Source: a virus. Taken from it: DNA of 64,000 nt. The stretch spans positions 1 to 64,000 of IMG/VR virus record IMGVR_UViG_3300023179_000001. The stretch is one strand, 5' to 3'. The notes beneath the pieces are model-generated. The model did no database searches. It saw nothing but the letters and a program-made list of their open reading frames with translations, and was not told the DNA's origin. Shown here piece by piece: positions 1-64,000 of this stretch; position 1 is the stretch's first letter; each line of letters begins with the position of its first letter. The translations under genes were made by a program, and so were the position numbers.

Positions 1-126
1 CGACATCCATTCGACCTTCAAGACCTGTGATATCTGCTTCTGCGACATCCATTCGACCTTCAAGACCTGTGATATCTGCTTCTGCGACATCCATTCGACC
101 TTCAAGACCTGTGATATCTGCTTCTG
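1..126. repeat. Three perfect tandem 42-bp repeats
   Basis: Bases 1-42, 43-84 and 85-126 are identical. The next unit, from 127, diverges after a few bases. They encode the 14-residue coiled-coil unit of the fibre gene. Perfect DNA identity suggests recent expansion. The array probably continues left of the window. Confidence 0.95.
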
Positions 127-631
127 CAACATCCAGATCGGATTGAAGTCCAGTAATCACCCCAGACAAATAACTATCTGCGCTTTGTCGTGCAAATGTC
201 TCGCCTGTGACGGCTCCTGAAAGATAATCGATCTCGCCTTCGGCAGTTGATAAACCTCCACTTAAAGAACCTATTTGTCCTGCGACTGTTTGGGCAAAGT
301 TTGCATCGCCAGAAAGAGCGTCTGCCAATTCTTTTAAGGTATCTAAAACTTCAGGAGCAGAGTTTACTAAAGCAGCCACCTCTTGATCCGTATATGCCTT
401 AGCATCATATAGAGCCTTGGCAACGCTGCCTGCGACTCCAGTGGATCCTTCGAGGACATCTAATCGCACATCTAGTCCCGAAACCTCTGAATTTAGAGAT
501 CCTTGCAATCCGGTAATTGCTCCGCTTAAAGCATTAACGCTACCGGAAACCGCGTTTCGTGCTCTTTCGTTAGTGAAAAACAAATTCCGCTGGCCTTCAA
601 CCAGCACATCCGTATTTTTAATAAAAGCCAT
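1..631 (-). CDS. Tail fibre protein with coiled-coil repeats, C-terminus outside window
   Basis: The ATG at 631 has AAGGA seven bases upstream, and the frame stays open to base 1, giving 210 visible codons. The N-terminus starts MAFIKNTDVLVEG. A Gly/Ser/Ala/Leu-rich stretch with recurring ITGL follows, then three identical 14-residue units (DVAEADITGLEGRM) that reach the window edge. Fourteen residues is two heptads with I, L, M and A in the core positions, as in trimeric phage fibre shafts. It is the last gene visible in the tail operon, after three other fibre-like genes, so a receptor-binding or shaft role is likely. The receptor-binding end is not seen. Confidence 0.8.
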   Translation of the reverse strand, partial: MAFIKNTDVLVEGQRNLFFTNERARNAVSGSVNALSGAITGLQGSLNSEVSGLDVRLDVLEGSTGVAGSVAKALYDAKAYTDQEVAALVNSAPEVLDTLKELADALSGDANFAQTVAGQIGSLSGGLSTAEGEIDYLSGAVTGETFARQSADSYLSGVITGLQSDLDVAEADITGLEGRMDVAEADITGLEGRMDVAEADITGLEGRMDV

Positions 632-647
632 TTTGTTTCCTTTTTTG

Positions 648-1031
648 TTAAATAATTGACCAGAAAGAGCCTCTGGAGATGCATTTAATAGCCTCTCTAG
701 GGGCAACTAGCTGGAATTCGGATTCTCCATCGATTAAAGCACCATTGCCTTCGATGGTTACAGGATTGATTACGGCTTGGCCCACTTCGTCCTTTATGCA
801 GAACTCTTGTCCGACTTCGACTGTTGCTATGTCTGGTAGTGTAACCGTGATTGGCCCTGCCGATGAATCAACGCCCACATAATAATCGGCAGAATCTAAT
901 AAAACATTAACGGCCACTGATCTTGCATTTACAACAACCTTGCCGCCAAGCTCCGTGAAGGTAGAAAACAGGTCAACACCTCGTTTAAACTTTCCTGTTT
1001 CTTCTTCTACTAAAAGGACTTTTAGAGCCAT
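648..1031 (-). CDS. Small fibre or tail-tip protein
   Basis: 127 residues starting MALKVLLVEEETG. The C-terminal two thirds has the pattern DSSAGPITVTLPD, IKDEVGQA, NPVTIEGNG and a late SFWSI. This is a small beta-domain often found at the ends of phage fibres and baseplate appendages. It lies between two fibre-type genes in the same operon. A structural role is likely; the exact part is not identifiable. Confidence 0.65.
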   Translation of the reverse strand: MALKVLLVEEETGKFKRGVDLFSTFTELGGKVVVNARSVAVNVLLDSADYYVGVDSSAGPITVTLPDIATVEVGQEFCIKDEVGQAVINPVTIEGNGALIDGESEFQLVAPREAIKCISRGSFWSII

Positions 1032-1051
1032 TGTAATCCCATTCTAACCAT

Positions 1052-2242
1052 TTAATATTCAAACTCAAATTTGGGTTCAAACAACAAATCGGTACTGTTT
1101 AAAGCTACTCCGACACAATAAACGGCATCGTTTTCATTATAGGTAATATCTTCATACAGAGCCACATCTCCATCGGAGTTTAAATAGTATTTCTTTCCAG
1201 GCGTTAAACCAGAAAGAACAACCACGGCCCCGCACTTGCCAATCACATCTCCTTCGGCTTCATCAACTATTGCTTCAGCAGTAATTCCAATTTTTTTATC
1301 CCACAATCCAGAATCCTTAGATGCTACCTCTATCAACCCAGATTCTTCAAACGATACAACCTTTTTAACTGCGATGGTTAAGCCAGTCTCATTTGTCTTT
1401 CTGACTGTATAGTTAACCTCAAGTTGATTGCTAGTATTTACCCGAACACTCTTAGAATCGGTTAAAACATTATATTCTCCACCGCTTAATTCTAGCGCAT
1501 CACCTGCACTAGGAGCAGAGGAGGCCAAGTCTACAACGCTTTGAACGGTAACTCTTTTTAAGTTACCCGAATCAGATTCGTCCCTAATTAAAAGGTAGTC
1601 TGCACCAACGGGTGCAACGGTAGACAAAGTGCCAAGATCTGACTTTATTTTATTCTGTACCCTGGTGTCAGTGTAATAAAGCCCTGCGCCTTCGGCGACT
1701 TCGGTGGTTGTTAGAACCACAGCACCAATAAGACCATTTACCGATTGAACGGATGGGCTGGTGTCTAGCTTTTCCCAAACTTTACTTTGATTTAAGATTA
1801 CATAATCCCCAACTGAATAGCTGGCACTCCCAGAACCAAGATCCCTACTGCCAGCAGTCCCGACACGGTAGACGCTACCAATGCTGCTATCAGTGTTGCC
1901 AGAACCGTCTGCCAAGGCCGGACTATTCGTGTTTGCATCCCAAACCCCCTCATAAGACATCAGCTTATCAGGAAGCTGCGCCTCAATTATTTTTGATGAA
2001 CTATTAAGTGTTGCAATTCCATTTGCTGCGCCTAGCTGATCATATCTAAGTGCGTGTCCATTTGCAGTGGGAGCCGCAATATTGGTGAGCTTTTTATTTC
2101 CAAAATCAAATGTTCCATTTGTCTCTTTTACTTCGAGAACAGAAGAACCCACTCGAACAGAAAGAAAATCAACTGTTTGAGCGTTAGAGGCTTTCTTTTT
2201 TTCTCTACCCGCCTCAATAACTAATAAATCAAGATTCGCCAT
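1052..2242 (-). CDS. Tail fibre-like protein
   Basis: 396 residues; start ATG with AAGGG five bases upstream. The N-terminus (MANLDLLVIEAG) resembles the preceding fibre gene. The middle has fibre features: low-complexity Gly/Ser/Thr, VNGLIGAVVLTTTEVAEG and LYYTDTRVQ, the last being common in long fibres. The C-terminus (GLTPGKKYYLNSDGD, then VYCVGVALNSTDLLFEP) is a small beta-domain similar in pattern to that of the 185-residue protein encoded just upstream in the operon. Probably part of the adsorption apparatus. Confidence 0.7.
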   Translation of the reverse strand: MANLDLLVIEAGREKKKASNAQTVDFLSVRVGSSVLEVKETNGTFDFGNKKLTNIAAPTANGHALRYDQLGAANGIATLNSSSKIIEAQLPDKLMSYEGVWDANTNSPALADGSGNTDSSIGSVYRVGTAGSRDLGSGSASYSVGDYVILNQSKVWEKLDTSPSVQSVNGLIGAVVLTTTEVAEGAGLYYTDTRVQNKIKSDLGTLSTVAPVGADYLLIRDESDSGNLKRVTVQSVVDLASSAPSAGDALELSGGEYNVLTDSKSVRVNTSNQLEVNYTVRKTNETGLTIAVKKVVSFEESGLIEVASKDSGLWDKKIGITAEAIVDEAEGDVIGKCGAVVVLSGLTPGKKYYLNSDGDVALYEDITYNENDAVYCVGVALNSTDLLFEPKFEFEY

Positions 2243-2249
2243 ATATCCC

Positions 2250-2804
2250 TTATGGTCTAACCACTATTTCTGGAAAAATAATCAAGTCAGTAGCAGAAGC
2301 ACTTGCGATTGCAGCAGCGCAGTCTGAGACACCGATTTTAATTATTGAATCATCATTCCCAGTGAAAGCCGCTGGGTTATTTGTATAACCTGCTGACTCA
2401 GAGAGATAAATTTCTTCTCCAGGTGCATACCCCAATCCAATAAGAGCATTCTCAATGTTTGCTCCAAACAACAAAACAGGAATAATATCTCCGTTCACAG
2501 CAGCAGTATCTAAAGAGATTCCCACAACACTTTGTCCAGAGGCAGCATCAGAATCGGCTTGTTGAATTTTACCATCTGCTCTTTTTGAAACTGGCTTTTT
2601 CAAAGAGATTGGACCATTTGCCACCATGCGCTTAATAAACAGGTTTGTTGCAGCAGATTGAGTGACTTCTTCAACTATTCCATTTATGTTTTTGATACTT
2701 AAAACATTGCCGTTATCGGCATCTAAAAAGATAGATCCCAAAGGAGCAGATAAAGCACTCATTGGGTTCATCATAAAGAAATTTGCTTTTACTCCTATAT
2801 TCAT
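2250..2804 (-). CDS. Fibre-associated beta-domain protein
   Basis: 184 residues from ATG 2804, preceded by AGGAGA; a TTG lies one codon upstream. The N-terminus includes GSIFLDADNGNVLSIKN, and the C-terminus has APGEEIYLSESAGYT followed by SATDLIIFPEIVV. This is the same layout as the C-terminal domain of the neighbouring 396-residue fibre. Likely a short fibre or fibre connector. No enzymatic motif seen. Confidence 0.55.
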   Translation of the reverse strand: MNIGVKANFFMMNPMSALSAPLGSIFLDADNGNVLSIKNINGIVEEVTQSAATNLFIKRMVANGPISLKKPVSKRADGKIQQADSDAASGQSVVGISLDTAAVNGDIIPVLLFGANIENALIGLGYAPGEEIYLSESAGYTNNPAAFTGNDDSIIKIGVSDCAAAIASASATDLIIFPEIVVRP

Positions 2805-2812
2805 CAAATCTC

Positions 2813-4465
2813 CTAAATTGGTGTGATAGTGAAAACACCAGAAATCATTTCGATTTTATAGACCTGAGCACTGTTTGTATCCTTTAAATACAAAGCTCCC
2901 CACGCCTTAGTCTCTTGTCCTAAAGTTTTATTTCCATTTACGAATGGAGCAGGATTTACAACGATGTTTTCTAAATCAACCGAAGCTCCAAGCCCACCAC
3001 CTGCACCAGTTCTTTCTTGTCTAATGGTGACAATCGCATTTTCTGCAACGGTGTATGAAAACTCAATTTCCTGAATGGTGTTTTTAATGAAATCAGCGTT
3101 ATTTAAAACACCATCTTGAGCCTGAATCTGCTTTTGGCCGTTTACATAAACCTGAATATCAGGAATGGCGTTTGAAGCTGAAAACTCAATATTAGTAGTT
3201 GTAAAAACAGATTGTCCACCAACTCCCACTGTGAAGTTTTCTTCTTGGGCAGCGTTTGACTGAATTACGTTCAATGCAGCATCTAGCTTTGATATTGCAG
3301 TTGGGTAATTATCTGTAACTAAAAAGTTTGTTACTGAAGTGTATTCTTGATAGGAATTTTCTGCCAAAATCCCAAGTCTTACTCTTAGGTCTTGAGGCAA
3401 ATCGGTTCCAATCGTGCCAGTTTCTCCAGAGCTTAACTCTGGAATATCCATCATCCCGTAAACCGTAGATCCTCGTCTAAAGAAAAGAACCTGAATCCCT
3501 GGTTCCCATCCTGCTGAGTCTGGGGAGATAGGCACATTCTGAAGATCGGTCTTTTTAACAGTCAAAGAACTAGGAGGAGCCCCTTCTGGGATAGCCACAT
3601 AAAGAGCCTGACCATCTAAAATTTGGATTGTAGCTGGCTCGATTACATAGATATGAGGTCTATCTGCCATCTCAATCTTAATCTGAGATGTCCAAGCGAT
3701 ATTGTTAGCTCCGTTTACTCCCTCGAACCCGACAGTGCCGTTCGAGTAGAAAAACATATTCTGATATTCTTTTATCTCTTTCGCAGAGCCCCAAGGCTTT
3801 GAATACCAAGTCGAAGTACCCTTTGCCTCTTTCAATGCAGTGGTGATGGCATCGTAGGCAGATTTGAGACTATCTATGGTTCTATCTGTTCTGGTAGTCC
3901 CAAAGTTCCAATCTGATTCTAGTTCAAACAAAATCTTTCTTTGATCAACGATTGAGGCTATTGCTCCACCAGCCGTGGTTACGATTGCAAGCGGTAGCTT
4001 GTCTGCATCGCCTGTGAAACCAACCACGTTAGAAACAAGCACTGGAGCCTGTTCTTTCACGGTCATTATATTTTGAGAGAACTCTTCGCCAACTCCACCG
4101 TTTGCCGACGTGTCCCATACGGCCACGGTATCTTCTGCACACAAATCATCAACGATTTTTACTTCAACGTAGTTTGTGGCATTGTCAGCTAAATTTAAGG
4201 TGATCAATTCAGATCCTTGAACCCTGTCCACGATTCCATTGAAACCAGTTCGTTCAGATGCGAATAGGAAAGAGCCCGAAGTGTTGTTAACCCTAATCTG
4301 AAGACCACCATTGTTTTCCACAACCCAGTTTTTTAAAATTCTGTTCTGTGGTGAGAAAAAAGATTTATTGTAGTTATAAAATTCTTGAGAGATGAACTGA
4401 CTCATCGACTCGTGTTGAGGCAAGTCGTATCGTTGATCAGCTACGAATCGTTGTACCTTCTGCAC
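2813..4465 (-). CDS. Tail fibre or baseplate appendage protein
   Basis: 550 residues with a GTG start and GGGGG five bases upstream. It begins MQKVQRFVADQRYDLPQHES. The protein looks beta-rich, with a C-terminal region carrying FTVGVGGQSVFTTTN and VYVNGQKQ, a pattern seen in phage fibre proteins that follow gpI-type genes. It follows the I-like tail protein, the usual place for a fibre or fibre-attachment protein. The exact function is not recognised. Confidence 0.6.
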   Translation of the reverse strand: MQKVQRFVADQRYDLPQHESMSQFISQEFYNYNKSFFSPQNRILKNWVVENNGGLQIRVNNTSGSFLFASERTGFNGIVDRVQGSELITLNLADNATNYVEVKIVDDLCAEDTVAVWDTSANGGVGEEFSQNIMTVKEQAPVLVSNVVGFTGDADKLPLAIVTTAGGAIASIVDQRKILFELESDWNFGTTRTDRTIDSLKSAYDAITTALKEAKGTSTWYSKPWGSAKEIKEYQNMFFYSNGTVGFEGVNGANNIAWTSQIKIEMADRPHIYVIEPATIQILDGQALYVAIPEGAPPSSLTVKKTDLQNVPISPDSAGWEPGIQVLFFRRGSTVYGMMDIPELSSGETGTIGTDLPQDLRVRLGILAENSYQEYTSVTNFLVTDNYPTAISKLDAALNVIQSNAAQEENFTVGVGGQSVFTTTNIEFSASNAIPDIQVYVNGQKQIQAQDGVLNNADFIKNTIQEIEFSYTVAENAIVTIRQERTGAGGGLGASVDLENIVVNPAPFVNGNKTLGQETKAWGALYLKDTNSAQVYKIEMISGVFTITPI

Positions 4466-4497
4466 TTAAACCCCCAACCAATCTAATTTGGATAACA

Positions 4498-5625
4498 TCA
4501 ACATTCTGGTTCCTTGATAATCCATCTAATTTTAACGCCCGATGCCGTTATTGATTCACAAATTTCTTGAGCTAACATTCTTGCAGCAGTCACCCCTACC
4601 AAGTAAACCGAATAATCATACCCGTTAACCCTAGGTTTAGAATAAGGCTTTATGATTACGTTTACCAGTTCACCTATCGAATGATCATACAAAAAGTTGT
4701 AGCTACTGTCTAAAAGAAGCGTAGTGTTATTTGGCCTTCCGAAGTATTCGATGCCCTCTTCTTCTGTTTTATAGCCAAAATTAAAAATCAACTTGCCTGG
4801 AGCATCTGGAATCGCAGAGGCATCTTCTAATTGCAAAGTCGGATAAACGCTACCAGCCACAATGTTTTGGTTTAAAACCCCACGCTGCTTTGTGACAGTG
4901 AAATCTCTGTTTAAATCTGGAATAAAAGAACCAGGATAGTTTACCACGTTTGAGATAACAAATCTTTGGCCAGATTGGATAGCTGATATGTCGAACGCTG
5001 CGGCAAACTGAATCGAAACTCCTGTGCTGCCTTCTGAGTTTGATAAAACAGGATAGCTATAATGATTTTGGTTAAAATCAGAAAACTTTAGCTCATCCTC
5101 TTTCAAAATCTTGGTGTCACCATCCAAGTTTACTGTGATGGACTTGGTGATATTGTCCACATCAACTACTACGCCCGAATAGTTTTTAAAGTGTTGAGAG
5201 CCTCTTAAGATTCTTCTTAGGTATGGCACAGAGCTTGGAATCTGAATAACTATTTCGTTTGGATTGATTTCGGAAATCACAACTTTTGGATTGTTTGCAT
5301 TGAAAAATACATCCAAAACCTTTTTCAAAGTCGTCTTTACCTGTTTTGGATAAAAGCTAAGGAGGGGAATAAGCTGCCTAAACTGTTCATCAAGGATATT
5401 AAAAGTAGAAGGTCTAAACACCCCTACGTTTGATCCCAGTGCATCTAGGAATTGAAGTCTCGCAAACTTTACGAATATCTGTTCTTTGGCGTTTTGGACA
5501 CTCTCAACGATCAGATCATCTTCTGAAGCCCAAGCGTATAGAAGACCACGCACCATTGGGTTTAAATCTGGACTGTAAAGAGAAGGTATGTACCTGCTCA
5601 TTTTTTCCAATTTGGTGAGTGCCAT
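4498..5625 (-). CDS. Tail protein I-like baseplate protein
   Basis: 375 residues starting MALTKLEKMSRYIPSLYSP, with AGGA upstream. The N-terminal 110 residues match the gpI style: YIPSLY, then an LDALGSNVGVFRP helix, then LLSFYPKQVKTTLKKVLDVFF. Position supports this, because it directly follows the J-like wedge as in P2-like baseplates. In those systems gpI joins the wedge to the fibres. The C-terminal half is beta-rich and longer than in P2 (176 residues), as in large myophages. Confidence 0.65.
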   Translation of the reverse strand: MALTKLEKMSRYIPSLYSPDLNPMVRGLLYAWASEDDLIVESVQNAKEQIFVKFARLQFLDALGSNVGVFRPSTFNILDEQFRQLIPLLSFYPKQVKTTLKKVLDVFFNANNPKVVISEINPNEIVIQIPSSVPYLRRILRGSQHFKNYSGVVVDVDNITKSITVNLDGDTKILKEDELKFSDFNQNHYSYPVLSNSEGSTGVSIQFAAAFDISAIQSGQRFVISNVVNYPGSFIPDLNRDFTVTKQRGVLNQNIVAGSVYPTLQLEDASAIPDAPGKLIFNFGYKTEEEGIEYFGRPNNTTLLLDSSYNFLYDHSIGELVNVIIKPYSKPRVNGYDYSVYLVGVTAARMLAQEICESITASGVKIRWIIKEPEC

Positions 5626-5627
5626 CT

Positions 5628-8600
5628 TTATCCTACAATAATATTTGAATCGTTTACCCTAGCCAGTTCGTTATCTGCCACTGCCACGTTTGCCGAAGGT
5701 ACAGTTACCTTCACATCCGCAACGCCCGAAACGCCTTTTACAGCTACAACGATATTACTTAAAACCACGTCCTCTCCCACGCCAAGCTGATTGACGTAGG
5801 CTGATACAGCAGATTTCACATCGTTTGTTAGAGAGCCAAGAGAAACGCCCTCGTTTACTCTGACAGTTAATTCAACCCTAATTGGGAGCGACACTGGCTC
5901 GGCTACTTCAACTTGAACCCCTGCGGCCCTAACGCCTGGGTAGGTTTCTTCATCATCAGATCTACCGTCCACCGTCCATTGCACAATTTGAGCAAGACCC
6001 GTGTAGTGCCTATAGCCATCAACGCCTAAATAAACGGTAGTTGGGAATTGAAGAACAGAGTTTGCACTACCACCTGTAACTTCAATCGCTGCGCTTTCGC
6101 CTAAGTTTTTAGATGCAATCTGTATTTTCGTTCCACCAGAAGATGTTTTTACCTCTGTTCTAACGCTTAAAGATGTAATCTTTTTATTATTCCACAAAGC
6201 GACAAGTGCTTTGGCAGTTTTGGGTAGAATTTGATAGCTCTGTCCCACTTGAGGAGACTGTGGGAAAGCAGATCCTACTGTGATGGTATTTGTGATTGAG
6301 TTATAAGCCGAAATTGGTCTTCTCACTCCTGAGACTGGGCCTGTGGTCACTAGAATCTCATACTCATTATTTAAGTCCGAATCAGATGTAAAAATGGTAT
6401 TTAAAGCAGAATCTACAATCGTGGTTATATCAGTGCCAATGGCAGTTGTTCCGCTTTTAAAGCATGGCACAATCAAATTGTTTGCAGAATTCTTATCAAC
6501 CACAACTATCACTTCACCACTACCAGGCAAAGTAAACGGCTGCGATGTCGATTCGACAGAAGGAATGTGTGACACCAAAGATTCAACCAAGTGGGTTGGA
6601 AACTGTAAAACAGAATTTGCACTACCACCTGTAACCTTCAATGTGCCTGTGAATTTGTTTACGTCGATTCTAATTCTTTGGTTGTATAGACTTACTGTGG
6701 CCCCATTTAAAGATTTTTCAAGTCTAGCCAAAACTTCAGAAATTAGTGCAGTGCCAGGTGCAGTGAAATCACTTGGCTCAAATGTAACTGTCTGTGGAAC
6801 CCCATCTATTTCTAAAGTGAGAGTTTCTCCACCGACAAGGCCGTAGGGGGCGAGAGAAGAAACGATATAGGCTCTAGTGTCTGGCATCCCAAGAGTTACC
6901 TGATCGCCTACTTGTAGGGTGTTTTCCAACTCAATCTGTCCAATGAATCTATTGATAGTGTAATCTTTGTTTTGGCCTACTTTTTCTGATTCAGAAAAGC
7001 CCAGCATTTGATTTGCAGTACAAATCTTAATGGTACTTTCAACTGGATTTGTAGCAATCGCTCCAGTTCTGGTGATTCTCACCCAATACTGAGTTGTCGA
7101 ATTTACAGTTGTGGGAACCCAATTTCTAGGTGCTTTAAATAAAACGAATCCGCTTTGAGTAAACCCTTCTGTGCCATCGGTAACGCCAATCTTGGCCCAA
7201 GAGATTCCATTCCAGTATTCAAAATCAAACTCCATCGGTACATCTGCTGTAACTGCTAAGTTAAAGTAAATGCTTTCAAATAAGACATTGGTGTGACCCA
7301 AGTACAAAGAAGAGCCGATTGAAGAAAATAGGGTGATGTTTGATAATCCTGTTTTGATTGGCGACAGGATATTTGTATATGCAACGCCCGCTTTTATGAA
7401 TGCTGCATCAAAGTTTTCAACAATCCTGATTTTAGAATTTTCACTTTTTAGGGTGTTTGAAGAGACTGTGACTCTGGATTCGTTTGATGTTGCAGTGGCG
7501 GTCAAACCAAAAGCAGAATTATTTATAACAGAGACAACCTCATCTGCTGATGCTGATGCTGCGTTTGCGAAATCGTTTACTGTGAAAAAGACTGAGTTTG
7601 GGACAGATCCTTTACCATCCACAACAAATACCAAGTTATGATCTTGCAGAGAGAAATCATAACCTGCTGAGTTTTGGCACTCTAGGCTTGCGGTAATCCC
7701 GTCTTTGCTAAGAAGTGTAACTGCGTTATTTCTTCTTAGGTATAGCTTGGTTGTGTATTTTTGATCTGTGGGGAAAGCCAATTCTGCGTTCGCAGTCCCA
7801 CCCGTGACTCTAATTTGCTCATCTATATTTGATCTGGAAAAGATTTTTACCTTTTTCCCATCTGATGAAATTCTAGCTTCAAAAAGAGCGGCTACTTTAT
7901 TGATTTTAGCTAAAACTTCCTGAGCAGTAGCTTCGCCTGGAGTTTCAAAGTCCGTTGACAGGAATTGCACTGTTTCTACTTTTCCACCTACTTCAACAAA
8001 CAGATCCTCACCGCCTGAAATATCAAATGGCTCTTGGTTTTGAGTTTCTACAAAGGCTTTTACGATTGGATAGTTCGCAATATAAAGAAACTTTTCTCCA
8101 CCTGTGGCGTTGGCGACAATCTCTTCATACCCAACCGATTGAAAGGTGGGCACAAAACCAGTTCCATCATCAATAAATAGCTTTACTACATCAGCAGGAA
8201 TGGTGGGCTCAATGATAGATGCAGAAACGACACGCTTGTTTTCTAATTCAGACACAAGCCCGACAGTGCCATTGATAATAGACTTGCCAGTACCCCTTGA
8301 AAGAGATTGGATGGTGTCTTTAATTCTGTCTCGTAGCTCTTGATCAGTTTCTTCATCTTTCCCATTTGTCACCCTCGATGGATTTGTCACCGTTGCAGTT
8401 GAAAAAGGCAAAGAATTGAATTGGCTGATTGAACCGACTGGTACGTTGCTGCCAGAGCCGCCTTCCAGTGCTGTGACTGTTACTCCAGTTACATAGGGCT
8501 CACCATTTAAAATGGTAGCATCAGCATCTAACGAAAACTCAATTTGTGGATTGATGTCAGAAGATGGTACAAAAACAACCGTACCAGCAGGGATGAGCCT

Positions 8601-9146
8601 GTCCCCACCTTGAGCCAAAATAATTGTTTCATCAGTGCCATGATCATTTGCCAGAGCAGCAGATAGATTAAAAGTGTAATAGCTCGTGTTGTCCGTGATA
8701 GACGAATAGGCCACTGTTTCTACGTTGGGAGTGTTTCTCCCAATTACGATTGAACCCGAAGCAGGAAATCCAACAGCAGATGAGGCGTTGACTGACACAG
8801 ATCCGACCACTGGGCCTGGTAATCCTGAAAAAACCGTGGTTGAAACTTTGGTGACAGAAGAATCGCCAATAGTAACCTTAGTAGAAGCGGTTTCTCCAGT
8901 GCGTCTCGTTAGGCCATATTCTTCTGCTCTATTATCTAAATCCGTGTTGCTAATTGAATCAAGAGAGTAGCCTCTGATGATTTCAAGCATCTGAAAATAT
9001 TGTTCATCATCTTCTTGAGCCGCAGCTTCCAACATTGTAGTTAGAACGGAGCCGTAGTTCACATCGGTAATGGGAGTGACAGATATGATCCTTGCGACCA
9101 TATCACCCATGATCTGCGGAAATAAACGTGGTACAAACTGGGACAT
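5628..9146 (-). CDS. Giant baseplate J-like wedge protein
   Basis: 1172 residues, with AGGAGA upstream of the ATG. The N-terminus (LTTMLEAAAQEDDEQYFQM, NRAEEYGLTRRTG), a central RDRIKDTIQSLSRGTGKSI and the C-terminus (PVSLPIRVELTVRVNEGV, then AVKGVSGVADVKVTVPSAN) are typical of J/gp6-type wedge proteins that ring the hub. It is about three to four times the length of P2 gpJ. The extra length is an internal insertion (about residues 370-1080) of repeated beta-modules, three of which end in VTGG-AN-x-L-x-FPT at about residues 450, 845 and 1030. Confidence 0.85.
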   Translation of the reverse strand: MSQFVPRLFPQIMGDMVARIISVTPITDVNYGSVLTTMLEAAAQEDDEQYFQMLEIIRGYSLDSISNTDLDNRAEEYGLTRRTGETASTKVTIGDSSVTKVSTTVFSGLPGPVVGSVSVNASSAVGFPASGSIVIGRNTPNVETVAYSSITDNTSYYTFNLSAALANDHGTDETIILAQGGDRLIPAGTVVFVPSSDINPQIEFSLDADATILNGEPYVTGVTVTALEGGSGSNVPVGSISQFNSLPFSTATVTNPSRVTNGKDEETDQELRDRIKDTIQSLSRGTGKSIINGTVGLVSELENKRVVSASIIEPTIPADVVKLFIDDGTGFVPTFQSVGYEEIVANATGGEKFLYIANYPIVKAFVETQNQEPFDISGGEDLFVEVGGKVETVQFLSTDFETPGEATAQEVLAKINKVAALFEARISSDGKKVKIFSRSNIDEQIRVTGGTANAELAFPTDQKYTTKLYLRRNNAVTLLSKDGITASLECQNSAGYDFSLQDHNLVFVVDGKGSVPNSVFFTVNDFANAASASADEVVSVINNSAFGLTATATSNESRVTVSSNTLKSENSKIRIVENFDAAFIKAGVAYTNILSPIKTGLSNITLFSSIGSSLYLGHTNVLFESIYFNLAVTADVPMEFDFEYWNGISWAKIGVTDGTEGFTQSGFVLFKAPRNWVPTTVNSTTQYWVRITRTGAIATNPVESTIKICTANQMLGFSESEKVGQNKDYTINRFIGQIELENTLQVGDQVTLGMPDTRAYIVSSLAPYGLVGGETLTLEIDGVPQTVTFEPSDFTAPGTALISEVLARLEKSLNGATVSLYNQRIRIDVNKFTGTLKVTGGSANSVLQFPTHLVESLVSHIPSVESTSQPFTLPGSGEVIVVVDKNSANNLIVPCFKSGTTAIGTDITTIVDSALNTIFTSDSDLNNEYEILVTTGPVSGVRRPISAYNSITNTITVGSAFPQSPQVGQSYQILPKTAKALVALWNNKKITSLSVRTEVKTSSGGTKIQIASKNLGESAAIEVTGGSANSVLQFPTTVYLGVDGYRHYTGLAQIVQWTVDGRSDDEETYPGVRAAGVQVEVAEPVSLPIRVELTVRVNEGVSLGSLTNDVKSAVSAYVNQLGVGEDVVLSNIVVAVKGVSGVADVKVTVPSANVAVADNELARVNDSNIIVG

Positions 9147-9158
9147 TCTAATTTTCTC

Positions 9159-11027
9159 CTAAACTGCGATTTCCAAAGGTACAGGTTCTTTTAAATTACG
9201 AATTTTTACAATCATATTGATCAAAGTAGTGTTGCCTTCTTCTTTTACGTCCAAATATGGCACCGAATCAATCCTTGGATCTTGGCCTAGTGTGCTTACT
9301 ATTTTATTTCTAATTTCTCCAACATTCTTCACTTTTCTACCAATTTCTAATCCAACTCCTATTTCTGGGTGTCTTTTTAATGATCCAGGCTCAAGTCCCA
9401 GTTTAATTAAAATTGCTTGAGCAATATTATCAATACCTGCGTATAAATCAAAATCACCAAAATTTGCGAATACCAAATCATTATTTTCATCAATTCTTAG
9501 ATCAACGCCAAGGTTCTTTTCGCTTTGAGTTAAAAACTTAGTTATTTCGTATTCTATGTTTTGAGCTACCCCAGTGCCGTTCAACGATGGGGATGACTGT
9601 GGAATTAAAATCTTATCCCCTGGTTTTAAAACACCTGAGCCCCCAGTGGCCGAAATGTATGGCGGCTTGAGGTTGTTTAATAAAACAATTTCTCTAAACT
9701 TATCTGGATCTCCAAGCTCTCGTGCTGCAAGAGTTTGAACTGTGTCTTTTCCATCTATTAGGGCCACTTTTGTAGATGACGGTCTGTTCAAAACCAAATC
9801 ACCAGTTGTTGTAGTGATTGTTCCATCATCTGCTACCAATCTTTTTTGAAAGATTGCCTCAACACTGGTTGATTTTGAATCTGGATCTTCAACAAAAAGA
9901 GCTTTGTTTTGTAATATTATAAGAAGGCCACGTTTGGCAGAAGCTATCGCATTTAAAACTTTAAGCTCTTGATAGGTAGGTGTTCTTGAAACTGTCGATT
10001 TCAAAGTGGAAACCCTGCCCGTTGCGGCATTGTATTTGGAAATATCAACGCCAAAAACTTCATTTAAGTTTGCTTCTAGCGATGCAAGTTCGGTGTGTAG
10101 TTGAGACGTATATCGTCTTGTGATTCCGAATGGGCCAAGCAATGCCTCCTTGCCGCCTTTAATAGCCACGAGCGCAGCATTGATGTTTCTCAAGGGCTCT
10201 AAAATCGTATTGACCACGTTTCTTTCGGTTCTTCTAATCAATCCAATAGAACCATTGATGATTTGAGTGGCATAGCTAATCAAGTCAAAAGCCGAGTCTA
10301 TTGCGTCCAATAGAGATGCAAGCCAGTTTTTTACAACGGGCTTTATTTCTGCCATCCCTATGCCCTTCATCGCTATCTGATATTCATATAGGAATGGCTT
10401 TGAAGCAGAACGCTTCATTGTAAACTTTTGAGGTTCTACATAGATGTGCTCATTGTCCTTGTAGTTTTTAAATATTAGTCTTAGTTCCCCATTTTGATTG
10501 TCCGAACCATCTAATCTTTTCGCTTCGACATAAGCTCTGAAATACGATCTTAATTCATGAAATTCTTTAAACCCAGAATGTCCACCAGCCATCACTGGAG
10601 CACCTGAATTTTTTTTAGCTCCACCTTCTTTTCTTAGCGGAGAAACACCAGTGACACCCTGAATAACAATGTCTTTTATGGTGACACCTTGATGCTCCAC
10701 AACAACGCCACGGAATGTTGGAGTAACCTGAATTGCGAAAACTTCGTCCTGACTTAATTCTTGAGGATTGATTTGGAGCTTAAACTCTCTCCAATCTTTT
10801 TCATCTTTTGTAGATCCATCTGCGTTTACTCGAACTACTTTAAAAGCATAACCTTTAGAAGAGTTCCATTCTCCTTTGTCGTAATTACCCAAATCGTTTG
10901 TGATTTTAGATAATTTTTGTCCACCAGGCTCATTGGGATATGTTTTTGGGGGATTCGATCCAAGGAGAGAATTTATTGCACCGACAAGATCTTCAGAAAC
11001 GGTATTTATTAACTGGCCGATGCCCAT
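9159..11027 (-). CDS. Baseplate wedge protein with LysM and gp25-like domains
   Basis: 622 residues, ATG with AGAGGA upstream. The N-terminal part (to about residue 215) has the INPQELSQDE and RSYFRAYVEA style of contractile-tail baseplate proteins. A LysM-like domain lies near residues 420-475 (DTVQTLAARELGDPDKFREI, then LKPGDKILIP). The last 120 residues resemble gp25/gpW-type wedge proteins (DLYAGIDNIAQAI, PEIGVGLEIG, IRNKIVSTLGQDPRID). Functions that are separate proteins in T4 (gp53 and gp25) thus appear fused. A stem-loop and a FliA-type promoter candidate lie just upstream. Confidence 0.8.
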   Translation of the reverse strand: MGIGQLINTVSEDLVGAINSLLGSNPPKTYPNEPGGQKLSKITNDLGNYDKGEWNSSKGYAFKVVRVNADGSTKDEKDWREFKLQINPQELSQDEVFAIQVTPTFRGVVVEHQGVTIKDIVIQGVTGVSPLRKEGGAKKNSGAPVMAGGHSGFKEFHELRSYFRAYVEAKRLDGSDNQNGELRLIFKNYKDNEHIYVEPQKFTMKRSASKPFLYEYQIAMKGIGMAEIKPVVKNWLASLLDAIDSAFDLISYATQIINGSIGLIRRTERNVVNTILEPLRNINAALVAIKGGKEALLGPFGITRRYTSQLHTELASLEANLNEVFGVDISKYNAATGRVSTLKSTVSRTPTYQELKVLNAIASAKRGLLIILQNKALFVEDPDSKSTSVEAIFQKRLVADDGTITTTTGDLVLNRPSSTKVALIDGKDTVQTLAARELGDPDKFREIVLLNNLKPPYISATGGSGVLKPGDKILIPQSSPSLNGTGVAQNIEYEITKFLTQSEKNLGVDLRIDENNDLVFANFGDFDLYAGIDNIAQAILIKLGLEPGSLKRHPEIGVGLEIGRKVKNVGEIRNKIVSTLGQDPRIDSVPYLDVKEEGNTTLINMIVKIRNLKEPVPLEIAV

Positions 11028-11044
11028 TGGTTCCTCTAAAAGCC

Positions 11045-11067
11045 AAAAGTTGTACTGTTCAACTTTT
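11045..11067. other. AT-rich perfect stem-loop upstream of wedge gene
   Basis: Eight-base inverted repeat AAAAGTTG / CAACTTTT with a 7-base loop, in the 71-base gap between two baseplate genes. On the minus strand it sits in the leader of the 622-residue wedge gene. It could be a weak terminator for the upstream gene, an RNA processing site or an operator. There is no long T tract. Confidence 0.55.
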
Positions 11068-11076
11068 CAATCTAAC
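11066..11076 (-). repeat. Recurrent intergenic 11-mer GTTAGATTGAA, copy 1
   Basis: Minus-strand GTTAGATTGAA, also found exactly at 18511-18521 and 40629-40639 and with one mismatch at 26071-26081. All copies are between virion genes. Function unknown. Confidence 0.5.
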
Positions 11077-11084
11077 TGCCATCC

Positions 11085-11111
11085 TTATCGGATACACTTT
11101 ATATTTGTTTA
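11085..11111 (-). promoter_or_regulatory. Candidate FliA/SigD-type promoter for baseplate genes
   Basis: On the minus strand TAAA is followed by 15 bases and TCCGATAA, against the SigD/FliA consensus TAAA-N15-GCCGATAA (established knowledge): 11 of 12 positions match. It overlaps the end of the 482-residue gene and would place a start site about 50 bases before the wedge gene at 11027. The phage encodes its own FliA-like sigma factor at 42677-43360. Confidence 0.5.
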
Positions 11112-12547
11112 ACTATTCTAGCCGATTCTGCTGCTTTGTAATCCGAAGATACTGTGACATCCAAGGTCAAAGTGCTTCCAAAAATGCTTGCGATATTTAC
11201 ATCTATAACTGGCTGCGTCGAACTCATCACTTTCGCTGGGCCAGCAGTTAGTCCAGTGGAATCTGTGACTGTGATTTGATTGGTGCCATTTGCATTGGCT
11301 CCAAGTGCTTTGACGGTAAAAGCAGCAGAGTCCCTGTCTACTTGATTTTGAAAACTAACAATCATGTTTGTAAATAGAGCGATTCCCAAATCTGAGTTGT
11401 AGTAGGATCTAAGAGTCCCACCGCCCTTATTTAAACGCACGTCAAGGCTGCTGAAGAGATTAAAATAGTTCCCATCGCCAGAGTATGTCCCATCTGGATT
11501 CTGTGTAATAGAGCCAAGCCTCGTCGTTATTTGAGTCGCTCTGGCAGGGATCTCGGTCAATCTGGTGCTAAGTAGAGTTTCTATTTCTGACAAATTATTT
11601 CCAAACCTGCTAGTAGATCCAGTCTGAGGATAGCCTTGCCACGTTGCAACACTAGAAATCCTAGTATCAAGAGTAGTCTTTGTTGCTGTTATTTCTGCGG
11701 CTTCTGCTCCTGTCGCATCATTGGCAAGTAAAGCCACCTTTTGAGCATCAAGGGCAGTTTTAACTAGACCAACTTTTGTGTCAATATCACCCTCTAAAGC
11801 CAAAAGTAATGCGGTCTCCCCCGCATTAGATCCTGATCCGCTATTTCGTTGGGAGAGTGTAAAACCAGAAAATGAGTTTTTAACTGTGGCTCCTATTGCG
11901 ATTCCTGCGTAACTACTGCTAGAAAATATAATGCTAACTTGCATGGGCGTACCCGTGAGAGGTACTGCGACTCCGATAGATGTAATTGTCCCGTAAAGAA
12001 AGTTCGATCCACTCGTAAATAAAACCTTATCTCCTACGGCAAACCCAACGGCAGAGGTAACGCTTACGGTATCTGTTGTAAAAGCCCCTTTTGTAGTTGT
12101 AGTAGCAGAGCCACTGCTAAACCCACTTTTCATTAGAGAGATTGCATCATTCGCTACAGGAATCGCATCGTTTTCATTATTGGCATAAGTGCCAACTGGC
12201 TCTCCTTCATTTGATGCGTGTTTCTTGGGTTGAAAATTAACCCACACAGGGGCGGCCATCGGAAAATGAATATTCCCATCTGCGAGTTGTCCAGATGATT
12301 GAATGTTGGCTGTATCGTAATTTGTTTTAGAAACACCGTTTAGGTTTTTTAGCTCTGTATGATACTGAGAAATGATATTAAGCCAGTTGTTTGTGTAAAC
12401 CGCATTGGTGTTATCTGTGGCTAGGTACTGAGCCTTCTGTGCAATTAGATTGGCTTTATCTGCCTCTAAAGATGCAATCGTGGTTGGAGCGTCTAAAATC
12501 TTCTGAGTTAGCTCTTTAATTTGATCGTTTGTAAAAGTCAGAGCCAT
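11099..12547 (-). CDS. Baseplate/tail structural protein, function unknown
   Basis: 482 residues. The first 85 residues are helical (QIKELTQKILDAPTTIASLE, then LIAQKAQYLATDN), followed by beta-rich segments with VTSAVGFAVGDKVLF and a C-terminal VTDSTGLTAG repeat-like motif. These small beta-units recur in phage baseplates. The start ATG overlaps the stop of the spike gene (TAATG), so it is translated with the spike and wedge genes. I do not recognise the family; a virion location is inferred from position. Confidence 0.6.
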   Translation of the reverse strand: MALTFTNDQIKELTQKILDAPTTIASLEADKANLIAQKAQYLATDNTNAVYTNNWLNIISQYHTELKNLNGVSKTNYDTANIQSSGQLADGNIHFPMAAPVWVNFQPKKHASNEGEPVGTYANNENDAIPVANDAISLMKSGFSSGSATTTTKGAFTTDTVSVTSAVGFAVGDKVLFTSGSNFLYGTITSIGVAVPLTGTPMQVSIIFSSSSYAGIAIGATVKNSFSGFTLSQRNSGSGSNAGETALLLALEGDIDTKVGLVKTALDAQKVALLANDATGAEAAEITATKTTLDTRISSVATWQGYPQTGSTSRFGNNLSEIETLLSTRLTEIPARATQITTRLGSITQNPDGTYSGDGNYFNLFSSLDVRLNKGGGTLRSYYNSDLGIALFTNMIVSFQNQVDRDSAAFTVKALGANANGTNQITVTDSTGLTAGPAKVMSSTQPVIDVNIASIFGSTLTLDVTVSSDYKAAESARIVKQI

Positions 12548-13572
12548 TATGCACTTTTTACCTTTGGAGATCCCTGTACTATCTGGGCGACTATTGGAGC
12601 ACCAAGATTCCCAGTGCCGATAACCATGTCCCCCAAGCGTGCTACTGGAGGCCCACCGCCCCCCAAATTTACAGCAGATCCATCAACCTTGGTTAATGAT
12701 CCACCACTCCCTACGGTGGTTCCCCCAGATCCCTCAAACTTAGCTTGTCCACTAGCAGAGACAGTGGCATTTCCACTGACATTTACTGTGGCATTTCCAG
12801 CTACAGTAACCTCAACTGCTCCACTTTTCATTTCTATTTTATTAGTAAACTTATCTTCTACGACAATCCCAGCATCACTCAAAATAACTTTGTTATCCTG
12901 AGCATAGGCTTCTAGCTTTTTATCTTTCTTGGTGAGCTTCATCCTCAAATCTGAGGTGCCAGAAGTGCCGTGAGTGTTGATTTCAATGTCCCCGTTTCCA
13001 GCGATATTGATTTGGGAATCTACTGCATCTTGATTTTCAATCTTTCCATCTGGGGCTTTTCTGCCAACTTGTTTTAGGCTTAGATTTGAGTCTTTATCAA
13101 TTCTGATTTCAACGCCATTAAATTCTTCTACTGAGAACCTGCCATCCGATTCTTTGCTTTTCTTATACTTTGGATGTTGCGGATGCTCTGAGGCCCCTAA
13201 AATAATTGGAATGTCTCCATTCCCTTCAAGAAACATTACATAAACAAATTCACCGTCCAAATCATTATCAAAAACAGATTGGTTTATTTTACCTTTTTGA
13301 GAATGTTCTACGTTTTTATAGATACGTTCTTGGTAGTTGTAGATTGCTCCACCCTTTCTTAAATCAACTGCATTTGGGTAGAGTTGTCCTTTTACTTTTA
13401 CAACGTATTCAACTCTTTCATTGGTAATGTTTTCTTTGGATTCTGGATAAACAACTTTGTAGACCATTCCCTTATACAAACCAAACATGGAATAGTGACC
13501 ACCACTAGATCTTCTTTTAGAAACTGGGATTCCAGAAGGAATCACGCTGCCATCTGGCTTGTATTTAGCCAT
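12547..13572 (-). CDS. Baseplate spike protein with OB-like N-terminus and beta-helix
   Basis: 341 residues. The N-terminal half carries FVYVMFLEGNGDIPIILGAS, the signature of the gp5/gpV/gp45 OB-fold spike domain, followed by VEEFNGVEIRIDKDSNL. Residues of about 250-310 alternate Val/Thr/Ala in short repeats (VTVAGNATVNVSGNATVSAS), as in trimeric beta-helix needles. It ends GGGGPPVARLGDMV, resembling a PAAR-like or spike-tip segment. No lysozyme domain is present. Its place after the hub gene fits the membrane-piercing spike. Confidence 0.8.
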   Translation of the reverse strand: MAKYKPDGSVIPSGIPVSKRRSSGGHYSMFGLYKGMVYKVVYPESKENITNERVEYVVKVKGQLYPNAVDLRKGGAIYNYQERIYKNVEHSQKGKINQSVFDNDLDGEFVYVMFLEGNGDIPIILGASEHPQHPKYKKSKESDGRFSVEEFNGVEIRIDKDSNLSLKQVGRKAPDGKIENQDAVDSQINIAGNGDIEINTHGTSGTSDLRMKLTKKDKKLEAYAQDNKVILSDAGIVVEDKFTNKIEMKSGAVEVTVAGNATVNVSGNATVSASGQAKFEGSGGTTVGSGGSLTKVDGSAVNLGGGGPPVARLGDMVIGTGNLGAPIVAQIVQGSPKVKSA

Positions 13573-15214
13573 CTTTCGTTACCTTTGTTTGAGCCAAGTA
13601 AACTGGTGGTAGTTCATCATCATCAGATCCAAAATCTCTGTCAGACAGATCGATAAAGATATTTCCATCCTTGGGCCTGAAAAATTGTCCATGGGTTACG
13701 GTGAAAATTGTTCTCCATGTACCAGGGAATGTCCAAGTGTGCTCATAACCTTCGATGTAATAAACTTTCTTTTTACCATTTTCTTTTGTTGGCAAAACCA
13801 CAAGTGCTTTTCCTAATTGAGCATGAAGGACACCAGTGCACTCAATAGTTCCATTGTCGTAAAGATGATTGGCATAGTTCATATCATAAGTTTGAACCAT
13901 AAAAGCCTTAAACAAATCAATCTGAGAATATGCAGCCAAATTTTTAAATGGCTTATCAAATTCTATCAATTTCTGAAAACGCCTTAGCCCGTGCCTTGTA
14001 ATAGATTCTCTAGAAAAAAATGGATTTCCAATACCTTCTTTTGTGGTCAACAAGTTTGAATAAATGGATTTTGTATAATCCATTGCATTGTTGCTTACCA
14101 AAAGAAACATATTCAACCTTGAATGATCATCTCTCCCAAGGTCTTCATAAATAATTTCAGATTGAGAAATCTCTATTCCATTTTTTCCAAGATCTTGAAG
14201 GCTTTGATACTTATTATTTAAAATTGGCAATATTTTGTCTTTTTCTTTTCCAAACTGAGATGTTTTGTCTTTTCCAACATCAAAAAAAGGCGTGTTGTAC
14301 GGTCTTGGATGCAAAGATATTGTTGGTTTGGCATTGCCAGCTTCATCCCTATACTCATCAACAATCAAAGAATTAACTAAATCATTAGAACAATTTTTTA
14401 AGTTTTCCCACAGATTTGCATTGTCTCCCAAAGACAACATCCCTCTTACTTTAAATCCTGGTAAATCTGGTTCTATCTCTTTGTTTAAAATACTATCAAA
14501 ATAACGCCTAACCGATCCGTCGGCTGGGGTTCCAAACAATTCGAGACATCCAAGCGGCATACGCCACTGATCTAAAGGAGATGTTTTTTGCTTATCAAAC
14601 TGAGCACCACTACCTAAAAAAACTTTTAAAACCTTTTCAACTTGTTCTGTTGGACTTCCAATTATTTCAAGACCAGCAGTTCTAACAACAACATCTAAAA
14701 CTTGTTGTTGGTTAATATAAGGATCAAACCACAAATCAGTTTCTTCAAAAACTTTTCCGAAATTTCTTCCAGACACCCTGTATCTTAATTCTGTCTTGTC
14801 TGTATCTTCGTTTTTAGAAAGCGTCCTAGACACTCTGTCTATATTGCCAAACAAAACCAAATTTTTTTGTTTTGGCATATGATATGTGCCAACTGGACTT
14901 TGAGATGAAGAATAAAGATAAATTGCAATCCAATCGCCTGGAGACAAAACCTGTTTCCAGTTTTCAGTAGGCATCAAAGAGATTTCAAAAGAAGCAGATG
15001 GTCTATCGACAGATTTTGATATTTTTACAGACAAGATTGGTGTTTCTATCCAACCCTCTCTTGTTTCATAAGCGTCTTTGTGCTCATCTCTAACATTTGA
15101 CGCAACTCCAAAGTTTTGTCTTTCCCAATGCCAATAATAAATTCTGGCAAACGATGTTTTTGATGCTATTTCTCTTTTAGAGAGTGTTGCACCAACCTTA
15201 GAAAGCTCTGCCAT
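13565..15214 (-). CDS. Baseplate hub protein
   Basis: 549 residues between the tape measure and the spike, the standard position for the gp27/gp44/gpD-type hub. Supporting patterns are ASFEISLMPTENWKQVLSPG, DWIAIYLYSS, a GNIDRVSRTL strand and LRYRVSGRNFGKVFEETDLW. Near the C-terminus KKVYYIEGYEHTWTFPGTWR is typical of hub domains that seat the spike. Its start overlaps the tape-measure stop. Confidence 0.75.
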   Translation of the reverse strand: MAELSKVGATLSKREIASKTSFARIYYWHWERQNFGVASNVRDEHKDAYETREGWIETPILSVKISKSVDRPSASFEISLMPTENWKQVLSPGDWIAIYLYSSSQSPVGTYHMPKQKNLVLFGNIDRVSRTLSKNEDTDKTELRYRVSGRNFGKVFEETDLWFDPYINQQQVLDVVVRTAGLEIIGSPTEQVEKVLKVFLGSGAQFDKQKTSPLDQWRMPLGCLELFGTPADGSVRRYFDSILNKEIEPDLPGFKVRGMLSLGDNANLWENLKNCSNDLVNSLIVDEYRDEAGNAKPTISLHPRPYNTPFFDVGKDKTSQFGKEKDKILPILNNKYQSLQDLGKNGIEISQSEIIYEDLGRDDHSRLNMFLLVSNNAMDYTKSIYSNLLTTKEGIGNPFFSRESITRHGLRRFQKLIEFDKPFKNLAAYSQIDLFKAFMVQTYDMNYANHLYDNGTIECTGVLHAQLGKALVVLPTKENGKKKVYYIEGYEHTWTFPGTWRTIFTVTHGQFFRPKDGNIFIDLSDRDFGSDDDELPPVYLAQTKVTKDG

Positions 15215-17634
15215 CAGTACCCCACTCCTGCTTTTGTACTACCATTTAAAATTTCTGCAAAACTGGGATACCTTGAACTCATAGAAGATGATGATGAAGT
15301 TGAATTCAAAGATCTTAAAATATCTGTGAGTCTTTTAATTGCTTCCGTGTTGTCTCCGACCGCAGAAGTATTTTCTGGATCGTTGGTATTTGTTTTTGGC
15401 GTAGGAGGGGGCGTAGGAGCATAGTAAGGAGGAATTGCATATCTTGATGCAAAGTCTCTTTCTGGTGAAAATTGAGTACCAGGAGATCTTGGAACAGGCG
15501 TACTATTTAAAAATTCCGTTCCAAAAGAAGACGGCCTAGTAATACCTGTCGATATTGCTGCATCTGGAGACAGGCTAGATGTCCTTGGTGAAAATTGAGT
15601 GTCAGTAGAGTTTGGAACTGGCGTTCCATCTGGTAAAAACTTCTCTGCTCCGAAGGAAGCTGCTGAAAGGGCTCCAGAAATTAGTGTGCCTGGGCCTGGG
15701 AACAGTCCAGCCACTCCTGCTCCAACGGATGTGCTCATTACTGCCAAGTCTTTTGCTGTTATTTCTTCTCCGTTTTGATATTTTTCAATCACATCATAAA
15801 CATCTTTTGCTGCCAAAGCGATTCCAAGACCAGGAACAAGTTTGCCAGCATTTTTGCCTAGCATTTTCCCTGCTCCCATTGCACCTTTACCCAATAACTT
15901 ACCTGCTCCCATTGCACCTTTGCCAATGGTATTGCCTGCTTTCATTGCACCTTTACCAATAGTCTTACCCATTTCCAATCCACCATTGCCTAAAGATCCC
16001 GCTATGGAAACCGCAGTAAGGGCGGTAAGTGCTGCCGTTGCTGCCACTGCCGTTTTACCGAACGTGGCTAGATTGTCGGAAGATATATTAAGGCTTTCGT
16101 CAAACTTTACAACCACACCACTAATGTCTTTAGCCATCTTGTCCATGGCGTATTCAATTTTGGCCCCAGTTTTTGTTACTCGACCATCGAATGTGTCAAA
16201 AGTACTTTTTATTTTGTCTTCTGGATTCATGTTCGACTTGCGAATTTCATCCATACTCTTTTTAGAAATCTTCCCACCGCCCGACACATAGTCTCTCAAT
16301 ACAGCATCCGCACCCAATGGGTTGAGACTAAATCTTTGCATTATCTCATTTAAAACTGCTCCCAACTCTGCTGGGCTTCCCTTTTCCTTGTCTATCCCTA
16401 AAGTTTGGAACATTTGCTCGATTTCTTTTGAGACTATATCGCTACCACTAAGAGACAACATTTGAGCAAGCTCTGGACTACCGCCATACTTTTTATTTGA
16501 ATAAAACTCCATCCTAGCTTTTCGTTCTTCGGGCTTTTCATTTTCTCTGCCCAAAGATCCAAACAACTGCATTTGTCTTCTTACTTCAACGGCTGCTGGA
16601 CTTGCACCAGGAACCAAACTCAAAAGAGCCCTTGATGCTTGAGCTTGTTGAAATCTATCATTCCCAGAAAAAGAAGAATTAAATCCTTTAGCCGCTTCTA
16701 ATATCTTTGACGGATCGTTTTGAAAATTTGGCATTGATGCCAATACACCAGCGAACCCCTGCAATGAACTATTATCAATGTTCACGCCTTGAGCTAACTG
16801 AGAAATACCATCGCTCATTGTTGCTAAAAACTCTCCAATCACTGAGTTTTTTAACCCTGCTGCTGTGGCTATTCCTATGGTTTGGGCAAACGCTTTTTGT
16901 TGATCTTGAACACCAGCCCTTCTAGCAGTGCCCATGAAATTACCCTGCTCTTGAGCAGATATTCCATAAGCCCTTTCAGCCGATTCTCCTAATCCCAAAC
17001 CTTTGTTTTGTTCTTCAATCGAAAGATCTTTTCCAGAAGCTCTGGCTATTTCTAAAAGCCTTTGTCTTCTTTCTTCTGATGTAAAACCAAGATTTGATCT
17101 TTCTTCTGTAACGGCACCGCCAACAAAAGGGGCAATGGCATTTCTTTCTTGAGAGATGCCACGTTGACGCTGAAACAACGAACCCACACCAACAGTTAGC
17201 CCAATCGCTCCTGCGGCTCCTGCTATCATGTTTACGCCACGGCCAGCCTTTGAACCGAATGGAGAAAAATTCTCCATTTTGTCAAAAATGGCAGAAAGAC
17301 CAGATTTTTTTTCTAAAGATTTTTGAGTCGTTTCTATTTCTTTTAATTTGCGAATGTATTTGTCTAAAAGCTTCAGAGCCAAATCAACCTTGGCAGAATC
17401 GATCAACTCCGACTCAGGCATGGACTCGATTGATTTTTTAATTCTATTTATTCGACTTTGGACTTGTTCTTCGGCCTTTTTTAAATCTTCTGAAATCCTT
17501 TTTGATATAAACGCAGTGGATTTTGGATCTATCTTTTCTGATCCGATGGCACGGATGGACGCTTTTACTTTTTCTATATCTTTTCTAAAATCTGCCGTTT
17601 CAGCAGTAATTTTAATTCTAGCTTGTCGTGCCAT
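15214..17634 (-). CDS. Tail tape measure protein
   Basis: 806 residues, directly after the overlapping chaperone genes. The N-terminal 110 residues are coiled coil (ISEDLKKAEEQVQSRINRIK). A glycine-rich region at about residues 140-165 (MIAGAAGAIGLTVGVG) and a long one near residues 550-660 are typical tape-measure hydrophobic segments. The second contains three 11-residue units of the IGKGAMGAGK type. The C-terminal 130 residues are a Pro/Ser/Thr-rich linker with repeated TQFSP. With the usual length rule (about 0.15 nm per residue) the tail would be about 120 nm. No peptidase motif noticed. Confidence 0.85.
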   Translation of the reverse strand: MARQARIKITAETADFRKDIEKVKASIRAIGSEKIDPKSTAFISKRISEDLKKAEEQVQSRINRIKKSIESMPESELIDSAKVDLALKLLDKYIRKLKEIETTQKSLEKKSGLSAIFDKMENFSPFGSKAGRGVNMIAGAAGAIGLTVGVGSLFQRQRGISQERNAIAPFVGGAVTEERSNLGFTSEERRQRLLEIARASGKDLSIEEQNKGLGLGESAERAYGISAQEQGNFMGTARRAGVQDQQKAFAQTIGIATAAGLKNSVIGEFLATMSDGISQLAQGVNIDNSSLQGFAGVLASMPNFQNDPSKILEAAKGFNSSFSGNDRFQQAQASRALLSLVPGASPAAVEVRRQMQLFGSLGRENEKPEERKARMEFYSNKKYGGSPELAQMLSLSGSDIVSKEIEQMFQTLGIDKEKGSPAELGAVLNEIMQRFSLNPLGADAVLRDYVSGGGKISKKSMDEIRKSNMNPEDKIKSTFDTFDGRVTKTGAKIEYAMDKMAKDISGVVVKFDESLNISSDNLATFGKTAVAATAALTALTAVSIAGSLGNGGLEMGKTIGKGAMKAGNTIGKGAMGAGKLLGKGAMGAGKMLGKNAGKLVPGLGIALAAKDVYDVIEKYQNGEEITAKDLAVMSTSVGAGVAGLFPGPGTLISGALSAASFGAEKFLPDGTPVPNSTDTQFSPRTSSLSPDAAISTGITRPSSFGTEFLNSTPVPRSPGTQFSPERDFASRYAIPPYYAPTPPPTPKTNTNDPENTSAVGDNTEAIKRLTDILRSLNSTSSSSSMSSRYPSFAEILNGSTKAGVGY
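15857..15955. repeat. Three 33-bp repeats in the tape measure gene
   Basis: Units 15857-15889, 15890-15922 and 15923-15955 each contain a close variant of CCTGCTCCCATTGCACCTTT. They encode GxxxG-rich units that resemble a membrane-active or tube-lining segment. Confidence 0.8.
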
Positions 17635-18149
17635 TAGAATACGTCCTCAAATTCATCTTCACTTACAAAAGAAGATTTCTGCACCGTTGGCTTAATCTTG
17701 TCTTTGCCAAGGTTGGCTATAATCTCTTCTTCTTCGGCTTTGGTTAGCTCTCGATCATCCTTCCATTTAGAGAGATCAAACGTATTTCTTTCAAAAAACT
17801 TCTTATTTTTAAGTTTAAGCTCTTTTTCATACTCAGCCGAGACTTTTTCTTCTTGGACTTCATACTGAGGATTGAGGGAGGCTTGTCGAATAGAATCCAT
17901 GAGCTTTTCAGCTTCTTGGGGATTCCGTTCGTAGTAGTCCTCCAGCATCTCTATCCTAATCTCTTCGGCTGTATAGTCCATTATCGGTTTAGGAGGAGTC
18001 TTGTACTTCCTCATCATAAACCTAACCAATGCACGATTTGGATCTTGGAGATTACTAATAGCTATAAGATGTAAATTCAGATCAGGTAGATGCTGAGACA
18101 GCCGACTCTGAATCTGTCTTTTTTGTATCGACATCTTGTGGGTTTCCAC
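17634..18149 (-). CDS. Tail assembly chaperone, downstream frame (gpT-like)
   Basis: Open frame of 171 codons overlapping the end of the upstream chaperone by 68 bases and lying in its +1 frame. It is highly charged and helical (TAEEIRIEMLEDYYERNPQE, ELTKAEEEEIIANLGK). The frame opens only after a TGA just upstream of a GTG at 18149, with no convincing ribosome binding site there. Two overlapping frames directly before a tape measure are the conserved tail chaperone arrangement. It is therefore probably made as a frameshift fusion of about 286 residues, through the A-run at 18119-18124. Independent initiation is possible but less likely. Confidence 0.7.
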   Translation of the reverse strand: METHKMSIQKRQIQSRLSQHLPDLNLHLIAISNLQDPNRALVRFMMRKYKTPPKPIMDYTAEEIRIEMLEDYYERNPQEAEKLMDSIRQASLNPQYEVQEEKVSAEYEKELKLKNKKFFERNTFDLSKWKDDRELTKAEEEEIIANLGKDKIKPTVQKSSFVSEDEFEDVF

Positions 18150-18495
18150 TCAAAAGTTTGTTTCTGAATTCTTCTTCAAAATCAGCACACTTTTTGTAGA
18201 TATGTTCGATCACGTTTCTATCCCAGATGTTTCCACCAAAATCGGCAGCTTTCCACCAATCTGGAAACTCTTTTAGAGTCCATCTAAGATGAGAAATCAT
18301 GATATTGAAATCGTCTATGAGTGGATCAACCGTTCGTAGGTCGCCTGAGAGTCTGGCTCTCATAGCTTCGATAAGTGATCGTTCACTTAGAGTAGGTCTT
18401 CGGTAAAGAAAGGTTCCAGTCCAAGGAATCCCAGTTTCTTCACCGACAACACTGATGTCGAAACGATATTCCATCTTTGGCATCTTATAGGTCAT
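18082..18495 (-). CDS. Tail assembly chaperone, upstream frame (gpG-like)
   Basis: 137 residues; ATG with AAGGAG upstream. It contains TGIPWTGTFLYRRPTLSERS and a helical body (IEHIYKKCADFEEEFRNKL), then a polar tail. The position between tail tube and tape measure and the overlapping second frame match the gpG/gpGT chaperone pair, which coats the tape measure during tail assembly. A stem-loop separates it from the tube gene. Confidence 0.7.
   Translation of the reverse strand: MTYKMPKMEYRFDISVVGEETGIPWTGTFLYRRPTLSERSLIEAMRARLSGDLRTVDPLIDDFNIMISHLRWTLKEFPDWWKAADFGGNIWDRNVIEHIYKKCADFEEEFRNKLLSGNPQDVDTKKTDSESAVSAST
18118..18126 (-). promoter_or_regulatory. Candidate programmed frameshift site
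   Basis: On the minus strand the overlap contains ACAAAAAAG, read ACA AAA AAG in the upstream frame. Slipping Lys-tRNA by +1 (or by -2) on the run of six A puts AGA next and enters the downstream chaperone frame. A -1 slip hits a stop after about 14 codons, so the more familiar -1 event does not fit. Confidence 0.55.
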
Positions 18496-18510
18496 TCAAA
18501 TATCTCCTTG

Positions 18511-18521
18511 TTCAATCTAAC
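18511..18521 (-). repeat. Recurrent intergenic 11-mer GTTAGATTGAA, copy 2
   Basis: Exact copy in the gap before the chaperone gene, immediately 5' of its AAGGAG ribosome binding site and about 6 bases after the tube-gene stem-loop. Confidence 0.5.
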
Positions 18522-18527
18522 AATTAT

Positions 18528-18547
18528 GGGGGAGTTTTACCTCCCCC
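18528..18547 (-). terminator. GC-rich stem-loop after the tail tube gene
   Basis: Seven-base perfect stem GGGGGAG / CTCCCCC with a 6-base loop, 16 bases after the tube stop codon. No T tract follows, so it may act as a partial terminator or a 3' mRNA stabiliser that boosts tube expression relative to the chaperones. Confidence 0.6.
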
Positions 18548-18562
18548 GAAAATGCCTAGGGA

Positions 18563-18976
18563 TTATTGTCCAGCTTCGTCTGAGGACTTAATACCCTTGA
18601 AGTTCCAGCTTTCGCTCATCACGCCTCTAGCATCGACCGAGGTTTGTCTGGATTCTAGTTTTACACCTTCCATGAGAAGGATAACCGCTCCAGAGACTCT
18701 ATCGACCACTTCAGCCGTCAAAACTCCTTGAGTTAAGATTTGGCCGAGTCGTGGCATGATTCCAAGCTGCTTAACGCTTTCATTAGCTACTCGAAACGAT
18801 TGGCAGGACAGGTCAACCCTGTACCCAACCTCTGCGTATTCGAGTACTTCCAACTTATCAAGCACGTTAACTTCTTCTAATTGGATATTTTCGTTAAAGG
18901 TAACGCTTGATGCGTAGGCTACTTGAACCCCATTTAATCGGAAAATCGCTTTCGCTCCTGTCATTACTTGGCTCAT
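18563..18976 (-). CDS. Tail tube protein
   Basis: 137 residues, directly after the sheath gene. The N-terminal ARAIFRLNG-like strand (GAKAIFRLNGVQVAYASS), NIQLEEVNVLDKLEV and the central VDLSCQSFRV strand fit the XkdM/gp19-type tube fold. Its length matches contractile-tail tubes. It polymerises inside the sheath and is needed in high copy. The strong ribosome site (GGAGGGATGATCG before ATG) and the downstream stem-loop fit high expression. Confidence 0.8.
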   Translation of the reverse strand: MSQVMTGAKAIFRLNGVQVAYASSVTFNENIQLEEVNVLDKLEVLEYAEVGYRVDLSCQSFRVANESVKQLGIMPRLGQILTQGVLTAEVVDRVSGAVILLMEGVKLESRQTSVDARGVMSESWNFKGIKSSDEAGQ

Positions 18977-18989
18977 CGATCATCCCTCC

Positions 18990-21113
18990 TTATGCACTTT
19001 GCCGAATATCAGCTAAGTAGATAGTCGGCAGAATGAAGTCGATTCCCTGTACGGGTGTGATCGACACGTTAATTAAAGCAGTGCTACCTTCAAGAGCCAC
19101 TGAAAGATTCTTGTAGCCCAAGCCTTTGTTCAAATCGTCCCCAACAATAATATCTGCGGAGAGATAAGCGGTCATTCTGGCTTTGATGAAGTTTGCGATA
19201 GCTTCTGCACTTCCACTCTTTGCCTTGGTTCCAGTGAACACTAGGTCTAAGTTGTAGCGCATATCGTATGCAACATAACCTGCGGCTTGAACCACAGATT
19301 CTCTGTTGAATACAAAGCTAGGATCGATTCCATAGGTTGTGTTACCAACCACGCAACGATAGCCCCCTGTATCCAAAGGCTCGGCAATAGTAACACCAGC
19401 TTCGATAAGCTCTTGATAATCACGACGAGGATCGAAATCGCCAAGTGGCGATCTGATGTCGTTTGCATTAAGCACTTTAGAAGTAAGTGGTTCACCAACT
19501 TCGGCACCTGCTCGCATACCTGCTAGAATACAGGCTAGAGCCCACGGATCTTTCCACTCTAGTTCTGATTGCTTATTAAGCACTCTCACATCTTGTCCAA
19601 CCATTTGAACATAGCCAGAGTTGATGGTTCGAGCAGCTTGTTTTAAAGCATCTTTTGAACCCTTGTAGCTCGCAAAGCAGCTTCTTTCGGAGCGTCCTAC
19701 GGTTGACCATCCCCATGCTGCGTGTGATGCAGCAAGAGCATTTACTGAATCAATGCTGACTGCGCCTGAATCTTCAGAGATTAGAGGCACAACAATAGTG
19801 ATTCTTTCTTGTTTTAAAGCTTCAAAAGCATCTGCCCAATCGCTATTCGCAGCAGTGCCGTCCGTTGCACCAGAAAGGAATGTTGGCGTTGCCAATGTAG
19901 CAAGCGAACCATAAACATTTTGTTTTCTGGTAGCCATAACCATTGTCGAGAAGATGCTTAGATATTCGCAAATATCTAAAACATCTGCTCTTAAAGGAGC
20001 AGCCACAGACGAAATTGAAAGATTTTCATAATAATCTAATTCATCTGCATTTCGTTGCTTGTTTGCACCTACGACCGTGACTTCGTATTTGGCACCTGCG
20101 CTCATCATATCTGCAAGGCTTTGAAGGGTGTGTTTATTTTTCCCTTCTTCATCTTGAAGAACGATGTCGAGATTGTCTCCTGCGGCTCCAGTGACCGTGG
20201 TGGTTAGTTTTAACTGCCCACCAGACACCTTCAACGACAGTTTGGCCTCTGTGCCAGCACCGACGTATTTGACTCGAAGTTGGTCTTCTCCACCCAATTC
20301 AGGGCTGACTTCGGAAAGAGCACCCTTTTTAACTTCAAATACTCTTGAACCCTTTTGACCACGATCTTCACCAGTCAATCCTACGATGGTATCGAGAGTT
20401 GACGATGCTTCGTTTACCCAAAGCGAACCATAATCCAATTTGGCTACAGCAGCATCGACTTCGACTTTAACTTTTCCATCAACGACTGAAGCTACGACTG
20501 GCTTGCTTGGAGCCCATTTTGTAGCATCATTCATGTTGGCGACTAGAGTTTCAGCAGTTTCAGCAACACCACTCAACGAGCAAGTGTATGTGTACTGAGT
20601 GCCACTGACTCTAACCACTAAAGTTTTTGCTCCACCTGACACGTTGTATGGGCCATCAACTGTTCCAACGATTGCAGCAGCTTCATCTGCCTTTTCGCCT
20701 TCTGAAACAGTGAGGTTGATTACGTTTTCATCCGAACCCCAGTTCTTCGACTTAACGTCAACCATATCAACATCGGCAGCACTTTTAAGTGCCAACGATG
20801 CCTGAGTGCTTCCATTTACTTTGTAAACAACGATGGTACTTGCACCATTTACAATTCGAGGATCTCTCGATGGATTGGCTAATAGCTCTAGCGCATCAGC
20901 GATTGGCCCCTCCTTGTATCGTGCTTTCGCAGCTTGAATACCTGGGCCACTCAAAATATCAAGAGTACGAGGCTCGCCTCCTACGGCTTCCCCAATAACC
21001 CCAACGACTCCTACTGATTGCAGTGGAAATCCTGTGAGATTCTCAACTACGATTTTTGAATATGCACCAGGCTTGATGATTGTTGCGCCATTAAATGTTC
21101 TTTTTATAGCCAT
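18990..21113 (-). CDS. Tail sheath protein
   Basis: 707 residues. The N-terminus (FNGATIIKPGAYSKI, LTGFPLQSVGVVGVIGEA) and C-terminus (SVALEGSTALINVSITPVQG, then ILPTIYLADIRQSA) are typical sheath segments whose end strands link subunits. The core has AWGWSTVGRSERSCFASYKG and LNKQSELEWKDPWALACILAGM. Residues of about 115-370 form a Val/Thr/Ser-rich beta insertion that probably faces outward, making it longer than T4 gp18 (659 residues). It is followed by the tube gene, the invariant order in contractile phages. Confidence 0.9.
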   Translation of the reverse strand: MAIKRTFNGATIIKPGAYSKIVVENLTGFPLQSVGVVGVIGEAVGGEPRTLDILSGPGIQAAKARYKEGPIADALELLANPSRDPRIVNGASTIVVYKVNGSTQASLALKSAADVDMVDVKSKNWGSDENVINLTVSEGEKADEAAAIVGTVDGPYNVSGGAKTLVVRVSGTQYTYTCSLSGVAETAETLVANMNDATKWAPSKPVVASVVDGKVKVEVDAAVAKLDYGSLWVNEASSTLDTIVGLTGEDRGQKGSRVFEVKKGALSEVSPELGGEDQLRVKYVGAGTEAKLSLKVSGGQLKLTTTVTGAAGDNLDIVLQDEEGKNKHTLQSLADMMSAGAKYEVTVVGANKQRNADELDYYENLSISSVAAPLRADVLDICEYLSIFSTMVMATRKQNVYGSLATLATPTFLSGATDGTAANSDWADAFEALKQERITIVVPLISEDSGAVSIDSVNALAASHAAWGWSTVGRSERSCFASYKGSKDALKQAARTINSGYVQMVGQDVRVLNKQSELEWKDPWALACILAGMRAGAEVGEPLTSKVLNANDIRSPLGDFDPRRDYQELIEAGVTIAEPLDTGGYRCVVGNTTYGIDPSFVFNRESVVQAAGYVAYDMRYNLDLVFTGTKAKSGSAEAIANFIKARMTAYLSADIIVGDDLNKGLGYKNLSVALEGSTALINVSITPVQGIDFILPTIYLADIRQSA

Positions 21114-21128
21114 GTTTCATCTCCCCTT

Positions 21129-21437
21129 TTAAAAATCCTTAAAAATTTCGTCCCACTGCTTTAAAGTGGCCAATCTAATTGTTTTCGCCTTCGGATAAGC
21201 TAACATGGCCTTATGTCGCCAAATGTCGATTTTCCGAATCCTTGCGTACACCTCAAAGGACACGCCTTCTGCCTTCTTATCGGTGATAAAGCCAAGTTTT
21301 TTCAGAGATGCTTCTTTTTGTTTTTCTGGCATCTTGGATTGTAAGATCTCTTCGGCTTTGGCTTCAATATCTAATACTTTAATCGAACCACGCTCAGTAG
21401 TCTTTCTCTTTTTTTCCTGTTGGATTTCTTCTTCCAT
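21129..21437 (-). CDS. Small tail or neck protein, unknown
   Basis: 102 residues: a Lys/Glu/Gln-rich helical N-terminus, then EKQKEASLKKLGFITD and a C-terminal AKTIRLATLKQWDEIFKDF. It lies just upstream of the sheath and next to the probable tail terminator. No known family recognised. A small assembly or neck role is inferred from position only. Confidence 0.5.
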   Translation of the reverse strand: MEEEIQQEKKRKTTERGSIKVLDIEAKAEEILQSKMPEKQKEASLKKLGFITDKKAEGVSFEVYARIRKIDIWRHKAMLAYPKAKTIRLATLKQWDEIFKDF

Positions 21438-21439
21438 TA

Positions 21440-22300
21440 TTATCCTCCCGTTTTAATATCTGATAGTTCAATCCCATAAGTAATTCCAGAGACAGAACCA
21501 CCACCCGAAGTACCTGGATCAACACCAGAAGCTCCTGGGTCAACACCAGAAGCACTTGGATCTGTACCGCCCGAATCTGGGCTCAGATTGCTCGATCCTG
21601 GGCCTTTAATTTGAATACCAAGAAACTGATCAACAATCGGAGCTTCACCTTGATCAAACGATGCCCATGAGAACACCGAAAAATTTATGAATCGAGAGAA
21701 GATATTTTCTGGCAGATACTCATTTAGCCTTGAAATATCGGTAGCTCGAAATGTCGAGAGGTGCATACCTCTTTGCTCTAATTGAGGCTTAAACACATTC
21801 AGAATATAAATTATAAAGTAATAAAGGTACTTTGTAAGGTCTGGAGTTGTAATATTGTGAATTCCTATCTGAATATTATCAATAATAGGTGAATATCCCA
21901 CTCCACTGCGAGCCTCTACTTCGCCTTGCTGAGTCAAAATATCGACTGTTTTTTGGAAATCCGAGAGACCTGTTCGCTCTATCATTTCCGCACCGTCTAA
22001 TAATTGAATTGAAATACAGGGCACCGTTTGATCAATCAAAGACCAATGCTGGATAACTCTGATGTCGTACTTTTTCATGTACGATGCGATTTCATTTATC
22101 TTTGACGCACCATACTTAGTATCGAGCCAGGGAGATACGAGATGTCCAAACACTTTATTTGGAGCATCATTGTCTGTTCTAAACCATTCAAGACCTGCAC
22201 GAATAACCGTTTCTAAAAGGAAATCGACAGGCCATACGCCATAGCGAAGTGGCTGTTCATTATTTGGAGCAGGATACTGAGTTGGCAAAGAGTAAAACAT
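21440..22300 (-). CDS. Probable tail terminator or neck protein with repeat linker
   Basis: 286 residues. The first 230 residues look globular (LRYGVWPVDFLLETVIRAGL, QLLDGAEMIERTGLSDFQKT). The C-terminal part has three heptapeptide repeats of the DPGASGV type, then a short strand ending KTGG. It starts exactly at the stop of the preceding connector gene and precedes the sheath, where T4 gp15/gp3-type terminators occur. The family assignment rests on position. Confidence 0.5.
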   Translation of the reverse strand: MFYSLPTQYPAPNNEQPLRYGVWPVDFLLETVIRAGLEWFRTDNDAPNKVFGHLVSPWLDTKYGASKINEIASYMKKYDIRVIQHWSLIDQTVPCISIQLLDGAEMIERTGLSDFQKTVDILTQQGEVEARSGVGYSPIIDNIQIGIHNITTPDLTKYLYYFIIYILNVFKPQLEQRGMHLSTFRATDISRLNEYLPENIFSRFINFSVFSWASFDQGEAPIVDQFLGIQIKGPGSSNLSPDSGGTDPSASGVDPGASGVDPGTSGGGSVSGITYGIELSDIKTGG

Positions 22301-23097
22301 TACTCATCTCCCATGATCAAAACGACATCAATAATTTTATCCATTTGTTGATCAACCCAAGTTTCAACCATTGGTAAAATGTTTGCTCCATCCAAACCTG
22401 GATGAATCCAAGCCTCTGGTTTGCTCTTTGTTGAAATAGTCCTAAAGGTCATAAGCTGAGAACTGCCACTGGGCAATCCGCTTCGAGTCACGCCTTGCGT
22501 GGCTTTTTGGTATCTTGTCAGACCTTCCAAATAACCATGAACAGGAGATTTGGCTGGAATTCTTTTTACTGCACCTTCTTTAACCTTGCCAGACGCAGTT
22601 CTAACCATTTTATTGAGCCCGTAATCTCTTACGGCTCTTTTTAAATACATTTTTAAATTATCGGTCTTAGCTTTTCCTGTATAAGCAAACCGTGAATTGC
22701 CCACAGAATGTCTGAATGGGATTGTAGCGTATTTGCTACCATCCTTTGCGGTTTTGGCTTTTTTACCACCCAACCACCCTGGGCGAATCTCTTTCATGTC
22801 AAAAGATTCCATTCCAAACTCAAAGTTGTTTGGCATTTTCCCAACCAACTGAATTTCAAAAACATCAGATCCAGAGGATGCAGAATAAGATTTAAAACTT
22901 TCTGCCTGTCTCAACCCATTAATATATATTTCCCTAGATGTGCGTAGCTTTCTTTGAGCAGACTGAATCCAATAGTTTTGAGCAGCAACGGCAAGATTTC
23001 CGACTGCTGCCTTAAAAGATTCAATTACCGTATAGTCTAGTGAGGAGATGTTTACACCCATCTCTTCTAGTTTTGCTTTTAAAGATATATTAGCCAT
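22300..23097 (-). CDS. Neck/head-tail joining protein, unknown family
   Basis: 265 residues, basic. It has an N-terminal helix (VIESFKAAVGNLAVAAQNYW, LRTSREIYINGLRQAESFK) and a long Lys/Arg-rich middle. The place in the order (after two connector-like proteins, before the terminator and sheath) matches HK97 gp10-type tail completion proteins, and the N-terminal helix is compatible. I would not assign it more firmly. Confidence 0.5.
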   Translation of the reverse strand: MANISLKAKLEEMGVNISSLDYTVIESFKAAVGNLAVAAQNYWIQSAQRKLRTSREIYINGLRQAESFKSYSASSGSDVFEIQLVGKMPNNFEFGMESFDMKEIRPGWLGGKKAKTAKDGSKYATIPFRHSVGNSRFAYTGKAKTDNLKMYLKRAVRDYGLNKMVRTASGKVKEGAVKRIPAKSPVHGYLEGLTRYQKATQGVTRSGLPSGSSQLMTFRTISTKSKPEAWIHPGLDGANILPMVETWVDQQMDKIIDVVLIMGDE

Positions 23098-23872
23098 CGT
23101 TCCCCTCTACCCTTAACGGCAGATTGGCCCCCGAACCTTTAGCGATATAGTCCCAACGTATAAGAGCCTGTTGTGGCAAATTCACTGGGGTTTTAGCTGG
23201 CTTTCTGAAAGACGTGTAATAATAACGGTTTTCGTGCATCATTTCGATAACACGGAATGTCGGAAGTATTGGATAGGTCAAAGAGTAAAGCGAGCCTGTC
23301 GCTGGTCTATTTAATCCTAACCATCTAATTCTTTTATCACCATCCAACCTAAAATCTTGATTTACATAGTAGCGTTTATTGTCCGAATCAAGGCAATAGA
23401 AAGGCGTGTCACAGGATGATGCTGCATTATACCTAATGCGATCAAAGTCTCCTCCCGACTCTCTCTTGATAAGCTGATTGTAAACAGAGGAAAAATCTAG
23501 GACTTCGATTTTATACCAGTAGTAAAGTCGAATTCCTTGTCTCACGGTTAACTGGGCATCTTTCATATCAAAGATGCCTCTGACATCAAACTTTTTATCT
23601 AAGTTGATAGATTGAATAACCGCCCAATCTTCTACTGATTGATCGCACAGGTCTATTACTTCATCCCCAAAACAGATTGGGCAATCAAGACTGTGATTGG
23701 TGTCTTCAAGGCTAGTTTTATTAGGACAAACCATTGAAGGAGTGATTCTGACATAAGTCCCCTGAGCTTCAATAATACTTTCAAACTCTTCTGGTACTAG
23801 ATCAACTCGCCCAGGCTTTGAAATAGCCTTGGAGTATTTATTTGACGAAGCGGGTTTGATCTTAAAAGACAT
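23090..23872 (-). CDS. Head-tail connector/neck protein with Cys motif
   Basis: 260 residues. Residues of about 45-80 contain a cysteine-rich loop (VCPNK, then LDCPICFGDEVIDLCD), a CxxC-type metal or disulphide site in an otherwise beta-rich protein. Its location between the connector at 23874 and the neck gene suggests a head-closure role (inference). No enzyme motif recognised. Confidence 0.5.
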   Translation of the reverse strand: MSFKIKPASSNKYSKAISKPGRVDLVPEEFESIIEAQGTYVRITPSMVCPNKTSLEDTNHSLDCPICFGDEVIDLCDQSVEDWAVIQSINLDKKFDVRGIFDMKDAQLTVRQGIRLYYWYKIEVLDFSSVYNQLIKRESGGDFDRIRYNAASSCDTPFYCLDSDNKRYYVNQDFRLDGDKRIRWLGLNRPATGSLYSLTYPILPTFRVIEMMHENRYYYTSFRKPAKTPVNLPQQALIRWDYIAKGSGANLPLRVEGNDG

Positions 23873-23873
23873 T

Positions 23874-24650
23874 TTAAGCTACCACCATTGGCAAGCCCAT
23901 ATAGCTTCGTCTTAGATTGGTCATCGCATGATCAATTTGCTTTTGGTACTGAATGATTCTCGCACCATAACCTGCGTTCGTAGCAGATGCCGTAGTTCCA
24001 ATAGACTGCGACAAGCCGTCAATCGAGATAGATTTGTTAGCAATACCAGCACCAGCGATCAAATCCCCTGCGATATTGAGTGGCCCCATCGCAGCTTTCA
24101 TCCCAATAATTTCTTTCATGGACACTGGAATTTGGCCTTTTTCAAAACCAGCCTTGTATTTTACTTTCCAAATAGAGGGCACGTTCTGAAGTCCTGAATA
24201 GAACAACGGCAAAAAGCTACCGCCTTGGGATAGCAGAATAGATGAGAAAGTTCCCTGAGTTGGAACCAACTGGGCCGACGCTCCTGTGCTTTCGACTCTG
24301 TACCAGCTTGGATCAAACTTTAAAACCTGAGTGGCTAGAGGAAATCGAACTTCAACCGATTCGACGCTTTGAACTGGGTATCTGAACAGTTTGATAAAAC
24401 CGTAGCTGATATAATCATTGATATAGTAATCGTGAGTTTCTTCTATGTCTTGAGCACAAAGCAAAAGACCGCCAATTTCTTGCTGCATCCAGTCTTGTGC
24501 TGACAAAATATAAAACTCGATGAGTTTGTCTGACATCTCGTTGCCGTTGTCATCGGTCAAATCGACACCGAATAGAAATAGCTCTTTTAACTCATCGACT
24601 GAAATTACTAGCTTACTGGAGTACGGCCTTTTATTGTAAGCATCTGTCAT
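23874..24650 (-). CDS. Head-tail connector (adaptor) protein
   Basis: 258 residues. It has a helical N-terminus (LIEFYILSAQDWMQQEIGG) and a beta middle (YSGLQNVPSIWKVKYKAGFE), followed by IPVSMKEIIGMKAAM and a C-terminal SIDGLSQSIGTTASA segment with a terminal helix (QIDHAMTNLRRSYMGL). This layout is seen in adaptor proteins of large myophages that bind below the portal. It is the first connector-like gene after the capsid cluster. Confidence 0.6.
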   Translation of the reverse strand: MTDAYNKRPYSSKLVISVDELKELFLFGVDLTDDNGNEMSDKLIEFYILSAQDWMQQEIGGLLLCAQDIEETHDYYINDYISYGFIKLFRYPVQSVESVEVRFPLATQVLKFDPSWYRVESTGASAQLVPTQGTFSSILLSQGGSFLPLFYSGLQNVPSIWKVKYKAGFEKGQIPVSMKEIIGMKAAMGPLNIAGDLIAGAGIANKSISIDGLSQSIGTTASATNAGYGARIIQYQKQIDHAMTNLRRSYMGLPMVVA

Positions 24651-24660
24651 TTTGACTCCA

Positions 24661-25020
24661 CTAGCACAACTCTGTGCTTAATCTTCTAACACCGCCAACC
24701 ACTAGGGCGATTGTTTTGGCTCCATTTGAAGAAGTGATCTCTACAACGATAGGCCCATCAATCATCATTTGAGTTTGGACTTCTGTTAGATCAACATAAA
24801 TTTTTCCAACATATCTGTTTTGAACCTGCACTGCTGGTGATGACGTAGAACTTAAAACAATATCGCTAGGCGAAGCTGGGATGGTAATTTCAACATCATC
24901 GTCCACGTCTAATTCCATTGGCTCTTTGCAGCCTGTGGCTGTGTTAAGCCTGTTGATCTGGATAGATAGACGTTTAGATTCGCCTGGGTAAAACTCAAAA
25001 AGTTTAGAATAACAACTCAC
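24661..25020 (-). CDS. Small virion protein, unknown
   Basis: 119 residues with a GTG start and GGAGG four bases upstream. Beta-rich, with FYPGESKRLSIQINR at the start and GAKTIALVVGGVRRLSTELC at the end. The GTG overlaps the stop of a 27-codon gene, suggesting coupled translation. Position between capsid and connectors implies a head or neck component; family not recognised. Confidence 0.5.
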   Translation of the reverse strand: MSCYSKLFEFYPGESKRLSIQINRLNTATGCKEPMELDVDDDVEITIPASPSDIVLSSTSSPAVQVQNRYVGKIYVDLTEVQTQMMIDGPIVVEITSSNGAKTIALVVGGVRRLSTELC

Positions 25021-25100
25021 ACTACCTCCGCTTCTAAGGTGCTAGGTACAAATGTGGTAGCCTCTAATGTTCCTGTTTCAATCACTATTGCTTCAAGCAT
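25017..25100 (-). CDS. Candidate 27-residue microprotein in head operon
   Basis: ATG at 25100 preceded by AAAAGGAAAAATT, 27 codons, stop TGA overlapping the GTG of the next gene. The peptide begins MLEAIVIETGTLEATTF. It fills what would otherwise be an unexplained gap in a fully packed operon. It could instead be a leader whose role is to couple translation to the next gene, since the next gene's GGAGG lies inside it. Confidence 0.45.
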   Translation of the reverse strand: MLEAIVIETGTLEATTFVPSTLEAEVV

Positions 25101-25111
25101 AATTTTTCCTT

Positions 25112-25396
25112 TTAGTAGCCAGATCCGCTTTTCAACAAAGGCAACAATACAAACACAAACACATAAGCCAGATCAATCGTAGCTTTTCGCAACGATTCAA
25201 ATTCATTGCAAACAGATCGATGAAATGCCAACTGCAATTCATCGGCTTTGCTTTTCGGAATGTCGAAATAAAACTTAGCCTTTCCAGCTTTGATTTTTTC
25301 GACTTTTACAATTTTATTTGCACCTGCCTCTGTGGTTTGAAGGTAGGTGGCAAACAAGTAATTCACTGTCCAAAAATACTTGGAATCATCACTCAT
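25112..25396 (-). CDS. Small unknown protein, DUF5659-like pattern
   Basis: 94 residues. It contains FWTVNYLFATYLQTTEAG, then KAKFYFDIPKSKADELQLAF and NEFESLRKATIDLAYVFVF. The layout resembles the small DUF5659-type proteins common in mobile elements and phages, but this is by eye only. The C-terminus is hydrophobic (VFVFVLLPLLKSGSGY) and could touch a membrane. It overlaps the upstream gene by four bases. Confidence 0.45.
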   Translation of the reverse strand: MSDDSKYFWTVNYLFATYLQTTEAGANKIVKVEKIKAGKAKFYFDIPKSKADELQLAFHRSVCNEFESLRKATIDLAYVFVFVLLPLLKSGSGY

Positions 25397-25779
25397 AAAA
25401 CCTCAACGGCTTGGATGATGCCTCCTGTGCTAACTCTAATAAATGAAAGAGTGTCCCAATCTTTTGTTTCAACGACGATAGCAGAGTTGGCAGGTAAATA
25501 AACATCACCAGCTACGGCTGTACTAGCCCCTTCGCTTAGTCTGATATAGGTGTCAACCGAAGCCACTACCCTATAAGCTTTGTTTCTTAAAAGAGTAAGT
25601 GATGCCGATGATGCCCCGACTGTGCCTTGGATTGGACTGATGCTCTTTGTTGCATCTGAAGGATCTTTGGCCAAGGTCAGTGGCCCTTGAATAGTTTTTT
25701 TAGCTCTGGATGGGTGAGAGTGCTCTGAATAATCTACTTCACCTTTTCCACCAAATTGATCTTTCCATTCAATCGTCAT
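25393..25779 (-). CDS. Possible capsid decoration or head fibre protein
   Basis: 128 residues. The N-terminus is polar (GKGEVDYSEHSHPSRAKKT) and the C-terminal 75 residues form a small beta-domain (AYRVVASVDTYIRLSEGAST, AIVVETKDWDTLSFIRVSTG). Such domains occur in head decoration and fibre proteins. It is two genes downstream of the major capsid gene, consistent with decoration. Not proven. Confidence 0.45.
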   Translation of the reverse strand: MTIEWKDQFGGKGEVDYSEHSHPSRAKKTIQGPLTLAKDPSDATKSISPIQGTVGASSASLTLLRNKAYRVVASVDTYIRLSEGASTAVAGDVYLPANSAIVVETKDWDTLSFIRVSTGGIIQAVEVL

Positions 25780-26059
25780 TTTTTCGCCTCCATCGTCTAC
25801 GAGGCTCCGTTGTTGTCGTAGTCGTAGTGGTTGTCGTTACTTCTGCGGCCTTGGTTTCTGTGACTGGTGCAGTTGTAACGGTATCTGTTTTAGTTTTTGT
25901 TGTTCTAGTTTTTTTGGTTTCAGCTACTCGAAACCCTGATGATAAGAAAATCTCGACTAAATCTTGAGGGACATCAATTAGGCCATCTTGATCTGTGGAT
26001 ATTTCACCATTTCCAAGAGTGAACTTGGTGTTCGTAACTTTTTCGTTAATTAAAAGCAT
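25769..26059 (-). CDS. Small capsid-linked protein with Thr-rich tail
   Basis: 96 residues. An N-terminal 45-residue head has FTLGNGEISTDQDGLIDVP and VEIFLSSGFRVAE, a short segment like those found next to phage capsid genes. The tail is KKTRTTKTKTDTV, ten consecutive threonines, then EPRRRWRRKNDD. The basic end could bind DNA or the capsid interior. First gene after the capsid, with a ribosome site AAAGGAG. Confidence 0.5.
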   Translation of the reverse strand: MLLINEKVTNTKFTLGNGEISTDQDGLIDVPQDLVEIFLSSGFRVAETKKTRTTKTKTDTVTTAPVTETKAAEVTTTTTTTTTTEPRRRWRRKNDD

Positions 26060-26070
26060 CCAAAACTCCT

Positions 26071-26081
26071 TTCAACCTAAC
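26071..26081 (-). repeat. Variant of intergenic 11-mer, copy 3
   Basis: GTTAGGTTGAA, one mismatch from the exact copies at 11066, 18511 and 40629. It sits between the capsid stem-loop and the next gene's ribosome site. Confidence 0.45.
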
Positions 26082-26094
26082 TTAATAACTGTGA

Positions 26095-26118
26095 GAGCCT
26101 CCCCCGAAGAGAAGGCTC
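26095..26118 (-). terminator. UUCG stem-loop after the major capsid gene
   Basis: On the minus strand GAGCCT-TCTC-TTCG-GGGG-AGGCTC forms a 10-base stem (two G-U pairs) closed by a UUCG tetraloop, 17 bases after the capsid stop. There is no T tract, so it is more likely a partial terminator or 3' end protector than a complete terminator. Confidence 0.65.
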
Positions 26119-26135
26119 CCCAATTTTGGATTACA

Positions 26136-27593
26136 TTATCCCAACGCTGGCTGTTTCAATCTGCCAATGTTCTTAATCTTTACCCAACCACGAGGTCGGA
26201 AAAGAATAGGAGTATTGTAGTACAACTGCATCCATCGGATGCTCGATGCTACGGTAGCTAGAGGGAATTTGAGCATCGGAGAAAGCTCACGAAGAGCTAA
26301 AACCGACTCATCCATCTGTCCGATATAAGCAACGCCCGCTCCTGGGAGGGTTTCGTTACCATCGAGTACGTTGGTTGTTGCACCAGCAGATGCGACTTCA
26401 GCCACAAGGTATTTTTTACCAGCAACACCGTCTTCAAGACGTGTGCGGTAAACTCTGTACCCTTGGGTTAAATCGTTACCTGATACGCTGCCACGAGTTA
26501 CGACGATCTTCACTTCTGAGTTTACGCTCGTCACAACTGCGTTAGCCGATCCTGCGGTAGCTGCCGATTCTCCCGAACGAGAGATTGCGGTTACTTCGTA
26601 TGCGTAGGTGCCATGCTCACCAGCTTGGAATCCACGGCTTGTGGACTTAGCTTGAACTGACACAACTGCGCTTGCAGGTGCGGTTGGTGCCATTGCATTG
26701 TCGGCTGCTGCTGGAGCAGTTTCGTCGACACGCAAGAACACGTCTGGACGAAGTTCTACAGTTCCACCAGGGGTTTTTACTTTGTCAGCAACAAAGCCAA
26801 CCATTGCATCAGCAGGAGTTACAGGAATTCCATAACGTCCTTTGCTGAAGAAGGCTTTGCTGAAATCGCTATGGGCCGTGAAAGGCAAATAGCAATGGGT
26901 TGGATACATATAGTTATCCAACAGAATTCTTGCGACTTCTGTGAAAACAGATTCGCTAAGAACATCGCCACGAAGATCAACAACGTGTTCTTCGGACACA
27001 GCAGGACGGCCATCACCAGCAGTGCTGGCATCGGCAATTCCTAGAGCGTGTTGACGATCAAGACCGTCAAAGCTTTCGGAGATGATGCTGCTGTTACCTT
27101 TGAACAGAGATTCTTCCATTCGTTGAAGCATCCATTTAGCTCCGTTTTTGGTTTCGAGAGCTACTACGTTTCCGTGAGCAGGTCGAACCAAGAGCATTGG
27201 ATGAGTGATTTCACGGGTTGTCCCCATGAATTTCACGAAGGCTGCCTTACGTTGATATTTGCTATCTTCGGTTCTAGGCAATCCACCTTCTTGAATAAAG
27301 AATCCACCACGTCCACCATAACTGGACAGTAGGTTGTACTCTTCAACAGTGTTGTATGCTTTTGTTTTTGGAATATCGTTATAAAGAACGATATTTTTTT
27401 CCATGAAGGACACGATTTTCAAAGTAGCATCTAAAGATTCTACTCGAAGTGCGCCTCCGTTTGATTGAGCAGCAGGATCGCTTGCGTATCCAGCACTCAG
27501 GGCTTTATTTAATTCAGCTACGGTCGTCTGATCGGAAACTCCGAACCCGTCCCCGTGGCCTTCGAATTGCTTAGGATCAAGTGTAGGTATCAT
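26136..27593 (-). CDS. Major capsid protein with inserted Ig-like domain
   Basis: 485 residues; ATG with AGGGAGG upstream. The location after protease and scaffold, the N-terminal arm and the C-terminal SPMLKFPLATVASSIRWMQL with PILFRPRGWVKIKNIG fit an HK97-fold capsid of large myophages. Residues of about 300-425 form an Ig/FN3-like insertion (GTYAYEVTAISRSGESAA, GYRVYRTRLEDGV, YLVAEVASAGATTNVLDGN), likely displayed on the surface. Residues of about 32-55 share a motif with the protease C-terminal region (AGY, PAxQSxGGALRxESLD). Confidence 0.85.
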   Translation of the reverse strand: MIPTLDPKQFEGHGDGFGVSDQTTVAELNKALSAGYASDPAAQSNGGALRVESLDATLKIVSFMEKNIVLYNDIPKTKAYNTVEEYNLLSSYGGRGGFFIQEGGLPRTEDSKYQRKAAFVKFMGTTREITHPMLLVRPAHGNVVALETKNGAKWMLQRMEESLFKGNSSIISESFDGLDRQHALGIADASTAGDGRPAVSEEHVVDLRGDVLSESVFTEVARILLDNYMYPTHCYLPFTAHSDFSKAFFSKGRYGIPVTPADAMVGFVADKVKTPGGTVELRPDVFLRVDETAPAAADNAMAPTAPASAVVSVQAKSTSRGFQAGEHGTYAYEVTAISRSGESAATAGSANAVVTSVNSEVKIVVTRGSVSGNDLTQGYRVYRTRLEDGVAGKKYLVAEVASAGATTNVLDGNETLPGAGVAYIGQMDESVLALRELSPMLKFPLATVASSIRWMQLYYNTPILFRPRGWVKIKNIGRLKQPALG

Positions 27594-27603
27594 TTAGTCC
27601 TCC

Positions 27604-28434
27604 CTAGTTTAGCTTTTCTTTTAGTTTTGTTACCAATTCTGGACGGATGTAGCTTTGGGATTCAAAGCCAATCACATCGAGGTCGGTAGCATCACCAGAT
27701 TTTACCAACTCGCATAAGGCATCAGAAATTTGAGCCTTAGCCACGATTGGGTTATCAGACAAACTCTTGAAAACTTTTTCTTGAGTTTCTTCTAATCCTG
27801 AAGAGAATTCACGATCAGCAGGAGCAGCATCAGACTTAGCCACTGTTTCGCTCTTTTCAGTGCGAGCAGGTGCTTTGCTGACAACCCCGATGCGTTCGCA
27901 GATTGCTTTCAAGACGATTCCAACTTTGGCTTGTGATTCTTGAATTTCGGCAATGCCGTTTTCAAGAGTCTCAAGGCGACCTTTAGTGACTTCATTGGTG
28001 GATGACAATTCCTTTGCCAATCCATCAACTGCTTCACTGGTATGGTCAACCAAAGATTTTAAGAACTCAGACACATCAATCTTAGTCTGGATTTCTTCTG
28101 GAAGATCCTCAGAGAAAGATTTTTTAGCCTTTTTGTAAGACTTTTTCTCTTCTTTCTCTTCTTCTTTTTCTTCCATCATTTCGGGCATAGCTTTCTTGGC
28201 TTTTTTAGCCTTTTCAGCTTCTTCACCCTCTTCATCTTCAGCCATTTCTTCGCCTTCTTCTGCTTTTTTACAAGCAGCAGCTTTTTTGGCTTTAGCGGCA
28301 TCAGACATCTTTTCCTTTACAGGATTTCCCATGTCTGCGCCTTCTGGCTGATCAAGGTCTTGTTCTGAGGCTTTTACAACCTCTAAAGAATTAAGAGCCT
28401 TTTCGACATCTTCTTTAGTGATAGTCGTTTCCAT
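27604..28434 (-). CDS. Probable scaffold/prohead core protein
   Basis: 276 residues from ATG 28434 with AAAGGAG upstream. An extremely charged Lys/Glu/Ala stretch (about residues 40-110) is followed by coiled coil (SEAVDGLAKELSSTNEVTKG, RLETLENGIAEIQESQAKVG) and a more globular C-terminus ending TKLKEKLN. Position between protease and capsid and the charged coiled-coil composition match internal scaffolds removed by the protease. No direct family match. Confidence 0.65.
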   Translation of the reverse strand: METTITKEDVEKALNSLEVVKASEQDLDQPEGADMGNPVKEKMSDAAKAKKAAACKKAEEGEEMAEDEEGEEAEKAKKAKKAMPEMMEEKEEEKEEKKSYKKAKKSFSEDLPEEIQTKIDVSEFLKSLVDHTSEAVDGLAKELSSTNEVTKGRLETLENGIAEIQESQAKVGIVLKAICERIGVVSKAPARTEKSETVAKSDAAPADREFSSGLEETQEKVFKSLSDNPIVAKAQISDALCELVKSGDATDLDVIGFESQSYIRPELVTKLKEKLN

Positions 28435-28448
28435 TTCGACTCCTTTCA

Positions 28449-28664
28449 TCACAGTTTAAGTTCAATATCTTTAAGGTTTTCAACCAAAGATCCATAATCT
28501 TCGGCATCAACACCTTCGTCTGCGTCCAACTTTGCGGTGAGATCTCTCAAGGCTTGAGCGATTTCATCGAGCTTGGACATCACTGCTGCCATCTGCTTCG
28601 CTGGGGCATCATGTAAAACCTTCTGCCCTAGTTCGGCTTCAGACAATCTTCCTAGTTTTGTCAT
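28449..28664 (-). CDS. Small helical head-assembly protein
   Basis: 71 residues, strong GGAGG five bases before ATG. Predicted helical (KQMAAVMSKLDEIAQALRDL) with an acidic end. It overlaps the end of the protease gene. Possibly a small core or chaperone protein of the prohead; no family recognised. Confidence 0.5.
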   Translation of the reverse strand: MTKLGRLSEAELGQKVLHDAPAKQMAAVMSKLDEIAQALRDLTAKLDADEGVDAEDYGSLVENLKDIELKL

Positions 28665-29476
28665 GTTGCCTCCTTTTTAATAAAAAGTTTTGAAACGAGT
28701 AGCGCAGCGATCTCGTCAGAGAAGTCTGGCCTTCTTTCCAAAACAAACTCCATTGATTTTAGAAGATCGTTAAATTTTAACGCATCCTCTAAAGCCTTTT
28801 TCATCGCCTTCTTTCTCTCATCCATTACCTTCTTGGCTTTGGAATCAAGAGACTCTGTGCGAAGAGCACCACCGCCACTCTGCGTTGCAGGTGATACGCT
28901 ATAACCTGCTGCCATTGCTTTTTCTGCGATGTCTGGCTCTGAGAAAGATTTGCTTAAAAGCTCCCAAGAGCAATCTGTGTTCACAGGGCAGTTGGTGATA
29001 GCAACATTTCTGATTTTAGCTTTTTCGATTGTTTTATCTTCTCTGCGAATTACTTTGCCTTCGATAGAGAAGCCTAATTTTCTGTTTGGAACTGTAGAAA
29101 GTGCTTTAGCAAGTTCCCAAATAGCATCTGCTCTTGAGGTTCCTTTTAAAATATATCCTTCGCAAGTCCAACCTGCCACTCCTTTAAGCTTTGGGCTCCA
29201 TTCGTGAAGAGAAGCGTGGTACTCAGCTTTTTCTGGATAACCAACAATAGCTGATGTGGCTTGTGAGTGATTGTCGTTAAAATGTCCGTGGGTAAGGAAT
29301 TCGTCGAAATCAAGGCCATCTGCTTTTACGATTTCGCCTTGTCGATCTTTGCGGCTGGTGGACATGATTCCAGAGATTTTTCTGGAATTGTGGGCATCTT
29401 CTGATTTTTCAATAAAAGCGACTTCGCTCAACCAAACACGGAAATCGTTTTCACCAATGAAGAAATTTCTATCCAT
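28661..29476 (-). CDS. Prohead protease
   Basis: 271 residues. Residues of about 35-160 have the HK97/U35-type prohead protease pattern: GIMSTSRKDRQGEIVKADGL, the catalytic His segment HGHFNDNHSQA and the catalytic Ser segment RKLGFSIEGKV. It cleaves scaffold and capsid during maturation. After residue 180 a tail carries AGYSVSPATQSGGGALRTES, which closely resembles the capsid N-terminal arm, and then a helical stretch. First gene downstream of the FliA-type promoter candidate at 29543-29570. Confidence 0.85.
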   Translation of the reverse strand: MDRNFFIGENDFRVWLSEVAFIEKSEDAHNSRKISGIMSTSRKDRQGEIVKADGLDFDEFLTHGHFNDNHSQATSAIVGYPEKAEYHASLHEWSPKLKGVAGWTCEGYILKGTSRADAIWELAKALSTVPNRKLGFSIEGKVIRREDKTIEKAKIRNVAITNCPVNTDCSWELLSKSFSEPDIAEKAMAAGYSVSPATQSGGGALRTESLDSKAKKVMDERKKAMKKALEDALKFNDLLKSMEFVLERRPDFSDEIAALLVSKLFIKKEAT

Positions 29477-29542
29477 AGACCCTCATTGCCTCTACTCCGT
29501 CAATCTTGAGTCTATGGGCGATTCTTATAAGATGTTACACGA

Positions 29543-29570
29543 TAATCGGAAAATAATACAATATACTTTA
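29543..29570 (-). promoter_or_regulatory. Candidate FliA/SigD-type promoter for the capsid operon
   Basis: Minus-strand TAAAGTAT, 12 bases, TCCGATTA. Against the E. coli FliA consensus TAAAGTTT-N11-GCCGATAA, 7 of 8 and 6 of 8 positions match, with one extra spacer base. It lies in the 125-base gap before the protease gene, the widest gap in the virion region, leaving a leader of about 60 bases. The match to the phage's own sigma class makes it the best candidate late promoter here. Confidence 0.55.
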
Positions 29571-29601
29571 GTGCTACTTGTTAAATCCTACAACGCAATG
29601 T

Positions 29602-29832
29602 TTAATGATTATTAGAAACCGATTTTTCTTTTTTTGGTGCTACTTCGTAAACAAAACTTGATTGAATTGATTTTAATAGCTCAGTGCTGATTCCAACATC
29701 TTTCCCACAGGATTTGCAAACCGCATACATCCCGTTCTTGTCCCAATAGATAAGCTTCATACGAAACTTAGCCTGAGATTCGTATGATTTAATCATGTTG
29801 GATTGGCAATATGGACAATCTAAGTTCTTCAT
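29602..29832 (-). CDS. Small zinc-ribbon protein
   Basis: 76 residues from ATG 29832 (TGATG overlap with the preceding stop). Two CxxC pairs, CPYC near the N-terminus and CKSC at about residue 40, frame IYWDKNGMYAV and make a zinc ribbon. A basic tail follows. Mu Com and similar small zinc proteins regulate phage translation, but that link is only an analogy. It is the last gene before the protease promoter gap. Confidence 0.55.
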   Translation of the reverse strand: MKNLDCPYCQSNMIKSYESQAKFRMKLIYWDKNGMYAVCKSCGKDVGISTELLKSIQSSFVYEVAPKKEKSVSNNH

Positions 29833-31832
29833 CAAACACTCTTTTTTAACATTTTAATTTTTTCAATCAATTTTGATTTTTGTAACGCCAATCCCCTTTT
29901 ACCAAGGTAGGCTGGCGCATCTAAATCCACAACCAATGAAAAAGATTTTTTAGCTGGCTTCTTTTGTTCTTCAATCGCTGCGTCAATAAATGGAACCAAA
30001 GCGACTGGATCGATAATCTTGTTTGCCAATAATTGACTCATACCCTTATCGAGCGATTTGAAAATTTCTTCATGAGTAAGGCCAACTTCTGATAATTTTG
30101 ACTTTGGAATATCAATCAACTGGCTATCACCCCTCATTTGAACATATTTTCTAAGAGCAGCTTTGGCTATTCCTTCTTGATATTCTGCCTGAGAGCCGAG
30201 GTTTAAGCTCTGATCTTGGTTGAACCTTGCAGCTTGGGTTTGATAAGGATCTTTATCTCCAGATTTTTTAACGATGTAATTCCATGCTGGCATCAGATGA
30301 ATGGGCATCCATCCAGGTGGATACGCTGGCTTTCCATCTGCTTTCTTTACTGATGCGTCAAAAACTTCTTTTGGCACTGCGGTTCTGGTTGTACCAGCCC
30401 ATTCAGGTTTTTCACCGCCCTGCTCTGACCAACTTTTCAAATCTCCCCAAGTAGGCATTGGGGGAGGAGCAGAAGGATTTGCTTGATGCCAAGAATCTTT
30501 TACAAAAGGTTTTAGCCTAGCATATTGCTTTGCTGCATAACCTCTTTTAAATCTCTCAACTTCAATGTCTATTGGTTCGTTTCTAATAATCTCATCTAGA
30601 CCTACGAAAGTGCCTCTTTCAAATTCTTCAGAAATATTAGAAAGCCCCTGAACTCTTCTGCCAGAAATTTCTTTATATTTTTGTAGAATTGTCTCTTCAT
30701 TTAAGGTCGATCCAGCTTGTTCAATCGCCTGTAAAAGATGTTCTACAATTTGTTTTCTTGCTGGCTTTACATCGTTTTTGATTCTGGAAAATATTTCTTT
30801 GGCTCTTGCCAGATAAGCATTATTGCCAGAAGCCTGAGCCTCAACCATTCTGGTGACTGGGGCATCTGCTTGAACAAAATCTTCATTTGGCTGGGCCTGA
30901 GCTAACGCAGTATGAGAACGGGATCTTGGCCTTGATTCTTGTCGGATTATATCAGCCGCTTGTTGTGCTCTTTGTCTTGAAGCTTCGGCCACTGGTGCCG
31001 AAGTGGGCTCGGCTTGTGCTTGTGGAGATGTTAAATCTATTCCAAGCTCTTTTAGTTGTCTTAAAATGTCCTGCTCTTCGGATTGAGCTTGTGGCTGGGC
31101 TTGCGGCTGTGGCTCTGGCCGTGTCGCAGAAAGAATGGGAGTCGAAGATTCTGTTATTTTTCCAGCGTCTTTAAATTCTTTAAATGCTTGTTTTGCAGCT
31201 TCGTCGGCATCCACTCCACTCATATAGATTTCTTTTGCCCGTTGCGACAAAGGATTTGTTTGAAGGATGCTGATCTGATGCCCGTTCAGCTTTTGTTGCA
31301 AAACCGACTCTATGGTTCTTTTAATTCTTGAATTAAAAACACGCTCTGTTGTTGCTGCTGCTGGTGCTGGTGTTGCTGCTGCTGGTCTAGCGGCTCTTGT
31401 TCTTCTGGCAGGTCTAGCAGGAGCAGGTACACTGGGAGCAGGGGCGCTGGACTCTTCTTTGGACTGTTCTTCTACGGTATGAGCAGTTTGAATTTCATGC
31501 TCATCAAATTGATGGCCTCTTCTATGAGCATTATTGAAAATGTGCTTATTGTGAGTTTGGTCAAGATCTTCTCTGGACACACCAGCATGGGCAAGCATTT
31601 CGCCTCTGGTCATCTGATGATGCCCTTTAGCCTTAGCCTGAATCAATCGGGTCAAATGCTCAATCTTTGCCTGTAAGTGCGTTTGAGGAGATGCAGGATC
31701 ATCAGAAGATACAAGCCTTCCGTCTGGAAGCTTGTACCAATATTTATAATTGCCTGGGCTGCCTGTTCTCTTGATGTACTTGTGAGATCTTGCTTTAAAC
31801 AAGTCTGAATCAATTTCCAAAATTTCTTTCAT
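29832..31832 (-). CDS. Large Ala/Pro/Gln-rich virion-region protein
   Basis: 666 residues. The N-terminus (DLFKARSHKYIKRTGSPGNY followed by KYWYKLPDGR) is the same basic-aromatic module found twice or more in the 1895-residue protein upstream. Then come about 250 residues of low complexity (Ala, Pro, Gln, Arg) and a helical C-terminal domain with PEWAGTTRTAVPKEVFDASV and PYQTQAARFNQDQ. Located between the MuF-like gene and the protease. I do not recognise the globular part. An internal or co-injected head protein is a reasonable inference. Confidence 0.5.
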   Translation of the reverse strand: MKEILEIDSDLFKARSHKYIKRTGSPGNYKYWYKLPDGRLVSSDDPASPQTHLQAKIEHLTRLIQAKAKGHHQMTRGEMLAHAGVSREDLDQTHNKHIFNNAHRRGHQFDEHEIQTAHTVEEQSKEESSAPAPSVPAPARPARRTRAARPAAATPAPAAATTERVFNSRIKRTIESVLQQKLNGHQISILQTNPLSQRAKEIYMSGVDADEAAKQAFKEFKDAGKITESSTPILSATRPEPQPQAQPQAQSEEQDILRQLKELGIDLTSPQAQAEPTSAPVAEASRQRAQQAADIIRQESRPRSRSHTALAQAQPNEDFVQADAPVTRMVEAQASGNNAYLARAKEIFSRIKNDVKPARKQIVEHLLQAIEQAGSTLNEETILQKYKEISGRRVQGLSNISEEFERGTFVGLDEIIRNEPIDIEVERFKRGYAAKQYARLKPFVKDSWHQANPSAPPPMPTWGDLKSWSEQGGEKPEWAGTTRTAVPKEVFDASVKKADGKPAYPPGWMPIHLMPAWNYIVKKSGDKDPYQTQAARFNQDQSLNLGSQAEYQEGIAKAALRKYVQMRGDSQLIDIPKSKLSEVGLTHEEIFKSLDKGMSQLLANKIIDPVALVPFIDAAIEEQKKPAKKSFSLVVDLDAPAYLGKRGLALQKSKLIEKIKMLKKSV

Positions 31833-31838
31833 ACACCC

Positions 31839-32750
31839 TCAATATTCAAAAACGTGGTCGCAACAATCTATATCGGAACCTAGACTTTTTCTTAAACCAG
31901 TTATTTTAGCTTGTTTCCCTGTATATGATAACTCTGCCTCACCGTCATCGTTAATAACAAAATCATATCCTTTAGGAATAAACATAAGCTGGCACTGGCA
32001 ATAAGGATGCAGTGGGCCAATCGTAGGAAGCCAATTTGCTACTTTTCTGCCGTAATTATTATCTGCTAAATCCGACAATCTGAAAACCTTTGGAGTTACT
32101 CTGTCTGATTTCATGTACGCAGCGAAACAGTGTTTGCATCCATCTGGATTAGGTCTTTTATAAACCAAAGCATCTCTGCCATGGGTTTCTCTGATTTCAT
32201 TAGCGATTCCGTTTTGGATTGCAGAAGTGACTTCGGTGGATGCGACTCGGTGCCAATCTCTGTTTCTATCGTCTATCGCATCAAACAATGCGGTCTTTAA
32301 TTCTGACACTGTTTTTCTCTGAGCTATTGATGTTGCGACCTGCTCTTGGACGGCCCTCACTGCGCTCATGCTTGATCTGGCTACGGCTCCTCGGACATCA
32401 CGCACCATATCATCTGACAATCCTTGAATGTACTGTCCTGCGTGTTCTTTGGCCCATCGGATAGCCTGTTCTTCAACACGAGTGGTTGGAAGCATCTTAG
32501 ATGCTCGTTTCAGAATTTCGTCAAACGGGATACCTCTGGCTTCATTTCGTTTAAACAAAGCAACGATTTTCCCAAGAGTATAAGAATCCCCAACCATATT
32601 TCTGGTATTTTGTCTTAGAAGTCCTGCGGCTTTTAATGCTCGAATCTCTGCATCCGACAGGGCTTGTGATCCCAAGGCTTCAAACGTAAATGAACTGAAT
32701 CTGCGACGTATGATGTCTTCAATCTGTTTTAGCTGCTCTTTTGTCAGCAT
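31839..32750 (-). CDS. MuF-like head morphogenesis protein
   Basis: 303 residues from ATG 32750 (TGATG overlap). The C-terminal half has the MuF signature: VASTEVTSAIQNGIANEIRE, GCKHCFAAYM and LHPYCQCQLMFIP, the paired Cys/His positions of this family. The N-terminal half is helical. MuF proteins sit near the portal and are often ejected with DNA. Gene order portal, large protein, MuF is the typical context for effector fusions. Confidence 0.8.
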   Translation of the reverse strand: MLTKEQLKQIEDIIRRRFSSFTFEALGSQALSDAEIRALKAAGLLRQNTRNMVGDSYTLGKIVALFKRNEARGIPFDEILKRASKMLPTTRVEEQAIRWAKEHAGQYIQGLSDDMVRDVRGAVARSSMSAVRAVQEQVATSIAQRKTVSELKTALFDAIDDRNRDWHRVASTEVTSAIQNGIANEIRETHGRDALVYKRPNPDGCKHCFAAYMKSDRVTPKVFRLSDLADNNYGRKVANWLPTIGPLHPYCQCQLMFIPKGYDFVINDDGEAELSYTGKQAKITGLRKSLGSDIDCCDHVFEY

Positions 32751-32914
32751 CAATCTTCACTTTCACCATTCATTTTTTTTAAGAATTTGGCAAAATCTGG
32801 ATCGTTCTGTTCAAAAAACTCATTAGCCATTTCTTCAAACTCATCCTGAAACATAGGATGGCTTTCGATTGGATCTTCATCAATGTGACTTGGTTTTTGT
32901 TTTTCATCGCTCAT
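32750..32914 (-). CDS. Small acidic protein, 54 residues
   Basis: ATG at 32914 with AAGGA seven bases upstream; stop overlaps the MuF start codon. Very acidic (about a third Asp/Glu), with MFQDEFEEMANEFFEQNDPD in the middle. Perfect spacing between two genes and translational coupling support a real gene. No family recognised. Confidence 0.6.
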   Translation of the reverse strand: MSDEKQKPSHIDEDPIESHPMFQDEFEEMANEFFEQNDPDFAKFLKKMNGESED

Positions 32915-32922
32915 AAAAATCC

Positions 32923-35900
32923 TTAAAACGGTTGTGGCTGAGGCTGCGCTTGAGTTGTTGGTTGTTGTAACTCTCTTCTAGCATTTAACAAAGAATTTTT
33001 CATAGCTCTTGTAATAGGTGCATTTGCCAAAAAATATTCAAAGTTAGGCTGAGTCATACCCAAAACAGATCGAACCCTACGCTTAGACATTACAATTCTT
33101 CTTTCACCTCTTCTCCACCAACTGATAGCTCTTTGTGCATGAGCCACTGCCGCCTGTTGATCTGGTGGAAGCTGTGGGGTTGGGGCTGGGGGAGGCTCAA
33201 CTCGTCGTGAACCAGATGCAGCCTGTCCCATCACATTGGAATATTCAGGCCCAAAGACCTTTGCTGCGGCTTCTTTCAATTCTACAAACTTCTCTGCAAA
33301 ACGAGATGCTATAGAATCTCTGTTTGAATCCCAGATTCCACGCCAACCCTTGCCCAACATAAACTTTTTACCCAAGTGAACCAACATTCGATAAGACTTT
33401 CCTTCGCTTATTTCTTGCTCTGTAAGCGGATACTCGCCTTCTACGCCATTTAAAGATTTGGTTGTTATTTGCTGATGAGAAAGTGGCATCCTTTCTTCTG
33501 AAGTAAAAATGTACTTTTTACCATTTGAAAACGCAGAAAAATGACAAGGCTCTTTAAACAGAGCAAGCTCGCTGGGTGTTAAACTTATTCCATAAGTAGA
33601 TAAAAAGTTTTTAAAAGAGTTTCTGTAGCCTGTAGCGTCAGAGTCGTGTTCAAAAGAAAAGCCCTGATTCGCCCATGTGTATCCACCCACATTTAAAGCA
33701 GCCGTAACCGTAACCGTTCCACCGTTCGGTTGTGCCTTCATCAACTTTCTTTGACCAACATTTATTAAATTCCCCAGTCTGGCTCCGTTTCTATGGGTTG
33801 TGTTAACCTTCAAATAATCATTGTGAATGTGTGGCCTTCCACCTCTACGATTCCAAGATCTTCGCCATTCGTTTGTAATTACTTCTCCGTTTTCTGTTTT
33901 GGCTTCGAGATCAAACCACAAACTACCTTCTGAGAACTGCAATCCTATAATTTTTACAGTTATTCCCTGAGCAGAAAAATCATAAGGCCAATCCTCTTTT
34001 CTCAGAGATCTGCCAAAAATAGATCTAATGCTTGCGTCCAATTCCCTAACCTGTTCTGCATTTAATCTAGTTCTTGAAATTTTAGAAATAAAATGAGCCA
34101 TAGAACCATGAAGCTCTGCTAGTGCTATTCGCTCTTGTTTTTTTCTTTCTTTTTCTTCTCTTTCTATTCTTTCTAGATGTTCTTGTATTTTTGGAACTTC
34201 AAAGTTATCGCCCGTTCTAGCTTGTAACAGGGCCGTTGAATAACCTGTAGGTAGCTGGTTGGCCTCTTCAAGTGCCTTTACCGCAGAAGTAAATCCAAGA
34301 TTGCCGTAGCCTCTGGCATCTCTGGCTAGGCTGTTTTGGTGTGTCAATCCCGAATGGATATTGTCCACTACCTTCATTTGTTCATGCAGCTTTTCTAAAA
34401 CACCCTTTATTGAATTGGCAGACTCTAATTGAGACATTACAGAATCAAGAGTAACTCCAGCAGAATTCAATCTTTTAAACTGCTCTGTATGTCTGTAGGT
34501 GGGGTTATCAAGATAACCAAAAATCTTTTCATTTAAAGATTGTTTTATATGTTTAATAAATTGGGCTTTCTTTTCTGGAGATTCAAAAGGCTTTTCAGAT
34601 TGATCTTGTGGCGGTGGTGGAGGAATTTCTGGTTGTAAATCTTCTTCTTGGAGAATTGGTATCCCCATGTTTTCCAGCGTTTCTTTAGCTCGCTTCCCAG
34701 ATTCCGTGTCGGCAAACCCTGTTGCAAGTCTCTGGAGTAAGTCTATCTTTTCGTGTGGGACTTCTTCCATTTCATCTATTATTTGCCTTGCCCTTGCGTT
34801 GCCCATCTCAGCCAATTTTTTAATTTTATTGAAAGCATTTTCGTCTATGGTTTTGGGCTTTTGACTTGGCTCATGATAAATATAGATCCAACGGCTTCCT
34901 CTACGATATTTCCGCAGATACTTGTGGGTTCTGGCCTTGAACAAATCCGAAGGAATAAAAAAGATTTCGTTTTTGTTAAGAATAGAATCAATTACAAAAA
35001 CAGCATCGCTTTTATGAAAAGACGCACGAATGTCGTCTAATGAAACTGGCTTTTCCATCCACTCTCTTTCCTCTTTGGTTAGCTGTTTTCCTTCGTTCAT
35101 TTTTCTATTTAATTCATATTTCTTTTTTACAATTTCTGACAAATTCACATCCCAATCGCTGTTTTGAGCGGTAATCCAGTAAACATTTACGTTGTTTCTT
35201 TGTCCAACACGATGGGCTCTGTCTTCTGCTTGTCTGACATCTGCCGCAGTCCAAGGCAGATCGTTAAAAACCACTTTGTCTGCTCGTGTTAAAGTCGCTC
35301 CTACTGCTAGGGATTGTCTTGTAGAAACAAAAACCCTTTTAGTTGAAGTTTCGTTTTGAAACTCCTCTTTAGCCTTTTCTCTGGCATCATCTGACATTTG
35401 ACCATGATGCAATATAGCGACATCTCCAAGCTCTTCTTTTAGCTTTTTGGCAGCATCTAGCGATTCTGTAAAAACCAAAACATTTGAATCAGAAGAGTCT
35501 ATAACTTCTTGCACAAAGTCTTTTGTGGCAGAGGTTTTTGCTATTGCTGCGACAACCCTGGCCGCACTCATTTCTCCGATGTCGGTTGGCAATCGAGGCA
35601 TACCCGAAACTGGTACTTCGGCAATTTGGGTTGTTTTTTCTGGTAAATCAGTAAGCACTTTCTTTTTCTGTCTAGCCAGATAAACACCGTTCTTTTTAAG
35701 CTTATTCCAAACCCCACCAATAGTTCCAAACTTCAAACCAAACCTAGAAAACAAGCCAGGTCTAATAATTTCTATTTGAGTATGAAGCTCCTCTTTTTTG
35801 TTTTTGATTGCCGTACCAGATAAAAGCATCTTGTGGGCAAACATGGGAGCCATCTCTGAAATCAGTTTTGTTGCTTTGGCTTTTGGATTTTTTATTCGAT

Positions 35901-38610
35901 GCGACTCATCAACAATAATAGCATCAAACCCAGCCGCTTCAATGGCTGGTCTAAACTTTTCTAAGGATTCGTAATTAACGGTAGCGATATTTACGTTTCT
36001 TAAATCAGGTGCTCCGTGTTTTAAATCTGCTGCGATTAGCTCTTTGGATTTGTTTTGAAAGTGTCCTGGGAAAAACTTTTCGGCCTCTTTAATCCAAGTC
36101 CTTCTGACAACCTTGGGACAAACAACCAAAACACGTTTGTTTTTACTTGCAACGAAAGCAAGAGATTGAAGCGTTTTTCCAAGCCCCATCTCATCGCCAA
36201 TCAGAGCATTACCATCGGCTGCTTCTAAAAATCTGACCGCCTCGTTTTGGTAGGGGAATAGTTTAAATTGGGGATCGAGCTTTTCAGAAACATGAGGAAT
36301 AGGCTTTCTTAGCTCTGCCTGTCTTTCTTCTTCTCTTCTGACCGCCTCATCAAAGCCTTCTGTGACCACTTCCCAATCTGGGAATCTTTCTTTGATTTTT
36401 TGAACGGCCTCTTGAGCCAGTTCTATTTCATAGGTTTCACGAGACTTTTCTGTGGGATTGTATTCCATGATCCCACTGATTTCCCCACCCCTGTTGGAGA
36501 AAAAGTTTACTAGCTTTGAATCGTATGGATGATAAAAACTTATCTTGTTGTCTGAGGATACCCTCACCCTCACAACCTTGCTGCTATCTCTGCCTTCGGA
36601 CTCTGGCAGTGGATCTGGTATGTGACTTAAAGATACTCCAAGTTCGCCCAAGCGTTGCTGATACTTTTCCCAATCAAATGTTTTTTCAACATCTCTTGGA
36701 ATTACCCAAACGAAATTACCATTTTCGTCGTTTCCACCCTTGAGCCTCATATCTCTATGAAGTTGGACATACTTCTCAAAATTATTTCTATTTAGTCTGC
36801 CATCAGACTTGAGAGGTAATTGAATAGTTTTGTAGGTACGATGCCTTTCTGGGACAACCATGTGAATGGTCGGATCTGAAAGCCCAGTATGCTCGTACTC
36901 TTCTTCTCCAAAATGTTGTGTCAACTGCCTTTTGTATTTTTTTAAGATGTTTCTAACTAAATTAAGAGATTGCGTCTGTATCTCTGGAGGCTGAAGCTTA
37001 ATTCTATCAAAAACGACCTTCCATCTTTGCTTGTCTAGCTTATTAAAACCAATTTCATTTAACTCTCTTGCATCGTCTTTGGAATTTAGGTGCTCACCCA
37101 TATCCAACAACTGCTCCATGCTATCATTGTCGCCATAGCGATGCGCTTCTTTTCCGTCCCTATTGTAGACGTAAACGGTTCTGCTCCCTTTTTGGTATTT
37201 CCTAATATAAAGATGATTTGGTCTGTCGGCCTTCTGCAAATACTCAAAATAGGTTGGATAATGAGCTTCAACTTCAAAGATAATTGATTTCTTAGTGTCC
37301 GAGTCCCAGCCTTCTGGTTGATACTCTGAAAAAACTTTTAAGAATTCTTTTTTGGACTCTGAATAGCCCATGGGCATTTGGCCTTTGTGCTTACTAGACA
37401 TTTGTTTAACAAACTTGTCTGCGTCTTCAAAGGAATCAAACTCTTTGATTTCAAGGTTAACTTTCTTTGGAGATCTAACAACAACAAAGTGCTTAATCTT
37501 ACCTTTTTCCTTTGTTTCAAAGCTTTCAAAGTTTTTCTTTTGTGCTCTCTCTTCTTTGGAGATTTTAGAGAAATCTTTTTTATTAAGCCGTTCTATGTCT
37601 TTCCAAGGAAATTTAATTCCATTGTCAGTTAGAATCTTTGGCTCTTTGGGTCTTTTTTCTGGTGAGTCCTGCTCTCCGGTGTCCAGCCCGTACAAATAAG
37701 CAGATAGTTCTGTAAGATATTGCGAAACTTCTTGGTTTCTTGGCTTCCCGTCCTCGCCCTTTCCAAACTCCTTAGCAAGCTCTTTGCTTGGCTTATAAAT
37801 AGTGTCGTGGGTAAAACCAGAAAATACCTGCTGCCTGTGTGTTTTGATTTGAAGTTCTGAAATCTTGCCAGAACTGGTTTTAAAAAGAACATGAATAGCC
37901 CTGTAGCCATCGGGCCTTGGCTTAGATGAAGAATCTTCTATCTCTACAATCTGAAAACTTTTTTTCATGTGCTCAAGAACCGATTTCTGATTTTCTATTG
38001 AATCAGATAGCGAGCGAGCACCAATAACATCGGTAGCTGTATTTAAAGATCTTTCTTTCAATCTGCCGTGCATCTTCTCATGCAGGGACAGTTTGTCTTT
38101 TAAACGATTTCCAAAATGCGATGCACCTGCCGCTTTTAGGGCAAAGCCCAGACCTTGTAATTCAACGTAATCGGGTTTGAACTTCTCAATAAAAAGTTCA
38201 ACATCTTTGACGCTGGTTTCTTTCCCAGGTTTTACAAAGCCTTCGTTTTCTGGTGGTGGAGGGCCAAGTCCGTTAGAAGGTCTGCCGTAATCTGCTGGTG
38301 TACCGCCCTCTTTTAAATGCTCTTCTCTTTTCTTGTGCTCTTCGGATGCTGTGGATTCTAGCTTGGCAGATAAAGCTTGTTCTATCTTTTTGATTTTTTC
38401 TTCAAAGTTTATCTTTTTTGTGGGCCTCTTTTGGCTCTGCTTTTCGTTTGTATTTTTTTTGCCAGTTGAGATGGGTCGCCAATCGCCTTCGGCAATTTTC
38501 TTATATCGCTGACCATTCCACTCGTGGACTGTGCCTATGGGTAAGCTGGCCTTTAGAATTAAATCTAAATCAAAGGATTTTACCCTTTTTTCTGTGATAA
38601 AAAAATTCAT
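32923..38610 (-). CDS. Polyvalent protein: RelA/SpoT-like domain fused to SWI2/SNF2 helicase
   Basis: 1895 residues. Residues of about 130-310 form a RelA/SpoT-type nucleotidyltransferase: RLKDKLSLHEKM, TDVIGARS (D194), PRPDGYRAIH (Y236, H240) and ELQIKT (E252), so the known synthetase catalytic positions are kept. Residues of about 780-1160 are a complete SWI2/SNF2 ATPase: GDEMGLGKT (805-813), DESH (901-904), SGTAIKN (931-937) and QAEDRAHRVGQ (1127-1137). Basic-aromatic modules (HLYIRKYQKGSRTVYVY, KARTHKYLRKYRRGSRWIYI) flank the helicase. The C-terminal 600 residues are unassigned. Multi-domain proteins beside portal/MuF are often packaged and injected to act on host nucleic acid or signalling; that is inference here. 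Confidence 0.8.
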   Translation of the reverse strand: MNFFITEKRVKSFDLDLILKASLPIGTVHEWNGQRYKKIAEGDWRPISTGKKNTNEKQSQKRPTKKINFEEKIKKIEQALSAKLESTASEEHKKREEHLKEGGTPADYGRPSNGLGPPPPENEGFVKPGKETSVKDVELFIEKFKPDYVELQGLGFALKAAGASHFGNRLKDKLSLHEKMHGRLKERSLNTATDVIGARSLSDSIENQKSVLEHMKKSFQIVEIEDSSSKPRPDGYRAIHVLFKTSSGKISELQIKTHRQQVFSGFTHDTIYKPSKELAKEFGKGEDGKPRNQEVSQYLTELSAYLYGLDTGEQDSPEKRPKEPKILTDNGIKFPWKDIERLNKKDFSKISKEERAQKKNFESFETKEKGKIKHFVVVRSPKKVNLEIKEFDSFEDADKFVKQMSSKHKGQMPMGYSESKKEFLKVFSEYQPEGWDSDTKKSIIFEVEAHYPTYFEYLQKADRPNHLYIRKYQKGSRTVYVYNRDGKEAHRYGDNDSMEQLLDMGEHLNSKDDARELNEIGFNKLDKQRWKVVFDRIKLQPPEIQTQSLNLVRNILKKYKRQLTQHFGEEEYEHTGLSDPTIHMVVPERHRTYKTIQLPLKSDGRLNRNNFEKYVQLHRDMRLKGGNDENGNFVWVIPRDVEKTFDWEKYQQRLGELGVSLSHIPDPLPESEGRDSSKVVRVRVSSDNKISFYHPYDSKLVNFFSNRGGEISGIMEYNPTEKSRETYEIELAQEAVQKIKERFPDWEVVTEGFDEAVRREEERQAELRKPIPHVSEKLDPQFKLFPYQNEAVRFLEAADGNALIGDEMGLGKTLQSLAFVASKNKRVLVVCPKVVRRTWIKEAEKFFPGHFQNKSKELIAADLKHGAPDLRNVNIATVNYESLEKFRPAIEAAGFDAIIVDESHRIKNPKAKATKLISEMAPMFAHKMLLSGTAIKNKKEELHTQIEIIRPGLFSRFGLKFGTIGGVWNKLKKNGVYLARQKKKVLTDLPEKTTQIAEVPVSGMPRLPTDIGEMSAARVVAAIAKTSATKDFVQEVIDSSDSNVLVFTESLDAAKKLKEELGDVAILHHGQMSDDAREKAKEEFQNETSTKRVFVSTRQSLAVGATLTRADKVVFNDLPWTAADVRQAEDRAHRVGQRNNVNVYWITAQNSDWDVNLSEIVKKKYELNRKMNEGKQLTKEEREWMEKPVSLDDIRASFHKSDAVFVIDSILNKNEIFFIPSDLFKARTHKYLRKYRRGSRWIYIYHEPSQKPKTIDENAFNKIKKLAEMGNARARQIIDEMEEVPHEKIDLLQRLATGFADTESGKRAKETLENMGIPILQEEDLQPEIPPPPPQDQSEKPFESPEKKAQFIKHIKQSLNEKIFGYLDNPTYRHTEQFKRLNSAGVTLDSVMSQLESANSIKGVLEKLHEQMKVVDNIHSGLTHQNSLARDARGYGNLGFTSAVKALEEANQLPTGYSTALLQARTGDNFEVPKIQEHLERIEREEKERKKQERIALAELHGSMAHFISKISRTRLNAEQVRELDASIRSIFGRSLRKEDWPYDFSAQGITVKIIGLQFSEGSLWFDLEAKTENGEVITNEWRRSWNRRGGRPHIHNDYLKVNTTHRNGARLGNLINVGQRKLMKAQPNGGTVTVTAALNVGGYTWANQGFSFEHDSDATGYRNSFKNFLSTYGISLTPSELALFKEPCHFSAFSNGKKYIFTSEERMPLSHQQITTKSLNGVEGEYPLTEQEISEGKSYRMLVHLGKKFMLGKGWRGIWDSNRDSIASRFAEKFVELKEAAAKVFGPEYSNVMGQAASGSRRVEPPPAPTPQLPPDQQAAVAHAQRAISWWRRGERRIVMSKRRVRSVLGMTQPNFEYFLANAPITRAMKNSLLNARRELQQPTTQAQPQPQPF

Positions 38611-38849
38611 ATATCTTTAATAATTTCAGATATTTCTACCTTGATTTCATCAAGCATTTTCTTAAATCTTTTATCCCAATACTCCATGATTTCGTGTTGT
38701 GCTTTAAAATAGGGAGGTCGTTCTTGACCAAAGATCTTCTGGCCCTTGACTCTGACCTCAACATCCAACTTGTCCTTGGCTAAAGCTTTAATTAGCTCTT
38801 CTCGTTTGGCATCTAGTTCGTCCTTCGTGCCCTCGATGGTAAGCCTCAT
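38607..38849 (-). CDS. Small unknown protein between portal and giant protein
   Basis: 80 residues, Lys/Glu-rich, with a beta-alpha start (MRLTIEGTKDELDAKREELI) and KGQKIFGQERPPYFKAQHEI, then a C-terminal helix. Four-base overlaps with both neighbours show it is part of the same operon. Function unknown. Confidence 0.5.
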   Translation of the reverse strand: MRLTIEGTKDELDAKREELIKALAKDKLDVEVRVKGQKIFGQERPPYFKAQHEIMEYWDKRFKKMLDEIKVEISEIIKDI

Positions 38850-40615
38850 AGCTTTATTTCCTCAAAAAAACGGGCACTTTGACTCTTTTGAGTCTGACCT
38901 TTGGCTTGAGATTCTAGCTTATCTAACTCGGCTTGCAGTTCTTCAACGCTCATGTTCTCGTAGTCTGGCTCTTGCGTGTCGCCCTGAGCTTGAACTTCTG
39001 GATTGTCCCCAGATGACATTCCTGGTTGTCCTGCTAGCTGCCCTAGTGGTGTCAAACCGTCTTGTCCCATCGCCCCTTCTGGCTGCGGCATCTGACTTTG
39101 AATAAAGTTGATAAGCGAAGAATCTAAAACCACGTCGCCTGGGTTTTTGATTTTCTCAAAATCAGGCAAAGGCTTCATATCGTGCTCGGCTCTGATTTCA
39201 TTGATAGTCTTAAAGTTTTTGACCATCTGGACGCATTTATCTAAGTCGTCTTTTTCAGTAGAGGCATTTAAACCTACAAACTCCAGTTCAAAGTTTGGAT
39301 CAAGTCTCCAGATAATATAGTTGTTTAGCAAACTCTCAACGTGAGCGAGTAGCGGTCTTAGTCCTTTATCTTTTGAGTATTCTAATCTTTCACCTTGGTT
39401 TCCGCTTCCAAGACCGCCTGAGCCTGAGTTTTGTCCTGAGCCTTGCTTAGAAATATCAAAACCAATTTCGATAGGATCAATCATGAACACACCGCAGATG
39501 GTCTTGATACAGTATTCAAGCCACTTGCCGAATTCCATCTCTCTGTTGGTTGAGTGGAGAGATTGCCAATTCATTTTTCCATCTTTGCCAAGAGCCATGA
39601 TTGGGGTTCGCCAAGCGTTATTTACCCCAGTGACCTGTGCGTACCACTGTCTTCTAAACGCTTCTAATTGATCGGGTGGAACCATCCCCTCGAAAGTTAA
39701 AATCCCCTTTATTGAAGAGCCTTGAGAGAAGAATTTTCGGTTGTATGTTTCAGCGTTCATATGTGACGTGATAGTTGTCACAAGCATTTCAATTTCGCTA
39801 AATCCATAACCTAGAGCAGTCATATCTGTTCTAGGATTTCTCACTCCAAAAGCCATTTCCCATTCATCGTAAACGTGTCGTTTTACTCCGTTGATAACCT
39901 GGCAGAATTTAGGATGCTTTGGTTTAAACTCTTTAAAGTATTTATCTGCACCATAGTCGATTACGAATTGGGATTCTTTGGTGCTTTGGTTGTAGTCGAA
40001 TCTCTCAACCATTTCCTTTTTGTCTGGGATGATTCGTATAGTCGAAGCATCGACCGCAAGGAATGAATAGGGTTTACCATCGTTTCGGGGGACGATTTCA
40101 AAGTTGACCTGATCGAAGGTGAGACTGTCTCTAGTGATTTTTCTTAGGAAAGTCTCAAAATCATCACGCCTTTTCATCTCTGGAGTGTCCTCAAAGTTTT
40201 CTGGAACCCCACAGTTTTGAATGAACTGTTCTATTTCTTTGATGCGTTTTTCTTCGGCCTTGGACGGGCTTTTATCATCATCTCTAAGTTTGATTTTAAA
40301 ACCCAATGCGTATTTGTCTTTGGCTACTCGTTTGAATGTAGCGACCTGATTGGTTCGTGTCTGAATGATTGATGCGACAATAGGATCTGCGTATGTGATT
40401 TGTCGGCATTTGTCGTAGGAAAGGATTGAATACTTTTCTTTATATCCAAACGAGGTTTGGCCGTAGGCCAGTGGATCCACTAGGGACGATTTGGAATCGT
40501 AGGCTTGCCTGTCTGGAGTGAGAAGACCTGCCTTCATCAACTCATAGCGAATCGGTAGGATTTCCTCTTTTACAAACTCTACCGATTTGGTTAGTGCGTC
40601 TTTTACGATTCCCAT
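38846..40615 (-). CDS. Portal protein
   Basis: 589 residues. Portal features include TYADPIVASIIQTRTNQVAT near the N-terminus, NFEIVPRNDGKPYSFLAVDA, YGFSEIEMLVTTITSHMNAE with FFSQGSSIKGILTFEG, and WLEYCIKTICGVFMIDPIEI. The C-terminal 90 residues are Gln/Gly/Pro-rich. The portal is the dodecameric DNA channel at one capsid vertex. Its place between the unknown 527-residue gene and the MuF cluster is normal, although the terminase is about 4 kb upstream rather than adjacent. Confidence 0.85.
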   Translation of the reverse strand: MGIVKDALTKSVEFVKEEILPIRYELMKAGLLTPDRQAYDSKSSLVDPLAYGQTSFGYKEKYSILSYDKCRQITYADPIVASIIQTRTNQVATFKRVAKDKYALGFKIKLRDDDKSPSKAEEKRIKEIEQFIQNCGVPENFEDTPEMKRRDDFETFLRKITRDSLTFDQVNFEIVPRNDGKPYSFLAVDASTIRIIPDKKEMVERFDYNQSTKESQFVIDYGADKYFKEFKPKHPKFCQVINGVKRHVYDEWEMAFGVRNPRTDMTALGYGFSEIEMLVTTITSHMNAETYNRKFFSQGSSIKGILTFEGMVPPDQLEAFRRQWYAQVTGVNNAWRTPIMALGKDGKMNWQSLHSTNREMEFGKWLEYCIKTICGVFMIDPIEIGFDISKQGSGQNSGSGGLGSGNQGERLEYSKDKGLRPLLAHVESLLNNYIIWRLDPNFELEFVGLNASTEKDDLDKCVQMVKNFKTINEIRAEHDMKPLPDFEKIKNPGDVVLDSSLINFIQSQMPQPEGAMGQDGLTPLGQLAGQPGMSSGDNPEVQAQGDTQEPDYENMSVEELQAELDKLESQAKGQTQKSQSARFFEEIKL

Positions 40616-40628
40616 TTCAAACCCCTAG

Positions 40629-40639
40629 TTCAATCTAAC
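40629..40639 (-). repeat. Recurrent intergenic 11-mer GTTAGATTGAA, copy 4
   Basis: Exact copy spanning the stop codon of the 527-residue gene, just before the portal ribosome site. Confidence 0.5.
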
Positions 40640-42218
40640 ATTCTACAGTAACGCCTTGCGTGGCATCAATCACTACCGAGCCGTCGTTTTCTGCATCTGC
40701 TTGAGATTGCATCATCTCAATCAGGGCTGCATCTGTTTCTGAAGTAGCCTTGATAACCTCACCGTTCATTTTGAGTTGTGATTTGTTGTACTCGTTTTTA
40801 ACGGCTGGCTTAGACGGATCATCATACAGTGTGCCATTCTCATAGGCTTCTTTTACTTGCTCATCGAATCCTTTTTCGAGTGTTTTCCCAGTTGTGGTCT
40901 GCATCTCAACCGTTGCCTGTCCTGTTTGAACATAGGAATCAAGAGCCTTTTGATAGGCTTGATCTTGGTTTTGAACCGTTGCTTGTTGGATGGGATCAGC
41001 GTTTTGAGTCAATAACTCAGTGGCCTTATCTGCAAAGATATTCCCTGTCTTAGTTCCAAAGTTAAATACAATTCCACCTTTACCCATTGATCGAACAAAC
41101 TGATAGGGGACTTGAGGTCTTTGAACCGTATTCTCGTGAACTCTTTTCAGCTTTCTCACATCTGTTTGATCAGAAATCATTTCGATTAGTGAATCTAAAG
41201 ACTTATCAACTTTCTTTTTCTCTAGTTTCTCAGCGATTTTCTTATGCTGTTTCTCGTGAGCATCTAGTTTTTTATTTCCATCAAAATCAAATTTCTCGTC
41301 TTCTGCTTTCTTGGTGCAGGAACCTTCGCTATAAGGTTTTTTACCTGGGGTTGGTTTATAGCCTTCCCAGCAGCGACCTTCTTTCTCACCTTTATCTACT
41401 TCTTTTAATTCTTTTTTCTGCTCTTTAGCTTCTTTTTTATCGTCCTTTTTGGATGGGGATTCGAGTACACCCACTAGCTTTTTATGCTCTGCAACGAACT
41501 TCTCTTTAGGCATTTTTACTTCTGCTTTGGAGATTTCGTCTAGTGCTTTTAAAAGCAGTTCTTCTTTTGATAAAGAACGCTCGACTTCTTCGACCTGATG
41601 ATCAACATCGGCTAGAGGCATTTCTTTTCCGTGAAATTCTTCACCGTGTTGTTTATCTAGTTCTTCAATGCGTGGCTGCTTGCGTTTTTCTTGCTTGGGA
41701 GTCCGTAAAATCACCATCATCGTGGGAGTAGACAATTCAACTGAGCCTTTGTTGATTTGATCGTCTAGTCTGTCTCTGGATGATTTTTCCATGCCTTGAC
41801 GTGTAGGTAGGTGATTAGAAACTTTTTCTGTGTCGATTGTGGATTGCTCTGATTTTACGAGAGAAGGTGCGTCACCTACTGTAAATCCTAAAGATGATAG
41901 TTGATCCTTTTTCATATTAGCCTCTGACTTTTTAGCTGGTTTATTAGTAGGCCACAAATCCCTGCAAGCCCAATATCCAGGTTTTGTTTTATCTGTCTTT
42001 TCAGAACAGTTGTGTCGTGCTCTAAAATTCTTTTTAGCCCCCTCGGAGTAGTTATGCTTATAGTTCGTATCTCCGTAGTGAACTGTTTTTACATTTCCCG
42101 TCGAAGGATCTTTAACGTAGACCTTTTTCTTTTTCCCAGGTCTATCACTCTGCATGGGTTTATTGAGAGGCTTATCAGCCTTCTCAATAATTTCTTCTAA
42201 TAGTTCTTTAATCTTCAT
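40635..42218 (-). CDS. Lys/Glu-rich virion-region protein
   Basis: 527 residues from ATG 42218 (AGGA upstream). Residues of about 25-95 hold a recognisable phage segment: KKKKVYVKDPSTGNVKTVHY, then FRARHNC and KPGYWACRDLW. The middle is highly charged (Lys/Glu) with low complexity, and the C-terminal 180 residues are Gln/Thr-rich. It precedes the portal. It could be a capsid-internal protein; no enzyme motif. The short FRARHNC...YWACR segment recurs in many phage head-region proteins (by memory, not searched). Confidence 0.5.
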   Translation of the reverse strand: MKIKELLEEIIEKADKPLNKPMQSDRPGKKKKVYVKDPSTGNVKTVHYGDTNYKHNYSEGAKKNFRARHNCSEKTDKTKPGYWACRDLWPTNKPAKKSEANMKKDQLSSLGFTVGDAPSLVKSEQSTIDTEKVSNHLPTRQGMEKSSRDRLDDQINKGSVELSTPTMMVILRTPKQEKRKQPRIEELDKQHGEEFHGKEMPLADVDHQVEEVERSLSKEELLLKALDEISKAEVKMPKEKFVAEHKKLVGVLESPSKKDDKKEAKEQKKELKEVDKGEKEGRCWEGYKPTPGKKPYSEGSCTKKAEDEKFDFDGNKKLDAHEKQHKKIAEKLEKKKVDKSLDSLIEMISDQTDVRKLKRVHENTVQRPQVPYQFVRSMGKGGIVFNFGTKTGNIFADKATELLTQNADPIQQATVQNQDQAYQKALDSYVQTGQATVEMQTTTGKTLEKGFDEQVKEAYENGTLYDDPSKPAVKNEYNKSQLKMNGEVIKATSETDAALIEMMQSQADAENDGSVVIDATQGVTVEC

Positions 42219-42711
42219 TAGTTTCAATCCTAATATGAGTTATATCGATCTGCCCATACATATCGGTCAAACCCTTTTTAATTTTATTATTTAGCTCTTT
42301 TTCTGATTGAGCCCTGATGCTCTTCATCAACACTTGTTGCTCCGTCCCATCTTGTGTTGAAAAAGTGATTGAAGCATTGAATGTTTTTGTGGGCTCTTCT
42401 TTGTGCAGAATCTTATCTAAATTACCTTTTTGTAAATCGTTTGAAAGTTCTTTTAGACCTTTGGTGAGATGAACGTACTTGTCGTAAAAATCATCTGTGG
42501 TTCTATAACCTTCAACCGAGTGACCTCGGCTTTCCCAATAAGATGTTTCATAAGGAATGAATCCACCTTCGGGCATCCATTTATAGTGTTGAGCGAAAGG
42601 AGAATCGGGGCCGACCACCATGGGGTCTAAAGATATGGCTTTCTTTAGATCATTTTTCAGCCCCTTCTCTATCGTATCATCCAATAAAGCTGCTATCTCG
42701 TCCAGTTCCAT
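42208..42711 (-). CDS. Unknown protein after sigma factor
   Basis: 167 residues from ATG 42711; a GTG lies two codons upstream. The N-terminal 30 residues are helical; then GPDSPFAQHYKWMPEGGFIP and SYWESRGHSVEGYRTTDDFY. The C-terminus is a small beta-alpha domain (NASITFSTQDGTEQQVLMKS). It overlaps the sigma-factor gene by 35 bases, so the two are co-translated. Family not recognised. Confidence 0.5.
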   Translation of the reverse strand: MELDEIAALLDDTIEKGLKNDLKKAISLDPMVVGPDSPFAQHYKWMPEGGFIPYETSYWESRGHSVEGYRTTDDFYDKYVHLTKGLKELSNDLQKGNLDKILHKEEPTKTFNASITFSTQDGTEQQVLMKSIRAQSEKELNNKIKKGLTDMYGQIDITHIRIETNED

Positions 42712-43360
42712 TTTCACCGTCGTACTCCATTAAAGTAGGGATGCCTTCAACAAGTTCTATTTCGACATCGCATGAATCGCAATTAAAGTTTACCACGTTT
42801 TCGGATACACAGGTTTCTTCTAAACATTTTGGGCAAGCAAAAGCTACTAACTTAAATGATGCACCAAACCATTCGTGCACATCTGCTTTTATTTTTTTTA
42901 ATACCTGTGATGCCCAACTCTGAGAAAACCCAAACTCTTCGGCTATCTCTTTTAGGTTATAACCTTGGAGTCGCTTTGTGAGAATGAGTTTTTCGGTCTG
43001 AGTTAGTTTTGAATTGTTGATAAAGCTTGTCAAAGTAAGTTTTGATTCCATAGCTCTTTCGGTTGAGTATTTCTCTTCGATTTGAGAAAAATCAAAATCT
43101 ATGGATTGAATAGGTCTTTTGTTTTTTAGACGCTCTGAGCCGATAAGCTTTCTAACCTCATCAAGTACGGCTCCTCGGATGCGGTAGTTTGCGTAGGTTT
43201 TAAACTTTACACCACGACTAGGATCGAATCTGGTTAAGCACTGAGCATAGCCTTCAAACCCTGCGCTCATTAGTTCGTTTAAATCTAATTTATGTAATCT
43301 TTTCTCTTTGACGGTTCTAAGAACAACTATCTTAATCCACTGGACAATCCTGTTATCCAT
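42677..43360 (-). CDS. FliA-like sigma factor with C-terminal zinc ribbon
   Basis: 227 residues from ATG 43360; a GTG two codons upstream is possible but lacks a site. Region 2 (about residues 28-75: LNELMSAGFEGYAQCLTRFD, VKFKTYANYRIRGAVLDEVR) is very close to FliA/SigD sigma factors. Region 4 (119-165) is LTQTEKLILTKRLQGYNLKE then FGFSQSWASQVLKKI. Residues 170-210 add CPKC and CDSC pairs, a zinc ribbon not normally part of FliA. It would redirect host RNA polymerase to phage promoters. FliA-type promoter candidates occur at 11085-11111 and 29543-29570. Confidence 0.85.
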   Translation of the reverse strand: MDNRIVQWIKIVVLRTVKEKRLHKLDLNELMSAGFEGYAQCLTRFDPSRGVKFKTYANYRIRGAVLDEVRKLIGSERLKNKRPIQSIDFDFSQIEEKYSTERAMESKLTLTSFINNSKLTQTEKLILTKRLQGYNLKEIAEEFGFSQSWASQVLKKIKADVHEWFGASFKLVAFACPKCLEETCVSENVVNFNCDSCDVEIELVEGIPTLMEYDGENGTGRDSSFIG

Positions 43361-43411
43361 AGACACCTGATCAAAATTAGATACACCGCAATCTTACGGT
43401 GAATTGGGAGT

Positions 43412-43633
43412 TTATTCTTTGCTACGTTGGATTTTTGTGGCCTGTGGTTTCTGGGTGCCGCCTCTATCTGCCATTGCTGGTTCAAAAGAAACTGTCTCAC
43501 CTTCATCTAAAACTCTGAATTCTCCAAGAGGAGCTTCGATCTTAGAATAGTGAGCGAAGTAGTCCTTATTGTCCTCGCCCTTGATAAAGCCAAAACCCTT
43601 TTTTACGTCGAACCAAATTACTTTTCCCACCAT
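43412..43633 (-). CDS. Cold-shock-domain protein
   Basis: 73 residues, a single cold-shock domain with RNP1-like KKGFGFIKGE and RNP2-like KDYFAHYSKI, ending in a basic tail. Such proteins bind single-stranded RNA or DNA and melt structure. The sequence before the ATG has no purine-rich ribosome site (TTTTAGTCTATG), while TAGAAT lies eight bases upstream, so transcription might start at or near the ATG, giving a leaderless message. It is next to the sigma-factor gene. Confidence 0.85.
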   Translation of the reverse strand: MVGKVIWFDVKKGFGFIKGEDNKDYFAHYSKIEAPLGEFRVLDEGETVSFEPAMADRGGTQKPQATKIQRSKE

Positions 43634-43676
43634 AGACTAAAATTCTAACTTAAAACTAGAAGCGCACAACTCTTAT

Positions 43677-44504
43677 TTAAGTGAAATCATCTTTTTTGAA
43701 ATAGATATTCCAAATATCCAACCAATCATCCACTTCAACAAAGCTGCATCCTAGCTTCGACACTTCGGGTCTTTCTTTATCAAATTTATTCTTTTCATCT
43801 CTTAAAATAATTTCGTCTGGAGTTAGAATTGTTCTACCCCAGTTTGCGACACTGACATTTCCTTCTGGAGCGCAGTGATGGATTTTTGAGCCTTCTTCAC
43901 TGAATAGGACATCAAGAGAGTTTGCGAGGGTAAAGGCAAGCCATCGGGTAGGTGTTGGAGTAACTAGATTCTGAGGTAGAGAGATAGGTCTTTTCTTGTT
44001 AGATATAATCTTTCCAGGGAATGTTCTCCAAGGCTTGTGGAACCCGTAAAGCGATCCCACTCGAATGATAGCTCTGTTAGGAATATTCGAGGTCAAAATT
44101 TTTATTTCCATCTCAAGCTTTTGTTTGGCGTATTCGGACTTGGGTGATGATGTATAACTTTCTGGATTTGATGGACTCTTCTCATCAGCGCAGTAATCTG
44201 TTGAAAAGAATATAATGCGTGTCGTTGCAGGTAAATCGTAGTTCAGAGTGATAGGGAGAGTTTGGTTTAGATATTTAGCAGTTTCGTGGGTGCTGGCTGT
44301 TGGTTTAGCTTCTTCTACTGAGCCGCCTCCAACTGCAATCCAGACGCAATCTGGTGCTAGGTCTCTAACCGTGTCGAAGGTGATTAGATCTTTGAAGTTT
44401 AGTCCTTCGGATCTGGATAAGAGAATTGCTCCGTTGCCGTTGGCTGATAGTTCGTGTTCTAAATCTTTCCCCAGGTTTCCTGCGCCCAAAATAACGTGCT
44501 TCAT
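43677..44504 (-). CDS. Extended SDR-type NAD-dependent protein
   Basis: 275 residues from ATG 44504, which has GGGG five bases upstream and gives the standard family N-terminus (MKHVILGAGNLGKDLE). An ATG 16 codons earlier is possible. The Rossmann Gly motif GAGNLG, IFFSTDYCADE and YAKQK (the Tyr-x3-Lys pair) indicate a functional dinucleotide fold like RmlD/GalE. RIIRVGSLYGFHKPWRTFP-type sequence supports the RmlD group. A sugar-nucleotide or surface-glycan role is possible. Its place between terminase and cold-shock genes is unusual. Confidence 0.65.
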   Translation of the reverse strand: MKHVILGAGNLGKDLEHELSANGNGAILLSRSEGLNFKDLITFDTVRDLAPDCVWIAVGGGSVEEAKPTASTHETAKYLNQTLPITLNYDLPATTRIIFFSTDYCADEKSPSNPESYTSSPKSEYAKQKLEMEIKILTSNIPNRAIIRVGSLYGFHKPWRTFPGKIISNKKRPISLPQNLVTPTPTRWLAFTLANSLDVLFSEEGSKIHHCAPEGNVSVANWGRTILTPDEIILRDEKNKFDKERPEVSKLGCSFVEVDDWLDIWNIYFKKDDFT

Positions 44505-44552
44505 GTGTGCCCCAAGGTAAGCGTTTAGCTTTTCGATATTGATGAATCTCAT

Positions 44553-44747
44553 TTAGCATTTTAATAGTTCTACAATCTTATCGAAAGTCTTTCGTTTTAT
44601 CTGAACCGCAGTGCTTCTTGCTTTTAGGTCTACGATGACCAAGACATCGTTGTTGTATAGCACTGCAACATTGTCGTTAATTTCTTTGAAATTGGTCAAC
44701 TCCTGATCTTTCTTTGAAATTTTCTTTTTGGACTTTTTATTTCTCAT
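44553..44747 (-). CDS. Small basic protein, unknown
   Basis: 64 residues. A Lys/Ser-rich N-terminus (MRNKKSKKKISKKDQELTNF) is followed by a small beta-alpha unit (VAVLYNNDVLVIVDLKARST, FDKIVELLKC). It overlaps the terminase stop by four bases. No family recognised. Confidence 0.5.
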   Translation of the reverse strand: MRNKKSKKKISKKDQELTNFKEINDNVAVLYNNDVLVIVDLKARSTAVQIKRKTFDKIVELLKC

Positions 44748-46225
44748 ACAAAATCAAAGCTGATTCCTGAGTTACGGGATGCTTCTACTGCGAGCCAAAG
44801 ACTCATAACCATGTCATCGTGAGAACCAAGTCCTTGGAGTTTCCCATCGACAAAGGTGAAGCATTTAAGCTCGTTTAATAGAAGATCGGTGATTTCCCTA
44901 TCTCTTTCAGTTTTCCTTGGGATTACAAATTTCCTGTTCTCAAATAAGATTTGAAGCGATGGTACGCCATCTTCCATCGAGTGTTTTCTTCTGGCAGTGG
45001 TTGTAAAGCCTTCAATGGGTAAATCAGTTCTTCTTACCATCTCGTCTCTAAAGACCTTTTGGAATGCGTTATCTTCAACATAGATGCGTTGAGGCTTGTA
45101 TAAGTGATACACGTTGTTCACTTCTCTTAATTGATCTGTGAGGGACATCCCTTTCTTTCTTCTTATGTCTAATAGCCACTTATTTCCTGAGTTATCGACC
45201 CCTAGTGTCGTTATTACTGTGTAGTCGGCACCAACGGATGACGAGATTGCTAAATCCACTCCCGTAAAGACCTGAAGCTCTGCTCTATCTGATTTGGTGA
45301 GTTGGTTTGGCATCTCATACTCAAAATCGAAACAGGGCTGTAAAATCTTTTCAGGAAATAGGGATGAATCATCTGAGATGGGGGTGACTAGGTATTCACG
45401 TCCGAACCTAGTTGAACCCACTTCCTGCTTTCTTTTGAGCAGGGTTTCAAGACTATAGCGAGTAGGCCAGAGTGCTTTATTATTTCGGATAGCTGGGAAT
45501 TCAGCGAATTTATACGCTTGGTTGTGTCGTAGTTCTGAGTATAGGTCTTTTTGATGCAGTGGAGTGCCAACGACAACTAGCTGCCCATGAGGGATTAACA
45601 TAGGCGTAATAGCTGAGAAAAAATAATCAATCTGTCTCTGTCTCGTGACCTCAGAAAACATCGTTTCATCGTTTAGAATATCATCGCATACGATAAAAGC
45701 AGGATGGGCTCCACGAGTCGATTGCCCATAACCCCTGGCCCTGATTCTGACACCGTTTGAGCATCTAATCTCTGTTTTATTGTTCCACGATTCTTTAGCT
45801 GCTGGAATGAGCCACTGAAGCTTTTCGTTGGATTCAATCTCCATCTTAACGAATTCAAGAAGTTTAATTGCCTGTTCTGTGGTGTTTGAAAAGATGTAAC
45901 CCACTGAAAACTTAGGCATTGATCTAAAGTCCGTTCCCTGTGGCATGGGTGGAACCCAGTTGTAGTAGGCTCTCCAGATAATAAAAGCTAGGGAGAAAAA
46001 ATAGGATTTCCCATGATCTCGTGAAGCTAAGATGGCGAGTTTTTTATGCTTTGCTACCAGTGCTGACCATTCTCGGTGGTGATCTGCTATCTCCGCTCCC
46101 AAGATGTCTTCAGCAAACGTCGCCAGGTCTGCTCGTCTTAGCACATCATCAGACAAGAGATTGCCAATGAGATTCATTCTCTCATCTAGTGGCAGATCAA
46201 TCAGTGATTTCTGTGCAGTTAGCAT
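44744..46225 (-). CDS. terL: Terminase large subunit
   Basis: 493 residues. The ATPase part has the Walker A-like LAILASRDHGKSYFF (about residues 63-77), a Walker B PAFIVCDDIL near residue 178 and a coupling segment VVVGTPLHQKDLYSEL. The nuclease part starts with FTGVDLAISSSVGADYTVIT near residue 320 and includes IYVEDNAFQKVFRDEM and GSHDDMVMSLWLAVEASR at the end, the RNase H-like acidic positions. It packages DNA into the prohead through the portal. It overlaps the Dam-like gene by seven bases. Confidence 0.9.
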   Translation of the reverse strand: MLTAQKSLIDLPLDERMNLIGNLLSDDVLRRADLATFAEDILGAEIADHHREWSALVAKHKKLAILASRDHGKSYFFSLAFIIWRAYYNWVPPMPQGTDFRSMPKFSVGYIFSNTTEQAIKLLEFVKMEIESNEKLQWLIPAAKESWNNKTEIRCSNGVRIRARGYGQSTRGAHPAFIVCDDILNDETMFSEVTRQRQIDYFFSAITPMLIPHGQLVVVGTPLHQKDLYSELRHNQAYKFAEFPAIRNNKALWPTRYSLETLLKRKQEVGSTRFGREYLVTPISDDSSLFPEKILQPCFDFEYEMPNQLTKSDRAELQVFTGVDLAISSSVGADYTVITTLGVDNSGNKWLLDIRRKKGMSLTDQLREVNNVYHLYKPQRIYVEDNAFQKVFRDEMVRRTDLPIEGFTTTARRKHSMEDGVPSLQILFENRKFVIPRKTERDREITDLLLNELKCFTFVDGKLQGLGSHDDMVMSLWLAVEASRNSGISFDFV

Positions 46226-46695
46226 TGAGATATTGTAACTCCCTGTGGCAAATGCTTTGGATTTGGATTGATTCGATAAAAAATCAAAGCAGATCCAAAA
46301 GGCACTCCATTCCTCATCGGATTATTCTTATCTAAATAATTAACCCGCTTGCGAATGATGTGAACTTTGGCGTGCGGGAGAATCCACTTCTGCCAGGTGT
46401 CAGTTTCCATGTTTGAGGCTTTATAAATCGCAATGATTTGGTTTTTGGATTGGGCTGCTTTTTGAAAAAACTGATTAGCTTTAGAAAAAGGGGGATTGAG
46501 CCAAGCTATTCCCTGAATTTCGTCCCAGTTCTGTTTGAGTGAATTATCAGCTTTCGTGAAACATTGCTTTGCTTTAGCGTTTTCTTTTGTGGCCGCAAGA
46601 TCAAAGGAGAGGGGATAGAAGAGTTTGATTCTAGTTATCAACTCCTGTGGTGTTTCCCACTCATCGCTTTTTGAACCCTTATAGATTGAAAGCAT
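46219..46695 (-). CDS. Phage-type DNA N6-adenine methyltransferase
   Basis: 158 residues. The pattern EWETPQELITRIKLFYPLSF, DLAATKENAKAKQC and AWLNPPFSKANQFFQKA fits the small phage Dam family, with NPPF as the catalytic motif IV. It lacks a separate recognition domain, which is usual for that family. It modifies adenine in phage DNA, probably against host restriction. It lies between another methyltransferase and the large terminase, so packaged DNA may be modified in step with packaging (inference). Confidence 0.75.
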   Translation of the reverse strand: MLSIYKGSKSDEWETPQELITRIKLFYPLSFDLAATKENAKAKQCFTKADNSLKQNWDEIQGIAWLNPPFSKANQFFQKAAQSKNQIIAIYKASNMETDTWQKWILPHAKVHIIRKRVNYLDKNNPMRNGVPFGSALIFYRINPNPKHLPQGVTISQC

Positions 46696-46700
46696 TTTAA

Positions 46701-48113
46701 TTAAGCCTTATCCTGAATGGGTGTCTTGATGCTGAAAGCCTTTTTCAACTTCTCTCGCTTGGCTTCTTTCTTTTCATTGATTTGATCAAGTAGCTTTTTG
46801 GTTTGAGTGATTCTGGCTTTACAGATTTCAAAGTATTCAGCTTCTTTTTCAATTCCAATAAATCCAAAGCCTTCTTTGAGGGATGCGACACCAGTTGTTC
46901 CTGAGCCCATGAACGGGTCTAAAACAATGCCGTTCGATGGAGTGATTAGCCGTGTCAAGTAGCGCATGAGTTTGATGGGCTTTACGGTTGGATGGTGATT
47001 GCCAGCCCTCTCTCGGCCATCATGATCTGGAAATTTTCCTGATAAATCAGGGCTATTTGGCCTTGCATCGCTGCGTTTTTTTAGTTGAGTGAAAGTATCC
47101 AAACCAGCATTTCTTTCGCCTGATGATATTTTAGCGCAGTAAAAAAAGCGTGATGCTCCAGTTGGCAAATCGGGCTGATAATATCTAGGCTTCCCAAGAG
47201 TGCTTCCAGCTTTGCCAAACACTTTGTTTTCTACTCGTGGCTGACCAGTTAATTCGCCAGTTTTACATGGGCCACTTTGATCATTTAATAATTTCACTGC
47301 ACATTCATCGGTGCATTGATCTTCTTTACACTCTGCATCGTGCGATAAAACTAGGTTTGAGGGAAATCGGCCTTGAGTCGCCTGAATATACGGGGCTCGA
47401 TTTGAAGTCTTGTAGCCAGAAGGAGAATTGTAGTCAGTTTTGTTTATTCCCCTTCCAGCTTGTAGCTTCTCTTCTGTCCCAATTCTACTCCCATCAATAT
47501 TTATTCCCCCTGTCCCATGCTTCAATACATTTAATGCGACACTTTTTTCTTCAATGGGCTTTCGGATTAAAAACCAGAATTCGACTGCGGGCTTTAGTGC
47601 TGTACCCCATCCATCCCACTGCTTTGCTTCATCTGTAGCTGGAGCGGTAATGTCCATTGTTGTTTTGCCCTGAGCCCACGGCCTTTCCCATCCTTCATTG
47701 CACTTTGTTGCACTGGGTGTTTTTTTAATTGTTAAAACAATTTCTCTTTCCGATCCCTGCATTTTATCTATAGCTTTTGAAATATCTAAAGACTTCGGGA
47801 AGCCTTGCCCGAATAAATGAGAAACCACGTCCCTCACTTCAAAGCCAGAATTCTCAAGAGCCATCCCCGTCCAATGCGAAGTCCTTGGAATAGCCCACAC
47901 AAGCCCATGGGCTCCTGGTTTTAAAACACGCCTACATTCTTTCATCACTTTACTTAACCATAAGATCCAAAGATCCCTGTGGCCTTTATCTTCATCCCAC
48001 CCTTTACCCATAAAAGCTATTCCTGCTGGCGGATCTGACACCAGGGAATCCACTGAATTATCTGGAAGTGATTTTAGAACCTGTAGGCAATCGCCTTTAA
48101 GTAGCTTTATCAT
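46701..48113 (-). CDS. DNA methyltransferase with DPPA motif IV
   Basis: 470 residues. Motif IV is SLVSDPPAGIAFMGKGWDED, with Ala where DPPY is usual. The C-terminal motif I segment is IVLDPFMGSGTTGVASLKEG. The order IV...I makes it a beta-type enzyme (N6-adenine or N4-cytosine). Residues of about 255-285 include a Cys-rich insert (HDAECKEDQCTDECAVKLLN). The DPPA variant changes a residue that stacks with the target base, so activity is uncertain, although this variant is familiar from other phages (memory, not searched). Strong GAGGA ribosome site. Confidence 0.7.
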   Translation of the reverse strand: MIKLLKGDCLQVLKSLPDNSVDSLVSDPPAGIAFMGKGWDEDKGHRDLWILWLSKVMKECRRVLKPGAHGLVWAIPRTSHWTGMALENSGFEVRDVVSHLFGQGFPKSLDISKAIDKMQGSEREIVLTIKKTPSATKCNEGWERPWAQGKTTMDITAPATDEAKQWDGWGTALKPAVEFWFLIRKPIEEKSVALNVLKHGTGGINIDGSRIGTEEKLQAGRGINKTDYNSPSGYKTSNRAPYIQATQGRFPSNLVLSHDAECKEDQCTDECAVKLLNDQSGPCKTGELTGQPRVENKVFGKAGSTLGKPRYYQPDLPTGASRFFYCAKISSGERNAGLDTFTQLKKRSDARPNSPDLSGKFPDHDGRERAGNHHPTVKPIKLMRYLTRLITPSNGIVLDPFMGSGTTGVASLKEGFGFIGIEKEAEYFEICKARITQTKKLLDQINEKKEAKREKLKKAFSIKTPIQDKA

Positions 48114-49008
48114 TACTTTCCTCTGAAGTTGTTGATTCTAAAGACTTTTTTTCTCTTCTATAGTTTATAAATTCTAAGATTTGATCGTATGATAGCTGCT
48201 GGGCAAGCTGCTCAACATGGGTGACACCTGGATTGCCTGGCTGCTGAATATTGATTTGCAGGTTGTTCTGTATAACCTGCTCGCTCTTCATCTGGTTAAT
48301 CTTTTCAATCAGTTGGGCCATCCCACTTTCATCGTTTGGAAGTCCCATCGCCCTTCTATAAATCTGTTGAGCTTTCTCAATCGCTGTTGCCAAGTTCATG
48401 ATGTCAGAACTTCGTAGTGGCAATACGGTTCTCTTTACGTTGCCGTCCTTGTCTGTCTTTACTATTTCGATGCTGCCGTTTGATAGCATTTCGATTGCAC
48501 GAGCTAATGCTATATTGGCTCCACTGATATGACGCTCTTGATTCTCTGCGATTAAATCGACCTGTCTCTTTACTAAATCGCTAGTAATCCCATCTAACAA
48601 TTTTTCTCTTTCAGCATCCCACTCAGGCTTAGGAGCATGAACCATGATTTGATTGTATTGCTTATGTGAAAGACCTCGAACATTGATTAGATAATCTCTG
48701 ATTGATGTTGATGAATACTTCGTTGCCCATTCCACTTTCAATAAATGCGTTGCCCAGCCAGTTAAATCCTGACCACCTATTTCTAACAGCGATTCCTTCG
48801 TAACCACTTTATCTGCGGAAATATCTAAAACAGCGTGCATTGGTTTATCTGCTTCAGTGTATTCCACTTGCACTGGCTCGCTTGTTTCAACTATCATTTC
48901 TTCAGGCACTTCATCTGCGATACGAAACGCATCTAAAATTCTTTTTTCTTTTTCTTCTTTGTTCTTTTTAGCGATGCCCTGTATTTTTTTCTTGTCTCTA
49001 TGTGTCAT
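48097..49008 (-). CDS. Candidate terminase small subunit or related DNA-binding protein
   Basis: 303 residues from ATG 49008; a GTG start 17 codons upstream exists but has no ribosome site, so the start is uncertain. The N-terminus is highly charged, a middle region has KYSSTSIRDYLINVRGLSHK, which could be a helix-turn-helix, and a long helical part (VDLIAENQERHISGANIALA, IEKAQQIYRRAMGL) follows. The helical build and a location two genes from the large subunit fit a small terminase, but the call is positional. Confidence 0.45.
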   Translation of the reverse strand: MTHRDKKKIQGIAKKNKEEKEKRILDAFRIADEVPEEMIVETSEPVQVEYTEADKPMHAVLDISADKVVTKESLLEIGGQDLTGWATHLLKVEWATKYSSTSIRDYLINVRGLSHKQYNQIMVHAPKPEWDAEREKLLDGITSDLVKRQVDLIAENQERHISGANIALARAIEMLSNGSIEIVKTDKDGNVKRTVLPLRSSDIMNLATAIEKAQQIYRRAMGLPNDESGMAQLIEKINQMKSEQVIQNNLQINIQQPGNPGVTHVEQLAQQLSYDQILEFINYRREKKSLESTTSEESNDKAT

Positions 49009-49065
49009 AATATGATTGAGTATGAAATGATAATACCACTGATTTTTCTGATTTTTCACCTAATT

Positions 49066-49092
49066 TAAGCGAGTGATTTGATTCACCGATAA
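49066..49092 (+). promoter_or_regulatory. Candidate FliA/SigD-type promoter, plus strand
   Basis: TAAG, 15 bases, ACCGATAA, against TAAA-N15-GCCGATAA: 10 of 12 positions match with exact spacing. The predicted start site would be close to 49099, very near the GGAG at 49100, so the leader would be only about 12 bases. It is in the only divergent gap of the window. Confidence 0.45.
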
Positions 49093-49110
49093 AGTAGTAG
49101 GAGAACAGGC

Positions 49111-49311
49111 ATGAGAATAAATCTAAAAAGCACCGATGAAATTGAAAGGTTTGAAACTGAAGTAAGCTTTAAGTCAGAGCAATGGGAAGATGTATGCGAT
49201 AGGTTTTTAAGTTTCTTACAAGGTTGTGGCTACAATCTGAAAGGTGAAGATTTGGCTAATTACTTTAGTGAGCAGTATCTTTTTTCTCGTGGGAAGAGCT
49301 TAGAAGAGTAA
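49111..49311 (+). CDS. Lone plus-strand small protein
   Basis: 66 residues, ATG with TAGGAG eight bases upstream. It is acidic, with RFETEVSFKSEQWEDVCDRF, LSFLQGCGYNLKGEDLANYF and a polar end. The stop abuts the stop of the convergent gene at 49312. No family recognised. A plus-strand gene in an otherwise one-direction genome, with its own promoter candidate, suggests separate control. Confidence 0.6.
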   Translation: MRINLKSTDEIERFETEVSFKSEQWEDVCDRFLSFLQGCGYNLKGEDLANYFSEQYLFSRGKSLEE

Positions 49312-49566
49312 TCAATCAATCCACTCTGTCTCATCAATTTTGGTTTCAATTAACGCATCAAGTTGTTTTTGATCTTGGTCTGAAAGCTGAACATCGCTGA
49401 GCATCTCTGTCCTAACATCATCCAATAGCCATGCTCCTACTCCTCTATTCCCATCTGCGTCTGAGCCGTAGCTAGGATCGTAAACGCAAAGGACTTCGAT
49501 GCTTACAGGGATTTTTTGGTTTGATAGTTCAAAAATGAACTCTTTTTTGGTTTGGATTCTTTTCAT
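49312..49566 (-). CDS. Small acidic protein, unknown
   Basis: 84 residues from ATG 49566, which has AGGAGA upstream; a longer GTG-start version overlaps the previous gene. It begins MKRIQTKKEFIFELSNQKIP and includes VLCVYDPSYGSDADGNRGVG. The acidic DDVRTEMLSDVQLSDQD end is notable. Unknown family. Confidence 0.5.
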   Translation of the reverse strand: MKRIQTKKEFIFELSNQKIPVSIEVLCVYDPSYGSDADGNRGVGAWLLDDVRTEMLSDVQLSDQDQKQLDALIETKIDETEWID

Positions 49567-49571
49567 AAAGT

Positions 49572-49862
49572 CTAATCTCCTCTTTGCTTGGAAACCTTTT
49601 CCCACGCCAATTCTGCCGCATTGCCGAACTGTTTTTTGTATTCAAAGAACTGTTCTACTTTTGTAAATTTGTGGATGACTTTGTAACATCTATCGCAAAC
49701 GCAGATTGCATGATCATCCCAGCCTAGAGTATCAGTCAAAGGGTGCCCCTTGGGATCGACCCCAGCACTCTTTCCACAGCAATAGCATGGATTAACCAAT
49801 CCATACCTGCCCTTGCTTCTATATTCTTTGTCTTGTCGGACTCTTTGTTTTCTGGTTCTCAT
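49572..49862 (-). CDS. Small zinc-binding (treble-clef/HNH-like) protein
   Basis: 96 residues. A basic N-terminus (MRTRKQRVRQDKEYRSKGRY) is followed by CYCCGKS, then HAICVCDRCYKVIHKFTK, two CxxC pairs with a His nearby. This resembles HNH/treble-clef zinc folds but the full HNH catalytic set is not clear. Could bind nucleic acid. Confidence 0.5.
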   Translation of the reverse strand: MRTRKQRVRQDKEYRSKGRYGLVNPCYCCGKSAGVDPKGHPLTDTLGWDDHAICVCDRCYKVIHKFTKVEQFFEYKKQFGNAAELAWEKVSKQRGD

Positions 49863-49921
49863 TTTGGAAATTCCTATATTGAATACTTACTGCTACCAGT
49901 TCTCAATCGCTGAATAGTTAC

Positions 49922-50425
49922 TTATGCCGATTCTTTTTCGATAGCCAGTTTGAGCTTATTTTCTAAACTCTGTAGGTAATTCACTTCAGCTTCATTTCCG
50001 GCCTTAAAGTAAAAGGTTTTTTTATCTTTGGTAAAGTTGAGAAGTTTCTCCAGATCATAGATAGTCAGTTTTGTTTTACGATACAGTCTTTTTTTATCAT
50101 TTGAACCGTCCTTTCTTACGAATCTTAGGAAATTGAGCATTCTTTTAATTTCTTCAATGGGGGTTTTTACACTGTTTCTTTTATTGAGTCCGATTAGAAT
50201 ACCGTTTCCTAAGAAGGGCTGGTGCGCTCCTTTGACTAGGAAACCTGATTCATAACCCTTAAAGAGTCCCTCTTCATCGCAGAAGAATGTATCTCCATTA
50301 TTGAGTTGGTGAGCCGCCTCTATGTATCCACCTACTGCTTTTTGAGCAAACGATAGGGATTCGTGTTCTTGGATTTCGGCTTCTGTAACTTCGCAAGTTT
50401 CTGAGTTAATGAGATATACCTTCAT
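49922..50425 (-). CDS. DUF3846-like protein
   Basis: 167 residues, AAAGGAG upstream. The N-terminal 90 residues have KAVGGYIEAAHQLNNGDTFF, CDEEGLFKGYESGF and FLGNGILIGL, the layout of DUF3846 proteins, which are common in phages and plasmids. The C-terminal part is basic and helical (KRMLNFLRFVRKDG, KTKLTIYDLEKLLNFTKDKK). Function unknown. Confidence 0.6.
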   Translation of the reverse strand: MKVYLINSETCEVTEAEIQEHESLSFAQKAVGGYIEAAHQLNNGDTFFCDEEGLFKGYESGFLVKGAHQPFLGNGILIGLNKRNSVKTPIEEIKRMLNFLRFVRKDGSNDKKRLYRKTKLTIYDLEKLLNFTKDKKTFYFKAGNEAEVNYLQSLENKLKLAIEKESA

Positions 50426-50442
50426 TTGGGTTACTCCTTTAA

Positions 50443-50682
50443 TTAAATTGAATACTTATCAATAACCGCTTGGATTTCTTCTGTGAGTTTTTCGAGATCC
50501 ACATAAGAAACGGCAGCCTTTAGTTCAATTTCGATTTCCGTGTCCAGCAGTGGAGTGTCTGGGAATCTCTCAGCGATTGCCGTCCCTTTTAGATTGCGAG
50601 TTGTAATAGATACTTTGGCGTACTTTCGAGAGCATCCGATATTGTGATACCCCTCTGCAAAGCATTCGCTACATTTATTCAT
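50443..50682 (-). CDS. Small Cys-rich N-terminus protein, unknown
   Basis: 79 residues. The start MNKCSECFAEGYHNIGCSRK contains three Cys and a His, possibly one metal knuckle. The rest is beta then helix (VDLEKLTEEIQAVIDKYSI). Overlaps the next gene by eight bases. Unknown function. Confidence 0.45.
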   Translation of the reverse strand: MNKCSECFAEGYHNIGCSRKYAKVSITTRNLKGTAIAERFPDTPLLDTEIEIELKAAVSYVDLEKLTEEIQAVIDKYSI

Positions 50683-50902
50683 GGGAGTTTTCCTTTGTCA
50701 CCTTATCTGCAAACTCTTCGTCGTAATCTCTTTCGTCCAAGGCTTCTGGATCATAGTTCAGCTTGGCTTGGAGTTGCCTTAATCGCTCGATATAACTTCT
50801 TTGAACTGAAATTCTCCACTGTGCGTCCTTAATTTCATCGCTTGCGGCTGACACGAGCATTTCAAAAGTGTTTGCCTTTTTTTGATCGTTTAAGTTTTTC
50901 AT
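50675..50902 (-). CDS. Small helical protein, unknown
   Basis: 75 residues, mostly helical (AQWRISVQRSYIERLRQLQA) with an acidic end (ALDERDYDEEFADKVTKE). Overlaps both neighbours by four to eight bases. No family recognised. Confidence 0.5.
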   Translation of the reverse strand: MKNLNDQKKANTFEMLVSAASDEIKDAQWRISVQRSYIERLRQLQAKLNYDPEALDERDYDEEFADKVTKENSHE

Positions 50903-51141
50903 CTTTGACCTCGGATTCTGCTAACGCATTCTAGGACTACTGAGGACAAAACCACGTTTTGATGAACAGTGCCCGAAAGAATCGCTTGTCTTTCGTTTTC
51001 GTATTTGGAGCCCTGAAAAAACGCAATCAACTCTTCTCGCATAACCTTAACCGCAATCTCCATATTGCTTTGATTGATTACACCAGACTGAGCCACTGCG
51101 ACCATCAACCCGTTTGCCAATTTTTTGATTTCTCGTTCCAT
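50899..51141 (-). CDS. Small early-type protein, unknown
   Basis: 80 residues from ATG 51141, preceded by TTGGAGGAAAA. A longer frame upstream runs through the promoter and is not used. The protein (MEREIKKLANGLMVAVAQSG, AILSGTVHQNVVLSSVVLEC) is probably helical. It is the first gene after promoter 51171-51200, and heads a run of small genes to 49312. Confidence 0.55.
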   Translation of the reverse strand: MEREIKKLANGLMVAVAQSGVINQSNMEIAVKVMREELIAFFQGSKYENERQAILSGTVHQNVVLSSVVLECVSRIRGQR

Positions 51142-51170
51142 TTTTCCTCCAATCTCAATCCCACAATTAC

Positions 51171-51200
51171 ATAGTATCACAATGTAACACACTGCATCAA
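51171..51200 (-). promoter_or_regulatory. Sigma70-type promoter with palindrome in spacer (copy A)
   Basis: Minus strand: TTGATG, 18 bases, TACTAT. The spacer holds CAGTGTGTTACATTG, an imperfect form of the palindrome at 52756-52770. About 34 of the 40 bases around this site match copy B at 52747-52776. It lies just downstream of the ribbon-helix-helix gene and 30 bases before the gene at 51141. Confidence 0.65.
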
Positions 51201-51208
51201 GGGATCAA

Positions 51209-51352
51209 TTATGAAGATTGTGAAGGTTTTTCTGCCTGAAGGAGAATGTGCCTGACATAGTTGGAAAGAGACCTATTCTGCTTATCCGCTTGTTTCTTGA
51301 GCTTTGCTAGAAGCTCTTTCTCTAGCCGCACATGAATGATTGTTGTTTTCAT
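51209..51352 (-). CDS. Arc/CopG-type ribbon-helix-helix protein, 47 residues
   Basis: ATG 51352 with AGAGGT upstream. The sequence starts MKTTIIHVRLEKELLAKLKK and continues QADKQNRSLSNYVRHIL, matching the ribbon-helix-helix pattern: a short strand (TTIIHVRL), helix A, a turn with NRSLSNYV and helix B. Such proteins dimerise and insert the beta ribbon into the DNA major groove, often as autorepressors. It lies between two promoters whose spacers carry a short palindrome, so it is the natural candidate regulator. Its small size fits Arc (53 residues). Confidence 0.75.
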   Translation of the reverse strand: MKTTIIHVRLEKELLAKLKKQADKQNRSLSNYVRHILLQAEKPSQSS

Positions 51353-51361
51353 AACGACCTC

Positions 51362-51982
51362 TTAATGGTCAATCTCTTTGACCACTTTTTCTGTGTGTAC
51401 TTTTTGAGCAATAGCCCTAGCTTCACTTTGCTTTTTATATCGCATTAAACGCTCGCTAATCTTATCTTCAGTGAATTGGGTGGGGTACTCATCGCCAAGC
51501 TTTTCCACGACCTCATACCAGTCTGGAGTACCACTCTCTATTGAACTACTAGAACCTTCAACCGCCAAGATGACCTCTGCGGTGTTGGCATCAACTAATC
51601 GCAAAAATTGAACGCACTGTTTGGATAATCGCTGAGTGAATAGGCTTTGCTTCAGGTAGCAATCAACATGAGGGACTAAAATGGCTCCGACCCCGTATAA
51701 CTGTCCCCATTGAGCCCATTTCTGTTCATCCGAGAATCGGTCTGAATCATTGCGATGCTCCCTGTCCTGCTCCTTTTTAATCGCTGAAAAGCCATCTTTG
51801 CGGTCGATCACTGTCCACTTATCAGCTTTAACCAGAGCAGTTTGGAGCCTAACGTGTTGTGCCTCATCGACCTTATCGGGATCGACCATCAATCTCATGT
51901 TTTTATCGCTATAACGGGTTCTCACTTCGGTCGAACTACAAGCTGAGAGCAAAACCAAGCCTATTACAATAAAAGTGTTCAT
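51362..51982 (-). CDS. Lipoprotein with CsgG/LpoB-like pattern
   Basis: 206 residues from ATG 51982, which has a perfect AAGGAGG; a start nine codons earlier would bury the signal peptide. The signal peptide MNTFIVIGLVLLSAC ends in the lipobox LSAC (Cys15) with Ser at +2, which directs to the outer membrane in Gram-negative bacteria. It lacks a basic residue before the hydrophobic core. The mature part has DKWTVIDRKDGFSAIKKEQD, WGQLYGVGAILVPHVDCY and RLVDANTAEVILAVEGS, similar in pattern to CsgG/LpoB-fold lipoproteins. Role may be host envelope change or superinfection exclusion (inference). Confidence 0.65.
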   Translation of the reverse strand: MNTFIVIGLVLLSACSSTEVRTRYSDKNMRLMVDPDKVDEAQHVRLQTALVKADKWTVIDRKDGFSAIKKEQDREHRNDSDRFSDEQKWAQWGQLYGVGAILVPHVDCYLKQSLFTQRLSKQCVQFLRLVDANTAEVILAVEGSSSSIESGTPDWYEVVEKLGDEYPTQFTEDKISERLMRYKKQSEARAIAQKVHTEKVVKEIDH

Positions 51983-51995
51983 ATGCACCTCCTTA

Positions 51996-52415
51996 TCACC
52001 AAGAAGCACGATAATAATAATCCATCCGTTTATCGAGGCTGGATATTATCTCGATAGTTTTCCTTAAATCTTCAAAGTAATACTCATCTACGTCCGTTGA
52101 ACCGAAAAAAAAGCCCTCTGTGGGCGGCAGTAGGGAAGCGTCTTTGGTTTTTAGTACCTTTTTACAAAGCGATTGTAGTTCAAGCAGCTTGCTATAAGGC
52201 ACATAATACTCTTTGCAATCGTCATTACCGTCTTGGACTTGATCGACGAACCATTTGTGAATCATATTCGCCTTTCTCCAATAGCCCACCTCTTCAACAA
52301 TGTATGAAACTTTTTCGACATCTACAGATTTTGATTTTTGTAGCAGCAATTTTAGCTCTAAATTGTCCGAATACTTAACATAGGTTCTTTTGTGTAAATA
52401 CATATCCAATCCCAT
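51996..52415 (-). CDS. Conserved phage protein of unknown function (GLDMYL family)
   Basis: 139 residues, with AGGAGG six bases before ATG. It begins MGLDMYLHKRTYVKYSDNLE; VGYWRKANMIHKWFVDQVQD and PTEGFFFGSTDVDEYYFEDL follow. I recognise this pattern as a widespread uncharacterised family in phages and bacteria (memory, not searched). Function unknown. Part of the operon from promoter B. Confidence 0.6.
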   Translation of the reverse strand: MGLDMYLHKRTYVKYSDNLELKLLLQKSKSVDVEKVSYIVEEVGYWRKANMIHKWFVDQVQDGNDDCKEYYVPYSKLLELQSLCKKVLKTKDASLLPPTEGFFFGSTDVDEYYFEDLRKTIEIISSLDKRMDYYYRASW

Positions 52416-52424
52416 AACGACCTC

Positions 52425-52727
52425 CTATAAGTGTGTATAAAGACCTGTAACCTCAGTAAAAATGATTTGAAGATCCTCTGCGTAAACGTCTTCAAACTTC
52501 TTAATTTCCTTTAAAATCCCTTTAGCGCAGTAGATGAAGGTCATTTCGTACAAGTCCTTCCCGTAGTTGTATTCGATTTTAATTAGGTTAATCCTGGTTG
52601 AATTGCGGCCTATTTTAAAGAACAGTCCCTTTTCTGAGCCCACAAAGTTTTTGGCTCCCGTCATCGCTATAAACCGATTACCGCCTAGTTGGGAAAGGAT
52701 TGTTTTGGCTATTGTTAAGTCACTCAT
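52425..52727 (-). CDS. Small protein, unknown, first gene of promoter B operon
   Basis: 100 residues from ATG 52727 with GGAGG upstream; a further ATG five codons earlier lies inside the leader. It contains AKTILSQLGGNRFIAMTGAK and LFFKIGRNSTRINLIKIEYN, then YEMTFIYCAKGILKEIKKFE. The pattern is of a small beta-alpha protein seen in several phages, with no known role. Confidence 0.55.
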   Translation of the reverse strand: MSDLTIAKTILSQLGGNRFIAMTGAKNFVGSEKGLFFKIGRNSTRINLIKIEYNYGKDLYEMTFIYCAKGILKEIKKFEDVYAEDLQIIFTEVTGLYTHL

Positions 52728-52746
52728 ATTTCCTCCATCCAATTAC

Positions 52747-52776
52747 ATACTAACACAATGTAACACATTGCGTCAA
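52747..52776 (-). promoter_or_regulatory. Sigma70-type promoter with palindromic operator in spacer (copy B)
   Basis: Minus strand: TTGACG, 18 bases, TAGTAT. The spacer contains CAATG-TGTTA-CATTG, a perfect inverted repeat with 5-base arms, exactly filling the space to the -35 box (52756-52770). Copy A at 51171-51200 has the same layout. A bound repressor would block RNA polymerase. Confidence 0.7.
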
Positions 52777-52784
52777 GGAGAATC

Positions 52785-52801
52785 AGTGAACGTAATTCAC
52801 T
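52785..52801. promoter_or_regulatory. Perfect inverted repeat upstream of promoter B
   Basis: AGTGAA-CGTAA-TTCACT, 6-base arms, nine bases upstream of the -35 box. It could be a second operator or a hairpin at the end of the preceding gene; no T tract follows. Confidence 0.5.
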
Positions 52802-52816
52802 AATTGAATGATACTG

Positions 52817-53059
52817 CTATTTTCGGTGCAGGAGGGTGACTGTTTTGATTGTGCTTTTAAGAACGGTGTGAGAGTCGATGTTGGTGTAATCCGTTTCATC
52901 TGTGAGCCAGGAAGCCAAATAATAGGCATCCTTGTCTTCATTTATAATCTCTCCAATCGCTCGGCATACGACTGGTGGAACCATCCCACCTGTGGTGCAA
53001 ACATGATCTAGGAAAGTGATTTCAACCAAATTTCCTTTTTTTAACAAATTCTTTTTCAT
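52817..53059 (-). CDS. Small unknown protein
   Basis: 80 residues. It starts MKKNLLKKGNLVEITFLDHV and has a beta pattern (AIGEIINEDKDAYYLASWLT, HTVLKSTIKTVTLLHRK) like a small SH3-type or adaptor fold. Overlaps the phosphoesterase gene by four bases. Function unknown. Confidence 0.5.
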   Translation of the reverse strand: MKKNLLKKGNLVEITFLDHVCTTGGMVPPVVCRAIGEIINEDKDAYYLASWLTDETDYTNIDSHTVLKSTIKTVTLLHRK

Positions 53060-53808
53060 GGTTGGTATACCGTATTGTTGAAGAAGGCCGAGTAAACCCC
53101 TTTACGCATTTGCAGTGACACCAACTGATGATAAAAAGTTCCGTTTTGTTTGTGATATGTGATTCCAAATCCGTGAGTCCAATCGCTAATGTCGAGTATG
53201 TACTCCGCAGCTTTTAGCTGATTGCCAAGCCAGCCGATGTTGAGGCCAACAAAATCATCTCCATGGGCATTTTGGATGTGATACTCCTGAATTTTGTGAG
53301 TGTGCCCAAAAATAACAGAGCTTCGAAATTTTTTAACCATCGCTGCTGCTGGGTTTTCTCCTGCCCTGGAACCATGGACACAAACTAGATTTCCAATTTT
53401 ATACATCCCCGACTGCCCGTAAGGGACATACAGAATGTCTTTTGGAAGGCCCATGATTTCTTCGTTCTTAAAGATTCCAGCAAGCTTCGGTGCGTGGTTT
53501 GCGATATAAGAAATTAAACGCCTTTCGTGATTTCCTTCGAGATAGACAACTTTTTTGTGAGGCACTGTACTCAACAAATCATCTAACGCTCCTCTTGCCT
53601 CAGACATTTCGTCTTTCCAAGTTTTCCAATCCATCATAGGGTCTTTAACGTGACGAGAGACCGAATAGTAGTCGAAAAAATCTCCGTGAATTATGACTTC
53701 TGATGGTTTCAGATCTTTGCCAATATCGAGAAGAATTTTCCAAGCTGCTTTATTGACAAACGGGTGGTGACAATCTGAAACGTGTAATACTCTTTTTAGA
53801 AGAGACAC
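53056..53808 (-). CDS. Calcineurin-like metallophosphoesterase
   Basis: 250 residues with a GTG start and GGAG six bases upstream. The metal-binding motifs are in order: VSDCHHPF (D-x-H), IHGDFFDYY (GD-x2-D), LEGNHERR (GNH-D/E) and IFGHTHKIQ (GH-x-H). The family includes phosphatases, nucleases and phosphodiesterases; the substrate cannot be told. It lies two genes from the methyltransferase and is preceded by a 90-base gap. Confidence 0.75.
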   Translation of the reverse strand: MSLLKRVLHVSDCHHPFVNKAAWKILLDIGKDLKPSEVIIHGDFFDYYSVSRHVKDPMMDWKTWKDEMSEARGALDDLLSTVPHKKVVYLEGNHERRLISYIANHAPKLAGIFKNEEIMGLPKDILYVPYGQSGMYKIGNLVCVHGSRAGENPAAAMVKKFRSSVIFGHTHKIQEYHIQNAHGDDFVGLNIGWLGNQLKAAEYILDISDWTHGFGITYHKQNGTFYHQLVSLQMRKGVYSAFFNNTVYQP

Positions 53809-53898
53809 ATTTTACTCCAGACTTTTGGTTGTTATAGTTTTTGATTTCCCCAAGAAACAAACAAATTGTACTGAAAGCGAACCAAAAAACGAGACACA

Positions 53899-54138
53899 CT
53901 ACGTCTTTTTACTTTTGGTTCTGGTTTCCAATCTCATTTTTTTAATAAGATCTGGAGGTGTTGCCATCGTATCTTGATAAATAAGAACCTGACACTCTCG
54001 ATCTTCTTTATCAACAAACTCAAATTTTACTGAAAAGTAGAACTTGTCCTCTCCCTTCGTAATCGTTACGAATTCAGGAGATTCTTTTTCGATATACTGC
54101 ATCAGCATATACAGATCAGCAGTTTTAATTTTTATCAT
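53899..54138 (-). CDS. Small unknown protein
   Basis: 79 residues; GGGGA before ATG. It begins MIKIKTADLYMLMQYIEKES and has EDKFYFSVKFEFVDKEDREC and a basic end. Predicted mixed alpha-beta. Its leader holds a strong inverted repeat (54149-54169). Function unknown. Confidence 0.5.
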   Translation of the reverse strand: MIKIKTADLYMLMQYIEKESPEFVTITKGEDKFYFSVKFEFVDKEDRECQVLIYQDTMATPPDLIKKMRLETRTKSKKT

Positions 54139-54148
54139 TCAATTTCCC

Positions 54149-54169
54149 CAAGTTTGAACAATAAACTTG
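54149..54169. promoter_or_regulatory. Perfect 7-base inverted repeat
   Basis: CAAGTTT-GAACAAT-AAACTTG on the plus strand, in the 48-base gap before the gene at 54138. No T tract; an operator or RNA hairpin is possible. Tandem TATTGTTCAA units overlap it. Confidence 0.5.
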
Positions 54170-54179
54170 AACAATAGCC

Positions 54180-54205
54180 TTATCGGTTACTTCTTTTTCT
54201 TTCTA
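54180..54205 (-). promoter_or_regulatory. Weak FliA-type promoter candidate
   Basis: Minus strand TAGA, 14 bases, ACCGATAA. The -10 part is good (7 of 8), but the -35 is poor and one base short of ideal spacing. It overlaps the stop of the 36-residue membrane protein. Confidence 0.25.
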
Positions 54206-54297
54206 AGCAACCAAGCCGCAAGGCCAGTAACAGCACTGCCGACGGCAGCACCAACACCAAAAATTACCAAGGGGACAATCGCCAAATCACTCATCAT
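54187..54297 (-). CDS. 36-residue single-pass membrane protein (basic tail)
   Basis: ATG 54297 with GGAG six bases upstream. It begins MMSDLAIVPLVIFGVGAAVG, continues through a Gly/Ala-rich transmembrane stretch and ends in four lysines after LLR. This is an N-out or reverse type single-span mini-protein. Holins of small size and antitoxin or toxin peptides share this build, but no function can be given. Located directly after the methyltransferase gene. Confidence 0.65.
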   Translation of the reverse strand: MMSDLAIVPLVIFGVGAAVGSAVTGLAAWLLRKKKK

Positions 54298-54331
54298 GGG
54301 GTTCTCCAATAAGGTTGTACATATAACTTTG

Positions 54332-55048
54332 TCACACTATTTTGGTTTTCTCAATTCTCTCTTTCATCCAAGTACAATATTGTTTGCTTATGTCGCAGGT
54401 TATAAAATTGCGTCCCAATGCCTTTGCTACTGCGGCTGTTGTGCCACTACCACCAAACGGATCAAAGACCAAATCTCCTTTATTTGTGCAAGCATCTATA
54501 GCTCTGCCTGGTAAATCTATAGGGAATGGCGCAGGGTGTTTGGATTTCTGTACCGTAGATGCAGTCCACACTGATTTCACCGAAGTTGTGAAAAGGTTTT
54601 TATCTCCAAAAACCCAAATCATCTCGTGAAAATAAATAATTTTGTTTTTAGGGAAAGGAATAGCGTTTGGCTTATCCCAAACTATCTGACCAATAGCCTT
54701 CTTGGGATCAACTCCATAAGATCGCTCAAATTGCTTGGATGGAACATTCCAGAATACCAACCCAGACTTTTCACAAAGCAGTTGTAACCACTTCTCATAC
54801 GTTTCTTCGGGGACGAAAGCGTCGTCGTGATTGTCGTACTCTTTGTAACGAAAACGAAACTCACGGGGCAAATGACTTTTTGTAGGAGTTTCTGCGCTCA
54901 TCACTTTACCCACACCGTAAGGCGGTGACGTAAACGTAAGCCTTGGCCTACACTGCATCTTTTGAAGAACACCCTCTATCGAGCCATGAATGACGCAATT
55001 TAACTGGTGCCCATCCCACTCCTGTAAGCTAAAAATTGGGACATTCAT
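54332..55048 (-). CDS. DNA methyltransferase (SPPY type)
   Basis: 238 residues from ATG 55048, which overlaps the end of the 36-residue gene upstream; a TTG six codons earlier is less likely. Motif IV is TFTSPPYGVGK and motif I DLVFDPFGGSGTTAAVAKAL, in the IV...I order of the beta class. SPPY suggests N4-cytosine more than N6-adenine, but both occur. Start to stop it is a compact enzyme without a separate recognition domain. It lies between two tiny membrane proteins and after a ParB-like gene. Confidence 0.75.
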   Translation of the reverse strand: MNVPIFSLQEWDGHQLNCVIHGSIEGVLQKMQCRPRLTFTSPPYGVGKVMSAETPTKSHLPREFRFRYKEYDNHDDAFVPEETYEKWLQLLCEKSGLVFWNVPSKQFERSYGVDPKKAIGQIVWDKPNAIPFPKNKIIYFHEMIWVFGDKNLFTTSVKSVWTASTVQKSKHPAPFPIDLPGRAIDACTNKGDLVFDPFGGSGTTAAVAKALGRNFITCDISKQYCTWMKERIEKTKIV

Positions 55049-55139
55049 TAGAAAAAGCAAACACAAATGCAGCCAAAAACAAAACCGTGGCGGCTAAAGT
55101 TAGAACCACCACGGTAGATAATTCCTCTTCACTCATCAT
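55029..55139 (-). CDS. 36-residue single-pass membrane protein (acidic start)
   Basis: ATG 55139, its start overlapping the ParB-like stop (TGATG). It starts MMSEEELSTVVVLTLAATVL, continues FLAAFVFAF and ends NECPNF. One transmembrane helix, acidic N-terminus, so opposite charge layout to the one at 54187-54297. It overlaps the start of the methyltransferase. Function unknown. Confidence 0.6.
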   Translation of the reverse strand: MMSEEELSTVVVLTLAATVLFLAAFVFAFSNECPNF

Positions 55140-55927
55140 AAGTTAAGTTCCTCAAATCCTTCGTCTTCAATAACCGTGTCAATATCCGTGCTCTCGTCCA
55201 CTTGGGCCAGAAGCTTTTGGATCAGTCCTTGTTCTTCAACCTTTTCCATAAGCACAAATACTGCCTCAGAAAGATTGTCGCCAACTCTCCAGCTTTTGTT
55301 TAATCGCTTTGCCAATGGTGCTATCATGCTGTTGAAAGAATCAAAAACATCTCTGTTCAAAACAATAACCGCAGTAGATTCTTCACCCAATGCGGTCTTC
55401 AGTCTTTCCAAATCAACTGGTGCCGTTTCTAATTCTAAATCTTCGGTGACTCTTTCGGCCTCGATAATTGCGTTTTTTAAAAGAGTATCAACGTACTGTG
55501 GAGTAAATCCATAATCCGCAATCTGCTTTGTGGTGCAATCTTTCAAAGCTGTTCTTAGCTTTTCTTCAACCCAACTCGCATAAGTGTTGTTTGAATCGTA
55601 CAGAATAGCCCTTGCTTCCGCTTCGCTTACAGATTCGTACACAACTGGGAGAACACTTTTTTCTTTCCCATGATTAAATTCAAATCCCTCTTCAATTAGC
55701 TCTCTGACCGCAAGCAATCTGTGGTTTCCAGCAAGCACTGTATTGTGTTTTTTCTTGTTGGTTGATTTCCAAACCAGAATGGGTTGATAAAAGCCCTTGC
55801 TCCTAATGGACTCTTTCAACTGTTCCAATCTTTCCTTGGAAATAGTGCGTGGGTTTTCATCGTAAAACTTTAACGATCCCACACTTACATAATCAGATAC
55901 TTCGCAAAGAGTTACTTGAGTGCTCAT
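55136..55927 (-). CDS. ParB-like (ParB/Srx fold) protein
   Basis: 263 residues. The N-terminal 115 residues are ParB-like: YDENPRTISKERLEQLKESI, KGFYQPILVW, VLAGNHRLLAVRELI. The motif around GNHR is the usual CTP/phosphate-binding site. In phages such proteins often sit beside methyltransferases, as here, and may bind or nick DNA rather than segregate it. The C-terminal half is helical with an acidic end (DTVIEDEGFEELNL). Confidence 0.7.
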   Translation of the reverse strand: MSTQVTLCEVSDYVSVGSLKFYDENPRTISKERLEQLKESIRSKGFYQPILVWKSTNKKKHNTVLAGNHRLLAVRELIEEGFEFNHGKEKSVLPVVYESVSEAEARAILYDSNNTYASWVEEKLRTALKDCTTKQIADYGFTPQYVDTLLKNAIIEAERVTEDLELETAPVDLERLKTALGEESTAVIVLNRDVFDSFNSMIAPLAKRLNKSWRVGDNLSEAVFVLMEKVEEQGLIQKLLAQVDESTDIDTVIEDEGFEELNL

Positions 55928-56175
55928 ATTTCTACAATCTCCTTCTCGCCCTTGCCCTTGGCATCATGAATGGCAAGCATTTCTCCATCATTTAGCTGAA
56001 CTCTAATTACTAGCTGATTCGACTCATAGCCGATCTTAAAATCTGTCTCAGGCAAGTAATCCAAATTCTGCAAATGAATTTTATTCCCAGCACGATAGGC
56101 AACAACCAAACCGTTTTCTACATCTGGGGTTGATTCAATCTCTTTTAGTTTTCCAACCTGAAATAGCTTTTTCAT
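55924..56175 (-). CDS. Small unknown protein
   Basis: 83 residues, beta-rich (MKKLFQVGKLKEIESTPDVE, NQLVIRVQLNDGEMLAIHDA) with a Lys/Glu end. Four-base overlaps on both sides. Family not recognised. Confidence 0.5.
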   Translation of the reverse strand: MKKLFQVGKLKEIESTPDVENGLVVAYRAGNKIHLQNLDYLPETDFKIGYESNQLVIRVQLNDGEMLAIHDAKGKGEKEIVEI

Positions 56176-56522
56176 TCGTGCTTTTTCCCATGAGTGTCTT
56201 GATCAAGTCCTCTATCCTTCATGTATTCAGCATCAGGTCTTTCAGACTTTTGAATGTTGTCTGTCTCTTCTGGATGCTGGAATAACAGGTCTTGTTGTTG
56301 TGGATCTGTGGTAACTGACTTTTCTTCTGTACCGTTCATTTCTTCTCCTTCGATATAGCCCAGGATCTCCATGGACTTGTGTAAAATCTTACACCCTCTC
56401 TCATAGATTTCATCCGATGATTCTTTAAAGAAATCGAGCTTGAAATCAACGTGATTCATGGTGTCAGTATCTTCAATTCTAATTCTAAAACTTCTTTTGG
56501 GTTCTAAAACATCTTCGTTCAT
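56172..56522 (-). CDS. Small acidic protein, unknown
   Basis: 116 residues. The N-terminal 60 residues are probably a folded unit (RSFRIRIEDTDTMNHVDFKL), and the rest is polar and Gln/Glu/Asp-rich, likely disordered. Overlaps both neighbours. Unknown function. Confidence 0.5.
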   Translation of the reverse strand: MNEDVLEPKRSFRIRIEDTDTMNHVDFKLDFFKESSDEIYERGCKILHKSMEILGYIEGEEMNGTEEKSVTTDPQQQDLLFQHPEETDNIQKSERPDAEYMKDRGLDQDTHGKKHE

Positions 56523-57052
56523 GCAGTCTCCTGTGGCAGATCAACTCTAGCCTTGGCTTTTAAAATATCTACTGAGAATTTAAGCTTGGTATCTTTTACT
56601 GTCGCTTCAAACTCTAGGTTTTTGGTTCCAACCTTTTTGCCTATCAACTCGTGCTCAAAGACAACCGTGTTTGAGCCAGCCCTTAAAACAAAGTTCTCAT
56701 CTGATATTTTATTTTCTGAGTTCGACACATCTGTTGCCGTGTAGTTAACCCACACGGTATCACCCAACTGGACTGTCTCTTCTTCTGTTTTTTTCCTGAG
56801 CCCAAGTTTTTCATCCATCCCAGTTTCAAAAACATCTGAAGTAAAGACATTGGCCTTCTCGCAAAGCTCTTTTAACGTGTCAATTTTGGCATCGTAAGAC
56901 TTTAGAACAATCAAAATTTGAGTTAATAACTTATGTTGAGATAATACCCTGCCATCGAGATCAGAGATTTTTTCCGATACATCTCTAACCTGTTGGTTTC
57001 TGTGTTGCAGAGCCTTATTCATCTCTGCGGTGCGTTTGCTTTTGCTGCTCAT
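56519..57052 (-). CDS. Protein with coiled coil and FKBP/trigger-factor-like domain
   Basis: 177 residues from ATG 57052, which has GGAGG six bases upstream; longer versions overlap the previous gene. Residues of about 1-85 form a coiled coil (SEKISDLDGRVLSQHKLLTQ). The C-terminal 80 residues read QLGDTVWVNYTATD, FVLRAGSNTVVFEHELIGKK and LEFEATVKD, the strand order of FKBP-type prolyl isomerases and trigger factor. The aromatic active-site residues of true isomerases are not obvious, so it may be a binding-only version. Function in the phage unknown. Confidence 0.55.
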   Translation of the reverse strand: MSSKSKRTAEMNKALQHRNQQVRDVSEKISDLDGRVLSQHKLLTQILIVLKSYDAKIDTLKELCEKANVFTSDVFETGMDEKLGLRKKTEEETVQLGDTVWVNYTATDVSNSENKISDENFVLRAGSNTVVFEHELIGKKVGTKNLEFEATVKDTKLKFSVDILKAKARVDLPQETA

Positions 57053-57497
57053 GTACTTCCTCCAGTTCTTCTTTAAAAGCGACCGCATCAATTACGGTCT
57101 GTGTGTTTTCAAAATAATTACTTCGATAGTATTCGGCTATCGCAGACAAGAAGTCCTCTTTGCATGGGTGAGAGGCTTTTTTATTCCCTGAGAAATAAAA
57201 AAGAATAGATCTCACCATTGGCAAATACTGAGTCTCATCCTTTACCATCTCCTGCCAATGCGGAGCCTTTTCTTTGTACTCATCTGCAAAGAACTCCAAA
57301 AACGATTTCTGATAAAACGACGGAATCTTCTCAAACAACTCTATTGTTTTTAGAAAATAAAAGTTTGCTTTTTCGTCATTCAATAAAGAAACAATTTTTG
57401 AAAGTGCTCTTTTAGCCAAAATCTTATCCGATGATGCTTGCATGGCTGTGGCTCGTGTTCCTGCTTGCGATTGCTCCGACCGTTTCACGAGTGGCAT
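57015..57497 (-). CDS. Unknown helical protein
   Basis: 160 residues; the start may instead be ATG 57443, 18 codons later. It has SLLNDEKANFYFLKTIELFE, then FYQKSFLEFFADEYKEKAPH and KEDFLSAIAEYYRSNYFENT. Predicted mainly helical. Overlaps both neighbours, with the FKBP-like gene following. No family recognised. Confidence 0.5.
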   Translation of the reverse strand: MPLVKRSEQSQAGTRATAMQASSDKILAKRALSKIVSLLNDEKANFYFLKTIELFEKIPSFYQKSFLEFFADEYKEKAPHWQEMVKDETQYLPMVRSILFYFSGNKKASHPCKEDFLSAIAEYYRSNYFENTQTVIDAVAFKEELEEVHEQQKQTHRRDE

Positions 57498-57615
57498 CGA
57501 CTTTATCTTCGAGTGCCTCGATCTTGGTAGCCAAGTTTAAAAGAATCTCAACCGTTGCGGTCTTGATTTCTTCGACGCTATTCATTTCCTGAATTGCTAG
57601 TATTTGATCTTTCAT
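57424..57615 (-). CDS. Small coiled-coil protein
   Basis: 63 residues from ATG 57615, which has GGGGGAACAA upstream (a longer frame ignores this). It begins MKDQILAIQEMNSVEEIKTA and includes ATKIEALEDKVDATRETVGA, a short heptad stretch. Start overlaps the previous stop. Function unknown. Confidence 0.5.
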   Translation of the reverse strand: MKDQILAIQEMNSVEEIKTATVEILLNLATKIEALEDKVDATRETVGAIASRNTSHSHASIIG

Positions 57616-57935
57616 TTGTTCCCCCTGTCTATGTAAATCAAAACTTTCCAGTTCTCTGGTGTCACTTCTTTGCATCTACTTTCTGCCAGCCGTAACCAAA
57701 CCTTGTGAAGCTTCTCAAGCCGTTTGTGGTTTGCCCACCACTTTAAACTGACTGCTATAAAAACTCTATTAGTCGCAGAGTCCACTTTTATCTTTACTTT
57801 GTCAAAGGCTCTCGTAGTCGTAACCACTGCACCAAACATTAAAAACGTCACCTGTTCTGCCATCTCACTAGCAGAAGAAATTTCGGTAGAAATGTTATTC
57901 AACGAATCTCTCAAGTTTTCAGGATTAAAGTCCAT
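57612..57935 (-). CDS. Small unknown protein
   Basis: 107 residues. It has SASEMAEQVTFLMFGAVVTT, a beta pair with VKIKVDSATNRVFIAVSLKW and WWANHKRLEKLHKVWLRLAE. Mixed alpha-beta. Overlaps the nuclease-like gene by 11 bases. No family recognised. Confidence 0.45.
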   Translation of the reverse strand: MDFNPENLRDSLNNISTEISSASEMAEQVTFLMFGAVVTTTRAFDKVKIKVDSATNRVFIAVSLKWWANHKRLEKLHKVWLRLAESRCKEVTPENWKVLIYIDRGNK

Positions 57936-58401
57936 GAATTCTATCCAAAAAAGTAGTCAAATTAAACCGCCCCTTAGTACCCTGGATAAACTCGTGGTTT
58001 ACAAGATCCTTGGCCTTGACGGTGTGCTCCAAAAAGTATGATCCCCACTGTTCCCAATCAAAAACAATCAACCTGTTCTCTCGTTTGAAAACGCCTTCTG
58101 GCTTGATTCGCACGTTAAGCAAAACAAAACTCTTAGCACCTGCTTTGACGGCCTCGGTTAGATGCAAAAACTGGGAGCCTCGAATCTGAGTTTTCCCAAA
58201 AGCTTGCCACTTTTTAATCTGCTTTAGTTCTAAAAGAACCGCTCGTCCGTTGACGCTGGCTATGATGTCGCAAGGCTTCTCTGCTGTGAATCTAGTCCTA
58301 GCCATCGTCCAACTCGTAGGATTATCTGGAATCTTGTAACACCACACGTTTAGCTCTCGAAGCGAGCGCATGATTTCACTAGCAAAAATTGACTCACGCA
58401 T
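57925..58401 (-). CDS. RecU/Holliday-resolvase-like PD-(D/E)XK nuclease candidate
   Basis: 158 residues. The segment FTAEKPCDIIASVNGRAVLL with ELKQIK directly after it contains the D...(D/E)xK layout, preceded by a Glu early in the protein (SEIMRSLRELNVWCYKIPDN). This is like RecU and archaeal-type resolvases. In the recombination cluster with RecA, SbcC and SbcD relatives, a resolvase would finish branched intermediates before packaging. It overlaps the SbcC-like gene by eight bases. Catalytic residues need confirming. Confidence 0.65.
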   Translation of the reverse strand: MRESIFASEIMRSLRELNVWCYKIPDNPTSWTMARTRFTAEKPCDIIASVNGRAVLLELKQIKKWQAFGKTQIRGSQFLHLTEAVKAGAKSFVLLNVRIKPEGVFKRENRLIVFDWEQWGSYFLEHTVKAKDLVNHEFIQGTKGRFNLTTFLDRIHGL

Positions 58402-60166
58402 GGTTCGCTATCCTCGAAATTCCGTGCTTTTTTTGAATAAGCATAGTGTTATCAAACATCCCCTTAAGACTTGCGTCGTGATCAATAACGTAAACCGCTT
58501 TGTCTCGGCCCAGTTGTTTTATGAGAGAAAAGAACTGCCTTCGCCCCTGATCGTCGAGATAGTTACTCTGCTCATCAAAAATAAGGAAATTGAAACTCGA
58601 TTCATAATATTCACTCATGATCTCTGCAAGTCCCATATCTACTGAGAGCGAAATTCTACGTTTCTCACCACCTGAGTAAGCGGCATAAGGAATAGATTGC
58701 CCATCTGTAATAATTGAACAATCAAATTTCTCTCTGATTTCTCCAGTTTTAAGCTTCTTCTGCGTGTCAAATGTAACAGCCACAGAACCCGACGTGAGCG
58801 TGTTGAGATATTTATTAGCTTTAGAAGTGAGACTTGAACAAATCAAATCGAATACAAAACTCTTGATCCCAGAGTCACCGAAAGCTTGAACCCAGAAAGA
58901 TACGAGAGGCAAATCATTCTTGGCTCTTTCAATCGAAGATTCAATCTGAGACATCTTATCCAATATCTTATTTTGACGCTCTTGCTCTTTAGCCTTCAAC
59001 TCCATTACTGGATTTTTGGAATTGGTTAACTCCTGAATTTCATTTTCCAGTGTCAGAATTTGACCTGCGGTGATTCCTCTTGCTGTTTGTTTCTCCTGAA
59101 CCGCAGCAATCTGGCTGCGGATCTGGATCATCTTTTCATCTAACTTTTCAATCTTCTCCTTGGCTCTTTCTTTTAGAGATTCCAAATCTTTCAGGAGCGC
59201 ATCCAGCTTTGCAGCTTCCTTTTCAACGTGCTGGTTTCTCCATTCAGTATCGTTAGGCCAAGGCTGGTTACAGGTAGGACAATTATCCCCAGTCTTTTTT
59301 CTGCTATTGATTTCTCGAATACTCATCTTGATTTCTAATATTTTAGAATCAATCGAATCGTACCTGTGCCTTGCCTCTGCCTTTTTAGTAGTACACTTGT
59401 CTTTTAGGATTTTAAGCAATGAAGTGTCCTCTACCACAATAGACTTTAACTTCTCATTGCAATCTACCAATCTTGAACCAAGCAGCTTTATCCTGTCTGC
59501 TCTCTCTAATTCCCATGCCTTTTCTTGATCTTCAAAGTGAGCGTCCAAGTCCTCAATCTGATGCGACCTGAGAATGTCCAAGTCTCTCTCTGATTTTTGA
59601 ATCTCTAGCTCTAACTCTTTTTGTTTGTCTTTGGCTTTTTGTTGATAACGCTCGTAATTGATTCGCATTATCTTAGATAGGATTTCTTTCTGAGCCTTGT
59701 TGCCAGAATCCACAAAGTTGAACGTATTACCCTGGGCAAACAACACAGTACAGGTAAACAGATCGTAATCCAAAGAAAACTCGCTGCAAATCCACTCTTC
59801 TGTCATCGAAATAGTGCCGTACTCGATGGTGTCTTCGTTCTTCTTTACAATGAGTCTGTCGCCAAACTCCTTGTGTTTCCTGTACCGTGAGATCGTATAG
59901 CGGTTTCCTAAATGATTGATTCCAAGAACCACTGAACAATTCTTTTTATTTCTTCTATTAACTACTTCGTCGGCTTTGAGACCTCTGGTTGTTTTCCCAA
60001 ACAAGGCCCAAGCAATACCATCAACGAAACTGCTTTTGCCACATCCATTCGATCCCCCTTCGTCGAGATTCTCTCCAGTAACTAAGATAGCTCCAGGTTG
60101 TACGGTATAACTTTGAGACTCCCCAAACGATAAGAAATTAGAAATGGTGATAGTCTTTAAATCCAT
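58394..60166 (-). CDS. SbcC/gp46-like recombination ATPase
   Basis: 590 residues, GGAG before ATG. Walker A GGSNGCGKSSF (about residues 37-47), a long coiled coil, a zinc hook CPTCNQPW near residue 298, an ABC signature-like YSGGEKRRISLSV and Walker B FLIFDEQSNYLDD near residue 530. With the nuclease at 60823 it forms the Mre11-Rad50 type complex that resects DNA ends (T4 gp46/gp47). Shorter than SbcC and similar in length to T4 gp46 (560). Confidence 0.85.
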   Translation of the reverse strand: MDLKTITISNFLSFGESQSYTVQPGAILVTGENLDEGGSNGCGKSSFVDGIAWALFGKTTRGLKADEVVNRRNKKNCSVVLGINHLGNRYTISRYRKHKEFGDRLIVKKNEDTIEYGTISMTEEWICSEFSLDYDLFTCTVLFAQGNTFNFVDSGNKAQKEILSKIMRINYERYQQKAKDKQKELELEIQKSERDLDILRSHQIEDLDAHFEDQEKAWELERADRIKLLGSRLVDCNEKLKSIVVEDTSLLKILKDKCTTKKAEARHRYDSIDSKILEIKMSIREINSRKKTGDNCPTCNQPWPNDTEWRNQHVEKEAAKLDALLKDLESLKERAKEKIEKLDEKMIQIRSQIAAVQEKQTARGITAGQILTLENEIQELTNSKNPVMELKAKEQERQNKILDKMSQIESSIERAKNDLPLVSFWVQAFGDSGIKSFVFDLICSSLTSKANKYLNTLTSGSVAVTFDTQKKLKTGEIREKFDCSIITDGQSIPYAAYSGGEKRRISLSVDMGLAEIMSEYYESSFNFLIFDEQSNYLDDQGRRQFFSLIKQLGRDKAVYVIDHDASLKGMFDNTMLIQKKHGISRIANHA

Positions 60167-60489
60167 TTTAACTCCAAACGCATCCTCACTGTGCCTCTGT
60201 ACTTTACCTTCTCTGTTTTTAAAATCTCTCGATACAGTGAGGCAATTTCCTTATCGCTTTTTGCATAGGCAAACCTGTTGGCCCACCTCTGCCTGAACTG
60301 TATTAAATCTTTTTCTGTTCTGGCCCTGTACCTAATCAACCCAAAACGTGAATTGATATAAAAACACTTATCTCTCTGTGACCACTTAAATTCAGGGATA
60401 ACGTGATGCTCTACAATCTGCTCTTTGATCTTAGTCTTTACCCAACTAGCAACACACCCTGATGCTTTGATTGCCCAATGCTCTTTCAT
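60157..60489 (-). CDS. Small basic protein, unknown
   Basis: 110 residues, Arg/Lys-rich. It contains AIKASGCVASWVKTKIKEQI and FGLIRYRARTEKDLIQFRQR. Overlaps both neighbours by four to ten bases, between the zinc-ribbon gene and SbcC-like gene. It may bind DNA; no family recognised. Confidence 0.5.
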   Translation of the reverse strand: MKEHWAIKASGCVASWVKTKIKEQIVEHHVIPEFKWSQRDKCFYINSRFGLIRYRARTEKDLIQFRQRWANRFAYAKSDKEIASLYREILKTEKVKYRGTVRMRLELKWI

Positions 60490-60839
60490 TTTTCATTAAG
60501 CCTATCCTTGATTCTCTTAGCCTCTCCAGAAATCAAAGCCTCATTTACTACCCTCTCGCCAAACTTGTGCTTCACATCATCCAACTCTTTTTTCATAAAT
60601 CTTTCTCTGAAAGACTTTTGCATCCGTTCTATGTTGTGCTGATCTGTGTCTTTCCCAAACTTGGTCGAAGGAGCTTTTAGCCAGACTCGCTCCAACTCCG
60701 ATTCTTCGCAGCTAGGGCAGGTAAAAACTCCACTGGTAGCAGCAGTTCTCTGCTCTTCTGTGTCACATCCTCTTAAATCCACGCTTCGTTCTTCGTAGTA
60801 GTTACAGATAGGACAAAGTAAATCAATGAGCCGAATCAC
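60486..60839 (-). CDS. Zinc-ribbon (FmdB-like) protein
   Basis: 117 residues; GTG at 60839 has GGAGG seven to eight bases upstream, while an ATG six codons earlier lacks a site. The N-terminal 55 residues have CPICNYYEERSVDLRG and CPSCEESELERVW, two CxxC pairs in the FmdB-type layout. The C-terminal half is a charged helix (NIERMQKSFRERFMKKELDD). Common as a small phage protein between recombination genes. Confidence 0.6.
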   Translation of the reverse strand: MIRLIDLLCPICNYYEERSVDLRGCDTEEQRTAATSGVFTCPSCEESELERVWLKAPSTKFGKDTDQHNIERMQKSFRERFMKKELDDVKHKFGERVVNEALISGEAKRIKDRLNEK

Positions 60840-61830
60840 AGAACTCCCTCCCCACATCTAAAAGTTTCTTTTTGTCTCCATTAAATCCAACAAACTCAAC
60901 GTATTTCTGCATCAATCCAGAGATGTTGTGCCTATCTTCTATCTTCAGTCGTGACGTAAACTTTTCTTCAACCTCACGCTCAAGCTTCAGGGAAGCTGCT
61001 GAAAGTTTTAAGTCTTCTTTCCTAAAAGATAGTGCGTGTTCGGAATCTCCCTTTACTTTTACTCTGACAAAATCTCTGTCTGTGTACTCACCTTCGCCCT
61101 TGATAACTCTTTTACCATTCTCATCCCAAGTGACTTCGACTTCGTAGTGCTTGGGAGTCCCAACGATCTCTTCAAACCAGATCTCTTTGCTTTCGGTATC
61201 GAACAAGAGCACCCCCTTGATCTGATCCATCTCTCCGAAATTTTGTTGAAAAGGCGAACCGATATAATGCAGGTTCCCGATGGAGTTTCTATGGTGATAA
61301 TGCCCTGAGAAAACCTGGTCAAAATCTGATAACCATTCAATCGGAATTCCGTCGGTATCAATGTTTGTATCATTTCTTTTAGCACCTTTTATCCCCCAAT
61401 GTACTACTGCGGTTTTGCACTTTTTCAACTTGCTGCTTTTCAAATACTTTTGAATCTCATCCGCTTTTAGATAAGGGAAAAAAGCAATGTCTGAGCAAAC
61501 CTTTGGCTTATCAACTACCATCCAACCAAACTTTTCAAAAACTTTCATGGGGTGAACCAGTCCTCCCCTGTCCTCTTGATCGTGATTTCCTACGATGATT
61601 ACTTGCTTTAACCCAGCTTCGTGCCACTCGATGAAACACTTAGACGCTACGTCGAGACAAGAAGTAGGAATCACACCTCTGGTATTGAAAGAGTCGCCTC
61701 CGTTGATTATCAAAACCTTGTTTGATTTTGACAACTGAACAGCCCTCTCTTTAACCCAATCCAAAACGTACTTACAGGTATCAAGTCGCTCTGGGCGTAA
61801 ATGCAAATCTGAATACATTAAAAGAATCAA
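60823..61830 (-). CDS. SbcD/Mre11/gp47-like nuclease
   Basis: 335 residues. A TTG at 61830 keeps the first family strand (ILLMYSDLHLR); the first ATG would lose it. Metal motifs: SDLHLRPE, INGGDSFNTRG, IIVGNHDQEDRG, VVHWGIKG and FSGHYHHRN. With the SbcC-like ATPase it makes the end-resection complex. The two genes are split by two small genes, unusual for this pair. The start overlaps the preceding stop. Confidence 0.8.
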   Translation of the reverse strand: MILLMYSDLHLRPERLDTCKYVLDWVKERAVQLSKSNKVLIINGGDSFNTRGVIPTSCLDVASKCFIEWHEAGLKQVIIVGNHDQEDRGGLVHPMKVFEKFGWMVVDKPKVCSDIAFFPYLKADEIQKYLKSSKLKKCKTAVVHWGIKGAKRNDTNIDTDGIPIEWLSDFDQVFSGHYHHRNSIGNLHYIGSPFQQNFGEMDQIKGVLLFDTESKEIWFEEIVGTPKHYEVEVTWDENGKRVIKGEGEYTDRDFVRVKVKGDSEHALSFRKEDLKLSAASLKLEREVEEKFTSRLKIEDRHNISGLMQKYVEFVGFNGDKKKLLDVGREFCDSAH

Positions 61831-62129
61831 TGTACCATCCCATCATCTTCTTCTTTGTAGTTTGGTAACAAAGAAGTTTGCAATCTATCCAACGCAGCAT
61901 CGTCATGACAATGCTCAATAAAGCTAAACAACAACGCCTCAAGTGCTTCGACTCTTCTGGTAAAAACAGGAGTAATGTCAGCATCCCAAAACTTCATGTT
62001 GATAACCGAGTATCCCTCTGCCAAGAATGGATGATTGGTTTCATCAAAAGTTTTGACGATTTCTTTATACTTTTTATAAATAAACTCTGTCGCTGGACTC
62101 ATTTTCTTACTCGAATTCTTCTTCTTCAT
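61827..62129 (-). CDS. Small unknown protein
   Basis: 100 residues. After a basic start it reads MSPATEFIYKKYKEIVKTFD and VEALEALLFSFIEHCHDDAA, probably helical. The gene begins inside the RecA-like gene end, with AGGGGA upstream of ATG. Family not recognised. Confidence 0.5.
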   Translation of the reverse strand: MKKKNSSKKMSPATEFIYKKYKEIVKTFDETNHPFLAEGYSVINMKFWDADITPVFTRRVEALEALLFSFIEHCHDDAALDRLQTSLLPNYKEEDDGMVH

Positions 62130-63126
62130 CTAAATCCCCTGACACAATTTTTGTAGGCAAAGATAAAAAATCTGGAATCGGCTCCACCTGTCTGTCGAAC
62201 ACAAATCCCTTGGCATCTAAAACAAATTCACCAGACTGAAATGGAGTACCCACATGGTTTTTTACAGTTTCCATCTTGGTCTTGATTCCACACCACGGAT
62301 CGCCTGTTTTACCGCCCTGCGCTCTGACTTTCCCGATTTGAGTAAACTCCAGTCGAATGGCACTGTAATACTTTGGAGCATAGCCGCCCTTAGCTTGGGT
62401 TTTCTTTCCAAAGGTTACACCTATTTTCGTGGAGATTTGATTGCTCATCACAAAGGCGATTGCGTTATCTGCAATGAGCCCTTGCGTTCTTCTCATAAGA
62501 ACCGTGATTGCTGCGGCTTGATCGGCAGCGAAGTCCCCTCTACGTTCATCTAATTCTTTAGCACAAGGAGTAGCCCCAAGAGAATCCCATACCACCAAAG
62601 CTGGACGAGTCCCGATCTTTTTATTCTTCTTTTGAGCCGACTTAATACTTTGGACGACATCATGTAAATACTCTCCTACTTGTTCAATAGTTTTCGGGTG
62701 CCTGATTATAATTCGCCTAATATCAACTCCCATGTACTCGGCTCTCTTCAGGTCAAACTTTCGTTCGGACAAAAAGAGAAACACGATTCCACCTTGAAGC
62801 TGCATTTGGCGCATTACTTCACAGAGAAAGCTGGTTTTTCCTGCATCGGGCGGCCCGAAAACTTCTGTAATTAAACCACACGGAATTCCATCAGCACAGA
62901 GTACCTTTTGAAATTCTGGGTGTAGTTTAACCCAAGCTGTAGGACGCAAGGCAGAATCGCTGGTAGATTCTGGTACAAAAAGACCTTCACCATCTGAAAT
63001 GCGCTTGGCCTCTGCCACAACCGAGTCAAAGAAATCATCGTCGCTTACGGTTTTGGTTTCAACCACTGTCTCAGTAGCCTTTGGCTTATATCTTTTTCTT
63101 TCTTTGCCTGTGTTGGTAGTTACCAT
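62107..63126 (-). CDS. RecA/UvsX-like recombinase
   Basis: 339 residues. Walker A GPPDAGKTS (residues 91-99), Walker B LVVWDSLGATPC, and the L2-region segment MSNQISTKIGVTFGKKTQAK with GGYAPKYYSAIRLEFT. The acidic C-terminus (DLDEEEEFE) is usual for RecA-type proteins. It catalyses strand exchange with the SSB and SbcCD-type proteins of the same cluster. It overlaps the small gene at 63120 by seven bases. Confidence 0.85.
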   Translation of the reverse strand: MVTTNTGKERKRYKPKATETVVETKTVSDDDFFDSVVAEAKRISDGEGLFVPESTSDSALRPTAWVKLHPEFQKVLCADGIPCGLITEVFGPPDAGKTSFLCEVMRQMQLQGGIVFLFLSERKFDLKRAEYMGVDIRRIIIRHPKTIEQVGEYLHDVVQSIKSAQKKNKKIGTRPALVVWDSLGATPCAKELDERRGDFAADQAAAITVLMRRTQGLIADNAIAFVMSNQISTKIGVTFGKKTQAKGGYAPKYYSAIRLEFTQIGKVRAQGGKTGDPWCGIKTKMETVKNHVGTPFQSGEFVLDAKGFVFDRQVEPIPDFLSLPTKIVSGDLDEEEEFE

Positions 63127-63341
63127 TTATCATCGCCCTCGTTTTCAAATCGAGATGGGATGTGTTCACGAACCTTTTTCTCCAGAGCAACATCAACAAA
63201 TTCTGCAATTCGTTTGAGTGCTTGCTCTGGAGTTTCTTCTGCTCTCACATCGCTCGACATTGACACATGGAAATCAGCAGATTCGTAATTTCCCATATTT
63301 ACTTTCATTCCTGCTGAATAACTGATTCTGTCCTGCTCCAC
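63120..63341 (-). CDS. Small conserved protein with GNYES motif
   Basis: 73 residues from GTG 63341 with AGGAGG five bases upstream. It contains MKVNMGNYESADFHVSMSSD, a pattern that recurs in small phage proteins between SSB and recombination genes (memory, not searched). Its role is unknown. Confidence 0.5.
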   Translation of the reverse strand: MEQDRISYSAGMKVNMGNYESADFHVSMSSDVRAEETPEQALKRIAEFVDVALEKKVREHIPSRFENEGDDKW

Positions 63342-63350
63342 CAAATCCTC

Positions 63351-64000
63351 CTAAAAATCTAGATCGTCGTCATCGTCACCCAAGTCTTTGGATAAACGAG
63401 CGATTTCTTCATCCATATCCAGATCATCTTCTGTGGTTACAGGAGCCGCTTTTTTAGTAGCTGCTGCTCTGGCAGTTTCGGCTTTCGCCTTGGCAGTCAC
63501 AGTTGTTGTTTTGGCCGTAGCCTTGGTTGTTGTTTTTGTCTCTTCTTCATTCCACTCGTCTGTGCTCGTGTTGTCGAACTCTTCATCGGAGTCCCCATCA
63601 ACGAGTCCTAAAGCTTTCTTCATATCGTCAACGCCCGACTTGTCGTAGTATTTTTCGATAGGCTCCATATCCTCAATCATTGCCATCGCCTTAGCTGGCA
63701 CTTCGCTTTCGCTTGCTAGAGGAATGATTTGATATTCCACTGCCATGCGACCAGCTTTGGCTGGGTTTTTACCTTTGGTGAGTTTAAAATCTCGGCCTTC
63801 CTTTAGAGAAAACACGTTACCGAAATCTCCGAAGTAGCTCCACACCTGCTTATGAACCGTAGTGGGCATCATGTATGGTTGTACGCATTTTTGAGAATAG
63901 TTTAGAATATTCGCAATCGCCACTTTCCTTGGACGGTAAGCAAAAGCAGCTTCTTTCTTACCTTCTTTCAAAAGCTCATCGTACTTTTGACAGAATGGGC
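63351..64000 (-). CDS. gp32-like single-stranded DNA-binding protein, N-terminus outside window
   Basis: The frame stays open through 64000, so about 216 codons are visible and the start lies beyond. It begins with CPFC, followed by QKYDELLKEGKK, placing two of the gp32 zinc ligands (Cys pair CPxC) at the edge. FGDFGNVFSLKEGRDFKLTK follows. A linker rich in Thr/Ala/Lys leads to a very acidic end with five consecutive Asp and DLDF, the tail that binds partner proteins. It coats ssDNA for the RecA-like and SbcCD-like proteins encoded downstream. The TTG at 63971 is internal. Confidence 0.85.
   Translation of the reverse strand, partial: PFCQKYDELLKEGKKEAAFAYRPRKVAIANILNYSQKCVQPYMMPTTVHKQVWSYFGDFGNVFSLKEGRDFKLTKGKNPAKAGRMAVEYQIIPLASESEVPAKAMAMIEDMEPIEKYYDKSGVDDMKKALGLVDGDSDEEFDNTSTDEWNEEETKTTTKATAKTTTVTAKAKAETARAAATKKAAPVTTEDDLDMDEEIARLSKDLGDDDDDLDF

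Follow-up and report, generated by a model that had tools for sequence, protein, structure and literature searches.

A conserved leader RNA with two predicted folds, beside a FliA-type promoter candidate, in front of the protease–capsid operon of an uncultured SPO1-like phage

The gap before the head protease gene

The region considered here lies in a window of 64,000 nt (positions 1 to 64,000 of the 103,921-bp IMG/VR record IMGVR_UViG_3300023179_000001), and centres on a gap of 125 nt (29477-29601) between the gene for a head protease (28661-29476) and a small zinc-ribbon gene (29602-29832). The following features, in window coordinates, are needed for the discussion.

11085-11111, minus strand: second FliA-type candidate, TAAA-N15-TCCGATAA, which precedes a baseplate-like gene (9159-11027)
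26136-27593, minus strand: SPO1-like major capsid protein (phrog_752, E 2e-89), in the same operon as the protease
28661-29476, minus strand: head maturation protease (phrog_1028, E 9e-53), first gene of the operon
29532-29561, minus strand: sigma70-like promoter candidate, TTGTAT-N18-TAACAT, overlapping the FliA-like site and positioned by leader comparison
29543-29570, minus strand: FliA-type promoter candidate, with -35 element TAAAGTAT (29570-29563), a spacer of 12 and -10 element TCCGATTA (29550-29543)
29602-29832, minus strand: 76-aa C4 zinc-ribbon protein, a candidate switch factor, single copy and adjoining the leader in relatives
38846-40615: portal-like gene, upstream of the capsid operon
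42677-43366, minus strand: phage sigma factor, with regions 2 and 4 and a FliA-like region 2.4 signature, RGAVLDEVR

A first-pass annotation had pointed to a promoter-like motif before the protease–capsid operon, in the widest gap of the virion module, and had matched it to a sigma factor encoded about 13 kb upstream. The motif is indeed there: TAAAGTAT-N12-TCCGATTA reads from 29570 to 29543 on the minus strand, which is the strand of the operon, and is the single exact copy in the whole 103,921-bp record (the reversed control gave none). The sigma gene, too, was found upstream in the direction of transcription, at 42677-43366. The description of the gap needs some softening, as it is either the widest of the virion module or among the widest, depending on the start codons chosen.

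Two neighbouring genes deserve mention. Between the portal-like gene and the capsid operon, an unusual neighbour at 32923-38610 on the minus strand encodes a protein of 1,895 aa, part of which is helicase-like (phrog_62). The gene next upstream of the sigma gene (43412-43633, minus strand) encodes a cold-shock-domain protein (PF00313, E 5e-17); an RNA chaperone might likewise play a part at a structured leader.

The FliA-type site and its promoter class

How closely does the site resemble the promoters used by FliA (sigma28)? It shares with them a TAAAG -35 element, a CCGAT-A -10 element and the presence of a phage sigma factor with RGAVLDEVR, and differs in having T for G at the first -10 position, a spacer of 12 rather than 11 (11 is the optimum for FliA, so this one is one longer) and an overlapping sigma70-like candidate. 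The sigma signature is kept, as RGAVLDEVR or KGAVLDEVR, in six relatives, and the gene was found in G002, G003, G005, G007 and G010; a search of six distant-clade records did not find it, an empty answer that shows little. The best-scoring NCBIfam model for the protein was FliA_WhiG, yet its 71.3 bits fall well below the family cut-off of 189.6, and the phage collection searched contained no match to it.

As the first-pass annotation allowed, so short a motif could arise by chance, and the check that it suggested, a sigma-28 matrix run over both strands with the gaps set against shuffled sequence, came out in favour of the promoter class. The motif scored 17.0 with the FliA matrix, exceeded on the two strands of the 104 kb by a single site, which is inside a gene, and sense upstream segments contained eight sites scoring at least 9, against 1.9 +/- 1.3 in dinucleotide shuffles (maximum 5 of 60), with three such sites in antisense upstream segments. 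The enrichment in gaps whose absence was to have counted against the motif is also seen with CCGATWA, of which the sense upstream gaps contain seven copies, one of them the query motif itself, where the genome rate predicts 0.75 (P about 1e-5; antisense, two). The longer form TCCGATWA has three gap copies, located before the capsid operon, the baseplate-like gene (9159-11027) and an endolysin/amidase gene (record position 89151-89882). Without the query site this leaves two, against about 0.2 expected in the record of the window phage, and the relative G001 has two against 0.24; these numbers are small, and the evidence that they give for a promoter class is good but not overwhelming. G001 has TCCGATAA in the corresponding capsid leader and also ahead of its orthologous endolysin gene, and in both phages the FliA-type site at the capsid leader is 30 nt before the RNA element described in the next section. 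The motif and its class are shown by sequence statistics, and the motif probably belongs to a small late-gene set.

Some copies of ACCGATAA come immediately behind a stop codon and may signify something different. CCGATAAGG recurs at 54186 and 11091 of the window (both on the minus strand) and at 98388 of G003, in one case immediately after a stop codon, and may be a translation or other signal instead of a promoter. FliA-matrix matches in G001 and G003 were not above shuffles; those in G002 exceeded them, but with a different repeated -10 element, GACGATGT. Thus, at 60420-65350 of G002 (record coordinates, minus strand), TAAAGTTT is followed after 11 or 12 nt by GACGATGT or TACGATGT before four genes, with TATAAT-like strings close behind. 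G001 (12184-20947, record coordinates) has the repeated sigma70-type sequence TTGACT-N17-TACACT-GTATTCA before many small genes, and G003 (17168-70857, record coordinates) has TTGACA-N17-TACACT/TACAGT in the same situation; both look like early promoters.

The capsid leader was compared across loci obtained from IMG/VR by capsid-protein searches (33, then more), comprising a window clade (capsid identity 64-85%) and a distant clade (35-40%). A clear FliA match was present in only two of 34 leaders, those of the window and L010, in each case 30 nt before the RNA element, so the site is not conserved at the capsid operon among sigma-bearing relatives, and a strict FliA promoter is ruled out as a rule for the family. 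Over the 34 leaders the mean FliA-matrix score was 2.32 (shuffled, 1.94 +/- 0.49) and the sigma70-matrix score 8.43 (shuffled, 5.63 +/- 0.32), and a TTGAC -35 element is present in 18/18 distant-clade leaders. (A Gibbs motif search upstream of the RNA element locked onto the coding conservation of the upstream gene, and was not used.)

Might the FliA match, then, be a coincidence lying over a host-type promoter, such that a host sigma70-like polymerase starts at TTGTAT-N18-TAACAT and control is exerted by the leader RNA only? Sigma70-like promoters are found family-wide at the same place, TTGTAT-N18-TAACAT standing where relatives carry TTGACA-N17-TATAAT-like boxes. On the other side, the boxes of the window are weak on their own, being poor matches that do not rise above shuffles, whereas only one site in the genome scores above the FliA-like one, which is of an enriched class. 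We consider such a coincidence fairly unlikely. The suggestion of a sigma-controlled late promoter holds up in so far as it draws on the RGAVLDEVR signature, the gap enrichment, the placing of TCCGATWA before late-type genes and the sharing of sites with G001; it does not extend to the family, with FliA matches in 2/34 leaders and sigma70-like sequences prevailing. Since a FliA-like sigma signature, an enriched motif class and sites before late-type genes occur together, a FliA-type late promoter is plausible for the window phage and G001 on sequence grounds, and our judgement as to whether it is used is evenly balanced.

The conserved leader RNA and its exclusive pairings

Three further features, all downstream of the motif, come into play at this point.

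29488-29519, minus strand: conserved leader RNA, with P1 formed by GCC (29519-29517) and GGC (29490-29488), and P2 by ACTC (29511-29508) and GAGT (29497-29494)
29508-29517, minus strand: CCAUAGACUC, which forms the 5' arm of the competing stem and overlaps P1 and P2
29473-29482, minus strand: GGGUCUAUGG, which forms the 3' arm of this stem and spans the start codon of the protease gene and some of its ribosome-binding site

The first-pass annotation missed an RNA element that lies about 24 nt downstream of the promoter motif, directly before the head protease gene; it is this element that appears to carry the conserved control. All 34 leaders examined in the window clade (two duplicates aside) have it before the protease gene, most commonly as GACTCAAGTTTGAYGGAGTRG, and its layout is P1, a short unpaired stretch, GACTC, a 5-13 loop, GGAGT, in most cases a single purine, and P1'. 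In four nearly complete records, a covariance model found the element once per genome, always before the protease gene. The P2 helix (ACTC/GAGT) is paired in 100% of cells; one A-U pair is changed to G-C, and G-U changes occur several times. P1 varies in sequence, but can form in 29/29 distinct leaders if sliding of the register is allowed; the scores add up to 353, whereas exchanging the 5' and 3' flanks at random among leaders gave 255 +/- 19 (highest of 2000 permutations, 329); column-based covariation of P1 is weak because of this sliding. The window's own P1 is a short one, of 3 bp with perhaps a bulged pair in addition, and the fold of its leader is only modestly better than shuffles (z -1.57).

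The leader RNA is previously unlisted, there being no match at gathering score to the covariance models of Rfam. Such a leader was not described in the literature searched, in which the set of 224 candidate structured RNAs of Weinberg 2017 was compared only via Rfam. When the gapped DNA pattern AGACTC-N-GGAGTRGTTG was sought in viral contigs, most matches were due to chance: the closing CAAC of P1 accompanied 8/120, six of these eight being leaders before the protease gene. A leader peptide in TTG-AYG-GAG-TAG was ruled out by the finding of TGG in place of TAG, and a kink-turn by changes of the A-U pair of P2 to G-U and G-C.

The arms of the element have alternative partners. In the group of leaders that includes the window (group 1), the 5' arm pairs with the protease start region, the window stem CCAUAGACUC/GGGUCUAUGG covering the AUG at 29476; in the other group, the 3' arm (GGAGTRG...) forms part of a terminator-like hairpin, with a T run behind it in several cases. 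These competing pairings beat within-group permutations (z 6.7 and 4.8, for groups that were defined after the pairings had been seen). P2 is part of the predicted minimum-energy structure of one leader only, the competing fold usually being better by 2-14 kcal/mol, and when P2 is forced to form, more of the start region becomes unpaired in most group 1 leaders (the fraction going from 0.19 to 0.49 in the window and from 0.10 to 0.72 in L032). An exclusive alternative fold that hides a start or terminates, as expected of a cis-acting RNA switch, is therefore found, in predicted folding. In the distant clade, where the leader covariance model R1 gave no convincing match, the arrangement is GGCCC-GGTAG-hairpin-GGTAG-GGGC, of which the last bases double as the base of a strong terminator-like hairpin located between promoter and start codon; as modelled, this clade shows the same switch logic with other sequences.

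Since P1-P2 is exclusive with a start-hiding stem or an intrinsic terminator, its formation would turn the operon on. We think it likely that the RNA switch is real, and the leader RNA, which appears to hold the capsid genes in the off state until they are switched on, is a more important feature than the motif beside it. Could the phage sigma factor instead be the sole switch, acting at TAAAGTAT-N12-TCCGATTA in front of an ordinary untranslated region? The FliA-like signature, the enrichment of CCGATWA before late genes, and the capsid and endolysin sites common to the window phage and G001 would all fit, but the leader element is present in all relatives and the FliA match in 2/34, and the exclusive pairings beat permutation; sigma control alone seems improbable to us. 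The structures could also be explained by plain insulation, with terminators that end the upstream operon and start-hiding stems that only tune translation, nothing being switched. SPO1 does have, between the genes for portal and protease, a hairpin with a T run behind it, and portal-side genes are upstream here too. However, the promoter of the distant clade precedes the terminator, and the few tens of bases from terminator to start codon leave little or no room for another promoter; moreover, the group that includes the window has a start-hiding stem and no terminator, and a competing hairpin is conserved in both clades. Insulation of this kind is, in our view, an unlikely explanation.

The zinc-ribbon protein, the proposed switch and comparable systems

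Taking promoter and leader together, we propose that the gap 29477-29601 may be the control region of the head protease–capsid operon. Transcription would start just upstream of 29520, from the FliA-type promoter with the phage sigma factor, from the overlapping sigma70-like promoter, or from both. In the default, OFF state, CCAUAGACUC would pair with GGGUCUAUGG, hiding the protease start codon; in the ON state, the P1-P2 hairpin (GACUC...GGAGU, closed by P1) would form and the start region would open. In some relatives the same receptor hairpin would be set against an intrinsic terminator instead. The likely candidate for the switch factor would be the zinc-ribbon protein encoded directly upstream, in the manner of Mu Com on mom mRNA. 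We lean towards the scheme as a whole (promoter or promoters, two-fold leader RNA switch and zinc-ribbon factor), in which the use of either promoter, switching of the RNA in vivo and binding of the leader by the zinc ribbon are inferences.

A C4 zinc-ribbon gene of 65-90 aa lies directly upstream of the leader in nearly all those loci of both clades that reach that far, a linkage established statistically; the gene was matched in 11/11 records, once each apart from one marginal second match, and the proteins of the two clades are homologous. Zinc binding by the 76-aa protein is suggested by its cysteines. In phage Mu, a hairpin of the mom leader is bound by the small zinc protein Com, which opens the start-hiding structure (PMC6483171); Com is encoded immediately upstream of mom. 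The protein considered here is likewise a small C4 zinc protein whose gene immediately precedes the one that it would control, with a leader hairpin beside a start-hiding structure, and its binding would turn the gene on. The systems differ in that a capsid operon is found here and a DNA modification gene in Mu, that a terminator replaces the start-hiding stem in some relatives, that knuckle spacing and sequence are different, and that binding here is putative. Comparison with Mu Com by hhalign gave 14-18 columns only (57% and 29%), with one knuckle matched, and the gpCom PHROG gave an E of 0.15, for 2/15, so that Com-family profile similarity over the zinc domain was not found. Solved structures and a fold search gave only weak zinc-ribbon resemblances, to RNA polymerase subunits and initiation factors. 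By analogy, then, the zinc ribbon may work like Com, with no claim that it belongs to the Com family; that it is the switch factor is a possibility to which we give somewhat less than even weight.

The leader also invites comparison with the terminator/antiterminator leaders of bacteria (ANTAR, BglG-type and riboswitches), which share with it a receptor hairpin exclusive with a terminator or start-hiding stem, and an ON polarity that is identical in both platforms; it differs from them in being without an Rfam match and in a phage capsid operon. In the late control of lambda by Q, at pR'-tR', a sigma70-type promoter is followed by a short leader, a terminator and the late genes. The distant clade has this layout, but here a conserved RNA hairpin competes with the terminator, whereas the target of Q is paused polymerase, with no need for a hairpin of that kind. 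SPO1 (Herelleviridae) has a related head protease and capsid protein (37-48% identity), but its annotation shows no zinc-ribbon gene in the interval from portal to protease, and the leader element was not seen there either. The hairpin of SPO1 mentioned above (L236:2862-2900) has the form GACCCTATG...CATAGGGTC-ATTTTT.

If the scheme is true, uncultured SPO1-like phages control their capsid genes after transcription has started, by means of an RNA receptor that couples to a start-hiding stem or a terminator and has a candidate protein partner. The Com/mom idea would then reach beyond a modification gene, to the production of virions; there would be a small RNA–protein pair to study, and a phage FliA-like sigma factor would be tied to a defined late promoter set. 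A bolder and as yet doubtful extension would see here a new class of phage RNA switch, in which a one-per-genome receptor hairpin in the capsid leader is read by a zinc-ribbon protein encoded next to it, acts on translation or antitermination according to the relative, and sits atop a FliA-type sigma regulon that sets late timing.

A host search (genome contigs, capsid alignment) found nothing. In one distant relative, a group I intron (RF00028, 78.9 bits) was found inside the capsid-protein coding stretch (L207:6200-6465, plus strand).
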